Below are positions 1 through 64,000 of a stretch of DNA of 64,000 nt, piece after piece. This stretch comes from Amphibalanus amphitrite (Eukaryota; Arthropoda; Thecostraca; Balanomorpha; Balanidae). The position numbers and the translations under genes were made by a program. Location of the stretch: positions 62,001-126,000 of the forward strand of contig NW_024883109.1 in assembly GCF_019059575.1 (NCBI RefSeq). The letters run 5' to 3'. The notes below the pieces were generated by a model. The model did not search any database. It worked only from the letters and a program-made list of their open reading frames with translations, and was not told the origin of the DNA. Position 1 is the first letter of the stretch. Every line of letters begins with the position of its first letter.

Positions 1-353
1 GAAGTAATGAAAATGCCTGCTATATTGTTTTAGAAAAAAAATTATCAAAAGACTCTGAATATTGTTTTTATAACACTACTCTAAAGTTATTCCTAGTACC
101 AGACATTACAGCTTTAGTGCAGAGTCTTTATTTGTGATATTTTTAGCCAAAAATTATTACTAGTACCGAGCCCTTTCAGCTTTACAGCCCTAGTACCTTC
201 CCCTTATTTTTTATATTTTTTAGCCATTTCAACCTAACCGAATATCTGTATGTTTGTATGTTATTGTTTTGATCAGTATTTTAACTCGTATGCTACCTCC
301 CTATAGGTAAGTTTTATTAAAACATGTGGTAACGGTGTGCTGATTTTTTACAG

Positions 354-1398
354 ATTCCGTATACGCCTTGGGTTGCTGTCGCTGCTCGGTCATCCACAGA
401 TGAAAGTGATCAAGAAATGGACATCACTCAGGTAAGATTCAAGCGTCCTTTATTTTACGTCCAAATTTGAACGCAATCGGCCCAGCCGTTCTCGAGATCT
501 GGAAGCGCCCCCCCCCCCTGCACGTGCGCACGTGCAGTAGCACCCTAACCGCAACATATGGGAATGCATTGCCTGGTGGGTGCCTACTGCCTACCTGTAT
601 GCCAAGTTTCAGCTAAATCGCCCCAGTAATAACAGAGTTATTGAAATGGGAACAAATTCGGCACCTCTTCTTTTTGCATTTTGCACGTGCAGTGGGGGTC
701 ACTCACATAGATCAAGAGCATCCGACCTTTGGTTGAAGGGGTGCAGCTACCCTACAAAATTTACCGCAAGACCGCCCAAGCGGCTGCTGAGATATGAGCC
801 TCTCAAAATCACTTCTTTTGCAATTTTGACAAATAACACCCTTGACTTTTCACGTGGCACGTGCCACGACGGTCCCTGAAATGTATCAAGAGTAGTCAAT
901 TACGGGGTAGAGGGAATAGGACTACCCAACAAAAAAAAAAGACCGCAGGCCAATCGGTCCAGCGGTTGCTGAGATGTAAGCCTCTCAAAAGCGTTACAGG
1001 CCGGGCCGGGTCGGGCCGCTCATACTGAGCTTTTTCCGTGATATTGAAAAGACTTCGCTTCGCTCGCTCGCTCGTAATTAACAATTCATGGTTGACTCTA
1101 TATGGATTAAGCTAAGTGATTGCGCTCTATTAGCACACTATCTAAGTAGCCCTTAATTGCTGCCGGTGCGTGGACTGTGAAAGTGAGCCGAGCTGTGACG
1201 CAAACCGTGCGCCTTTTTCAGGTGTGGGATCACTCGTGGAAGTTCACGGCGGATACGGAGCCGTGCATGCAGCTCTGGTTCGATCCTGCTCAGGGAAGCC
1301 CCAATGACGCCGTGGCGCGCATCTCGGCTGAGCGGGTGATGGCGGCCGGTGCCGCGTGGCTGGTGGCCGCGGCCCTGGCGGCAGCGGCCCGCTCCTGA
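354..1398 (+). CDS. Candidate last two exons of an unidentified protein with hydrophobic C-terminus
   Basis: Two phase-compatible exons are visible. The first (354-431) follows a TTTTTTACAG acceptor and ends at a GTAAG donor; it encodes 26 residues starting IPYTPWVAVAARSS. The second (1222-1398) follows a CTTTTTCAG acceptor and reads VWDHSWKFTADTEPCMQLWF to a TGA stop. The last ~20 residues (AAGAAWLVAAALAAAARS) are strongly hydrophobic and could be a GPI-anchor signal or a terminal membrane segment. I do not recognise the family. The intervening intron is largely occupied by a CACGTG-containing repeat. Upstream exons would lie outside the window. Function is unassigned, and the exon pair itself is an inference from splice signals and open frame. 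Confidence 0.4.
480..1076 (+). repeat. Dispersed repeat with GCACGTGCGCACGTGCA motif, copy 1
   Basis: The stretch contains GCACGTGCGCACGTGCA (about 519-535), phrases such as CCGTTCTCGAGATCTGGAAG, and ends in an inverted copy of an ATTACGAGCGAGCGAGCGAA-like terminus near 1045-1075. The same components recur at 50395-51257, where the terminus is at the left edge. It lies in the intron between the two candidate exons. No protein coding is seen. The element class is unknown; it is probably a non-autonomous transposon. Confidence 0.55.
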
Positions 1399-2560
1399 CC
1401 CGGTCGCCCTGTGCCGAGCACAGCGCCGACTGAGGTCAGTCTTGTGATCGAGCTTCCGCGCCGGAGGTGGAACAGGTGGAGCTGGCGGTCACCTGCGCGG
1501 GCACGGCGGCCTGTAAGCCGTGCCGAGACGAACCGCGACACTCTTGCTAGATCTGCACCCCATTGTAATCTTCTGTAGTCGATATTCGGTAGGTACTCAA
1601 TGCTCATTTTTCTGATATTAGACGAGTGGCGTGTTTTGATGTTACATTGGAGACTGCTGTCTCGGGTGGCCCGACAGTGTTCGATTGTGGTGTAATGTAG
1701 ATACATAGACGGGATGCCCCGGCTCGGATTCGTAGCTGGACTACCATGTGCCTGTCGATTGAGATGCTTTGCCTGGCGATTGCGATGATTCGGGGCGCGG
1801 CCCCACACTGACGCCATGGTGCAATGAGTGACTGGCGACAACTAAGCAATTATGTACTTTTGTAGAGCACATGTTTTCATGGATACGAGAGGCAGTCCTT
1901 TTTTCGCTAGCAGTCATTTGGTTCACGATACTTTCGATACCGACAAATATGTTCGGGCGGCCGGTCCGTCCACAGCTAATGTGTGCTTGCCCGCCGATGC
2001 CTAACGGAGCGCTGTGCTGTCTACGCTCACTGGTCGCTGGCCCGAGAGCCGTTCGGTTGCTGCTGTTAAAACAGTTCTCACAAAAACACGCTGGCTGGCT
2101 GCCAGTTCTTCACCAATGAGAGGCCCAGTAGCATCAGCAGGTAGCATTGTTTAATATTACTATTCCATTTTGTTTACCCATATGTCCGACCTAGAGCCGA
2201 CTGGTAAAAAGCGGCAACCGAGCAGCCCTCCGCAGCGCTGCAGATCATGTACGCTCGATTATACACAATATATGTGTCTTTCTTGCACACAGAGACATGA
2301 CGTTTTGTAGAGCTTTTATATCGCTTGCGGCTGAAATGAATATTGTACATTTTAGAGCTTTCATATACGCGAGAAAATATGGTGCAAAAAAACATTTATG
2401 AAGCCTGTTGAATTTTAAAGGTTGTTGGGGCATTTCACAGACTGTGTCGGTGGTCAGGGCAGCCCGGCCCCGGCCGCCGCCGCCGGCGCCGCCGCCTCCT
2501 TCACTGGTATGTGGCAGGGACGGAAGCTTCGTATTGATATACCGGGGTGCAACTCGAGCA
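1399..2560. other. Intergenic, no supported gene
   Basis: Nothing convincing was found after the stop at 1398. A short proline-rich open segment (about 2445-2505) is bounded by a TTTCACAG acceptor-like and a GTATGTGG donor-like signal, but it has no partner exons. The remainder is mixed-composition unique-looking DNA. Confidence 0.4.
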
Positions 2561-2879
2561 GCATATCACCTATCAAACAACCTTCGGTTATGAAGTGAAT
2601 GAAAACTAAATATTATGTATAACTGTGGTCTGCGCTGCGGTGTTTCCAAAGTGGAGGAAGTACGGGGAGCTGGACCCAGACTCGATGAGCCCTCTACTAC
2701 GGATCTGGGTCTTCGCAGCTGATCGTCTGTGAATGAGAGATCATATGATACCAATGCATACCGAACGGATCAAAAACAGTGCCATTATATATTTGCAATT
2801 CTACAGCTTTACGTAAGCCCATCCTAGTGAATGCATCAATACGCGTTGATTTGACAACTGACATCCGGTTGAAGGCGTT

Positions 2880-3664
2880 TTTTTTTTCGGCCAACAGCCG
2901 GCCAGCAGTTGTTGCAGGCCGGCCTCGTTGGGAAGCAGGTTCATTTTCCGACAGCCACTGCGTGCGGAAGCACTCTCTGATGGCGCGGACGGCGCGCGCC
3001 GGCTCCTGTTTCTGTGACGTGTAGAGGCGGGTGTCGAGCAGCTGGGCGCGTAGCGGGCGGTCCTCGAGCACGCGGAACGCGGCCGGCTGGCGCGGGTACA
3101 GGCGCTCCCTAAACAGCAGGCCCGATTGGTGGCAGAGTCGAGCGTCGCGGCGCGGCAGAGTCGAGCGTCGCGGCGCGGCAGAGCGCGCGGCGCGGCCGCC
3201 GTCTGTTCCAGCTCGGCGTCGGCGCGCCCCTCGGCGAACAGCAGGTGCAGCTGACGGTCGGCCAGGCAGAAGCCGCTGATGCCAGGTGTGCTGACGTCGC
3301 CCGGCCGGCGCGGCGCGGTGCCCTCGGCCGCCGCCGGGCTGGGCGGCTCGTTGAGCTGTTGGATGAGCTGCAGCACGCCGCTGCGCTGCAGGCCGCGCTG
3401 CGAGACCACGGCCAGCAGTCGGCCATAGGCGCAGCGCGCCGGCGCCGGCCGCGGCAGCAGGTCCAGCGGCACGGCCAGTGACACGGAGACGGACAGCTGC
3501 GCCGCCGACTGGAGCAGCTGCAGCGGCCCGAACGGCGGCTGACACGTGCCGCGCTCAATGTCGGCCGCCGGCGAGGCAGCCGCTCCGGCTGGCACCGCTG
3601 TTAGCGGCACCTCCACACTGAGCAGGCGCACGCCGCGCGTCAGAGCAGAGACATCCACCACCAC
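2880..3664 (-). CDS. Frame-disrupted coding region, possibly CFAP92/KIAA1257-like C-terminus
   Basis: On the minus strand a GC-rich exon starts after a TGTGCGCGGCAG acceptor at 3664 and reads VVVDVSALTRGVRLLSVEVP, continuing through STPGISGFCLADRQLHLLFA. At 3133-3181 a 23-bp segment occurs twice in tandem. It shifts the frame, so the protein-like continuation (SGLLFRERLYPRQPAAFRVL, then AQLLDTRLYTSQKQEPARAV) lies in another frame. Near 2955 a segment NLLPNEAGLQQLLAGC returns to the first frame. The order of segments reminds me of the C-terminal region of the cilia/flagella protein CFAP92 (KIAA1257), but this is recollection. It is either a decaying host gene or a sequence/assembly artefact. 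A short open segment at 2566-2754 could be a further 3' exon. Confidence 0.45.
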
Positions 3665-3721
3665 CTGCCGCGCACACAGAGGGCCGACAGTGGTGACAGC
3701 GCGCGGCGGGTCAGACCTCAC

Positions 3722-4271
3722 AGTGGGGATAGCGGCAGCGGGTCAGACACCCTTATAGAAACAGCACGGGGCGGAGCCGACAAAAGAGGACGAGGAGACG
3801 GTCATACAGCCGACTGAGGTCCGGGCACCGACTGACTCAAAGTGCTGAACATGTCACACATTTCTAAATGGCTTCTGTAGGACGGAATAGTGTCTCTTCC
3901 TTCCAAGGCTTCCTTGCAGAATAATATGGAAAGACACAATTTTACAAGTTGTTTTTATGACATAAGTTCTTTATAACATTTCAACACGCAAACATCATAC
4001 CTTGACAATTGTTCACGATGAAGATCATGCAGGAGCATTTCATATTTAGTCACCCCTGATTATTTTGTTGATAGGTAGTGATGCGAAAGGCAAATTACCA
4101 AAGTATATATTTGCAATTATTTGAGTTAATAATTTCAACTTTTTTGTGTTGAAAATTGACTTTTGAAACAATAAAGGCAAATGAATTATCAGTGTCTGGA
4201 AAGGTGCAATGCTGAAAGCTTCTTATTACATTCTAATTTATATCTAAAGCTTTGTGATATCCAAACTCTCA
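3722..4271. other. Intergenic AT-rich DNA, nothing recognised
   Basis: No open frame with protein-like composition, no tandem repeat and no clear inverted ends were seen between the disrupted coding region and the MITE starting at 4280. Confidence 0.4.
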
Positions 4272-4279
4272 GAAATAAC

Positions 4280-4498
4280 CAAGGACGTAACCAAGGAGGG
4301 GGGAGGGGCACGGGAGCCATGCCCTCGTGCCCCTTCCCCCCTCGGCGATGGCGAATTTTTTTTTTAATAAAAACAGCTGTGACACACCCCCAAAATAGTG
4401 GGCCTAATCCGAGAAATTTTCCTTTTTTTGGAGGGGGTACAACACTAAGCCACAACCTGTGACCCCCCCCCCTCAGCAAAATCCTGGCTACGTGCCTG
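4280..4498. mobile_element. hAT-type MITE, 219 bp, TSD GAAATAAC
   Basis: The element starts CAAGGACGTAACCAAGG and ends CCTGGCTACGTGCCTG, so the ends form an imperfect terminal inverted repeat. It is flanked on both sides by the identical 8-mer GAAATAAC (4272-4279 and 4499-4506). Eight-base target duplications with C-A-starting ends are the mark of the hAT superfamily. The interior is purine/pyrimidine-skewed with C and G runs and no coding capacity, so it is non-autonomous. Confidence 0.85.
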
Positions 4499-4808
4499 GA
4501 AATAACAAAGCACATCCCATCCTTTGATGCCACTTACCAGCAGCTTTGCGCACTACCAAACAGCCACCTTTGGGCCTTTGTTGTTCTTGTTTTGGGCATT
4601 GTCAGTGGTAACTGGAAATAATCAGACATGATGGTCAGAGTAGGGAATGTGACTACAACAAAAATCATTTGATTCCTACAATATAGACATGATTTAATAG
4701 AAGACCTTCTTCTTAAGAAAGTGTGTCATGGATACCAGCTAATCCGTATGGTATTTATATCCAGTATTATCATATAGGTACATATAACAATTATCACCAC
4801 CCGCCACC

Positions 4809-5060
4809 ATTGAATGTAGGTTTTAGGTTGTAGGTTGTAGGTGGTAGGTCGGGTATCGGTAAAGCTGGTGTCACCGTCAGCGCTAACCGGTAAATGTAAA
4901 GATAAAAGGAAGCTTAAAAACAATCTAACCTAACCTAACCTTACCTAGTACCTACTGACCTACAACCTACAACCTACCTACCTACAACCTACCAAACTAA
5001 TATACGCTGACAGTGATGCCAGCTTTACCAATGCCGTACGTTGTAGGTTGTAGGTAAGGC
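4809..5060. repeat. Imperfect foldback repeat with GTAGGTT arrays
   Basis: Tandem GGTTGTAGGTTGTAGG motifs at about 4818-4850 face ACCTACAACCTACAACCTAC at about 4960-4990 and another GTTGTAGGTTGTAGG at 5040. The arm containing GGTAAAGCTGGTGTCACC (about 4858-4875) is repeated in inverse near 5015-5030. It is probably a small foldback or TIR element; its borders are uncertain. Confidence 0.5.
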
Positions 5061-5914
5061 TAGGTCAGGTAAGATTCATTATATATTTACTGAGAAGACG
5101 GCTGGATGCTCTTGAGACGTGGCTATACATTTACATTTTGTAAGTACCTAATTTTCAGGTTTCAATGAATATTTCCTAGTGGAATGTTTTGAAAACCATT
5201 CTAAATGACCTTTAGCATTCAATAGTACTTTAAAGCTAATTAACCACATCGCCAATGCTAGGTCACATTGCATGCCTACTTTCACCGGCAGCTCCATGGG
5301 ATATATGATAGGCAGGGGTAAATGAAATATTTTTTTATTAATATTCTTGAAGAAAATTATAGACATGAAAAGAAGATGATCTGCCTTTGAGATTGATATG
5401 TGATGCCTACTTTGGAGGAACATAATCATAATAATTACACAATCATAAAAATGCAATGTAACCAAACAGCCGCTTATGCCGCAAAATGAGAATCAAGCCA
5501 ATCACTGAGGACAAACAATTTCAAACCACCAAAACTATATTCTTGCTATTCACCAATAATCCTAAAATAGCGTTCCATGGCCATTATATGCACCTTTCAC
5601 CCTTACCTCCGACAGATAACTAGCGCCACGGGCAGACACACGGGGCGACAAGTTGTTTACAACCGCTACAGTCCGACGAGTCTATCCTCCTCAAGGCTGA
5701 TTGGCTTGAGTGTGACGTCATTGCTATGACATCATACAGTAGCTGCGGTAGAGAGTATAAACATAGTACCAATATGTTAAATAGTTTGAAATACTTTTTA
5801 GCGAATTATGCACTTCTGGCACCGGTTTTGAAAAGAAAATGAAAAATAATAATGTCAAAATAAAAACCAACGATATCTTCATATTTCAGGAAGGTGGCAC
5901 TTTTCCTTTAATTT
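5061..5914. other. Intergenic, nothing recognised
   Basis: Mostly AT-rich unique-looking sequence. No gene or clear repeat boundary was found before the GGTCA clusters begin at about 5920. Confidence 0.4.
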
Positions 5915-5919
5915 AAAGT

Positions 5920-6148
5920 TTGAGGTCAAGGTCAAGGTCAGGTCAAGGGTACAAATTGCAAGTTTCTACAGTATCGGCCTTGCACCGTAGTTGCCGAAGA
6001 ATGGAGTCATGGACTGAGACTGATCGCCCAAAACGTGTTCTTAGGCTACCAAGACAATATTCGTTGCATACAATATCATTCAGAGGTCAAGGTCAAGGTC
6101 AGGTCAGGTCAGGTCAGGTCACCAAAAAACAAAATATAGAAAAGGGCA
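5920..6148. repeat. GGTCA-rich repeat, left part (split by the 4.3-kb hAT element)
   Basis: Two clusters of head-to-tail GGTCA pentamers are seen (about 5921-5946 and 6083-6121). After the hAT insertion, a GGTCA cluster of the same kind resumes at about 10567-10603, which suggests that the hAT element landed inside this repeat. Confidence 0.55.
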
Positions 6149-6417
6149 TGTGCGACCACGGGCGTAGGAACGTCATGAAAAGTGGGTGGGCAACCCTGTC
6201 AAGGGGCCTCCTTTTCCAGGGGCCTCCCATTTTCAGGGGCCTCCAACTTTTGCCTCGTCCTGCTGGCTGCTTTCAAGTATGACATCCAAATCTAGCTTCT
6301 CAGATCGGGCAGATGTACCCAGGGGCGTAACCGCTTAAGCGAACAGTGCGGAAAGTCCGCACCAGTTTTTAAAACTTATCCCCCCTCCGATTTTTTTAAA
6401 GAATCTATTTGCCGCAA

Positions 6418-8130
6418 AGAACAGAACAGAACAGATTTATTTGAATAAGATCCACGATTACATGGCTTTTCACTTACTCGCGTCTGAATGGTAATACAAT
6501 GGGAAGTTGGAACAGACACACGGAAATGACTACAACCATTCGCATACCATGCATACACTCGCACCAGGAACGATATCGTAAATCAGAGAGATCCAGCGAA
6601 CAGCCTGGCATCTGCCCGGAAAGACAAAGTGCCAGGCTCAATGCCGCTGTCGTTCAGCAGCGACACACCGCGGTAACAGAGTCGCCGCCTGCCGGCCTCC
6701 ACACGGATGGCCGGAAGGGTAAACGAGTCCGCTCGCCTGGTGTTATGATCATGCCGCTGGTGGGCTCGCTGTCCGAAGGTCTTAAGAAGAAAGTCCGGAT
6801 GACCTGACTTCATCGCCCGCTCGACTGCACACAAGGTATGGTAAGCCACCAACTGTTCGGCCGTGAGCCAGCCGAGGCTTGATATGGCACCCGAGATGTG
6901 ATCACATCGCCTTTTCCCGGTCACGACACGTGCGCAGAAGTTGATGGTCTTCTGTACACGGTGCAGCTGTGTGCTAGTGCAAGACCCATACACCGACATG
7001 CAGTAGCGCACAATGGATAACACTAGAGCTTCTGTGATGCCCTTTAACACAGGTCTAGGTATGACGTGACGTGCGTGACTTAGGGCTATCAGAATACCGG
7101 CGCACTTATGGGACATATTGTCTATCTGAGCCTCAAAATTTAGATACCTGTCAAGTTGAACACCGAGGTTTTTAACTACTCCTGAGTCTGGAATGACATC
7201 TCCATTGAAGGTCAACGTCACAGGTGGTACATTGCGCAGCATTGAGGGGGTACCTAGCACTAACATCTGCGTCTTCTTGGAGTTGAGCTTCATCCGGTTG
7301 AAGCAAAACCATTGGTACAACATGTCGAGTCCGTGCTCCATACGGGCGACGAGCTGCGGTAAGTCACACTTTCTGCCTGTCACTATCAGTTGTGTGTCGT
7401 CAGCATACTGGACAACACTAACACCGTCCGGCACATGCAAGCTAAGGTCGTTCGCAAACAGCATGTACAGAATGCAACTGAGGGCGCCGCCCTGGTATAC
7501 ACCGATCACATTGCTCTTTTCATCGGAAAGTAGCATCCTTCCGTCTGCGCACCGTACCTGCACCTGCTGCGCGTGGTCTGCCAAATAGTCACGGAACCAT
7601 TTGGTAGTGATGCCGTAGAGAGACAGCTTTTCTAGCAGCTTGTCATGCGGAACAACGTCAAAACATTTAGATAAATCGAGAAGTACTAGAATACTTATCT
7701 CGCCGTTGTCCATAGCGTGAAGCGCCAGATCGGTGATCACGTGCAGTGCGGTTTCAGTGGAACGGAATTTACGGTACCCGTGTTGACAATCGGAGAGCAG
7801 GCAATTGTCCTCGAGATAAGCAATGAGCTGCGCCTGTACAACGCGCTCGACAATTTTCATTATTGCTGGCAGAATCGAGATGGGTCGAGTATCGGACGGT
7901 TCGGTGGCAATTCCGGCTTTAGGAATGGGTGTGACTAGCGCATGCTTCCAGGCGTGCGGCACTGTACCGGTGACAAGGCTCGAGTTTACAACGTCAAGCA
8001 GAGCATGTCTCACACCCAAGAAAAACTTTTGCAGCATCAGCACGCTAATGCCGTCAATTCCTGTTGAATTGGACGGTTTCATCATCGCGAGCGTGGCACA
8101 CAAAGTATCCAGTAAACGGCGCATGACCCC
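6418..8130 (-). mobile_element. 5'-truncated non-LTR retrotransposon (CR1/Jockey-like LINE)
   Basis: The element reads on the minus strand. Its 3' end after the stop is short and finishes in a tandem (TGTTC)n-like tail at about 6418-6440, a common feature of CR1/L2-type LINEs. Homology begins abruptly near 8124, within the linker before the reverse transcriptase. The endonuclease and any ORF1 are therefore absent, as in typical 5'-truncated insertions. It sits inside the 4.3-kb hAT element and so was inserted into it or amplified with it. Confidence 0.8.
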
Positions 8131-8244
8131 TGAAAACCCTAACACAAATGTCTTCCTCGTTTCCCAGGTGCCCCCATTAGCTTCATAGGCGCCCTCTTTG
8201 GCATATAAGCGCCCTATGTATGGGCCGCGGCCTGTCGGGAGCAA
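6583..8244 (-). CDS. LINE reverse transcriptase fragment (uninterrupted frame)
   Basis: An open frame of about 550 residues encodes the reverse transcriptase of a non-LTR retrotransposon, which copies LINE RNA at the target site. Visible RT motifs, in order: TGIDGIS linker (~61-67), HGYRKFRSTETAL (~155-167), motif A LLDLSKCFDVV (~188-198), motif B VYQGGALS (~249-256), motif C YADDTQL (~280-286), then NSKKTQMLVLG and KNLGVQLD. Both catalytic aspartates of YADD are present. QGGALS replaces the more usual QGS-type motif. The first ~40 residues of the frame look non-homologous and come from sequence upstream of the truncation. No internal stops, so the insertion is fairly young. No endonuclease domain, hence not autonomous. 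Confidence 0.9.
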   Translation of the reverse strand: MLPTGRGPYIGRLYAKEGAYEANGGTWETRKTFVLGFSGVMRRLLDTLCATLAMMKPSNSTGIDGISVLMLQKFFLGVRHALLDVVNSSLVTGTVPHAWKHALVTPIPKAGIATEPSDTRPISILPAIMKIVERVVQAQLIAYLEDNCLLSDCQHGYRKFRSTETALHVITDLALHAMDNGEISILVLLDLSKCFDVVPHDKLLEKLSLYGITTKWFRDYLADHAQQVQVRCADGRMLLSDEKSNVIGVYQGGALSCILYMLFANDLSLHVPDGVSVVQYADDTQLIVTGRKCDLPQLVARMEHGLDMLYQWFCFNRMKLNSKKTQMLVLGTPSMLRNVPPVTLTFNGDVIPDSGVVKNLGVQLDRYLNFEAQIDNMSHKCAGILIALSHARHVIPRPVLKGITEALVLSIVRYCMSVYGSCTSTQLHRVQKTINFCARVVTGKRRCDHISGAISSLGWLTAEQLVAYHTLCAVERAMKSGHPDFLLKTFGQRAHQRHDHNTRRADSFTLPAIRVEAGRRRLCYRGVSLLNDSGIEPGTLSFRADARLFAGSL

Positions 8245-9340
8245 AATTCAAAAAAAAAAAAAGTCATCAGAGACATCCCCATACGTGCCACAGTCGCCCC
8301 GTTGTCGCATACAATGTGCGCTTATCATAGGCGTCTCTCTTTTAAGGACACTTGAAGGCGCCTCTCTTTGCCATGCCGGCGCCCCTTTTTCTTATGAATG
8401 CACCCCCATGGCATTGATCAATTGCAATTTGCAGACCTCTATTGCATGTGGACGCCCATATATGTAAGCCTCAGAGGTGCCCCTCTTTCGGATTGAGGCG
8501 CCCCTATGGGCTTCATAGGCGCCCCTCTATTGCACGTAGGTGCCCTACTGTCTCAGAACCGCTCCCCTTTGGCATGCAGACGCCCATCTTTCGTACGGAG
8601 GAGCCGCTGTGGTTCTTAAAGACGGCATGGTGCTCCCAGACGCAGATGGGGCTCTCGGAGTCGACAGTGTGGGACCTTCAGTCGCTGATGGGTGCCCGCC
8701 GGATGTGGACCCTTGGAGACGCCGGTATGGGGCCCTCAGAGATGCCGGTATGTGGCCCTTAGAGACACCGGTGTGGAACCCTCAGATACTTCAGTGTGAA
8801 GCCCTTACAATTGCTGGTGTGGAGCTATGAATGCGCTGGCTTAAATCCCTCAGAGGCCGGTACATGGACATTAGAGCTAAGTGAGAGCTTGTGTGGTGCC
8901 TTCAGTGGCCTTGTGGAGCCGTTAGACATCAACATGGTGCTCTCGGGAGCCGGTGAGTCCTCAAAGTCACCGGTGTGGGGCCTTCAGAGCTCCGAGATAC
9001 TGGTGTGGGCCCTCAGAGGTGTCGGTGTGGGTCCTTCAGATGTGCCTATAGAGCCTTGAGATGCACAGGTGTGGTGGCCCACTGAGGCGCCGGTGTGGGG
9101 CCCCCAGAGCCACCGATATAGGGCCCTAAGAGACACTAGTATGACCCTCAAAGGCGCCGCTGTGTGGCGCTCATAAACACTGGTGTGGAGCCATCACAGG
9201 CGGGTGGAGCCGTTAGAGGCCGGAAAGGGCCCTTAGATGCCTACAAGGAGCCTTCAGAAGCCGGCGTGGCACCCTTATGGGAATAAGCGTGTCTACTTAG
9301 GAGCCCTTGAGGTGCTCTCATGAGCTCTGTGGGGCCCTAC
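8150..9340. repeat. Degenerate ~30-35-bp satellite (GTGGGGCCCTCAGAGA type)
   Basis: Imperfect units resembling GGTGTGGGGCCCTCAGAGA and, further left, GGCGCCCCTCTTTGGC recur along the interval with drifting length. Open frames here are by-products of the repeat. It lies inside the hAT element between the LINE and the second array. Confidence 0.7.
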
Positions 9341-9369
9341 TGAGCCGAAATATGGACACGGCCAGTTGC

Positions 9370-10290
9370 CGCGCATGGCTCTTCGGACTATCATTCTCAG
9401 GGGCCTCATCTGCCTAGTTTGAATAGAAGGGCCTCTCAGAGACCATCAGTCTCATGGGCCTCCTCTGGCTAGTATAAATAGAAGGGCCTGTTAGACCATC
9501 AATGCTAGGGGCCTCCTTTGGTTAGTATAAATAGAAGAGCCTCTCAGACCATTAATCTCAGGGGCTCCTGTGAACAGTATAAATAAAAGGGCCTCTCAGA
9601 CCATCAGTCTCGGGGGGGGGGCCTCCCTAGAAAAGTGTAAATGTGGATAGAGGGCCCCCCTCAGATTCATTAGGAGTGGACCTCTCTGACTATCAGCCTC
9701 AGGGGCCTCTTGTGGCTAGTATGAATATAAGAGCCTCTCAGACCATCGGTCTCAGGGGCCTCTTCTGACTAGTGTGTATAGAGGGCCCTCCCAGACCAAC
9801 GGTTTCAGGGGCCTCAAGTGGCCAGTTATATGAACAGAAGGGCCTCACAGCCATCAGTCTCATGGGCCTCTTCTGACTGGTGTGATTATAAGGGCCTCTC
9901 AGGTCATCAGTCTCAGGGGCCTCCTCTGACTACAGTGTAGATGGATAGGCCTCCCAGACCATTAGTCTCAGGGGCCTCTTCTGACTATTGAGGATAGAGG
10001 GGCCTCCTCTGACTAGTGAGGGTAGGGGGCCTCGGCTAGACCGCCAGTGTCAGGGGCCTATTCTGACTAGTGTGGATGGAGGGGCCTCCCAGACCACCAG
10101 TCTCAAACCTCTGACTAGTGTGGATAGAGGGGCCTCCCAGACCGCCGGTGTCAGGGGCCTCCCCAGACCAGTGTGGATATTGGGGCCTCCTCAGATCCAC
10201 TAGGGCCTCTCAGGCCATCATTCTCAGGGGCTTCGACTGACAAGTATGAACAGAGGGCCTCCTTGGATCCATCACGGCCCCTTGGAGTCC
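9370..10290. repeat. ~57-60-bp tandem array (AGGGGCCTC / AGACCATCAGTCTCA type)
   Basis: About fifteen degenerate units share the order GGGGCCTC, CTGACTAGTGTGGATAGA, GGGCCTCTCAGACCATCAGT. The left-hand units carry TATAAATAGAAGGGCC in place of GTGGATAGAGGGGCC. It is an internal minisatellite of the hAT element and related to the short GGGGCCTCC run near that element's left end (about 6197-6252). Confidence 0.75.
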
Positions 10291-10540
10291 AAGCGTGGGG
10301 ATCCGTGGAACTTATTTTTACCGAGTTTGTTTATTCTGGAAGGTGACGACGTCCTCTCCAATCGAGACGAGGGGCCTCGAGTAAAAAGTGGGTGGGCCAA
10401 AACACATGGTTGGCCCCCCCACCTCGAAAAGTGGGTGGGCACTTGCCCACCTGGCCCCCCCTGTTCCTACGCCTATGTGTGCGACACATGTTTTATGGGT
10501 CATTTTACTCATAGAATTCAATAGGCACACTCAATAAGTG

Positions 10541-11266
10541 ATATGGACCACCTCTGGATGAATTTCAGGTCGAGGTCAGGTCAAGGTCAGGTCAAGTGAG
10601 GTCAAATTTTGAAGTTGGTTGTTAAGGCCTAAAAAGGTGTCTATCTGATGCAGTTTTTCACGGCGAATCGAATAGTGCTATTTTTGTTTTCGTACGAGGT
10701 CTAGAACTTCCAAAAAAGTCATTTTTCAAAAAATTTGTGTGTCGTGACGTCATAAAATTTTGAATAACTCCCACATTTTTGAACCGATTCTTCTAAAATT
10801 TGGTATGTAGGTGCACATAGACCACTTCTCTGACATATATTCCGGTTTTTTTCGATAGACTCAAAATTTTGGATTTTATAATGATTTTACCAAAAAAGGC
10901 AGTTTTTTGAAAAAATTTAGGCCAAAATCCAAAATTTTCAAAAAACCGAGATACCCATTTGATAGACAAAGTAAAATTACGTATAACCTTTTTTGTTACG
11001 TCTTGATTCCTTTAAAAATGAAGATGTTAGCGGCGTTTGAACTTTTGCCGTTTTTGAGGCGAAAATGGCGAACATGACGTCACTAAAACGTCAATTTCTC
11101 AAAAATTTTCCGACGGATTTCGCTCAAATTTTCAGGGAACGTGTCAAATTGATGTAAGAAAAGGTACAGAAAGTTTGGCGGCGCTGTGCGCCGCCGTTTT
11201 TGAGATATCGCAAAAATTCGCGAGGGGGGTAAAATTTACCCCCCCCCCCAGCCCCGCGCGGGTTAA
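10541..11266. repeat. GGTCA-rich repeat, right part, ending CGCGCGGGTTAA
   Basis: It begins with GGTCGAGGTCAGGTCAAGG and continues as AT-rich DNA with phrases such as GAGATATCGCAAAAATTCGC. It ends in a C-run followed by GCCCCGCGCGGGTTAA (TTAA at 11263-11266). A similar terminus closes the TTAA-flanked element at 58770-60259. It may therefore be a piggyBac-like non-autonomous element whose left half lies before 6148; the left terminus was not located. Confidence 0.5.
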
Positions 11267-11269
11267 ACG

Positions 11270-12171
11270 TCATATACAATGCTGAGATCACTACGGGGCT
11301 GTCTTAGAGTGTAGCTGCACTGGCAACCTTTAGGCTAGACTACAGGGGTCATTATACCAGAACAACATGATTCTACCAGCCAGTAGTTCATTTTTCTACT
11401 AGATTGGTGCTACGCTCAGCATTTAGGTGCCAGATTCAGAAAAAAAGAGTAAGGCGTACCGATGAATAGGTGCCAGAAACAGCTAATTAAGGTCATTTTC
11501 CATGATTGGTGCTGGTATCCACCAAATAGGTGCTGAGGACCAATTTTGGGGCGAGTCAGCTTTTACGTGCCAGAAATAGCTTTTCTGGGACGCAATTAAA
11601 TGGCGTCCGTAATAAAGCAGGTCTGTCACTACGTCATTGGTGTAAAGCTCCAGCGATACATCTTCGAGCGATACCCAAGCCACTTCAAATCTGTTAGTGC
11701 TCAATGCCAACTGCCAAGCGCATGGTAGAGGGTAATAAAAGCTCTCTAAAATAACTCGATCATGCCAACCGGCTCCCAACTAAGATTTACCTCAGCGAAT
11801 AGCAAAACAATCACTAGTTACAGGTACAGATATCATAAATCGATCGGGTGGAGCCACCACCAGCACCGGCCGGACCGGGCCGAAATCAGCGGCCACCAGC
11901 CAGGCAGCTGCGGTTGCTCCCACGCTGCGATCAATGCGCATCGCCAATTAGCCCGAGGCAATCCGAAGCGGCATTGGTGTCACCACAGTCGGCATTCTGC
12001 GCATTCACCTCGCGCCGGTCGCAGTGACTGGGTTTCGGTGGTGATTCACGCCTGATTACGACCAAGAGGTAGCGTTGGGTGAGATTTCGGTGAGCAGGAG
12101 TGATACTGAAGAAGATCTTAGATCCTTGGCCTTTCCGCCATCTTCAAAGAAATCGCCACTCTGCTGAATAA
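11270..12171. other. Upstream region of the bZIP gene, nothing recognised
   Basis: Unique-looking sequence without convincing exons or repeats. It probably includes the promoter and 5' UTR of the bZIP gene, but no TATA box or initiator could be singled out. Confidence 0.35.
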
Positions 12172-12187
12172 GTGACCATTGTCATTG

Positions 12188-12691
12188 ATGGCAATAGAAG
12201 ACAAAAACAAAGTGCCATTCTTCTATTTTCCGGTGAACATGTCGGGCGAGGCGGAGATGTCGGTGGCTGGGACGCCCGTGGCGCCGCCCTCCTTGGCTCC
12301 TCTCTCACTGCTGCCTCCGGGAGTGGTGGGTCTCAGCAGTCCGCTGGTGGCGCGGGCGCTGCAGGGCGCCGGCGCCCGACGCCCCCGGGGCGCCAAACGC
12401 GCCATCCCGGACGCCCTCAAGGACCAGAAGTACTTCGAGCGCCGCAGAAGAAACAACTTGGCCGCCAAGCGGTCGCGCGACAGTCGGAAGGCGCGTGAAG
12501 ATCAGATCAACTTGCGCGCCTGCTGGCTGGACGGCGAGAACGCGGTGCTGCGCGCGCGGGTGGCCCGTCTGAGGGAGGAGGCGTTCTGCCTCCGCCGCCT
12601 GCTGGCAGCACGCCAGGCGGAGCGTCTGCGCCTGCTGAGTGAGGCGGAACGGCCGGTGCCTCCAGGTGCCACCCCGTCCACCTCCGAGTGA
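12188..12691 (+). CDS. PAR/HLF-type bZIP transcription factor, single exon
   Basis: The protein is 167 residues from the ATG at 12188; an in-frame TGA lies 15 bases upstream, fixing the start. Residues ~1-60 are low-complexity and Pro/Ala/Leu-rich. Then come KRAIPDALKDQKYFERRRRN and NLAAKRSRDSRKAREDQ, the extended basic DNA-contact region of the PAR/HLF/TEF/ces-2 class (N-x2-A-A-x-R-S-R), followed by a leucine zipper to about residue 145. Such factors bind ATTAYGTAAY-like sites as dimers in the nucleus. The protein is short: the proline- and acid-rich PAR segment before the basic region is not evident. It is intronless, which could mean a retrocopy or a genuine single-exon gene. It converges with TGS1, whose stop lies ~450 bp downstream on the other strand. 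Confidence 0.85.
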   Translation: MAIEDKNKVPFFYFPVNMSGEAEMSVAGTPVAPPSLAPLSLLPPGVVGLSSPLVARALQGAGARRPRGAKRAIPDALKDQKYFERRRRNNLAAKRSRDSRKAREDQINLRACWLDGENAVLRARVARLREEAFCLRRLLAARQAERLRLLSEAERPVPPGATPSTSE

Positions 12692-13144
12692 AGCCATTGT
12701 AGGTTGTTAGAGTGAGTTAGCAAAAAGTAGGTACCTAATTTATAGTTCGGAAGTTCCTGCTGTACAGTCCTCACGACGTTTGTGAAGCTCTGTTGATGTT
12801 CAATACTCCTCGCCGGTCACATTATCTGCGTGTCAGATATTCGTTGCAAAGTATGCTGATAAATAAGCCTTTGAACAAATGTGAAGTCATCATTTCTCAG
12901 AGCCAGGAGTGAGTATTACGGAACGATTCGAAATGCAAGTGAATGACAAATACATGTGGTCACTCATGCATTGTAGTATTGCCGTTACGTCCCATGAACT
13001 ATTAACTTGTTCAACATCCATCTTCAGTGCATATCAAAAGCATATTACAACACAGCATGGCTTTTCTTTATTCATGTCATCACAATACATCACAAGAGCA
13101 CCATCTGGCCATTCCGCCTTCAGAAGCACCGTTTCACCGCTGTC
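12692..13144. other. Shared 3' flanks of the bZIP gene and TGS1
   Basis: The two genes are convergent. The interval is AT-rich with GATAAATAAG near 12858 but no unequivocal AATAAA, so polyadenylation sites were not assigned. Confidence 0.35.
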
Positions 13145-17951
<4,807 letters not shown>

Positions 17952-19330
17952 CTGTAGGAAAAGCAGAAAGTTCACCTAGTAATTTTGACACATATTTGCA
18001 AATTATAAAGAAGAAGCAGTTTTTTATCATTAGGACATATGATCACCAGAACAAAAATCAATTTAGTGATACAAACAGGCTGGCTGGTCAGCTGGTATGA
18101 CTGACTTTTATCTAGCAATCAGCCTATCTTGGAAGGAAAAATAAATTTACATGTGAATTTACCGACATGCAGATTCACTAAACATGAAAACCATATAGGT
18201 ATTTAGTTACAATGCTTGAATGCTGTTCTACAATGCATGGATTCAGAGGCTTTGTATGTTAGGTACTTACCAGCTTTTCAATTTATATCATTTTTATTAT
18301 CCATAATGATGCACATCAATATAACCAGCACTAATACAAGATATTTTTTCTGCAGATGACAATCATGGCACAAGAAAGACTTACTTGTGCTCATAAGTCA
18401 TAACTATTCTCCATACCTACATGAAAGTAACTTCCAGCACCATATAACAGGAAGTATGCCATTTTATCAAGCACATCATTCTTGGCAGCTGTCATTATCA
18501 CCTTTTCAGTTACACAATGTTGGGGCTTATAGGAATATAGAACCTGGCCTAGGTGAGCTGATTTCACACAAAGTTCAGCCAGCTTCATCCATGGCCCAGC
18601 TGCTGGGCATTGGGCCTGGCCTTGAATCTAGTAGACCCATTGACCTCTATAGTAACCTAGTTACTATAAAGGTCAATGAGTAGACCAGAACTGCTGGAGA
18701 GCATCAGCTGAGAGCTTATCTTATAAATTAATGGGTCATCATCAATCATCATCAATCCCCCCTTAACTTGGGGGAAGCTTCAGCTTGAAGGCTGTTTAAA
18801 ACAAGCTTGAAAAGGTACCTGCCTCCAGAACCCTAATATATAGGTTAGATATCACCACTCTGGACAGCAGGATACTGAGTGAGAGGCTGCAGGGAAGACC
18901 AAAAAGAGGACACAGCTCAGGCACTATGCCATGTTGCAATGGTATGGTAAGTACGCAACTAGGCTCAATAGTGAGCTTTCACCTTTCCATCTAGCCTAAA
19001 TTGGTTCACAAGATGGCTGGTTGAGAGCAGGCAGGCAGGTCAGCTATGGCCTTGAGGCTAGTTGGTTAGTGACAAGTTCATAACTAAGAAGTTGATGACT
19101 AATGAGTTGTGACCAAATATTATACAATGGGCTAATCTGATCTGCTGAAACTATTGGTGGATCTAAGTGAACATTTGAGGCATTTACCCCACCCTCAGTA
19201 TAAAACAAAAATGATGAAGTTTGTAGTTATTTTCATTCTCTCATTAGTCATTTAAATTTCATAGTCATTCAGTTATAGTCATTTATATCAAGCATTGATA
19301 TGGTACCAATACCAAGCTCTGCTGGCACCA
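17952..19330. other. TGS1 5' side / intergenic, no certain exon
   Basis: Further TGS1 exons may be present, but none was identified that agrees in phase. An open segment at about 18421-18530 (minus) has splice-like borders but ends in the wrong phase. A ~44-bp palindrome centred near 18658 and ATC-rich simple sequence near 18730 are the only notable structures. Confidence 0.35.
18634..18682. repeat. Near-perfect palindrome CATTGACCTCTATAGTAAC...
   Basis: CATTGACCTCTATAGTAAC is followed after three bases by TTACTATAAAGGTCAATG, giving a hairpin of ~20 bp per arm. It carries inverted TGACCT/AGGTCA at its outer edges. Confidence 0.75.
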
Positions 19331-20671
19331 CCATATCAGTCGGGCGCACTGTGGTATCTCCGATTCATTTATGGAGACGTTTCTATTATTGGAAACGTTT
19401 CCAATTTTGACTACTCTTCTGTTCCAAAAATGGAAACGCTCGTTCCATAAATAGAAACGCTAACATCTCCGCACATTTTTTCTTGCCAAGGGTGGCTGGA
19501 TTTGATGTATAACAACTGTTTCGCGTAAAACAAGCTCAGATACACCAAAAGCACTTATCTTCTTGCATGGAAAGCTGTCGTATGCATTCAAATTCACGTC
19601 TTTAAAATGCTCCTGAATCGTATCCATTTATGGAGACTTAGTTTCCAAAAATGGAAACGCCGATGTTCCAAAAATAGAAACGCTGAAGTTCAAATGTGTG
19701 CAAACTTAGCTTAAATGTGTTTTTAAAATTCACATGCGACTAAAAATTTGATGTTTTGGGACTGGTTTAGCATCTCGGCTCTCGGCAGTTACCTTGGATA
19801 CCTTGGTTCGATAATAATACATTACGCGCCGCAACTTCAGCACATTCAAAAGTCAACTAAAACTAAGATTTCCCAGGAACTACTGGACAGATGTGGTCCA
19901 AAGTGGGCAATACATAAAGCGTAGATATCATTTCAATATATAAAATTGATATCAATGTTACACATGAGCTAGAATGAATAAATTCATTGTCAGAATACAA
20001 CGGTATTTGGTGTGACGACGGTGCAGACCTTATTTCCATCCTGCTTTTTACGTATTTGCACGGAGATTTACGTTGATCCGAGCCTACGAGCATATTCAGT
20101 ACATTTGAAATATCATAAAATGCCCACTAAAGTCTCCAAATAGGGCTTTGCAACAACTTTCATGCGATTTAATCAAAGATTGACGACCACCAGGCCGCTG
20201 GTACACCGGAAAACGCAGCGTGATAATGAATGAAAAACTGAAGTTCCCGGTGATGTGGTTGTTCCAATCAATGGGCCAGTCTTTCAGTAGTCTGTTAAAA
20301 ACGTTATTTTTTGTTCAAAACATTCATAAATGTTATTATTTTCGATTAGAAAAACGTGTGAATTTTTTATCACGTCAACATGTTATAAACATCGCCTCGT
20401 TCGTCAACTTTCGGTTTTCTGATCGGAAAGTCGGAGATCAGGAACATAAACTAGAATGCTGGCTGTCGATTGGTGGCATCCTGCTCATGCCAAATTGCAC
20501 CTATCAATGCCCAGTTTGCTTTAAAGGTAGCGATGCATACAGCGTCTCCATTTATGGAACAGACCGTTTCTATTTTTGGAAACGGCGTATCCATTTATGG
20601 AACATTGTTCCAAAAATGGAAACGTTTCCATAAATGGATCGGAAATACCACAGTGTGCCCGACTGATATGG
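19331..20671. mobile_element. 1.34-kb TIR element with arrays of ATTTATGGAAACG / AAAATGGAAACG
   Basis: The left end CCATATCAGTCGGGCGCACT continues TGTGGTATCTCCGATTCATT, and the inverse of this occurs at the right end (20617-20671), giving a TIR of about 55-60 bp with few mismatches. Subterminal repeats of TCCATTTATGGAAACG and GTTCCAAAAATGGAAACGC occur about ten times, concentrated near both ends. No target duplication was unambiguous and no transposase is encoded, so the superfamily is unresolved. Confidence 0.75.
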
Positions 20672-21285
20672 CACAGCTGGCAAATAATCCAGTTAATAGT
20701 ATGGCCCAAAATATCTTGAAATCATGCCATGGTTGTTAATTTCTGCCGAGTTGGGAGTGCCCCGGCGTAACAAATCTGCTGCCGCCCCAATGGTTACCTC
20801 GACCTGAGCCGTCTGTTGATGTTGAGGCTCCAAAGCCAAGCCGGCTGAACTGGCGGGGAACTTGGGCAATGGGCACCCCAAACCGGTGGAAATCAACCAT
20901 GAATCATGAAGCAGCACAAGTTGAACTTTGAAGTGTACATGCTTAGAATATTTCAAAATCAATCAGTTGTTTCATGCAGCAACGATAAAAGCAAATTATA
21001 TCTATGCTCCACAATGACAACAGACTGAGACATCACATACAGCACCTACCCTTGAGACGACAGTTCAAACTGGTTCAAACAATCAACATTACTCAAAACT
21101 TGTTTTATAATTCAACAAAACCACAGTAAAACAACTTCAACTACAAGGTTGTGAAAAACCTGAAAGCCCCAGAAAGCATGCGTCCCTTCATGTGTTCTAA
21201 TAACAAAGTTTTTACGGATATGGTGTCAATATTCCTTCATTCAATCAAGGACGCGTGTATTTCGAGTCTAGAACGTCATTTAATA
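20672..21285. other. Intergenic, nothing recognised
   Basis: A minus-strand open segment near 20740-20900 has CAG/GT-like edges but no identifiable homology. No repeats were noted. Confidence 0.3.
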
Positions 21286-21289
21286 ACTG

Positions 21290-21885
21290 GCAGCCTGTTG
21301 CGTAAATCAACTTCGAAGTAGATTTACACAAAGCAGGTCTCCTGATTAGATCGACTCAGATTGGAGTAGAAATACACAGGAAACCGCTTTTCAGTAGATC
21401 GACTTCTGCATGTCGATTTACACACGGACCGGTCGCGCGCTAAAATCTACTCGGATCTGAGTCGATTTACACCATGACGACTCTATGCGTATGTTACGTC
21501 GGGAGTTTACACAAGGACCGGTCGCGCTAAAATCTACTCGGATCTGAGTCGATTTACACCATGACGCCTCCATGCGTATGTTACGTCGGGAGTAGTTCTG
21601 ACGTGATTTAATCAGGAAGACTGATTGGTGTTTCTGAAGTGCGGAGTAGTTTTGACGTGATTTAATCAGGAAGGCTAACTGGTGTTTCTGAAGTGCGGAG
21701 TATAGTTCTGACGTGATTTACTCGGGAAGGCTGACTGGTGTTTCTGAAGTGCGGAGTAGTTTTGACGTGATTTAATCAGGAAGGCTGACTGGTGTTTTTG
21801 AAGTGCGGAGTAGTTCTGACGTGATTTAATCAGGAAGGCTGACTGGTGTTTCTGAAGTGCGGAGTACTTCTGACGTGATTTAACC
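21290..21885. repeat. Tandem repeats with TCTACTCGGATCTGAGTCGA and ~54-bp units
   Basis: Two ~85-bp units (about 21424-21594) contain GGACCGGTCGCG, AAATCTACTCGGATCTGAGT and ATGTTACGTCGGGAGT. They are followed by about six ~54-bp units (21592-21880) of the form GTTCTGACGTGATTTAATCA, GGAAGGCTGACTGGTGTTTC, TGAAGTGCGGAGTA. A diverged relative lies at 35200-35450. Confidence 0.8.
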
Positions 21886-22189
21886 CGTGATTTGCTCGTA
21901 TTGATGTTTTGTAAGCCGCGAATGTATAAGGGGGTCCAACGACGCCCCCCACCCCCACCCCATTGCCTTTTGGCCCCTGATCGAGCTAGAGCTTCGCGGA
22001 AAAAACGAGCGTGTTGCCCGTGACGGGAGGAAGCCGATGATACCCAATTTTAAGATCTTAGGTCATTGGTCAGGTCAATGACCCAAACGGGAACATCGGG
22101 ACCTGTTAGAACGTCGTTAAGTGTGGCTGCCATGAGGTTTTTCGGGGTGCTGATGCCTGATCACGAATATCATGGTTGTTTTGTTCCCC

Positions 22190-22400
22190 GGGGAGCTAGG
22201 AAAGACACCATGCCGTGGGCCCTCCACGCGGACCTCCAGAAGGCGATCCAGGAGCGCCGGGCAGCCAGAGACAACGTGAAGTCGGGAGACCCGCGCAATC
22301 GAAAACCCGCTGGATCGAGGCGAAGCTCCGGGCCAGCCAGGTGGAGAAACGAGTAACCACTTAACCAGGGAGCAATTCCGGGACTTCGTTACGTTATACC
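22190..22400 (+). pseudogene. Probable LINE fragment (endonuclease-RT linker)
   Basis: Reads LQKAIQERRAARDNVKSGDP, then in a second frame RWIEAKLRASQVEKRVTT, then REQFRDFV. The pattern of charged helices (x-AI-x-ERR-x-AR) is typical of the segment before the reverse transcriptase of non-LTR retrotransposons. The frame is broken and no RT motif follows. Assignment is by pattern only. Confidence 0.35.
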
Positions 22401-22469
22401 GCCGTAGTCAGCTCCCCTCCCCTTCCCAGGCGCCGCGTGTGGGCGGCGGGAAGAACGCAGTGTCCGACG

Positions 22470-22624
22470 CAGTGGCGGCGGAACACCTTTTAAGGGAGTG
22501 GGGGGGGGGGCACTGCCGACTTTTGGTCCCATTTTTTCCATGCAACGCCCATAGGGCTAATGTTAAAATGCCAAAATCAAAGGGGGCACGGTGCCCCGGT
22601 GCCCTCCCCGTTTCGCCGCCGATG
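22470..22624. mobile_element. hAT-type MITE, 155 bp, family CAGTGGCGGCGGAA
   Basis: Ends CAGTGGCGGCGGAA and TTTCGCCGCCGATG. Flanks GTCCGACG (22462-22469) and GTCTGACG (22625-22632) differ at one base, consistent with an 8-bp hAT duplication. The interior shares CACTGCCGACTTTTGGTCCC and GCAACGCCCATAGGGCTAAT with a second copy at 53375-53523. Confidence 0.85.
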
Positions 22625-22639
22625 GTCTGACGGACGGTA

Positions 22640-25230
22640 CATGCCGTCTCGCTGATCAGCTGGTGTCCTAGCATTGCGGTATCTGCAGTTGCGGCTAGGC
22701 CTGACACAATTTGGGGGAGGGGGGGGGGTAAGCGTTCCTCCTTGCTCAAAATGAACACTTTCACCCGGAGCCCAGGGCCCCAGGTACAGCAAAATCCGAT
22801 AGTGTGGTCCCGGACTTGCCGCACCCGCACTCCGCAGGACGTTATGCATGGGTATACCGGACCCACTTGCCAGGTCACCACGAACAGTGTCACAGGTGGT
22901 AACGGTGGTAACAGCAACGCAATGTCTAAGCGAAATGTTAGGATTGGAAGTGCTGATTGCAGTAGGCGATGCCCCGAGACGTAAATGAGGTGCAGTATTT
23001 GCTTGCGGAACCTTTCTCACGCTTGTCCGATATTCAGATGTATGAACATATGAGAGGCTATACGAACGGAAGGTAAAATGGTCATTTTCTACGACATGCT
23101 AACTATGTATCGACGCTAAGTGGCCTAGTTGTTCTCTTTTACTTCGTCTTCCTGTTGCCCATGCCAAAATCTTGGCCGACAAGGCATCCCTTAGAACGGT
23201 AGGCAACGCCTCAGACTACGGAAGGCGGTCTTTGTGTGAGCTTACGATGGAGCTTTAGTTTGTCTTACGATGTGGGTTTGGTGGTGAAGCACCAACCACC
23301 GTAAATCGGTCGGGTGGTGTCGTAATGAAAGAGCAAGGCAGTAGGATACACATGCGCTAGCAACAGGAACGAGTTTCTTAAAATCGCAAACCGGCTACGA
23401 ACGGTTTTACAAGAATCTCCAAACTGAAAACCACGAAGTCAGCGCCCCGGCATGCAGTTCAATATCGGGATTGTGCATTGTCGCAGCGATTGAGCTTCCA
23501 CTTTTGGAAAGAGCTGTTACTGCTCGGGTGCGTGATGCAGTACCTAAGCTTCGTCATCGGTTGATAATGCCCCGGTAAGAAATGAGCATGGGATTGGGGT
23601 GTAATGGTGTTACGTGCTTTCAGTCACCTGAAACAGCGGATAATCTGGACTGGTTGGTCATATTTGGAAATCGGTCTCGTTATATAGGATACTTCATCCA
23701 TGATATAGGTCTGGTCGTCCTCGAGTTAATCCAATGTTTTCGACATTTGGCTTTGATATTCTCAAACCAGTCATGAGACCCATACCAATAAAAGCAGGTG
23801 ACGCCTGTGCATTTACGTATGTATAATCATTCGAGTGTACGGTAACGGGACCATCGTGTGCACGTTTATGTTCGACCCGTGAGTTCGAGCTAGGTACGCT
23901 TCTGCCATCGGAGCGGCGCGGGGCGCGATCATGGCGTGAGTCAGCTGTTGCGAGGCCTGCGAGGGGCGTGGGTCACGGGCCAAGGCCAAATACACAGATG
24001 GGTATCGACTCTCGGTGTGTGTGGACCGCGGTCGTACGTGCGGAGCTCAAGGAAGTCTAACATATCGCGCCGTGAAACCTTTAGCGAACCCATCACAATC
24101 ATGTGCCATCCATGCTCAAAGTTCGGTCGACTTTTCTGATTTATATTAAAGCTTTGGACCAAAGGCCCAACTTGGATAATCAGACGTGAGCTCGCACCCA
24201 TTCCATTCACTCATACAACACATTTCGATGCATCCCATTCTAAACAGCAGCAGTCGGCGGAAATTCCAGATGTCTACATACATTCCAATCTACATTAAGC
24301 AAACAAAACACGGAAGAAGGCGAAGAGAGATACTTTTGGATTTGTTAGAATGTACATTATGGAAAGAACGGGTTTTTTTGCACGGCCGTATCCCATGTTG
24401 ACTCCAAAAAAGGTAATTCGCTCTAAACTTAACTGGCACAGTAAAGATAAGTTGGCAAATGAATAAACCAAAGCGATGTGCGAGGTTTAATCCAGTCATA
24501 TGTACAAAACAGTAAACACGGTCGTAACTTGTCCTGAGTGGGTGGCAGGCAGAGATCAACGCTTTTGAGAGATACACAAGATTTCTTCGCGACATCGCGG
24601 CACTGCTTGACTAGATATGTTGTTCTAATCAAATTGAAAGACAACACATTTAAGCTCATAAAAGCTACAGGTACAAAACGGTACAAATTGCGTATATACA
24701 AATAGGTTCGTTGTCGTAGGTATTCGTCGTTGTCTTGGCTGGTGTCATTTCGCGCGGGATTGTCATTTGATGCGAGACGAGGCCGGCGTCCTCGGGTCAA
24801 CTGAAGAGCTTCTGCTACTGCTACGGTCTGCCTGTCGCCTTCAGGTCCACCAGCTCGCCAGCACCCGGATCGGCTGAAGACGTAGTCGGCAATTAACAAA
24901 ACAACACATTTACAGAAATGCCAGTGGGTATGGAGATAACCATCATCGTTTAAATACGGACACACACACACAATGATAAAAGCACCACAAAACAAATTAC
25001 TCAACGGAAATGTGCTACGCTTTTAGGAGTCATGCTACCAATGCCGCGGTTTTCGAAGTGACATAATTTGAATGTATGCATAACTATATCATTTGACATT
25101 TAGGTCGTGCTTCACAAGGTACGGAATGGTATTAAACCCAAGGCCATATTAAACCCACAGACATTACGCACGTTGTTCTAGTATTAGGTAGATTAAGACG
25201 AATTGTATTGTGTTGTATTGTAATTTGTAG
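22640..25230. other. 2.6 kb without recognised genes
   Basis: Mixed-composition sequence. A minus-strand open frame at 24429-25004 has no recognisable domain and lies downstream of the ZSWIM-like gene, so it may be 3' UTR or chance. No tandem repeat or bounded element was identified here. Confidence 0.35.
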
Positions 25231-25232
25231 TA

Positions 25233-25443
25233 CAGTCTGTCTTAACAGTACCGCGCAAAGTAACAGTGGATCCATCGAGCCTGACCGAGGAAGGACTGCT
25301 GGATTTGTGTCACCGAAACAATGGATATCCTCGTCCATTCCCCAGGTCAATTGATTCGGTGACTTTTAAATTATAGCAGGCCCTTCCTCGGTCAGGGTTC
25401 ATGGATCCACCGTCACTTTGCGCGGTACTTTTAAGACAGACTG
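25233..25443. mobile_element. Foldback MITE with TA flanks (Tc1/mariner-like)
   Basis: The arms begin CAGTCTGTCTTAACAGTACC and are repeated inverted at the right (GGTACTTTTAAGACAGACTG), each ~85 bp. The element is flanked by TA on both sides (25231-25232, 25444-25445). Internal arms include CTGACCGAGGAAGG and CCTTCCTCGGTCAG. The TA duplication suggests the Tc1/mariner superfamily. Non-coding. Confidence 0.75.
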
Positions 25444-25499
25444 TACAATACAATAAAATCAGTAACAAACGCTATAGTATCCGTTTACATGAGCATACC

Positions 25500-28400
25500 T
25501 TATTTTCTTAGCGCTCCTATCACAGTCGTCTTGCTGCCTTTGGGTCGTCCGCGGTTCTTAGCTACCCTTGGTGGCATGGTGAGCGTGTGCAGCTGCACGT
25601 TCCTCGCATCATGAGTTGAGATCCGAGAGGTGGATGGACCCGTGGATGGACCTGCAACGGAAGGTGGCACAGTCACCGTCCTTACGGGGGGGACCCCAAC
25701 TATGGGAGACGGGCCGATGCCGATAATCGGGGACAGGGAAACTTCCGCCCGACCAGCGTCATCACACTGTGACGGAGACTGCGACTGCGACCTGTGGACA
25801 AGCCCGGAGCCAGACGGCGCGTCAGAGGGGCCACACGGGAACACAAGATTTCTGCGAGCTGCAAGAGGCTTGGTGGCGCCGTGTGAGCCAGCCCGAGGGG
25901 CGACCACTGACGGCGACATTACCCCTGTAAAAATGCCGCGATTAGGGGTTTCCGCCGGCGATCCAGCCCACGAAGGAGACACCACTACGCGGCGTGGTGT
26001 CATTCGACCGCTGTAATCAGGCGTACGTGTTTTGGTCAGTGGCGATGGTACTGCCGGCTGATAACCCTGAGCGGTGGGACGAGAAGAGCAAGACACCTGA
26101 TCAGGAGATGGGATCTCAGCAGGTGGAGCAGCGCCAAGCCGCAGTGGACTGTCGAAAAAGCCGGCAAATATGTCAAAGTTAGGTCGCTCATCTTCTGCTG
26201 GCCTTGATCTGCTGGTTGCAGTGAGCAGAGCTCTCCCGGTCGGCTGTGACTGTCCACCTGTTGGAGAGTGGAGATCAGTCAGGTCGGCGTCGGCTACATC
26301 GCTGGGCGGTGCATCTGTGGGCAAATCAGAGTCGTTAGTTGGCACGCCATCGACTTCTTCTACGATGAGGAAGGAGCGGCGCTGCTGTAAAAAGTGGAGC
26401 ATGGTGGTAAGTTTATCCAGGAGTTGGCGGTGCTCTGCTCCGGTGAGCTCGCAGCCCACGGATGCGATCTGCGAGGTGACGTTGAGCAGCTGCCGGTACC
26501 GCTCACGCTCCGTCCGTGGAGGCTTCCCTGGTGGCAGTGAGCGGGTGGACACAGACGGAGCGAATGGTACTCGACAATCCAGCTGGGCCTCCAGGTGATC
26601 GGCAGCGAACGACAAAAGCCATTTCTGCCCCACCAGCTCCTGAGAAAATAGACACATGCCTTGCTCGAGTCGTACTGCCATGATATGGCGACAGGGCAGG
26701 CTGTAGTGCCGGTAGAAGAGGCAGTCGCACGCTGTGGAGCTAACGGCCACCCTTCCCGCCCGGTCACATGCAGTCAGCCCTCCCGGTGAGTCGACCAGTG
26801 TTACGGTGGCAGACTCCACCAGCTCGTCCTGCAAAAGAGACAAGGCAAACGAGGTTACGTGACGCTGGTATTGGTCCAGTTCGGCGAAGCGACAGCTGGT
26901 TGGTCGTTTGTTGACCTCTGCATGAATCTCCGCGTTCCTGTCGGCACGCACTGTGGTCAAGACGGTCAGGTAGGACTGAATGAAGTTTGGCAGAGTGTCG
27001 TTAGTTCTGCAGACAGACTTCATTTTGCCGTGAAGCGACTCTAGGTGGTTGTTTGTGAAGACACCAGACATGGCTGCCCCAGACAGACCTCGCACCCATT
27101 CCCCTCTAATTTCGTCCCAGTTGTCCTTAAGATATCTGTCTGTGGCAGGATGTCTGATGTCTTCACGGAGACGCCTATACTCAGTCTCGGAACTGGCGAA
27201 GACGAGCTGCTGCAGAACCCCCAGGATCCGCTCTCGCTCTCCCTTCTCCACGCTGGCGAGGTTCAGCTCTCTTCTGAAGGACTGCAGGACGTGGAAGCTG
27301 CAGAGAAACTGGTCGCAGTCCGGGAAGACGTCCTTGATGGCAGCTTTCTCCGCACGGTCCTTGTCGGTCAGCCACACCTGAAAACAGAAGTTGCAGCTCA
27401 TTAATTGACACTTGTGAAACAGCTCTTATCCTTACACCTAACCAGGCTTAGCCTCTGAACGTGATGATCGACATAAGGCAGATTTCGAATTTATTCGCCC
27501 TGCAACATGGCATAGCGCAGGGTACTAGTTGGACGATATTCTATGAAAAAAGCATAATAACGCGTGAATGCCGAAAAGTATTTGATGCATGTACCTTATA
27601 CAATATACATCTTAAGCCAGCCGAGTAACTGATCTTACATGATCAAATAGTATCAATTTGTATGACCCATTTATTCTACACGCATGTTTACTTTGGTGAT
27701 AGATGCTGCAGCTGTGTTGTGTTCCCGGAAAACACGAAGCATGGCGCCAATCATGTGAGCCGTCTCGTTGGTCACCAGGAAGACGGCGAGAGGGACGCCA
27801 CGTCCAAACGAATCTACAGTGAGAATCGTGAAGACTGGCGTCCGGATGTCCAGAAGTTTGTAGGTCGAGTCCATGAGGAGAAGGTCAGGAAACTTCTCGT
27901 AGGCGCTCCGCATCTCCTGGTCCTGAAAGAAAAGGCCGCAGACAGTACCGGCATCCTCGACGACAGTGGATGCAAATCCGCGCTCGCTCAGAATGGAAAT
28001 AGCGGCTTCCAGATCAGGTTGTCCATTTTTCGGTACGCGCAACACGTTGTTCAGGTCGTGGCGAGTAAGCACTTTCCCATACTGATCTAGCATGTGCTGG
28101 CGGATACGCTTTTTGTCAGCACCGACCCGATGGAACTGTCGGGCAACTTCCTTTTCGTCCTCCGTGAGGCGGCGGTTCTCAGGCTCGAGCATGAAACTAG
28201 CCTTGGAAACTGTGTGAGAATGCTCGAGGTTAAGTTCTTTCACCACAAGTTTCAAGGACTTGTCCAATATCACGGTGATGAGCACGGGACAGTCTAACTT
28301 CTTAGTCTTTGTGCTTCGCACACGATCGGCTTTACCGGCGTACTTCCGTCCCCCGTGAGTGCACGCCAACTTAATCAAACGATACTTCTTTTCCTCTATG

Positions 28401-28591
28401 AAAGCATCCTTGTCATCCCTGTTTGAGATTGTCTTTGAAATGTAGTGACCAGGGGACGATTGCAAGAAGCTACGAAGTGTCACTGAACTGGACTTGAAAA
28501 ATTTTGAATTTGTTTCCTTTTCCAGAACACTAATGCACGCTTCCAGATCGCCAAAAGAAGAGAAAGAGTCACCTGCCTTTAACGCGGCCAT
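25500..28591 (-). CDS. ZSWIM-like protein derived from a MULE transposase
   Basis: Two exons, 28591-27692 (300 codons from the first ATG) and 27377-25500, join in phase 0 to give ~925 residues. N-terminus: a FAR1/ZSWIM3-like zinc-binding segment (Cys of LACTHGG, Cys of LDCPVLI, EHSH). Core: RNase H-like transposase fold with D in LLLMDSTYKLLDI, D in VWLTDKDRAEK, the FLCSFHVLQSF motif and E in TNNHLESLHGK. Then a SWIM zinc finger, CDCLFYRHYSLPCRHIMAV. The C-terminal ~300 residues are Ser/Pro-rich and end near an AT-hook-like RGRPKGSK. Architecture matches ZSWIM1/3-type proteins, which descend from Mutator-like transposases; cellular role is unclear. An acceptor just before the ATG (TTTGCTGTTTCAG) implies an upstream 5' UTR exon. 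The catalytic triad looks intact and no TIRs were found nearby, so host gene versus resident element stays open. Confidence 0.85.
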
Positions 28592-28929
28592 GTCTTTGCT
28601 GTCCACAAGATGCCGGTCGTCTGAAACAGCAAAACATAAACATTAAACATGTACAGCAAAAGCAACATTCTGCGATTTGTGACATGACATCAGACATGAC
28701 AGAGACATAGCATTGATAGTGGCCGGGGGGCGGGTACACTAGCATGGAAAGCCGAAAATCAACAGGACTAGACCAGAAGCTAGGAACAGAGTCACCAGGG
28801 GCAGAGGCAGAGCCGTAATAGGGCAGCTAAAAGCATGTAGAACCAACAGTGGGTCCAAGTAAGCCAGGACCAGGGCTAAACGAAGGATCACACGGAACAA
28901 GGGGAGCGCATGGTCCCCCGGAGCATTGA

Positions 28930-31900
28930 CTGGATCACCAGGAGCAAGAGTTGGGCGGGCGGGCGGACGGACGGACGGACGGACGGAACGACCGACAGGC
29001 AGACAGTGACAGGCAGACAGACAGTGTGAGTGCCAGGGCTGTAAGAGCCGCCAGAGGCAGGGGTAGGACTACCAGGGCAGGGTTAGGGCAACTAGGGACA
29101 GAGTCAGGGAAACCAGGGCAGGGGTATGGCTAGGACCACCAGGGGCAGGGACGGGGACACCATGGACCAGGGTAGGACCACCAGAGGCAGGGATAGGGAG
29201 GGAGGGCCACCAGGGGCATGGATAGGGCCACCAGGAGCTGGGGGGGGGGGGCAATCAGGGAAAGGGTAGGGGCTAGGTCAACCAATACCCATTCGTGCAA
29301 AACTATCACCTTTAAAATTTGACCTTTTTTGACCTTTTTTGACCTCACCTTGACCAGAAAGTGACCTAAGCCGTACCTGATAGTCTTATAAACAACACCA
29401 TTGAGTTGGAAATGAAAAATTGGCCATAAAACATGCATCACACAGCCTTAGTACCTAAAGTTAGGTTCATGTGACCTGACCTGTGACCCTTGGTGACCTG
29501 ACCTGGTAATGTCAGTGACCTCTTATAGCAACATATGTACTAGGCAACTGACGCCCTATCGCTGATTCTCGACAAAATGCGTTTTCTTCGGTGTTATAGC
29601 GCATTCCCTAGATGACCCGTGAACGGTGAAACATTTCATCTTTGACCTGACCTGTGACGTCATCGGTGACCCCGAGGTCAATGAAATTTGGTTTTCCTCG
29701 ACAAATTTGACAGGCCTTTCGAACGCCGTTTGAATTTTGCGGATCCGTCCAGTAGTTTCGGAGATACGAGAGGGGGGCAAAAAATAGCCCCCCACCAGGT
29801 CGCGTTATAAACAGACCCCACCAGGGCGCGGGTTAAGGTCACCAGGGACAGGGTTAGGGCCAATAAGGGCAAGGGTAGGACTACAGGGGCAGGAGTAGGT
29901 ACTAGGGCAGCCAGGGGCATGGATAGGACCACCAGGGACAGGGATAGGGTCATAAGGAGCTAGGACAACCAGGGGCAGGGCCGCCAGGGGCAGGAGTAGG
30001 TGCTAGGGCAACCAGGGGCAGGGGTAGGACCACCAGGGACAGGGATAGGTGCTAGGGCAACCAGGGGCAGGGGTAGGACCACCAGGGGCAGGGGTAGGAC
30101 CACCAGGGACAGGGATAGGTGCTAGGGCAACCAGGGGCAGGGTAGGACCACCAGGGACAGGGAAAGGGCCATAAGGAGCTAGGGCAACCAGGGGCAGGGG
30201 TATAGTTAGGGCCACCAGGGGCAAGGGGTTAAGGCCACCAGGGACAGGGGGTTAAGGCCAACAAGGGAGGGGCAGGGATGGGCCGCCAGGGACAAGAGTG
30301 GGAGCTAGGGCAAGCAGGGGCAGGGGCAGGGATGGTGCCACCAGGGACAAGAGTGGGTCCCACCAGGCCCAGGAGCAAGGTCAGGGCCACCAAGGGCAGG
30401 GCAAGGTGCTACGTTAACCAGGGGCAGGGATAGGGCCAACAGAGGCTGGAGTAGGACCACCAGGGGCAGGAATAGGGCCACCAGGAGCTAGGGCAGCCTG
30501 GGCAAGGGTAAGGGCTAAGGAAACCAATACAGGGTTAGGGGTTCTGGCAACCAATGCAGGGTTAGAGGCTATGGCAACCAATGCAGGGTTAGGGGCTATG
30601 ACAACCAGGGGCAGGGTAAGGGCCACCAGACACATGGATAGTCCCATCAGGAGCTAGGTCAACCAGGCCAGCGGTAGGGGCTTGGGCGCCCCACCAAAGG
30701 CAGGACGAGGGCCTAGGACAGCCAGGGGCAGAGATAGGGCCACCAGGGGCAGGGGTAGGTCCACCAGTGACCAGGGGCAGGGTTAGGGCAGCCAGGGGCA
30801 GGGTTAGGGCAGCCAGGGGCAGGGTTAGGGGACAGGGACAGGGGTAGGGCAACCAGGGGCAGGGGTAGGGCAACCAGGGGCAGGGCTAGGGCAGCCAGGG
30901 GCAGGGAAACCATGGCCAGGGTAGGGCTAGGACCAGCAGTAGGTAGAGCGACCAGGGGCACGACCACTAGGGGCAGGGACGGGGACACCATGGAGCAGGG
31001 TAGGACCACCAGGAGCAGGGATAGGGCCATCAGGGGCATGGATAGGGTCACCAGGAGCTGGGGGCAATCAGGGAAAGGGTAGGGGCTAGGGCAGCCAGGG
31101 GGTGGGGGTGGGGATAGAGCTGCCATGGGCAGGAGTAGGTGCTAGGGCAACCAGGGGCATGGATAGGGTCACCAGGGGAGGAGTAGGGTACTAGGGCAAC
31201 TAGGGGCAGGGTAAGGCCATCAAAGGCAGGGAGAGGGCCTGGGACAGCCAGGGGCAGAGATAGGGCCACCAGGGGCAGGGCTAGGGCAACCAAGGGGCAC
31301 CGGGCAGGGGTAGGGCAACCAGGAGCAGGGCAGTGCTAGGGCAGCCAGGGACAGGGGCTAGGGCAGCCAGGGGCAGGGAAACCATGGCCGGGGTAGGGCT
31401 AGGACCACCAGTAGGTAGGGCAACCAGGGGCCGGAATGGGGACACCATGGAGCAGGGTACTGGGTAGGACCACCAGGAGCAGGGATAGGGCCATCGGGCC
31501 TCGGGGGCATGGATAGGGCCACCAAGAGCTGGAGGCATTCAGATTCAGGGAAAGTGTAGGGGCTAGGACAGCCAGGGGAGGGGTGGGGATAGGGCTGCCA
31601 TGGGCAAGGGTAGGGCTAGGGCAACCAGGGGCAGGGATAGGGCCACCAGGAGCTAGGACAACCAGGGCCACCAGGAGCTAGGACAACCAGGGACAGCAGT
31701 AAGGGCTAGGGCAGCCAGGGGCAGGAGTAAGACCACCAGGGGCAGGGGTAGGACCACCAGGGGCAGGGATAGGGTCACCAGGGGAGGAGTAGGGTACTAG
31801 GGCATCTATAGGCAGGGTAGGGCCACCAAAGGCAGGGCGAGGGCCTAGGACAGCCAGGGGCAGAGATAGGGCCACCAGGGGCAGGGGTAGGTCCACTAGT

Positions 31901-34080
31901 GACTAGGGGCAGGGTTAGGGCAGCCAGGGGCAGGGTTAGGGCAGCCAGGGGCAGGGTTAGGGCAGCCAGGGGCAGGGTTAGGGCAGCCAGGGGCAGGGTT
32001 AGGGCAACCAGGGGCAGGGCTAGGGCAGCCAGGGGCAGGGAAACCATGGCCAGGGTAGGGCTAGAACCAGGGGCATGACCACTAGGGGCAGGGACGGGGA
32101 CACCATGGAGCAGGGTAGGACCACCAGGAGCATGGATAGGGCCATCAGGGGCATGGATAGGGCCACCAGGAGCTGGGGGCAATCAGGGAAAGGGTAGGGG
32201 CTAGGGCAGCCAGGAGGGGGTGGGGATAGGGCTGCCATGGGCAGGAGTAGGTGCTAGGGCAACCAGGGGCAGGGATAGGGTCACCAGGGGAGTAGGGTAC
32301 TAGGGCAACTAGGGGCAGGGTAAGGCCATCAAAGGCAGGGAGAGGGCCTAGGACAGCCAGGGGCAGAGATAGGACCACCATGGGCAGGGCTAGGGCAACC
32401 AAGGGGCACCGGGCAGAGGTAGGGCAACCAGGAGCAGGGCAGTGCTAGGGCAGCCAGGGACAGGGGCTAGGGCAGCCAGGGGCAGGGAAACCATGGCCGG
32501 GGTAGGGCTAGGACCACCAGTAGGTAGGGCAACCAGGGGCCGGAATGGGGACACCATGGAGCAGAGTACGGGGTAGGACCACCAGGAGCAGGGATAGGGC
32601 CACCAGGAGCTGGAGGCATTCAGGGAAAGTGTAGGGGCTAGGACAGCCAGGGGAGGGGTGGGGATAGGGCTGCCATGGGCAAGGGTAGGGCTAGGGCAAC
32701 CAGGGGCAGGGATAGGGCCACCAGGAGCTAGGATAACCAGGGACAGCAGTATGGGCTAGGGCAACCAGGGGCAGGAGTAAGACCACCAGGGGCAGGGATA
32801 GGGTCACCAGGGGAGGAGTAGGGTACTAGGGCAGCTATGGGCAGGGTAGGGCCACCAAAGGCAGGGCGAGGGCCTAGGACAGCCAGGGTCAGAGATAGGG
32901 CCACCAGGGGCAGGGGTAGGTCCACCAGTGACTAGGAGCAGGGTTAGGGCAGCCAGGGGCAGGGTTAGGGCAGCCAGGGGCAGGGTTAGGGCAGCCAGGG
33001 GCAGGGTTAGGGCAGCCAGAGGCAGGGAAACCATGGCCAGGGTAGGGCTAGGACCAGCAGTAGGTAGGGCGACCAGGGGCACGACCACTAGGGGCAGGGA
33101 TGGGGACACCATGGAGCAGGGTAGGACCACCAGGAGCAGGGATAGGGCCATCAGGGGCATGGATAGGGCCACCAGGAGCTAGGGGCAATCAGGGAAAGGG
33201 TAGGGGCTAGGGCAGCCAAGGGGAGGGGTGGGGATAGGGCTGCCATGGGCAGGAGTAGGTGCTAGGGCAACCAGGGCCGGGGCAGGGATAGGGCCACCAG
33301 GAGCTTGGACAACCAGGGGCAGCAGTAAGGGCTAGGGCAACCAGGGGCAGGAGTAAGACCACCAGGGGCAGGGATGGGACCACCAGGGGCATGATTAGGG
33401 CCACCAGTGGCAGAGTTCGGTACACCAGGGGCACAGGGTTAAGGCCAACAAGGGCAGGGGAGAACCACCTGGGGCAGGGATGGGGCCACCAGAGACAGGA
33501 GTAGGTGCTGGGGCAACCAGGGCCAGAGGCTAGAACAACCAGGGGCAGGGATAGGACCACCACTAGAAGGGCCACCATGGGCAGGGGTAGACCAGGCAGA
33601 GGCAGGGGAGGGACCACCAGGGGCAGGGCAGGGACCAACAGGGGCAGAGCAAGGGCTGTAATGGACAGGGGTGTTGTGAGTGTCAGGAGCAGGAGTAGAT
33701 CTAGGAGCAAAGGAAGGGCCATGTGTTACAGGGCCAGGGCTGTAAGGAACTGGGATGTGAGTGCAATCACTGTATGGGTCTGAAGGGGCAAGGACAGATT
33801 TTCCAGGAGCATGGGTAAAACCAACAGGGCCAGGGGCAAGGCCACCAGGAGCAGATATGGGGCCACAAGGGCCAGGGTGTGAGTGAAATGGTCAGCAGCA
33901 CTAATGACGGAGGTTTGGCCACATCCAGGGGCAGAGGTAAATCCATCTTCCATGCGCAGGGGTTAGCTGCCGAGGGCAGGGTGAGGGTTTTTGCATGCAG
34001 AGGGGCGAGGGCAGGGGTGGGCCAACTGCCAAGCCTTGGGACTTGCAGTGGCACTGGCAAGTGGCAGGAAGGTTTATAGC
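28930..34080. repeat. 5-kb G-rich minisatellite with higher-order repeats
   Basis: The basic unit is about 15-30 bp built from ACCAGGGGCAGGGATAGGGC and GGGCAGCCAGGGGCAGGGTT. Longer blocks recur, e.g. CCATGGCCAGGGTAGGGCTA followed by GACACCATGGAGCAGGGTAG near 30911, 31381, 32046, 32490 and 33030, so there are higher-order units of several hundred bp to ~1.1 kb. An unrelated GGTCA-containing segment interrupts it at about 29281-29835. The left edge contains GGGC/GGAC microsatellites (28951-28990). Long minus-strand frames rich in Leu/Pro/Ala are products of the repeat, not genes. Confidence 0.9.
29281..29835. repeat. Dispersed GGTCA/TGACCT-rich segment inside the minisatellite
   Basis: Contains many TGACCT motifs (TTTGACCTTTTTTGACCTCA, GTGACCTGACCTG) and ends near GGGCGCGGGTTAA, like the repeats at 10541-11266 and 58770-60259. 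Its left border was not resolved. Confidence 0.5.
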
Positions 34081-34341
34081 AGCTAGAATTTGACTGGTGA
34101 ATTTGAAGATGGTTAAAGGATGCATTTTGCATTGGACATTCCAATTGTAAAAACAAGTAATACAAAGAAAGTTCTTTTTATAGTAAGGGTCAATTTTGGG
34201 AAAGTTGAATAAAATACATTAAGTGGGAGATCATTCATTTTATTAGATTAATTTTATTTTTACTACGACGCTGCAAAATATTTTAAGCCATATCAACAAA
34301 ACTATTATGAGCACACATCACTTACACATTTGGATTTTTCT

Positions 34342-34500
34342 GGGGCCCTGTTTCATGACAACACTGACCCTACCCAGGTATTGGCACTGAGGTTCCATGG
34401 AAACTAAAGCAGAATTGCCAATTTTGTTTTACATTTCCATAGAAACTGAACACCAGTGCCTGCTAGCATCGGGTAGCATAACACATTAAAACATGGCCCA
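34342..34500. mobile_element. Diverged MITE of the GGGCCCTGTTTCA family
   Basis: Starts GGGGCCCTGTTTCATGAC and ends near AACATGGCCCA. Ends and interior (GTTCCATGGAAAC) suggest an old member of the family seen at 58948, 62186 and 62708. No target duplication was resolved. Confidence 0.4.
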
Positions 34501-35059
34501 GGTGCCACACAAGGGGTGCTCCTTACAATACCTAGTCCTAGTAGGTGCTGGCAGCATGTCACTCATGGCACAGGGTTTTGATTTAGCAGTAATATTTTTA
34601 ATTGATTGTTCCGCACATATCGACTTAGGATGAAATGAATGATAGCTCAGAGAGACGAGACCACAAACTAGCTAGGTAATGCAATGCAAAGATAAGTACC
34701 AGGTGGCATCACAAAAAAAATTACGCACAGGCCATGCTGGCGTCACAGTGTAAACACCGAGCTGCCTGGATAATACTATTTTACGAGAAAGCTATCTCAT
34801 CAACTGGGCCACAAAGAAAACTGCTAGCTTACAAAAAAGCATAGCAAAATAGCAAACAAATAACACAACTTTTGTATCATAGCCTCAGCCTCCCTTGGGT
34901 CAATCAAGCCAACTGAAACTGCCTGCAATTAATTCTACATTGACATTGATCAAATGGAAGTACAGGAAGTACTTACGCTAGGAATTCAAGCATCATTTGT
35001 GTACTACACTAACCATTGTCTACAAAAATCATGCTTTCAGCAAATTGCTCACCCTCAAC

Positions 35060-35460
35060 ACTCCAGATTCACCACAGACGCCTCCAGCTCGCCAACCGGT
35101 CCCCAGCCGAACGGACGCGGAAAGACCGGCGCGCACCCCTTGTCCCGCGGCCGACGCAACCCTTTCTTTGTTAAAATTCGCGCGGGACTTTGTGCGCATG
35201 CGCAGGCCCCATTACGTCACAGACTGGACGTGATTTTAGCACGTCAAGCCGCTGGAGTAAATCTACTTCGATCTGACGTGATTTTGGTCGCATTTTCCCC
35301 TGTGCTTAAAACTACTCCAGTCCGACGTCATTTAATCCCATGCAAAGCCGTGTGTAAAACTACTCAGAACCGAGAGTTGACGTGAAATAAGCAGGTACCG
35401 GTTGGTGTGTAAATCTACTCAGAACCGACGTGAAATACACAGTCGGTGGCGTTTTGAGTA
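35060..35460. repeat. Diverged relative of the 21290-21885 repeat
   Basis: Recurring GTGTAAATCTACTCAGAACC, GACGTGAAAT and TACTTCGATCTGACGTGATT phrases match the inverted vocabulary of the 21-kb repeat. It directly precedes the giant foldback element. Confidence 0.55.
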
Positions 35461-35699
35461 ATTGTACTTCTGACTTCATAAACACGCTTCCTTCAATCAA
35501 ATGGATGCATTTTAGACAGATGTGGCGCATGTTTGCATCAAAAGCATTATAGAGTTCACGTCCATCAATTGAGCAGCAGATTGATATTCGCGAATATCAA
35601 ACTAAAAATTCGATATTCGGACGGGAAACGCAATAACTCAAGAACCAGTGAACCGATTTTGATGAAAATGCCCTCATTCGATTCCTCGTTCCTTATTGC

Positions 35700-38600
35700 A
35701 GGTTGACAGCGATTTCCAGGTCACTAGGTCATGACCTTCAAGGTCAAGGTCAAGGTCAAAGGACGGGGAACGCTCTACAGCCTAAAGTTACCGTCCGATT
35801 GGCTTGTAAATGGTCTCAATCGATTCCTCGACCCCGATTCCAGGTTGACAGCGATTTCCAGGTCACTAGGTCATGACCTTCAAGGTCAAGGTCAAGGTCA
35901 AAGGACGGGGAACGCTCTACAGCCTAAAGTTACCGTCCGATTGGCTTGTAAATGGTCTCAATCGATTCCTCGACCCCGATTCCAGGTTGACAGCAATTTC
36001 CAGGTCACTAGGTCATGACCTTCAAGGTCAAGGTCAAGGTCAAAGGACGGGGAACGCTCTACAGCCTAAAGTTACCGTCCGATTGGCTTGTAAATGGTCT
36101 CAATCGATTCCTCGACCCCGATTCCAGGTTGACAGCGATTTCCAGGTCACTAGGTCATGACCTTCAAGGTCAAGGTCAAGGTCAAAGGACGGGGAACGCT
36201 CTACAGCCTAAAGTTACCGTCCGATTGGCTTCTAAATGGTCTCAATCGATTCCTCGACCCCGATTCTAGGTTGACAGCGATTTCCAGGTCACTAGGTCAT
36301 GACCTTTAAGGTCAAGGTCAAGGTCAAAGGACGGGGAACGCTCTATAGCCTAAAGTTACCGTCCGATTGGCTTGTAAATGGTCTCAATCGATTCCTCGAC
36401 CCCGATTCCAGGTTGACAGCGATTTCCAGGTCACTAGGTCATGACCTTCAAGGTCAAGGTCAAGGTCAAAGGACGGGGAACGCTCTACAGCCTAAAGTTA
36501 CCGTCCGATTGGCTTGTTAATGGTCTCAATCGATTCCTCGACCCCGATTCCAGGTTGACAGCGATTTCCAGGTCACTAGGTCATGACCTTCAAGGTCAAG
36601 GTCAAGGTCAAAGGACGGGGAACGCTCTACAGCCTAAAGTTACCGTCCGATTGGCTTGTAAATGGTCTCAATCGATTCCTCGACCCCGATTTCAGGTTGA
36701 CAACAATTTCCGGGTCACTAGGTCATGACCTTCAAGGTCAAGGTCAAGGTTCGCGAATATCAAACTAACAATTCGATATTCGGACGGGGAACGCAATAAC
36801 TCAAGAACCAGTGAACCGATTTTGATGAAAAGACCCTCATTCGATTCCTCGTTCCTCATTGCAGGTTGACAGCGATTTCCAGGTCACTAGGTCATGACCT
36901 TCAAGGTCAAGGTCAAGGTCAAAGGACGGGGAACGCTCTACAGCCTAAAGTTACCGTCCGATTGGCTTGTAAATGGTCTCAATCGATTCCTCGACCCCGA
37001 TTCCAAGTTGACAGCGATTTCCAGGTCACTAGGTCATGACCTTCAAGGTCAAGGTCAAGGTCAAAGGACGGGGAACGCTCTACAGCCTAAAGTTACCGTC
37101 CGATTGGCTTGTAAATGGTCTCAATCGATTCCTCGACCCCGATTCCAGGTTGACAGCGATTTCCAGGTCACTAGGTCATGACCTTCAAGGTCAAGGTCAA
37201 GGTCAAAGGACGGGGAACGCTCTACAGCCTAAAGTTACCGTCCGATTGGCTTGTAAATAGTCTCAATCGATTCCTCGACCCCGATTCCAGGTTGACAGCG
37301 ATTTCCAGGTCACTAGGTCATGACCTTCAAGGTCAAGGTCAAGGTCAAAGGACGGGGAACGCTCTACAGCCTAAAGTTACCGTCCGATTGGCTTGTTAAT
37401 GGTCTCAATCGATTCCTCGACCCCGATTCCAGGTTGACAGCGATTTCCAGGTCACTCGGTAATGACCTTCAAGGTCAAGGTCAAGGTCAAAGGACGGGGA
37501 ACGCTCTACAGCCTAAAGTTACCGTCCGATTGGCTTGTAAATGTTCTCAATCGATTCCTCGACCCCGATTCCAGGTTGACAGCGATTTCCAGATCACTAG
37601 GTCATGACCTTCAAGGTCAAGGTCAAGGTCAAAGGACGGGGAACGCTCTACAGCCTAAAGTTACCGTCCGATTGGCTTGTAAATGGTCTCAATCGATTCC
37701 TCGACCCCGATTCCAGGTTGACAGCGATTTCCAGGTCACTAGGTCATGACCTTCAAGGTCAAGGTCAAGGTCAAAGGACGGGGAACGCTCTACAGCCTAA
37801 AGTTACCGTCTGATTGGCTTGTAAATGGTCTCAATCGATTCCTCGACCCCGATTCCAGGTTGACAGTGATTTCCAGGTCACTAGGTCATGACCTTCAAGG
37901 TCAAGGTCAAGGTCAAAGGACGGGGAACGCTCTACAGCCTAAAGTTACCGTCCGATTGGCTTGTAAATGGTCTCAATCGATTCCTCGACCCCGATTCCAG
38001 GTTGACAGAGATTTCCAGGTCACTAGGTCATGACCTTCAAGGTCAAGGTCAAGGTCAAAGGACGGGGAACGCTCTACAGCCTAAAGTTACCGTCCGATTG
38101 GCTTGTAAATGGTCTCAATCGATTCCTCGACCCCGATTCCAGGTTGACAGCGATTTCCAGGTCACTAGGTCATGACCTTCAAGGTCAAGGTCAAGGTCAA
38201 AGGACGGGGAACGCTCTACAGCCTAAAGTTACCGTCCGATTGGCTTGTAAATGGTCTCAATCGATTCCTCGACCCTGATTCCAGATTGACAGCGATTTCC
38301 AGGTCACTAGGTCATGACCTTCAAGGTCAAGGTCAAGGTCAAAGGACGGGGAACGCTCTACAGCCTAAAGTTACCGTCCGATTGGCTTGTAAATGGTCTC
38401 AATCGATTCCTCGACCCCGATTCCAAGTTGACAGCGATTTCCAGGTCACTAGGTCATGACCTTCAAGGTCAAGGTCAAGGTCAAAGGACGGGGAACGCTC
38501 TACAGCCTAAAGTTACCGTCCGATTGGCTTGTAAATGGTCTCAATCGATTCCTCGACCCCGATTCCAGGTTGACAGCGATTTCCAGGTCACTAGGTCATG

Positions 38601-41085
38601 ACCTTCAAGGTCAAGGTCAAGGTCAAAGGACGGGGAACGCTCTACAGCCTAAAGTTACCGTCCGATTGGCTTGTTAATGGTCTCAATCGATTCCTCGACC
38701 CCGATTCCAAGTTGACAGCGATTTCCAGGTCACTAGGTCATGACCTTCAAGGTCAAGGTCAAGGTCAAAGGACGGGGAACGCTCTACAGCCTAAAGTTAC
38801 CGTCCGATTGGCTTGTAAATGGTCTCAATCGATTCCTCGACCCCGATTCTAGGTTGACAGCGATTTCCAGGTCACTAGGTCATGACCTTCAAGGTCAAGG
38901 TCAAGGTCAAAGGACGGGGAACGCTCTACAGCCTAAAGTTACCGTCCGATTGGCTTGTAAATGGTCTCAATCGATTCCTCGACCCCGATTCCAGGTTGAC
39001 AGCAATTTCCAGGTCACTAGGTCATGACCTTCAAGGTCAAGGTCAAGGTCAAAGGACGGGGAACGCTCTACAGCCTAAAGTTACCGTCCGATTGGCTTGT
39101 AAATGGTCTCAATCGATTCCTCGACCCCGATTCCAGGTTGACAGCGATTTCCAGGTCACTAGGTCATGACCTTCAAGGTCAAGGTCAAGGTCAAAGGACG
39201 GGGAACGCTCTACAGCCTAAAGTTACCGTCCGATTGGCTTCTAAATGGTCTCAATCGATTCCTCGACCCCGATTCTAGGTTGACAGCGATTTCCAGGTCA
39301 CTAGGTCATGACCTTTAAGGTCAAGGTCAAGGTCAAAGGACGGGGAACGCTCTACAGCCTAAAGTTACCGTCCGATTGGCTTGTAAATGGTCTCAATCGA
39401 TTCCTCGACCCCGATTCCAGGTTGACAGCGATTTCCAGGTCACTAGGTCATGACCTTCAAGGTCAAGGTCAAGGTCAAAGGACGGGGAACGCTCTACAGC
39501 CTAAAGTTACCGTCCGATTGGCTTGTTAATGGTCTCAATCGATTCCTCGACCCCGATTCCAGGTTGACAGCGATTTCCAGGTCACTAGGTCATGACCTTC
39601 AAGGCCAAGGTCAAGGTCAAAGGACGGGGAACGCTCTACAGCCTAAAGTTACCGTCCGATTGGCTTGTAAATGGTCTCAATCGATTCCTCGACCCCGATT
39701 TCAGGTTGACAACAATTTCCGGGTCACTAGGTCATGACCTTCAAGGTCAAGGTCAAGGTTCGCGAATATCAAACTAACAATTCGATATTCGGACGGGGAA
39801 CGCAATAACTCAAGAACCAGTGAACCGATTTTGATGAAAAGACCCTCATTCGATTCCTCGTTCCTCATTGCAGGTTGACAGCGATTTCCAGGTCACTAGG
39901 TCATGACCTTCAAGGTCAAGGTCAAGGTCAAAGGACGGGGAACGCTCTACAGCCTAAAGTTACCGTCCGATTGGCTTGTAAATGGTCTCAATCGATTCCT
40001 CGACCCCGATTCCAGGTTGACAGCGATTTCCAGGTCACTAGGTCATGACCTTCAAGGTCAAGGTCAAGGTCAAAGGACGGGGAACGCTCTACAGCCTAAA
40101 GTTACCGTCCGATTGGCTTGTAAATGGTCTCAATCGATTCCTCGACCCCGATTCCAGGTTGACAGCGATTTCCAGGTCACTAGGTCATGACCTTCAAGGT
40201 CAAGGTCAAGGTCAAAGGACGGGGAACGCTCTACAGCCTAAAGTTACCGTCCGATTGGCTTGTAAATAGTCTCAATCGATTCCTCGACCCCGATTCCAGG
40301 TTGACAGCGATTTCCAGGTCACTAGGTCATGACCTTCAAGGTCAAGGTCAAGGTCAAAGGACGGGGAACGCTCTACAGCCTAAAGTTACCGTCCGATTGG
40401 CTTGTTAATGGTCTCAATCGATTCCTCGACCCCGATTCCAGGTTGACAGCGATTTCCAGGTCACTCGGTAATGACCTTCAAGGTCAAGGTCAAGGTCAAA
40501 GGACGGGGAACGCTCTACAGCCTAAAGTTACCGTCCGATTGGCTTGTAAATGTTCTCAATCGATTCCTCGACCCCGATTCCAGGTTGACAGCGATTTCCA
40601 GGTCACTAGGTCATGACCTTCAAGGTCAAGGTCAAGGTCAAAGGACGGGGAACGCTCTACAGCCTAAAGTTACCGTCCGATTGGCTTGTAAATGGTCTCA
40701 ATCGATTCCTCGACCCCGATTCCAGGTTGACAGCGATTTCCAGGTCACTAGGTCATGACCTTCAAGGTCAAGGTCAAGGTCAAAGGACGGGGAACGCTCT
40801 ACAGCCTAAAGTTACCGTCTGATTGGCTTGTAAATGGTCTCAATCGATTCCTCGACCCCGATTCCAGGTTGACAGTGATTTCCAGGTCACTAGGTCATGA
40901 CCTTCAAGGTCAAGGTCAAGGTCAAAGGACGGGGAACGCTCTACAGCCTAAAGTTACCGTCCGATTGGCTTGTAAATGGTCTCAATCGATTCCTCGACCC
41001 CGATTCCAGGTTGACAGCGATTTCCAGGTCACTAGGTCATGACCTTCAAGGTCAAGGTCAAGGTCAAAGGACGGGGAACGCTCTA
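35700..41085 (+). repeat. Left arm: ~35 forward 142-bp units in three blocks
   Basis: Units begin at ATGACCTTCAAGGTCAAGG positions 35731, 35873 and so on, every 142 bp. Blocks of 7, 20 and 8 full units are separated by partial units that reset to the terminal sequence (TTCGCGAATATCAAACTAAC at ~36750 and ~39760). Variant units recur at a 3,009-bp offset (e.g. 37178/40187, 37462/40471, 37746/40755), so a 3-kb segment was itself duplicated. The frame through each unit (MTFKVKVKVKGRG...) is not a gene: 142 is not a multiple of three. Confidence 0.92.
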
Positions 41086-44000
41086 TTACAAGCCAATCGG
41101 ACGGTAACTTTAGGCTGTAGAGCGTTCCCCGTCCTTTGACCTTGACCTTGACCTTGAAGGTCATGACCTAGTGACCTGGAAATCGCTGTCAACCTGGAAT
41201 CGGGGTCGAGGAATCGATTGAGACCATTTACAAGCCAATCGGACGGTAACTTTAGGCTGTAGAGCGTTCCCCGTCCTTTGACCTTGACCTTGACCTTGAA
41301 GGTCATGACCTAGTGACCTGGAAATCGCTGTCAACCTGGAATCGGGGTCGAGGAATCGATTGAGACCATTTACAAGCCAATCGGACGGTAACTTTAGGCT
41401 GTAGAGCGTTCCCCGTCCTTTGACCTTGACCTTGACCTTGAAGGTCATGACCTAGTGACCTGGAAATCGCTGTCAACCTGGAATCGGGGTCGAGGAATCG
41501 ATTGAGACCATTTACAAGCCAATCGGACGGTAACTTTAGGCTGTAGAGCGTTCCCCGTCCTTTGACCTTGACCTTGACCTTGAAGGTCATGACCTAGTGA
41601 CCTGGAAATCGCTGTCAACCTGAAATCGGGGTCGAGGAATCGATTGAGACCATTTACAAGCCAATCGGACGGTAACTTTAGGCTGTAGAGCGTTCCCCGT
41701 CCTTTGACCTTGACCTTGACCTTGAAGGTCATGACCTAGTGACCTGGAAATCGCTGTCAACCTGGAATCGGGGTCGAGGAATCGATTGAGACCATTTACA
41801 AGCCAATCGGACGGTAACTTTAGGCTGTAGAGCGTTCCCCGTCCTTTGACCTTGACCTTGACCTTGAAGGTCATGACCTAGTGACCTGGAAATCGCTGTG
41901 AACCTGAAATCGGGGTCGAGGAATCGATTGAGACCATTTACAAGCCAATCGGACGGTAACTTTAGGCTGTAGAGCGTTCCCCGTCCTTTGACCTTGACCT
42001 TGACCTTGAAGGTCATGACCTAGTGACCTGGAAATCGCTGTCAACCTGCAATGAGGAACGAGGAATCGAATGAGGGTCTTTTCATCAAAATCGGTTCACT
42101 GGTTCTTGAGTTATTGCGTTCCCCGTCCGAATATCGAATTGTTAGTTTGATATTCGCAAACCTTGACCTTGACCTTGAAGGTCATGACCTAGTGACCCGG
42201 AAATTGTTGTCAACATGGAATCGGGGTCGAGGAATCGATTGAGACCATTTACAAGCCAATCGGACGGTAACTTTAGGCTGTAGAGCGTTCCCCGTCCTTT
42301 GACCTTGACCTTGACCTTGAAGGTCATGACCTAGTGACCTGGAAATCGCTGTCAACCTGGAATCGGGGTCGAGGAATCGATTGAGACCATTTACAAGCCA
42401 ATCGGACGGTAACTTTAGGCTGTAGAGCGTTCCCCGTCCTTTGACCTTGACCTTGACCTTGAAGGTCATGACCTAGTGACCTGGAAATCGCTGTCAACCT
42501 AGAATCGGGGTCGAGGAATCGATTGAGACCATTTACAAGCCAATCGGACGGTAACTTTAGGCTGTAGAGCGTTCCCCGTCCTTTGACCTTGACCTTGACC
42601 TTGAAGGTCATGACCTAGTGACCTGGAAATCGCTGTCAACTTGGAATCGGGGTCGAGGAATCGATTGAGACCATTAACAAGCCAATCGGACGGTAACTTT
42701 AGGCTGTAGAGCGTTCCCCGTCCTTTGACCTTGACCTTGACCTTGAAGGTCATGACCTAGTGACCTGGAAATCGCTGTCAACCTGGAATCGGGGTCGAGG
42801 AATCGATTGAGACCATTTACAAGCCAATCGGACGGTAACTTTAGGCTGTAGAGCGTTCCCCGTCCTTTGACCTTGACCTTGACCTTGAAGGTCATGACCT
42901 AGTGACCTGGAAATCGCTGTCAACCTAGAATCGGGGTCGAGGAATCGATTGAGACCATTTACAAGCCAATCGGACGGTAACTTTAGGCTGTAGAGCGTTC
43001 CCCGTCCTTTGACCTTGACCTTGACCTTGAAGGTCATGACCTAGTGACCTGGAAATCGCTGTCAACCTGGAATCGGGGTCGAGGAATCGATTGAGACCAT
43101 TAACAAGCCAATCGGACGGTAACTTTAGGCTGTAGAGCGTTCCCCGTCCTTTGACCTTGACCTTGACCTTGAAGGTCATGACCTAGTGACCTGGAAATCG
43201 CTGTCAACCTGGAATCGGGGTCGAGGAATCGATTGAGACCATTTACAAGCCAATCGGACGGTAACTTTAGGCTGTAGAGCGTTCCCCGTCCTTTGACCTT
43301 GACCTTGACCTTGAAGGTCATGACCTAGTGACCTGGAAATCGCTGTCAACCTGGAATCGGGGTCGAGGAATCGATTGAGACTATTTACAAGCCAATCGGA
43401 CGGTAACTTTAGGCTGTAGAGCGTTCCCCGTCCTTTGACCTTGACCTTGACCTTGAAGGTCATGACCTAGTGACCTGGAAATCGCTGTCAATCTGGAATC
43501 GGGGTCGAGGAATCGATTGAGACCATTTACAAGCCAATCGGACGGTAACTTTAGGCTGTAGAGCGTTCCCCGTCCTTTGACCTTGACCTTGACCTTGAAG
43601 GTCATGACCTAGTGACCTGGAAATCGCTGTCAACCTGGAATCGGGGTCGAGGAATCGATTGAGACCATTTACAAGCCAATCGGACGGTAACTTTAGGCTG
43701 TAGAGCGTTCCCCGTCCTTTGACCTTGACCTTGACCTTGAAGGTCATGACCTAGTGACCTGGAAATCTCTGTCAACCTGGAATCGGGGTCGAGGAATCGA
43801 TTGAGACCATTTACAAGCCAATCGGACGGTAACTTTAGGCTGTAGAGCGTTCCCCGTCCTTTGACCTTGACCTTGACCTTGAAGGTCATGACCTAGTGAC
43901 CTGGAAATCGCTGTCAACCTGCAATGAGGAACGAGGAATCGAATGAGGGTCTTTTCATCAAAATCGGTTCACTGGTTCTTGAGTTATTGCGTTCCCCGTC

Positions 44001-45070
44001 CGAATATCGAATTGTTAGTTTGATATTCGCAAACCTTGACCTTGACCTTGAAGGTCATGACCTAGTGACCCGGAAATTGTTGTCAACCTGGAATCGGGGT
44101 CGAGGAATCGATTGAGACCATTTACAAGCCAATCGGACGGTAACTTTAGGCTGTAGAGCGTTCCCCGTCCTTTGACCTTGACCTTGACCTTGAAGGTCAT
44201 GACCTAGTGACCTGGAAATCGCTGTCAACCTGGAATCGGGGTCGAGGAATCGATTGAGACCATTTACAAGCCAATCGGACGGTAACTTTAGGCTGTAGAG
44301 CGTTCCCCGTCCTTTGACCTTGACCTTGACCTTGAAGGTCATGACCTAGTGACCTGGAAATCGCTGTCAACCTAGAATCGGGGTCGAGGAATCGATTGAG
44401 ACCATTTACAAGCCAATCGGACGGTAACTTTAGGCTGTAGAGCGTTCCCCGTCCTTTGACCTTGACCTTGACCTTGAAGGTCATGACCTAGTGACCTGGA
44501 AATCGCTGTCAACTTGGAATCGGGGTCGAGGAATCGATTGAGACCATTAACAAGCCAATCGGACGGTAACTTTAGGCTGTAGAGCGTTCCCCGTCCTTTG
44601 ACCTTGACCTTGACCTTGAAGGTCATGACCTAGTGACCTGGAAATCGCTGTCAACCTGGAATCGGGGTCGAGGAATCGATTGAGACTATTTACAAGCCAA
44701 TCGGACGGTAACTTTAGGCTGTATAGCGTTCCCCGTCCTTTGACCTTGACCTTGACCTTGAAGGTCATGACCTAGTGACCTGGAAATCGCTGTCAACCTG
44801 GAATCGGGGTCGAGGAATCGATTGAGACCATTTACAAGCCAATCGGACGGTAACTTTAGGCTGTAGAGCGTTCCCCGTCCTTTGACCTTGACCTTGACCT
44901 TGAAGGTCATGACCTAGTGACCTGGAAATCGCTGTCAACCTGGAATCGGGGTCGAGGAATCGATTGAGACCATTTACAAGCCAATCGGACGGTAACTTTA
45001 GGCTGTAGAGCGTTCCCCGTCCTTTGACCTTGACCTTGACCTTGAAGGTCATGACCTAGTGACCTGGAAA
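35720..45070. promoter_or_regulatory. Array of nuclear-receptor-like half-sites (AGGTCA), putative
   Basis: Each 142-bp unit contains AGGTCACTAGGTCATGACCT followed by TCAAGGTCAAGGTCAAGGTC: six AGGTCA/TGACCT hexamers. These include a perfect inverted repeat AGGTCATGACCT and three overlapping TCAAGGTCA matches. With ~61 units this is roughly 366 hexamers. TCAAGGTCA is the known monomer site of FTZ-F1/SF-1 and ERR-type receptors. Actual binding is inference; the motif may simply be a property of the transposon. Confidence 0.3.
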
Positions 45071-45100
45071 TCGCTGTCAACCTGCAATAAGGAACGAGGA
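41086..45100 (-). repeat. Right arm: ~26 inverted 142-bp units in three blocks
   Basis: The same unit in reverse orientation, in blocks of 7, 12 and 7 counted from the centre outwards. Two internal resets to the terminal sequence lie at ~42035-42170 and ~43910-44040, 1,873 bp apart. Arm lengths are unequal (left ~5.5 kb, right ~4.1 kb). Confidence 0.92.
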
Positions 45101-45347
45101 ATCGAATGAGGGCATTTTCATCAAAATCGGTTCACTGGTTCTTGAGTTATTGCGTTCCCCGTCCGAATATCGAATTTTTAGTTTGATATTCGCGAATATC
45201 AATCTGCTGCTCAATTGATGGACGTATAGAGTTCAGTGATCAAAAGTGACATTCGCGAAACACGGCGTGCCCCGTGCGATTTGTTGGTATTATTGAAATT
45301 TGATATGTGATGCACGAGGCAGTTGAAAGACTTTGAACCGGGTTTGC

Positions 45348-46538
45348 ATGATGTCATCAAGTCATGCTCTTTCACTTCACCTGAAAATGTGCAAGCTTGT
45401 CGTGGAGGCATCCGTTGAGGAAAGTACGAGCTGGGGAGACCTGTACAAGCTTTTGCCGCAATTGCGCCATGCGCTGGCCTGCACAGTTTGTGGGTGCATT
45501 ATCGAGGAACCAAGAAGTCCATCAGATCAGCATTGTCAACATAGTGTGTGCAAGAGCTGTGTTGGCGGAAAGAAGCGCTTGAAGCCATCATGCAGTTACT
45601 GCAAGGACTACCAATTATATGTTCCGAACCAGCAACTGAAGCTCATCGTTGATGCCTTCAGGAAGACATGTCAGTATCTGCAACATACTAAAATATATGA
45701 AAGGTTAAACTCTTTTTCTCTGAATGGTGGCAAGTCAAGTCTTGTTGAACTGATTCAAGAAGGAGCAGACAATGAGCAACCAAATGAGTGGGCTGTGAAG
45801 GAAGATGGAGATACCATGAGAGAAGTCCCTGTGGTGAAAAGTGAGATTGTTGACTCAGAACATTCCTCCAATGAAGGGGTTTCCTACCATGCCAACATCC
45901 ATATATCCAGCCAAGTGAGTATGCCTCTGGTCACTTCTCCTCAGATCATTCCCTCACCATCACCTGGCATTCAGTCACAACCATGTCCAAGCCCTGAGGT
46001 TCATTTTGCCCATCAGCCTGTCATGTCCCATGTGCCTCCTTCCCCACAACCTCCCTCCTTGCCTCCCCCACCCACATCGACACCAGTGTCTCATCCATTT
46101 TACTCCATGTTCTTTTCAAGTGATGGAGGAAGAACTGCGAAACTTAAAGCACCCTCAGAGCACCCTAACCACCACAGGCTTCCTGTGGCAGCGGCATTCA
46201 GCCAACCTGCGGAGCGCATCCCGAGCAGGTTGGGGCCCGTCGGTGGTATCAGTGGATCAAGGATGGTACCCAGGAAGAAGGTGCAGAGGGGCTGCCGATG
46301 TGGAAATGCAACCCCCACTCCAGGCAAGCTCACTTGCTGTGGACAAAGGTGCCCCTGCTATGTTGAGTCAAGGGCCTGTCTAGACTGCAAGTGCAGAGGA
46401 TGCAGAAATCCTCACAGGCCTGGTGGGAAAAAAGTGAGACCACATATTCCAAATCAAGAAAGCATCAAGGTTCATGAGCTTCACCAACCACTGCACCAGA
46501 CAGTTGTTCCAGAAGCTGCGCCCAACTCACAGCAGCCT

Positions 46539-46571
<33 letters not shown>

Positions 46572-46772
46572 CAGCAGCCTGTGTTCCAGCCCATGAGGAT
46601 AGACTCTCCCCATCACCCAGCTGGTGGGTTGCCACCAGTCCATCATGTCATTCACATGCAGCATCCCATGTTTCAAGCACCCATGTTCATCAACACAGTT
46701 CCAGTGGCAACCATTGCCAATAGTGTATTCATGACAGACTCATCCCAGAACAGTGATTCAATAGAGGTGTGA
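45348..46772 (+). CDS. msl2: MSL2, RING E3 ubiquitin ligase / CXC DNA-binding subunit of the MSL complex
   Basis: The protein is 474 residues from the ATG at 45348 (a second ATG follows directly). MSL2 ubiquitinates chromatin targets and directs the MSL histone H4K16 acetylation complex; in Drosophila it is the male-limiting dosage-compensation factor. An N-terminal helix (DLYKLLPQLRHALA) precedes a RING finger, residues ~45-88: CTVC, CQHSVCKSC, CSYC. The middle is low-complexity and Pro/Ser-rich. The CXC domain begins at Cys316: CRCGNATPTPGKLTCC, CPCYVESRACLDCKCRGC. A polyglutamine run follows. The order RING, linker, CXC is diagnostic. The gene is intronless here, although the vertebrate gene has an intron near the start, so a retrocopy cannot be excluded. 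The giant foldback element ends 122 bp before the ATG, so the core promoter and 5' UTR must lie in that gap, within the element, or be joined from further upstream. Confidence 0.93.
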
Positions 46773-48020
46773 CACAGTGCATCATCCTAGGCTTTAGTCT
46801 TGCTGCTAACTTACAACATTACTCAGGCCATCTTCACTGTGGTGAGTAGATGTTTGCACTGTTGCTGTGAATTTGAGCTGTAAGGGTGGGCTGGAGGCTT
46901 GAGTAGCGGTGGCTGAATGGCTTGCTATGTACAAATTAAAACTCTGAGTGGAGTTTCTCATTTGTTATGTACCTATCTGATGTGCCACTGTGCTAGTTCA
47001 GATGCATTCTTATGTTCCCTTGTGCTAAAGATGTGTCTTGCCTGGTACCTTTTAGAAGCATGACTGAAGTGTATTGACTTGTCTGGAGAATGACAGTGGT
47101 CTTATTTGCAGGCACGTACTGAGTAGGACAAGTTTTAACATTGTCAGCTCTCTGGATAATTTTAGCATTTATGCATTGATTTTCATCACATCCAGAACCT
47201 TTCGTTAACAAGGCGTCTCAGAATCCTTATCATCGTCACTGTCAAGTTATGTATTTGTGTGTGTCAAGCTGGTATACCTAGTCCATGTTATGGACTGTTG
47301 CGTACTGTCCAGAATGGCATTAGGTTCTTACAATTATGTGCATTTTTGTCCTATGATCTTTATTTGCATTTTGTTTTCATCAGGCGGCTTTGCCGATCCA
47401 TCTCATAGTTACCTTTTAAAGGCATAAGACTTCTTCCACTCAGGCATCAGTTGTGAAGAAATCGAAGTAATATATTGTGCAATTGTACTTCTGTTTTTAA
47501 TGTTGACCTTACTACTGGCTATCGAGGGTCTGAGGGTGGTCGATCCGACTGACGAGCGTACTCCGTGTGCCAACGCCATCTGTGGCATTGGCCCGGCGCT
47601 GTACCGTCGCGCTGGGCGAACCGTTGGCGCTACTGAAACGGCCTTGGGCGCCTGGTGATGATCCAACTGCAGTTACCCAGCCGGGGCGACAGATGGCACC
47701 GCAGTGCCGGCCTCGGAGACGCACCCGAGGCTGCCCATCTGTCGGTCGTAGTACTTAGGTGAATCAGCAATGTCTGGCTTACGGGGTTCAAGGCAGCTGC
47801 TGCTAAGGCTCAAATATAACTTGTGCGAAAATTATTTGATCCATGGCGTAGGAACTGGAAAAATGTATGCGGATACTTTACTGCATACTTCTTACGCCCG
47901 AGGACACTCAGTAGGCACCATGAATGCGTGCTGCCAATCTATCGGCGCATGCACGCTATGTTGATGGGAATTCGACCCGTCGTTTTCTCTCTACTCCATA
48001 TTTTGTTGGTCTTTTAAAAT
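46773..48020. other. msl2 3' region and unassigned sequence
   Basis: AT-rich sequence to about 47500 probably contains the msl2 3' UTR; no canonical AATAAA was singled out. A more GC-rich stretch at 47520-47750 is open on both strands but matches nothing I recognise. Confidence 0.4.
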
Positions 48021-48021
48021 C

Positions 48022-48094
48022 CATCCCTGCCGGGATTCGAACCCGGGACCTTTGGATTAGAAGTCCAACGCGCTATCCACTGCGCCAAAGCTGG
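48022..48094 (-). tRNA. tRNA-Arg(TCT)-like sequence, probably a pseudogene or SINE head
   Basis: Minus strand. The D arm GCGCAGTGGATAGCGC, the anticodon arm TTGGACTTCTAATCCAA (anticodon TCT, five paired bases) and the T arm CCGGGTTCGAATCCCGG are all intact, including A- and B-box promoter elements. The 3' acceptor strand reads CAGGGAT, but the 5' positions 1-7 are CCAGCTT and do not pair with it. The tRNA is fused at its 5' side to a dispersed repeat that recurs at 63846 without the tRNA. It is thus likely a rearranged tRNA gene or part of a tRNA-derived SINE rather than a functional tRNA. Confidence 0.5.
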
Positions 48095-48240
48095 GGAACA
48101 TTAGTGTTGCCAGCGGGGGAACTCCAAACGGAAAGAGGGAAGGAGAAAGAAAAGATTTTGTAATACATTTCGGCCCAATGTAAGGCACTCATTCTCAACT
48201 ACGAGCATCCAAGAGCTCACTGAGTCAATATCGTCGCCCT
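48083..48240. repeat. Dispersed repeat shared with 63846-64000, copy 1
   Basis: From GCGCCAAAGCTGGGGAACAT through TTTCGGCCCAATGTAAGGCA to GAGTCAATATCGTCGCC it is nearly identical to the last 155 bases of the window. Small indels separate the copies. Confidence 0.85.
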
Positions 48241-48992
48241 CCCTTAATTCCGTCGGGAGATATTCCACGCGAAAGCCATGGTTCCTTTCTTGTGATCGGG
48301 AGGTATCAATTGAAGTCTTTGATGATAGTTTCCTATGCTGGGGAATGGGCGTTGCAGTCTCTCCCTCGACCAATCAGAGGGCGGAACCGATCGACGATCT
48401 ACCGGTTTCGAGTCTGGTGGAGCAGTGGACCTCTTATGAGCTTTAGCAAAAGGTGCTGGAGATGCCGGAGATGCGTATGCTCTACTGAAGCAAGATTCAG
48501 TCGTATCGGTAGAATGCATCCCGGAGCCAGCAAATGTAAACAAACGTTGGACAAAGCACGTGAGTCTGGCGAACATACGGCGCCAAGTGTAGGTCATTAA
48601 TTTTTTTACATCAATGGCATGCATGGGCAGTGTTATGCTGAATATATTTATGTTGAAAGTCTTGAAAGTGGGTAGAGAAGAAGGTACCTTGTCAGTATCG
48701 ATTTCTGTTTCAGTTTTGCATCGACATTGTTAGAGGTTCCAACGTATTTGATTGGTATCACCGGAGTTGTCATAATGATAAGGTTTGCATGGAGGATGTC
48801 AAATAAAAGGACATTATATTTTAGTCAAAATAAATGCATTGTTCATAGGTTTATTAAGTATGATTTAATTTTATTGAGAGCAAGCATTTTTGAAATAATT
48901 ACACTGTTTAAGCTTAAAACAGTAGACGCCTAAAACATGGAAATTTTATATGAAGGCCCTCTGAAGCACCGTACTACTGTTGACAGAAAACA
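48241..48992. other. Unassigned sequence between repeat and next gene
   Basis: Contains material that may belong to the same dispersed repeat as 48083-48240. No gene was recognised. The region just before 48993 ends in TGTTGACAG, a possible splice acceptor. Confidence 0.35.
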
Positions 48993-51900
48993 ATGGGGAA
49001 AAGTCACAAAGCCTTTGGACAAGCCATCTGGGCCCAGCGCCTGAAAAAATTCGCACAACAAAAATGCTGGACGCCGGACATGGGCAGCAGGCCCGGTCCG
49101 AGACAGCCAAGGGCTGTCCTTGACCTGTATAACAAGGTGAGTTGGAGACATATTGAGCTTAGATCGCCTACCATCAATTGTTAACTTTCCGAAAAATCTA
49201 CATTTTCTTAGTCTCTTATCTTAGTCTTCTTAGTCAGAGGTATACAGAGGTCTATGGTAATTGGTATGTATTATCATTAACATAATATATGATTGTATTT
49301 GTGTTTCAGGTCCAAAGATGCCCACGGCAGTGCGGCAGCCAGCAGCCGCTGACCTTCCGGGGGGTGGCTGCGCTGCAAAGAGGCTGTAACTGACTGGACT
49401 GCACAGTGTAAGAGCAGACAATTCATGGAGAACTTCTTGATGCCTAGTTCCCATATACTTGTGGTTTTAAATGACTTCTTTTTGGTACAGGGATGCAAAC
49501 ATACACCATAGAGTATGAGAAAGCCCTTATGAACTCATGTTCACATGTGTTTGATTAAATTATTTTTTTTTTAAGAGAATCCTGCTCAATACGCATACCA
49601 TAACAGTGCACCATTTTTCAGTGAGTAACTAGGTCTCATTCTTTTTCAGAGCCCCAGTCATCATGCACCATTCTTGCATCCTCACTAGAATGTCAGCTGT
49701 GACTGGGTGGTCCTATTTGATGCTTCTAATCACTATTTCTGACTAATTTATTTGCTTGGTGTTGGACATGTCGCTGTTTTGCTGTTTTGCTGTTGTTTTT
49801 TTTTTTGGGGTGGTGGATGGCTTGGACAATAGCACAGTATAGTATTTTGAGTACATCTGTGGTGTCCTGGGCTGAGAGTTGTACCTATTACTTATAAAGG
49901 TGTGCTGTGTTGTTGCACAGGTCCCCAGGCTTAGTGCTGGTGCTTGCGAGCTAACACAACAGTGCAATGGTGTGGTGGCTGGTTAACTTATGTTCACAAG
50001 TTTGTTTTATCCCATTTATTGTTAACCTCACTGCTTTTCATGACATTTTTATTTCCTTGGTTTTGCAAATGCTTTGCTTGGGCTGCATACTTAGAGCATG
50101 ATGGTCATGATGGTGGCTGAATTCAGTACGCTGAGCTGCATCCAACCCATGCTCTAGGACCCCCATGACAGGGCTGGGATCCAGCGGATCCGGCAATATG
50201 TTGAGTCCGGCCGTCTGGCGGAGCTGAGGCAGCGCCCCAACATCCAGCCCAATCTGCAGCTTGAGCGGCATGCTGCAGGCCAGGTAATTATAAACATAAT
50301 ATGTCATTGCCACCCAAACTGGCTGTTCACTTGTGTTGTTTGCTCTTAGAGTACCTCATTGTGTGGGCATTTCTTGTTCTTTGCTGCCAAAACATGATTA
50401 CGGAGCGAACGAAGCGAGCGGAGTCTTTCGTAGATTAACGGAAATTTATGGGTATGAGCGGCCGGCCGGCCGGCCGTGCGGACGCTTTTGCGAGGCTTAC
50501 ATATATCTCAGCAACCACTTGACCGATTTACCTGCGGTAATTTTTGTAGGGTAGCTTCATTCCTTCTTCCAAGCAGACATGGGCATGGATCCCAGACAAC
50601 CAATCACGAAAATCGAGATGGTCATTAGATGCATGTGGATGATCCCTTATGTAGGTGCCACGTGCAAAAAGAAGAGGTGTCAGTTTTGTAATAGTTGCAA
50701 TACCGTAGCTTCGTGCAACTTTGGCCCACTTTTTTCGTTGAGCCTCAATAATTAAGTCATCTTTTATGTACAATGTTAAGCAACATGGTCTGGATAGAGG
50801 TCACCCCTTTTCCAGGCATGGGCCAAAGTTGCCCTTGGTGGCCAAAGTTGCACGAAACTACGGTATCTCGGTAACTACTCGGCCGATTGCGCTAAAAGTT
50901 GGCATGTAGGTAGGCACCCACTATGCAATGCATATCCATGTGCCAGAGTTGGGGTGCTGCTGCACGTGCGCACGTGCAGGGGTCGATTCCAGATCTCGAG
51001 AACGGCTGGACCGATGGCGCTCAAATTTGGTACGTGGTTAGGGACCGGTTAGTAGGGTGCCGTGCAAAAGTCAGTTGGGACCCATTTTGCACGTGCGCAC
51101 GTGCAGGGTGCCGCTTCCAGATCTCGAGAACGGCTGGGCCGATTGTGCTCAAATTTGGCACATCGCTAGAGACCGGTTAGTAGGGTGCCGTGCACAACTC
51201 AGTTGGAGGTACCCCCTCGCAATTTCGCACGTGCAAGGCTCACCCTCTCGCTCGCTCCGTTAGTCGCCCCAAAAGGCGTTATACTGGTTATCTAATATCG
51301 CTTGGCAATGACACAATAGAAACCTGAAGGGTGGTCGAAAGCCTTCTGGAATAGGGTTAAGCTAAGCACTTTATCCTGTATCTCATTAATACTTAATTCT
51401 ATTCTTTTCCAGGGACTACAGCCAGCGACCTCCACTTCCAGGCCTTCCTGATCGATGGTCTGGTTAGATGGAACGCGGATCGTCACCTGGCGGCGATCGG
51501 ACAGGACAGCGCCCGCGAGGTCCGGTGCTACGGACGAGTACAGGGTGCTACGACGGCCGGATACGGGCAGCCGTCATCGACCTGTCGCAGAGGGTGCTCA
51601 AGAGGGACCTAGTCACCAGAAGCGAGCCTCTTCGATACACGGGTAAAAAGTCGCATGCTACAGTCACACAAATTATACAGTACAAAAACTGCCAACTAAT
51701 GCCAATGATCGAATGCAGTTAAGTCCGCTAGCCTCCATTGAATTTGAACTTATGAAAAGGTTGCCGCTGCCGCGACAACCGATCAGCTAAAATTATTTAC
51801 TACCTAATACCTATATACATAAAACGAACTTACGTACCAAGAGTCCAAGACGTGTCAAGTTGTCACAAGTCGTGAAACATAATGTTTCACACATGCTTCT

Positions 51901-54900
51901 GTTTACATTCAGGTGAGCTCGTCGGGGTCGCCTACCTGTACGGACAGGGCCGTAGGCTCGACGAGTACAGGGTGGGTGACCCCGACACGCAGCACGGCGA
52001 GGATGACGATGTTGGCGATGACCTCGACGAGGGATTCGAGGACGTCGAGGACATCTTCGTGACCGACGCGTACGATGGTCTCGAAATGCCAGTAAGTTAA
52101 TTAAAGAGTACCGGAGGGTGTGTCGACAGAGGTGTTTTTCTCACAGATTCGCGTTAGACAAAGATATAAAGTGGCGCGAGCATGCCAAAACATTAGCCCT
52201 GCAGTTGGTTTTGCGTAATAGTGCGATTTGACGAGGCTCGTGCGGGTCGAAGTTACAGCGAAAAAGTCGCAGTCGACGGTGCTGCCACCTACATTGCCAA
52301 TAACGGACACTATCATATCGTGATAATTGGGGTAGTTTCAAATGAGAAATGACTTCTATTTTTGTTCAAACTGCTTTAGAAGAAATGAAACAATTCGGAA
52401 ACATACATTTTTCCCAAATATCGCGTTCCATTTTTTCCTGTTGAGTTGTTAGGAAAGTGGTAAATTTCAAGGTTGACGGCTAAAAAACGAAACAGGAGGA
52501 ACAGAGCAGGAATCACGAAGACGTGTGCCGCGCCGATGCTGTAGCCTGTAGATAAGGGGTGAGCAACAGAACCAGCATACCTAACGATTTTGATTAGTGA
52601 TAGATATTTTTCTCTAAATGAAAGACTATTAGTAACTCAGGCAAGCCCTCTAATATAGGTATCGACAGGGTTGCGGTAAAAGGTACAATCGATGGCACAT
52701 TACAATTATTCTGAGTTGGGAAACAACACTCTTCAGATACCTACCATCAACAACCTCACTATCTCCTATATGGGAGCTATATCATCTGATTCCAGCGCCC
52801 TGAAAACAAACAGGTTATCACCAAATATCTCTGTATTAGCGCCTACCGATATATGCTGAATGACGCTATCAATACCCGACATTTGTAAAAGGTGATTCGC
52901 CACACAGACCGCCGGCGTCTGAGGGGTTGAATCAGTGAGCCAGATTGCCAGCGACTCACCGCTGAACTACCGGGCATAACAAAACGGACGATGCGACATG
53001 ACTCAGAGATCATCACAGACGCGACGGTAAGCCGCCAACAGCTCCTCTGATGTTTGCTTTAAAAATGTTGGCCAAAATTTAAGATCGATGTAATCTAGTG
53101 CTAATATTTGGGTTTTCGGTTTTCTAATTCCCTCTATTTCGCGTATTGCTTGAAAATAGCTAGAAGGTTTCTTTTCACCGATAGCAAGTGATTTAGTTCA
53201 AAAGATTGGTGGTGCTGCTACTGGCAACATTATTGGCGCAATATAACCGTTCTTTAGTCACCGTGTCAATAATATTGACACAGTGAATGACCACCGACTC
53301 TCACTGAATGTATCTTCCTGTTCCGCAGGAAGCTGAGCTGTGACTGACTGGCCATTACGTGTCATCAGTTCGGCCAGTAGCGGCGGAATACCTTCAATTA
53401 AGAGGGGCACTGCCGACTTTTGGTCCCATATTCTTTCTATGCAACGCCCATAGGGCTAATGTTAAAATGCCAAAATCAAAGGGGGCACGGTGCCGCGGTG
53501 CCCTCCCCGTTCCGTCGCCTATGAGTTCGGCTTGACAAGGGAACCGCGAGGTGGCAGATAGCGATATTACGTATCTGAACGAGGGTTCCGCACGAGATTA
53601 GATGGCCTTCGGTTACATTTGTCGTTGCGTCTGTGATGATCTCTGAGTCATGTCGCATCGTCCGTTTTGTTATGCCCGGTAGTTCAGCGGTGAGTCGCTG
53701 GCAATCTGGCTCACTGATTCAACCCCTCAGACGCCGGCGGTCTGTGTGGCGAATCACCTTTTACAAATGTCAGGTATTGATAGCGTCATTCAGCATATGT
53801 CGGTAGGCGCTAATACAGAGATTTTTGGTGATAACCTGTTTGTTTTCAGGGCGCTGGAATCAGATGATATAGCTCCCATATAGGAGATAGTGAGGTTGTT
53901 GATGGTAGGTATCTGAATAGTGTTGTTTCCCAACTCAGAATAATTGTATTGTGCCATCGATTGTACCTTTTACCGCAACCCTGTTGATACCTATATTAGA
54001 AGGCTTGCCTGAGTTACTAATAGTCTTTCATTTAGAGAAAAATATCTATCACTAATCAAAATCGTTAGGTATGCTGGTTCTGTTGCTCACCCCTTATCTA
54101 CAGGCTACAACATCGGCGCGGCACACGTCTTGGTGATTCCTGCTCTGTTCCTCCTGTTTCGTTTTTTAGCCGTCAACCTTGAAATTTACCACTTTCCTAA
54201 CAACTCAACAGGAAAAAATGGAACGCGATATTTGGGAAAAATGTATGTTTCCGAATTGTTTTATTTCTTCTCAAGCAGTTTGAACAAAAATAGAAGTCAT
54301 TTCTCATTTGAAACTACCCCAATTATCACGATATGATAGTGCCCGTTATTGGCAATGTAGGTGGCAGCACCGTCCACTGCGACTTTTTCGCTGTAACTTC
54401 GACCTGCCCGAGCCTCGTCAAATCGCATTTACGCAAAACCAACGGCAGGGCTAGTGTTTTGGCATGCTCGCGCCACTTTTATCTTTGTCTAACGCGAATC
54501 TGCGACTATCGACACACCCACTACCCAAAACATAACAATATGATTAAAAATTAAAGCTAAATGCAACTACTTCAATTTTGCGATATACTGCACCCTTTGA
54601 TGGATGTTATTTACCCTATTACTTTCTGCATCCCAAATGAAGCAAGCATATAACTTATTTCATAGGTGTACAGGTAACTTAGGATCGCGAAACATACTGA
54701 GCTCATGACTACATCGCTTGTGTTTCAGCTTCAGACGCCTCTCCCGGCCGCTCCCGTCGGAGTCCCCAGCCTCGCCGCCGCCGGACCTCAGGGACCCGCT
54801 ACCGCCCGAGTCCCCAGCTCCGCCGACGCTGGGCCTCAGAGTCCCGCCGACGCTGGGCCTCAGAATCCCGCCGCCGGACCTCAGAGTCCCGCCGCCGCTG

Positions 54901-57900
54901 CAGCTCCGGGCTCCGCCGCCGCTGCAGCCGCAGCCGCCGTCGCTGGAGCTCCGGGCCCGGCCGCCGCTGCAGCTCCGGGGCCCGCTGCTGCTGCAGCCGC
55001 CGCAGCTGCACCTTCAGGACCGGGCTCCGCTACCGCTGCCGCTGCAGCCCCGCGGCCTGCTGCCGCTGCAGCTCCGGGGCCCGCTGCCGCTGCGGCTCGG
55101 GGGCCCGCTGCTGCTGCAGCCGCCACAGCTGCTGCTCCGGGGCCCGCTGCAGCCGCAGCCGCCGCAGCTGCAGCCTCGTGGCCCGCCGCCGCTAGAGCTC
55201 ACAACCTCTCACGGGTAGGTAGTCAGCCTCGTTTGATCTAAGGACGGGACTTCTCAGTCATTCAGACCGTTTTGAGTCCAATCAAATAAAACCATTAAGC
55301 TCCCCAGGATTGGAAGTGATCACCTGCGACCTCAAAAGTTTCCATAGTTACACTTCCAGTAGCGATATGCAAATCAGCGTTAATTCAGACAGCTAATTGC
55401 TCGCTTACATAGTCCCGTGTGTTCCACCTCAAACGGATGAATGGTCCATCAGTTAGCTATACACCGGGCGCAAGCACATATTAATCATGCCAATCACCCT
55501 GAGCGCTAAATTCGCCCGTTCTACTTTCAGCATGGTAACCAGCCTCCACCGGCTCCTCCTGCCGTCGACGCTGCCAGCTGGTCACCAGCTGACGCACAGC
55601 CGGACCTGGAGGGACGCAGCTCACCCGGCCCTGGTGCAGTAGTGGCCGCCGCTCAGTCGCCCGCCATCCCACTGACGCCAGACTGGGCAGCCGAGGGTCT
55701 TCCGGAGGTGCGGCTGCTTCGAGTTGCTTCGACCTTTCTGTTTCACTCGGGATCTTTTTTTCTTCTTAATTATGAAATTAGGTATCTCGGCTGACACGAG
55801 TGTAAATGCACCCCGGCCCGGTCACACCAGTCTGCTATAAAAGGATAAATCGTCTGTTCTCAGCACGGCGTTTAGCTGCTGTCGGCTCCTCCGACTACCG
55901 CCGGAGCCCCTGGCCCGGTCCCTGCCGGCGTCCCGGGCACAGCCACCGCGCCACCCACCGTCGCTGGCTCCGCCACCACCTCAAGTTTCGGGAACCGCGA
56001 CCCGGCTCGCCAGGTATGTTGTAACTTGTCTCACAATCAAATTGCTTTAACTGTAAGTGCACAAAATGCATGTTCTGATGTGTTCATGAAGGTGACATGC
56101 TCTTGTCAGACACCCTCGTTTTCCATGTATGTTTTAAGGACGTGACCGGCCCCGACCACCAGCCGGGGTACGCCGAGTGCCACCGCCTGGCGCAGGTGCT
56201 CGTCGGCCTAGACTGCTCGCGGGGGTATGTCGCCGACGAAGAGGCCGAGTCCATCGTCCACCTGTGGCACCAGCTATCCGCCGGCGACAGAGCCAAGGTG
56301 GCGGCCTCCCCGCGGTACCAGCACCGGCTGACGACTGGCCGGTTTAAACAGCCGAAGACCAGTCGGCTGTCTGGTGTCGTGCCGGGCGTGCACAGCGCAC
56401 GGAGGTAAGGATCCCGCATTTTAAAATAGGACTATCATTGTAAGCGTTGTTCTCAAATGAAACACCATCGGGCAGAATAATTGGGGTTTGCACGCATATT
56501 ATTGGAACTATTAAATTATGTCATATTTATTAAAAGGCAATAAAAGTGAGATATTGTCCATGCTGGTAGGATTTTGTACGCATGTTAGTCACAACCTGGA
56601 CATGCTGATGTGATGAAAAAGAAATACGAAACGCGTCCACGTCATCACATAATTTAATTATTGATTTTCACGAAACACAACTTGCATACTGCTTGCCAGG
56701 GACCTTCAATTTGGAAGGTATGTCCAACGTGTGCTCCGTAGAATTTCGTAGAACACATGTGAAAGTGAACTTAATGATGGATTTCTATTTGACAGAGTCT
56801 CACTCAAGCGAGGAGCGGTTCCCGCGCAACGACCCGACTTGAACCGGCTCGCTGAGACGGTCGTCCGCCTGCTCTGCGAGCGGTACCGAAACCCCAGGCG
56901 CAGCGGAGGGTCGGTCCAGTCGCGCTGGGCGCAGATCCTGGCCCACCACTCCAGCCTGCGGGACATTCTCCTCAAATGTCCCGCAATCACCCAGCGGACT
57001 GGAGTCAACCTGGCGGCTCTGAACCAGCACACGCTCACGTCCTGGTGAGTTATATGTTCGCTCGATCCTGCAGATGCAGAGACTTGATAGAATGTCCAGT
57101 GTCCATCCTCTCATTAATAATGGTGTAAGATATGTTATAAAAATACTACCATCATATTCGCCCGTGTGCGGCTTTACTGCTGGGGGGGGGGGGGGGGCGG
57201 ACCCGTTCATTACCTGATTTTGCTAAATTTATCAGCGAGTGTTAAAGCCAGAACAATACACGCATTCAGTGTTGTAACAATTACGTTTCACAATACTTCT
57301 GAGTATCAGAAAATTAAAATTGTTCGCACTGGGAAACCGGCGCGCATCTACCGCATGGTCTTCCTACTGAGGACGCCAATGCTGACGGGATACATCCAGA
57401 CTCTGTCCCTAAATGCGCTGAACCGAGTTGGGATGAGGCGGTGAGATGCAAGTCGACATCCTGAGAGATCGGAGCGTCAAAAGAGGAGCTCTGGAATACA
57501 AGGACCCCAACGAACATTTCAATCAACAGTATAAAGTAAACCCCTCAATTTTTGTTTTTGTTTCGCCGCCAGGTTCAACGAGCACCAGAAGGAGACGGAG
57601 CGGAGAGCTCTTCTCCAGGGCGTGCAGCTGCCGCCAGCCCGTCCGATCGCCGCAGTCGCCCTGCCAGCACCGGCGCCGCGGCTGATGCAGGTGCAGGTGG
57701 TGCGGGTGGACTGTCGCCGCCCACCGCACCACTTCGTCCTGCCTGCCGACACGGTCGGACAGGCGCAGACCCGCCGTCGCCCGGCCGAGGACACCGGCCA
57801 CGACACCGCCGCCAAGAGGCCCTACACGCGCCGGCAGCCCACCAACACCTGCGGCCAGTGCAAAGGCGCTCTGACGGCGGACACGGGGCACAGACGGGGG

Positions 57901-57987
57901 AAGGGCGGCCCAAGCCGAAACAAGGTTTTCTGTCCCGTTGCCAACCCTGATCTAACATACGATCAGTGGTTGGCAAAGTTCAAGTGA
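48993..57987 (+). CDS. Multi-exon gene of an uncharacterised transposase-like family (C-terminal half well preserved)
   Basis: Confident exons that join in phase: 51413-51642, 51913-52091, 54729-55214, 55531-55707, 55876-56013, 56139-56404, 56796-57044 and 57573-57987 (TGA). Less certain: 48993-49136, an exon starting 49310, and 50172-50283. Key segments: GTTASDLHFQAFLIDGLVRW, YTGELVGVAYLYGQGRRLDE, an acidic stretch, a long Ala/Pro-rich exon, GPDHQPGYAECHRLAQVLVG, YQHRLTTGRFKQP, SVQSRWAQILAHHS, LNQHTLTSWFNEHQKETERR, and a terminal Cys segment NTCGQCKG...YDQWLAKFK. This order recalls proteins annotated as uncharacterised in fish and invertebrates (some with DUF6729), whose upstream part is an RNase H-like transposase with SLES as the last acidic motif. 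The catalytic core was not found. Exon 51413 contains a 20-bp insertion that shifts frame. Element versus domesticated gene is undecided. Confidence 0.7.
50395..51257. repeat. Dispersed repeat with GCACGTGCGCACGTGCA motif, copy 2
   Basis: Left end ATTACGGAGCGAACGAAGCG and right end CTCTCGCTCGCTCCGTTAG are roughly inverted. GCACGTGCGCACGTGCA occurs near 50961 and 51090, each near a CAGATCTCGAGAACGGCTGG phrase. It lies in an intron of the transposase-like gene, and a relative occupies 480-1076. Confidence 0.65.
52116..54519. mobile_element. 2.4-kb long-inverted-repeat element in an intron
   Basis: GGGTGTGTCGACAG at 52116 is matched by CTATCGACACACCC ending at 54519. Arms of ~900 bp (52116-53026 and 53623-54519) are inverted copies with scattered small differences, e.g. 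CAGATTCGCGTTAGACAAAG and its inverse. The ~600-bp spacer contains a hAT MITE. No coding capacity and no clear target duplication. The transcript of the surrounding gene would contain a ~900-bp hairpin before splicing. Confidence 0.85.
53375..53523. mobile_element. hAT-type MITE, family CAGTGGCGGCGGAA, TSD AGTTCGGC
   Basis: Starts CAGTAGCGGCGGAA, ends TTCCGTCGCCTATG, and is flanked by perfect 8-mers AGTTCGGC (53367-53374, 53524-53531). The interior matches the copy at 22470-22624. It is nested in the spacer of the 2.4-kb inverted repeat and is therefore younger than it. Confidence 0.92.
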
Positions 57988-58765
57988 GGAGTATGTCTTG
58001 TACCTATGTATGTATGTCTTGTCTATGTTTTGTGTCCTGTATGCCTGGCAAGTCCAACGCCAGACACCGGCGGAACTGCTTCAGGGCCGCTCTCTCCGGC
58101 CGCAGCTCAGGCGCTGCGGCCCCCCCCCCCCCATGATCGCCGCTGGCGCCACCTTTCGGCGCCCCGCCGCCGTCGATGGGGAGAAAAATAAACCAGATCT
58201 GACTTCGGATGCCGTCATGGTGTTTGTGTGGCGTAGAACAACGACGATAATAGCGAGTTAAAACCGCCTGACACTGTTTCAGGGTTTGGCGTTTTTGTTC
58301 GTGAATGTTTGCTTGTTCCTTTGATACTTAGGTTTACGATTCCCTTCCTTCGTTTGTTTGTTTGGTCGTTAAACATTAAATATACCAGTGTATAATGCAG
58401 GCGTACTTCGTCCGGGTGAGGCATCGTAGTCCCTTCGTCCTCGCACCTAAGGTTCACGCTATTCAGGCATGCCAAAAACTTGACCTGTGTGTCTTCCAGG
58501 TAGGTATCACACATTCGTGCGCGGGTGGGTGCGTTGAATGCTAGTTAGATTATGCGACAGTGCAGCTAACAGCGACTTCGGACAGCTTCCACGGTCGCAG
58601 AACACGGCAGGCAAACTCACTTAAGGCACCGGCCATTCGCTCGAAGCCCGGGCGCCGTCGATTTTGTCGGATTCCACTGTATACCCAACGCATTTATCCT
58701 AAGCAATACAATTAATGGTGCAAAGTAGCTGCAGCACGGCATGGGTAGCTTTCATATTCTGTCAA
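57988..58765. other. 3' flank of the transposase-like gene
   Basis: A short CCAACGCCAGACACCGGCGG segment and GAAAAATAAACCAGATCTG near 58182 (ATAAA, possible polyadenylation signal) follow the stop. The rest is unassigned. Confidence 0.35.
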
Positions 58766-58947
58766 TTAACCCGCGCCGGGCCGGTGCTCCGCGACTTCCA
58801 CGCCGGGCCGGGAGGGGGGGTCTGAACTCTGAACCCCCCCCCCCCGTCTAACTCGGCTCCTGGGCCACGTAGCGAGACGCAGTAAGCGGCATTCGAAAGA
58901 ACGCCAAAAATAACACTTCGGTCATTTTTAGATCAGGTCAAAGCTCG

Positions 58948-59235
58948 GGGCCCTGTTTCACCGGTGATAGCAGCACGCTGCTATCACACGTGTCAAATTG
59001 GGTTTCCATGGAAACATCAACAAACCATGACGCCGTCAATCTGTGTGATGTCATCAAATATTGCTGCTAACATCTTTACGGCCGTGCGATCAGACAAATG
59101 TTATCAAACGCATTCAACGAGACAGCAACTCTGTTCCAAACGCAGCTCACGGATTACACGAAACGTCAGTAGTGTGACCTCATCACATTACGTCAGCTCG
59201 CGCGAAACCATTACGTCACCGGCGAAACAGGGCCC
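58948..59235. mobile_element. MITE of the GGGCCCTGTTTCA family, copy A
   Basis: Begins GGGCCCTGTTTCACCGGTG and ends GTCACCGGCGAAACAGGGCCC's core. TIR ~20 bp, followed inside by AGCAGCACGCTGCT. The target duplication is not clear. Nested in the TTAA element. Confidence 0.75.
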
Positions 59236-59332
59236 AGGTCGCCAGAGGCCATCAAAGGTAACATTTTGTCCATTTCAACAATTTTGGAAACTGCCAGCGG
59301 CTAACTTGGGAACCGATAGAGCTACAGCGGCG

Positions 59333-59458
59333 CGGAAAAGCGCATTCGATAGCTCTTTTAATGCTATTTTGCCATAATGTCCCCAGATTTGACCTCGGAA
59401 AAGCGCATTCGATAGCTCTTTTAACGCGATTTCGCAATAATGTCCTCAGATTTGACCT
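59333..59458. repeat. Two tandem 63-bp units
   Basis: CGGAAAAGCGCATTCGATAG starts both units (59333 and 59396). They differ at a few positions and each ends GATTTGACCT. Confidence 0.85.
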
Positions 59459-60263
59459 CAGGTCAACGGTTTAGCCTCCAGAGGGCAAGAACTCCAAAAA
59501 TGGCGGTTTTATGAAAAACATTTTTCTGCAATAACTTTTGACTCAGGGAAAAGACGACATTTAATTTGCCAGCGCATCGTGTTCCCCTCGTCGAGACGCG
59601 TCGAAAGAATTATAATTTAACCTTGTAAGGTCATTTTGAAAATGTGACCTCAGGTCAAAGTCATGGCCTGACCGGAAAAGGTCATGTTGCATATCAGTCG
59701 ATCCGTATCGTCGAGCTTAACACATCTGAGGTGTTCTCATCGCTCTAGCTGTCTCTATCAAAAGTTATTGTCAGAGAAAACTCCTGGGGGCCTGATATGA
59801 CCTGATATGACCTCTGGGTCAAAAGGAGGGGTCACAGGTGCCATTTTTCGGTTCAGCTTGTCGAGTTTACCGGTAACACGATGTTTGAGAATGTTTGGAA
59901 TGACGTTCGTCCAAAAAAGGCGCCTTTCAATTATCTCCCATTAACTTACCTGAAATGGAGAGGTCGCAAAATTGGCCTGACCTTAGGTCACCAATATCAA
60001 AATTCCGAGATATGCATTTTGTATACACTGTTACTATTATCAATCGCTGAAAGTTTCAAGGTGATCGTTTGGTCGTTACAGATATGACGAGGATTCTAAC
60101 TTTTCTGAGGTGCTTGAGTTACCTGGGTCTGAAATTTTCACATGTGCGGAAAAGATGCATGAACAGGTGTACCAAAAATGGCGGCGCAGCGCCGCCGCTT
60201 TCGATATATCTGCGAAAAAACCGCAAGAGGGTAACACCCAACCCCCGGCCCGGCGCGGATTAA

Positions 60264-60842
60264 TTTAAGGTTATTTTTGTATGACTGAAGCTGATGTCCA
60301 CATGGTTTTCAAAGGGTAAATATCGCTGCTTTGAAGCTTTCCATGTTTCTTTCATGAAGCTTTCCAGGCAGTCATTTTTGAAAATGACTGCTACCAGTCA
60401 ATGGAGGAAAAAAAGAACAACTTATATCAATTATGGAGATATAGAAATAGCAAATGAACGCCAAAGAGGAAGATCACAAGAATCGATAGAATATCAGACG
60501 AAGATAATACGGAAGGGGTGGCGTTGCAAAGCAACACCCCGAGAAAAATCTGATCTGATCTGATGTTTTTCAATATCCTGAATCCAAGAATGATACTCAT
60601 TAGTGCAAGGAGTATCATGATAATCCATTGAGGGAGGTCACCCAACACTCATCAGACCCAACCCATCCTGGGCTTATGCAAAGGTAGGTGAGGTGTTAGG
60701 TTTTGGGTGGTGTAGGGTTGGGTTGTCAGGCTTGGTCAGGGTAAGTTTGGTTAAGTTAGGTTAGGTTGGATTAGGCTGAGCTTACTCAGATTTGCTAGGC
60801 AAGGTCAGGTAACTTCACTTCAATGAATTATAATGATACCTA
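60264..60842. other. AT-rich sequence with small hairpin, possible LINE 3' remnant
   Basis: GGGGTGGCGTTGCAAAGCAA then CACCCC (about 60514-60540) forms a hairpin and is followed by TCTGATCTGATCTGATG, a short tandem tail like those at LINE 3' ends. GTTAGGTTAGGTTGG-type sequence lies near 60755. No gene recognised. Confidence 0.3.
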
Positions 60843-60850
60843 TTTGCTGC

Positions 60851-61349
60851 CAGACATGTGCATGGATCCGAGAAAATGGATCTGGGATCTGATCCCCCGA
60901 ATACTGATCTCGGATCCGTCGGGACCATAGATCCAGCTCTGTAATTTATCGAGAGATCCATGGGGATCACAGATCCGAGTCTCATTTTTTGCTTGAGATC
61001 CAGTGAGATCATAGATCCTCACTTATTTTTTTTGTTAAAACATATAAAAAAACTTGTTTCAAGTTTCAACTCACAAACGTTCTGTTTTAGTGATTTTATG
61101 TGATCGCACGTCATAATCCACAGTTTTGTGTCACTTATTGGCATAGAAACCCATTAAACATGTTTCAAATGTGGTACATGGTGGGATCCACTCAGATCAT
61201 AGATCCATGTTCTTAATTTATCGTCAGATCATATGTCATAGATTCAAGATGTATTTTTCCCGATCCGGGGGTCATAGATCCCAACCTGTACTTTGCTTCG
61301 ACATCCACTGAGATCATAGATCCATTACTCGGATACATGCACATGTCTG
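60851..61349. mobile_element. hAT-type element filled with GATC motifs, TSD TTTGCTGC
   Basis: Perfect 14-bp TIRs CAGACATGTGCATG / CATGCACATGTCTG and perfect 8-bp flanks TTTGCTGC (60843-60850, 61350-61357). The 499-bp interior is dominated by many repeats of ATAGATCC and GATCYGA-like words. Non-coding. Confidence 0.95.
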
Positions 61350-61357
61350 TTTGCTGC

Positions 61358-62185
61358 ACTTATTAACATTTTTTTGGGATCCCAAGTATTGAAAAACATG
61401 GAAAAAGAGCAAATTTAATCTTGGAAAAATCTGGTGCTTTAGTGTTCAGTAATTCTTTCTTAACCCCACCATTCATTGCATTTGATGTGTTGTGTTTCAT
61501 TGCAAAATGTTGCTTGTTTTACATAGCATTTAATAAAGAAATTAAATCAACACAAAGAGCATTTACAAGTTGCAAGATCAAGGAATGTGACTGGAAAACG
61601 TAATCATGGGCTCTGTCAATGGGGGGGGGAGGGTTGCAGGGGTTAAAGCCACCCATAATTTGCTTCTGCAATGCAACCAATAGGTAGTGATGCATTTACG
61701 GATCCAACCCCCCATCCTGAATGTGTCAGAGCGCCCAAGTGGAATGAATATATGCTGCTCAAAATGAACTTTTCAAACAACAGTTGATCATAAACAGTGA
61801 CGTTTAACAAATTTCAAGGCTTTGGGTCAGAACTTTAAATGGCTTAAGATTTTGCTCAATGCCAACCAATTAGGTACCTATGCTTTAGTGCAGGGTACAT
61901 AATAAGTGCCTACTGCCTAAGCTGGAACCTGAGATATACCTAAGCCAAAAGCAAAGAAGCTCGGGTGGGGTTACTTCAGAAGTGCTCATGAATCAAGTTA
62001 TCCTGGCCTGTCAATACCCTGGTTTTAAAGCAGCCCTGTTTTACAGTACAAAGTTTAAATATGTAAATAACATGTAATGTGTATGCCTGACACAATTTGT
62101 ATGATAAAATCCAGGATTCTTTGGTTGGCATTAACAGCAAAATAGGTACCAATACCTATAACCATCTTTGAGCCATATAAGATCA
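61358..62185. other. Intergenic, nothing recognised
   Basis: AT-rich, with a G run near 61620. Short open frames lack protein-like features. Confidence 0.35.
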
Positions 62186-62560
62186 GGGCCCTGTTTCACG
62201 GTGATAGCAGCACGCTGCTATCAAATTGCGCGAGCTGACGTAATGTGATGACGTCGTACTGCTGACGTAAGGGGCAATTCTGGGCACGATTGCCGCAATA
62301 TTGTTTACGTCATCAACTAAATGGTCGAAGTTTAAGTCCAAATTTTCCTTAAACCCAACTTCTTTAAATACATCATATTAAAAAATATATGTTACAATAA
62401 ATATACTATCATGACTGTGTAAACTCTTACTTTTAAGCACAAGTCACTAATGCCGTGGCCAAGGTCGCGGCATTCGTACGCCAGAACTGCCCATCACGTC
62501 AACAGTATGGCGTCATGACATGACGTCAGCCGTGCTGCTATCACCAGTGAAACAGGGCCC
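62186..62560. mobile_element. MITE of the GGGCCCTGTTTCA family, copy B
   Basis: Begins GGGCCCTGTTTCACGGTGAT and ends ATCACCAGTGAAACAGGGCCC's core. The internal CAGCACGCTGCTATCA at both ends extends the TIR to ~35 bp. The interior includes TGACGTAA and TGACGTCA words. Confidence 0.8.
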
Positions 62561-62707
62561 AGAGTAGCTATATTATCTATGTTGATTTGCACTTGCCAAA
62601 CTGATGATGTAAAGCAAAAGATGAAACATGAAAATTTCAATTCTGAATGCAAAATGTATTTTGATGAAAAAATGTACCATAAGAATACCAGCCAACACTT
62701 CTACAAA

Positions 62708-62986
62708 GGCCCTGTTTCACGGGCTAGCAACGCGCTGCAAACGTTTCACGAGCTGACGTCATATGGTCACGTGACACTAAGGGCGGTTTGTGTCATCCGT
62801 CAGCTCCTTCATAGCTGCGAATGGAACAGAGTTGCCGATACATTTGCATTCAAGGCGACAGCAACTCTGTTCCATTCGCAGCTATGAAGAAGCTCACGGA
62901 TGACACAACCCGTCCTCTAGTGTCACCCACGTGACCATATGACGTCAGCTCGCAAAAAGCGCTGCTAGGGCCCATGAAACAGGGCC
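62708..62986. mobile_element. Foldback MITE of the GGGCCCTGTTTCA family, copy C
   Basis: Begins GGCCCTGTTTCACGGGCTAG and ends TGAAACAGGGCC. Almost the whole element folds back: CATAGCTGCGAATGGAACAG is repeated in inverse as CTGTTCCATTCGCAGCTATG. It also carries CAGCTCGTGAAACG-like and TGACGTCA words. Confidence 0.8.
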
Positions 62987-62989
62987 AGA

Positions 62990-63845
62990 ATGCACAAGAC
63001 CTGGACTTAGCTGTTAAAGAATTACATTCTTTTCTAAATAAATAGCCACTGTGTAATACCTTATTGTTATGAACAAAAGGAAACAAATATGAACGCCTTA
63101 TGAAACGAGAGGAAACATAAATATGAACGATTTTCTTCCAATATATTTGCATTGAACTCAGTGAAATATAGGTAATAAAAATGAGGGTGCATCGGAGAGG
63201 ATATTCACGGCTTGGTCTCCCTTTATTATGCTAACTATGAACATTAATAGGGCATTTCCAGGCAAGGTGGGTCGGTCAATGCCATACCTACCTGACCAAC
63301 TAAATAAAAACGAATTTCACCGAACTGTGCTTCGATAATGCAAAAAACATAATTATAAACCAAATGAAAACAAAACCTTACGGAGTTTGTTACTCAGCCT
63401 TGGGTCTCCTAACGCACAAAATTAATTGGACGCTGAACGAGGACTGTGACGTTTGCGCCTCTATATTCAATAAAGCTGTGAACTTTCCCACTTGTGTCCG
63501 TTATTATAAATTTATAGGTACGTACTATTTGTAAATAATAGTTTCAATGCTTAAAACTTCTCGTTAAACATAACTATCTCAACCCAGTTTTGTCAAACGT
63601 CACTGAAATCAAGGCCATACTGAAATAAGCGAGTGCCCACTCCAGCTCTACCGGTATCCGAAGAGCCTGGCGGTCTTCTCAGCTCAGTGTACGTATTGGG
63701 CGAATACGCCCGGAAACGGTAGAGCATTTTTCTACCAGGAGACTCCACTCAATGCTTGCACGTGATTGGCTGCCGCTATTCCAATCGAAGCAACGTGATT
63801 GGCTGGCGGCATCTCCACTCGAAGCAACACGATCCAGCGCCACGG
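62990..63845. other. AT-rich sequence with a short duplication
   Basis: Near 63755-63828 a unit containing CGTGATTGGCTG and CGAAGCAAC is repeated two to three times. Otherwise nothing recognised. Confidence 0.4.
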
Positions 63846-64000
63846 AGCGCCAAAGCTGGGGAACATTAGTGTTGCCAGGGGGAACTCCAACGGAAGAGGG
63901 AAGGAGAAAGAAAAGATTTTGTAATACATTTCGGCCCAATGTAAGGCACTCATTCTCAACTACGAGCATCCAAGAGCTCACTGAGTCAATATCGTCGCCT
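63846..64000. repeat. Dispersed repeat shared with 48083-48240, copy 2 (cut by window end)
   Basis: GCGCCAAAGCTGGGGAACAT onward matches the 48-kb copy to the end of the window. Unlike that copy it is not joined to a tRNA: upstream of GCGCCAAAG is ATCCAGCGCCACGGA. Confidence 0.85.

What the first reader, a model, noticed from the sequence alone, without database searches (positions are those of the whole stretch)
35549..45234. A 9.7-kb inverted satellite array is a single giant foldback transposon
At first sight this is two head-to-head tandem arrays of a 142-bp unit. Its outer termini are inverted copies of each other and are flanked by the identical 9-mer ATAGAGTTC. The array therefore moved, or was born, as one TIR element whose arms are the satellite. 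The form matches Drosophila Foldback elements and the 9-bp duplication of Mutator-like elements, but this copy is very large and lacks any central loop.
Basis: partly seen in the sequence, partly recalled or inferred. Interest (0 to 1): 0.9.

Follow-up and report, generated by a model that had tools for sequence, protein, structure and literature searches.

The report
Barnacle jumping palindromes built of satellite
A 9.7-kb block of inverted satellite repeats in a barnacle genome is one copy of a family of jumping DNA elements; the other copies that were read each carry their own short insertion scar, and most have a differently mended centre.

Summary
Window 35558-45225 (9,668 bp) is two head-to-head arrays of a 142-bp unit, with inverted outer ends and ATAGAGTTC on each side. 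The host is the barnacle Amphibalanus amphitrite or a very near relative.

The terminal 23-mer (up to 2 mismatches) occurs 94 times in the 808-Mb genome; the reversed control gave 0. The hits form 36 facing pairs and 22 single ends. The 25 pairs read end to end all have a target duplication: 9 bp in 22, 8 bp in 2, 7 bp in 1. Lengths run from 618 to 20,057 bp. One target is uninterrupted in other copies, and a second MSL2 contig lacks the window element.

New here: 24 comparable centres fall into about 19 junctions, often with filler, while the ends stay fixed and arm lengths vary independently.

No autonomous partner was found, so kinship with Mutator rests on the duplication length. Tetris, Galileo and Tm1 are nearest in form. 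Verdict: a real foldback family; new variant of a known kind.

The parts
35549..35557 (.). left copy of the target duplication ATAGAGTTC
45226..45234 (.). right copy of the target duplication ATAGAGTTC
35558..35672 (+). left outer terminal segment (about 115 bp), begins ACGTCCATCAATTGAGC
45111..45225 (-). right outer terminal segment, inverted copy of the left one (139 of 140 bases alike over the outer 140)
35673..41085 (+). left arm: tandem 142-bp units
41086..45110 (-). right arm: the same units inverted
36750..36860 (+). internal truncated copy of the terminal segment (lacks its outer 29 bases)
39759..39869 (+). internal truncated copy of the terminal segment
42050..42160 (-). internal truncated copy of the terminal segment
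43923..44033 (-). internal truncated copy of the terminal segment
41085..41086 (.). centre of the palindrome: the two arms meet with no filler and no overlap

Best explanation
The block is one copy of a non-autonomous foldback DNA transposon family whose arms are a 142-bp satellite. SHOWN: copies share the same outer ends in inverted orientation, each read copy has its own duplicated target (9 bp as a rule), and one has uninterrupted related targets. INFERRED: a transposase made elsewhere, most likely of the Mutator-like kind, recognises the outer ends and moves the whole palindrome. SHOWN: the ends are conserved, the number of units per arm varies freely (3 to 86), and the centre join differs between most of the copies compared. 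INFERRED: arms lengthen and shorten by unequal exchange or slippage; the centre is remade when a break is mended, either because gap repair after excision copies inward from both ends and stops, the half-copied arms being joined by error-prone end joining, or because an extruded hairpin is cut at its tip and rejoined.
For: 94 terminal 23-mers against 0 for the reversed control, 36 facing pairs; 25 of 25 fully read pairs with target duplications, 22 of them 9 bp and all different; five genome places run through the joined target of L031 over all 500 bases at 98-99%, two more cross the join; contig C1155 lacks the window element. About 19 junctions among 24 centres; 14 of 19 representatives have 1-69 bp of filler and 5 have none with 0-7 bp overlap; in 9 of the 14 the filler holds a longer locally copied block than shuffled filler (p < 0.05). 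Arm unit counts uncorrelated (rho 0.21, p 0.34, 23 copies) and the outer 400 bp of the two arms of one copy more alike than random pairing (1.44% against 2.05%, 0 of 5,000 permutations).
Against: No transposase with these ends was found: of 111 listed MULE-domain hits (150 of 204 candidates scored) only the window's own gene lies within 20 kb of an end, and it belongs to another element. Three of the nine templated fillers (L031, L032, L055) are poorly anchored, and 5 of 14 fillers show no significant copying. Seven copies share two junctions, so a finished centre also spreads unchanged. C1155 is not a clean empty site: 25 bases including the target are missing. Two of the facing pairs, C44 and C1148, hold non-satellite DNA at 2 of 3 and 3 of 3 sampled points.
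Confidence: 0.8

Rival explanations
1. Assembly artefact: two inverted satellite arrays joined by the assembler, with a chance 9-mer at the edges.
For: Long palindromic arrays are hard to assemble (general knowledge); no reads were available here.
Against: 25 of 25 fully read pairs have target duplications, 22 of exactly 9 bp with 22 different sequences; related uninterrupted targets exist for one. A misjoin would not make them.
Confidence: 0.03
2. A foldback transposon of another superfamily than Mutator, convergent in form, as Galileo (P superfamily) is among Drosophila foldbacks.
For: No MULE transposase was found with these ends. Galileo shows that the foldback form arises in other superfamilies (passages). 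Three of 25 copies have 7-8 bp duplications.
Against: 22 of 25 duplications are 9 bp. A MULE-domain element with a 9-bp duplication and near-identical other copies is present in this genome.
Confidence: 0.25
3. The centres differ because each copy or small group arose anew from a one-armed element by inverted duplication (for example foldback priming at a break), not because finished palindromes are revised.
For: About 19 junctions in 24 copies. Foldback priming at breaks is a described source of inverted duplications (PMC10622511, search listing and start of abstract only).
Against: No one-armed copy among the 25 read with both ends, but 21 of the 22 single ends were not read (C267 was read in part; C415, L048, has one end in hand and a nested insertion). 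L058 has units in one arm only. Two junctions are shared by copies with very different arms, 5 and 2 copies.
Confidence: 0.25

Closest known systems
Tetris foldback transposon of Drosophila virilis (PMC4079207; parts 1-2 of 6 and passages seen)
   Same: Inverted arms made of tandem repeats (about 220 bp) inside outer flanking ends; 8-10 bp target duplications; no coding sequence; assigned to Mutator by duplication length; repeats also amplify as satellite.
   Different: Arms up to 1,735 bp there, about 13.6 kb here (right arm of C75). Tetris has a middle domain; 24 copies here have arms that meet directly or across up to 69 bp. Three structurally complete copies there, 25 read here. No sequence comparison was made.
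Galileo (P superfamily) of Drosophila (PMC3573991; outline, abstract and passages seen)
   Same: Long, internally repetitive inverted ends; independent repeat number in the two ends of one copy.
   Different: A transposase is known and belongs to the P superfamily; ends up to about 1.26 kb; a middle region is present in nearly complete copies. Its 7-bp duplication is recalled, not from a call.
Tm1 Mutator/Foldback family of root-knot nematodes (PMC3169594; passages seen)
   Same: 8-10 bp duplications, mostly 9; tandem repeats in the inverted ends, different in number at the two ends.
   Different: Units of about 14 bp, 1-9 per end; asymmetric outer motifs; a Phantom-like transposase is reported for one form.
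Foldback (FB) elements of Drosophila melanogaster
   Same: Inverted arms of tandem repeats and 9-bp duplications (recalled, and as summarised in PMC3169594 passages).
   Different: Short units (recalled); no sequence relation was tested here.
MITE-borne and Helitron-borne satellites (reviews PMC9659126 and PMC12628747; passages seen)
   Same: Tandem repeats carried and spread by a mobile element.
   Different: Those repeats lie inside the element or in a central array; here they are both inverted arms and nearly the whole element.

Membership tests
Foldback-type (FB-like) DNA transposon | long inverted arms that make up most of the element | tested here: met
   23 of 23 copies, and L057; L058 has both ends but units in one arm only
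Foldback-type (FB-like) DNA transposon | tandem repeats inside the inverted arms | tested here: met
   882 units counted in 24 loci
Foldback-type (FB-like) DNA transposon | insertion as one unit with target duplication | tested here: met
   25 of 25 fully read pairs; related uninterrupted targets for one
Mutator superfamily | target duplication of 8-11 bp, usually 9 | tested here: met
   22 of 25 are 9 bp, 2 are 8, 1 is 7
Mutator superfamily | MULE transposase encoded by an element with the same ends | tested here: inconclusive
   none of 111 listed MULE-domain hits (150 of 204 candidates scored) lies between such ends; nearest is the window's own, in another element; 11 pairs and 21 single ends were not read through
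Satellite DNA in the classical sense | long head-to-tail arrays free of transposon ends | not tested
   the genome-wide search for the unit did not complete (15 tries, last)
The 14.2-kb MULE element of the window (21249-35491) | same terminal sequence as the foldback | tested here: not met
   ends GGACGCGTGT / GGAAGCGTGT against ACGTCCATCAATTGAGC

The most novel reading that the evidence does not exclude
A satellite that spreads by being a palindromic transposon. Each round of excision and repair copies satellite inward from the two fixed ends and closes the centre with a fresh end-joining scar, so that transposition itself is the engine that grows, trims and disperses the satellite.
Probability: 0.3. 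Interest if true: 0.78.

Novelty: new variant of a known kind. Interest (0 to 1): 0.62.

Why it matters
Foldback elements with satellite-like arms were known from short and mostly rearranged copies. Here one genome offers dozens of copies with fixed ends and individually scarred centres, which makes two open questions testable: how satellites grow inside transposons, and how very long palindromes are broken and mended in a germ line. It also warns that an inverted satellite array in an assembly can be a mobile element and not an error. This copy ends about 0.1 kb from the open frame of MSL2, next to two other inverted-repeat insertions on the two contigs, so effects on that gene could be asked.

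Tried and rejected
Assembly join: see rivals. An 11-bp duplication (TATAGAGTTCA): possible for this copy alone, set aside because most other copies share exactly 9. The MULE-domain gene at 25500-28642 as a partner with the same ends: rejected, its element (21249-35491) has other ends. The wide pairs C44 (17.3 kb) and C1148 (15.2 kb) as autonomous copies: three short samples each showed satellite at 1 of 3 points in C44 and at none in C1148; one C1148 sample is a repeat also seen beside other copies, another looks by eye like a LINE reverse transcriptase; no transposase seen, but most of their length is unread. Relatives elsewhere: a 27-base piece of the unit has 0 exact matches in viral contigs and in prokaryote genome contigs; other barnacles could not be searched.

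Faults: the filler test covered too few phases of the unit and was replaced. Centres were grouped by reading the junctions printed; the script also linked L036-L049-L050 and L054-L056-L057, which I judged to be ordinary unit sequence, and it missed L042_43 (one mismatch). Rows dropped: L048 (one end, nested insertion) and L059 (diverged, one end) from the counts of complete copies; L058 from the centre and arm tests; L050 from the permutation test (insertion in its left end); L057 from the arm-count correlation. In one search several copies have indels in the outer 390 bases, so the gap-tolerant one search is the one used.

Full report
WHAT IS THERE. The MSL2 frame at 45327-46772 is 99% identical over 99% of the query to a protein named for Amphibalanus amphitrite, on a contig of 224,962 bases. 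The genome that holds the window, G000 (807,550,619 bases, 2,644 contigs; the window is C1612:62001-126000), has a contig of exactly that length, C1155, which matches the window beside MSL2. So the host is that barnacle, and C1612 and C1155 look like two versions (alleles or near-identical copies) of one region.

The element runs from 35558 to 45225 between two ATAGAGTTC copies. From each side inward there is an outer terminal segment of about 115 bp, then tandem 142-bp units with a few truncated copies of the terminal segment among them. The arms meet at 41085/41086. No other sequence lies between the ends.

TEST OF MOBILITY. A search with the first 135 bases gave 40 matches (40 of 252 candidates scored). 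The first 23 bases, with up to 2 mismatches, hit 94 places, 43 on one strand and 51 on the other; the reversed control hit none. They form 36 facing pairs 618 to 20,682 bp wide and 22 single ends. I fetched 26 stretches with 23 further copies and later two more copies and one old fragment. With the window copy, 25 pairs were read end to end. All 25 have a target duplication: exactly 9 bp in 22, 8 bp in L034 and L038, 7 bp in L032 (L057 and L058 read from the letters printed). The 22 nine-mers all differ, with some richness in A at positions 5 and 6 (11 and 10 of 22). L048 has one end and a nested insertion and is not counted.

EMPTY SITES. The joined flanks of L031, with one 9-mer, give a 500-base query. 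Five other places match it over all 500 bases at 98-99% (two with the same length, three with 4 bases more, place not examined), C109 matches 1-479 and C57 145-500 at 94%. By eye the target reads as the end of a LINE frame (flank translations); no family search was made. For the window copy, C1155 carries the flanks without the element, but 25 bases including the target are missing between two copies of ATCAAAAG. That could be an excision scar closed on 8 bp of homology or an unrelated deletion; one site cannot decide. A few bases further right C1155 has another insertion of about 3.9 kb, ends GGACACGCC / GGACATGCC, with an 8- or 9-bp duplication.

ARCHITECTURE ACROSS COPIES. Of the 25, 24 have units in both arms; L058 (618 bp) has units in one. 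In the 23 copies arms hold 3 to 86 units; the longest arm is about 13.6 kb (C75). Left and right counts are not correlated (rho 0.21, p 0.34, 23 copies). Units are about 96% alike wherever compared: same arm 0.9616, other arm 0.9622, other element 0.9606 (882 units, a quarter of all pairs sampled). In the outer 400 bp the two arms of one copy diverge by 1.44% against 2.05% for random pairing, and none of 5,000 permutations was as low (23 copies). So the arms of one copy share some recent history or exchange, but most unit variation is that of the whole family.

THE CENTRES. 24 centres were compared. Five copies share one junction (L034, L038 and, in the other orientation, L035, L037, L042_43) and two share another (L033, L051_53); the other 17 look different, about 19 junctions in all. 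Among 19 representatives five have no filler, with 0-7 bp of overlap (the window copy has 0); fourteen have 1-69 bp of filler. In nine of the fourteen the longest block found within 150 bp on either side, either strand, beats shuffled filler at p < 0.05; of these L031, L032 and L055 are poorly anchored; five show no such excess. Overlaps and locally copied filler are, from general knowledge, marks of error-prone end joining.

HOW IT MOST LIKELY WORKS. A transposase made elsewhere acts on the conserved outer ends and moves the palindrome, leaving a 9-bp duplication (movement shown, agent inferred). Arms change length independently of each other. The centre is broken and rejoined, in gap repair that stops before the array is copied or at the tip of an extruded hairpin (inferred). 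Copies that share a centre but differ in length, 3.4 kb and 20 kb for one pair, show that arm change and centre change are separate processes.

WHO MOVES IT. 111 MULE-domain hits were listed (150 of 204 candidates scored). Only the window's own gene lies within 20 kb of one of the 94 ends (7.8 kb). It sits in another element, 21249-35491, 14,243 bp, duplication TTCAATCAA, with other ends; its right end is confirmed by other genome copies that stop matching at 35491-35494. So the Mutator assignment of the foldback rests on duplication length, and another superfamily remains possible.

COMPARISON. Tetris, Galileo and Tm1 share the plan. What differs is size (arms to about 13.6 kb against 1,735 bp in Tetris and about 1.26 kb in Galileo), the lack of a middle domain in the copies read, and the many different centres. 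The searches listed no paper on a barnacle foldback by title; most were seen as listings only, subscription papers are largely missing, and the last paper searches failed, so this is weak evidence of novelty.

VERDICT. The kind is known; the scale, the near-absence of anything but satellite and the remade centres make it a new variant.

Noticed in passing
window 21249-35491: A complete-looking 14.2-kb element with a MULE/ZSWIM3-like transposase gene (25500-28642, - strand), duplication TTCAATCAA, holding the 21-bp minisatellite at 29.0-33.6 kb; at least 7 other contigs carry both a match to its right end and a MULE-domain hit 6-13 kb away.
   Followed up: partly
window 35486-35570 and L060/L061 (contig C1155): Three different inverted-repeat insertions within about 100 bp beside MSL2: the MULE element and the foldback on the window contig, and a 3.9-kb element (ends GGACACGCC / GGACATGCC) on C1155, which lacks the other two.
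   Followed up: partly
window 15402-15836: A 419-bp element with ends CAGGGGCGTCGAC and duplication ATTATTTC (hAT-like form, recalled), tandem-repeat filled; the near-identical segment at 13315-14206 has the uninterrupted site.
   Followed up: yes
window 52141-53026 and 53623-54505: Inverted repeat of 886 bp, 97.4% identical, with about 0.6 kb between; no clear target duplication seen.
   Followed up: partly
window 14054-14212, 25225-25453, 62708-62986: Short self-inverse (palindromic) stretches, probably small inverted-repeat elements.
   Followed up: no
L059 (C267:484400-485240): An old relative of the foldback with one diverged end (86% over 90 bp) and units of about 80-84%, beside a different tandem array: the family has older generations.
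   Followed up: no
L057 (C219) and pairs on C411, C512, C1375: A subgroup whose 23-base end finishes in AGT instead of AGA; a second split is unit position 34 G or C, usually the same in both arms of a copy.
   Followed up: no
L050 and L048: Nested insertions: about 260 bp in the left end of L050 with a 10-bp overlap of the query, and a longer one in L048 that begins CAGTGGTCGGCAGG (hAT-like by recall).
   Followed up: no
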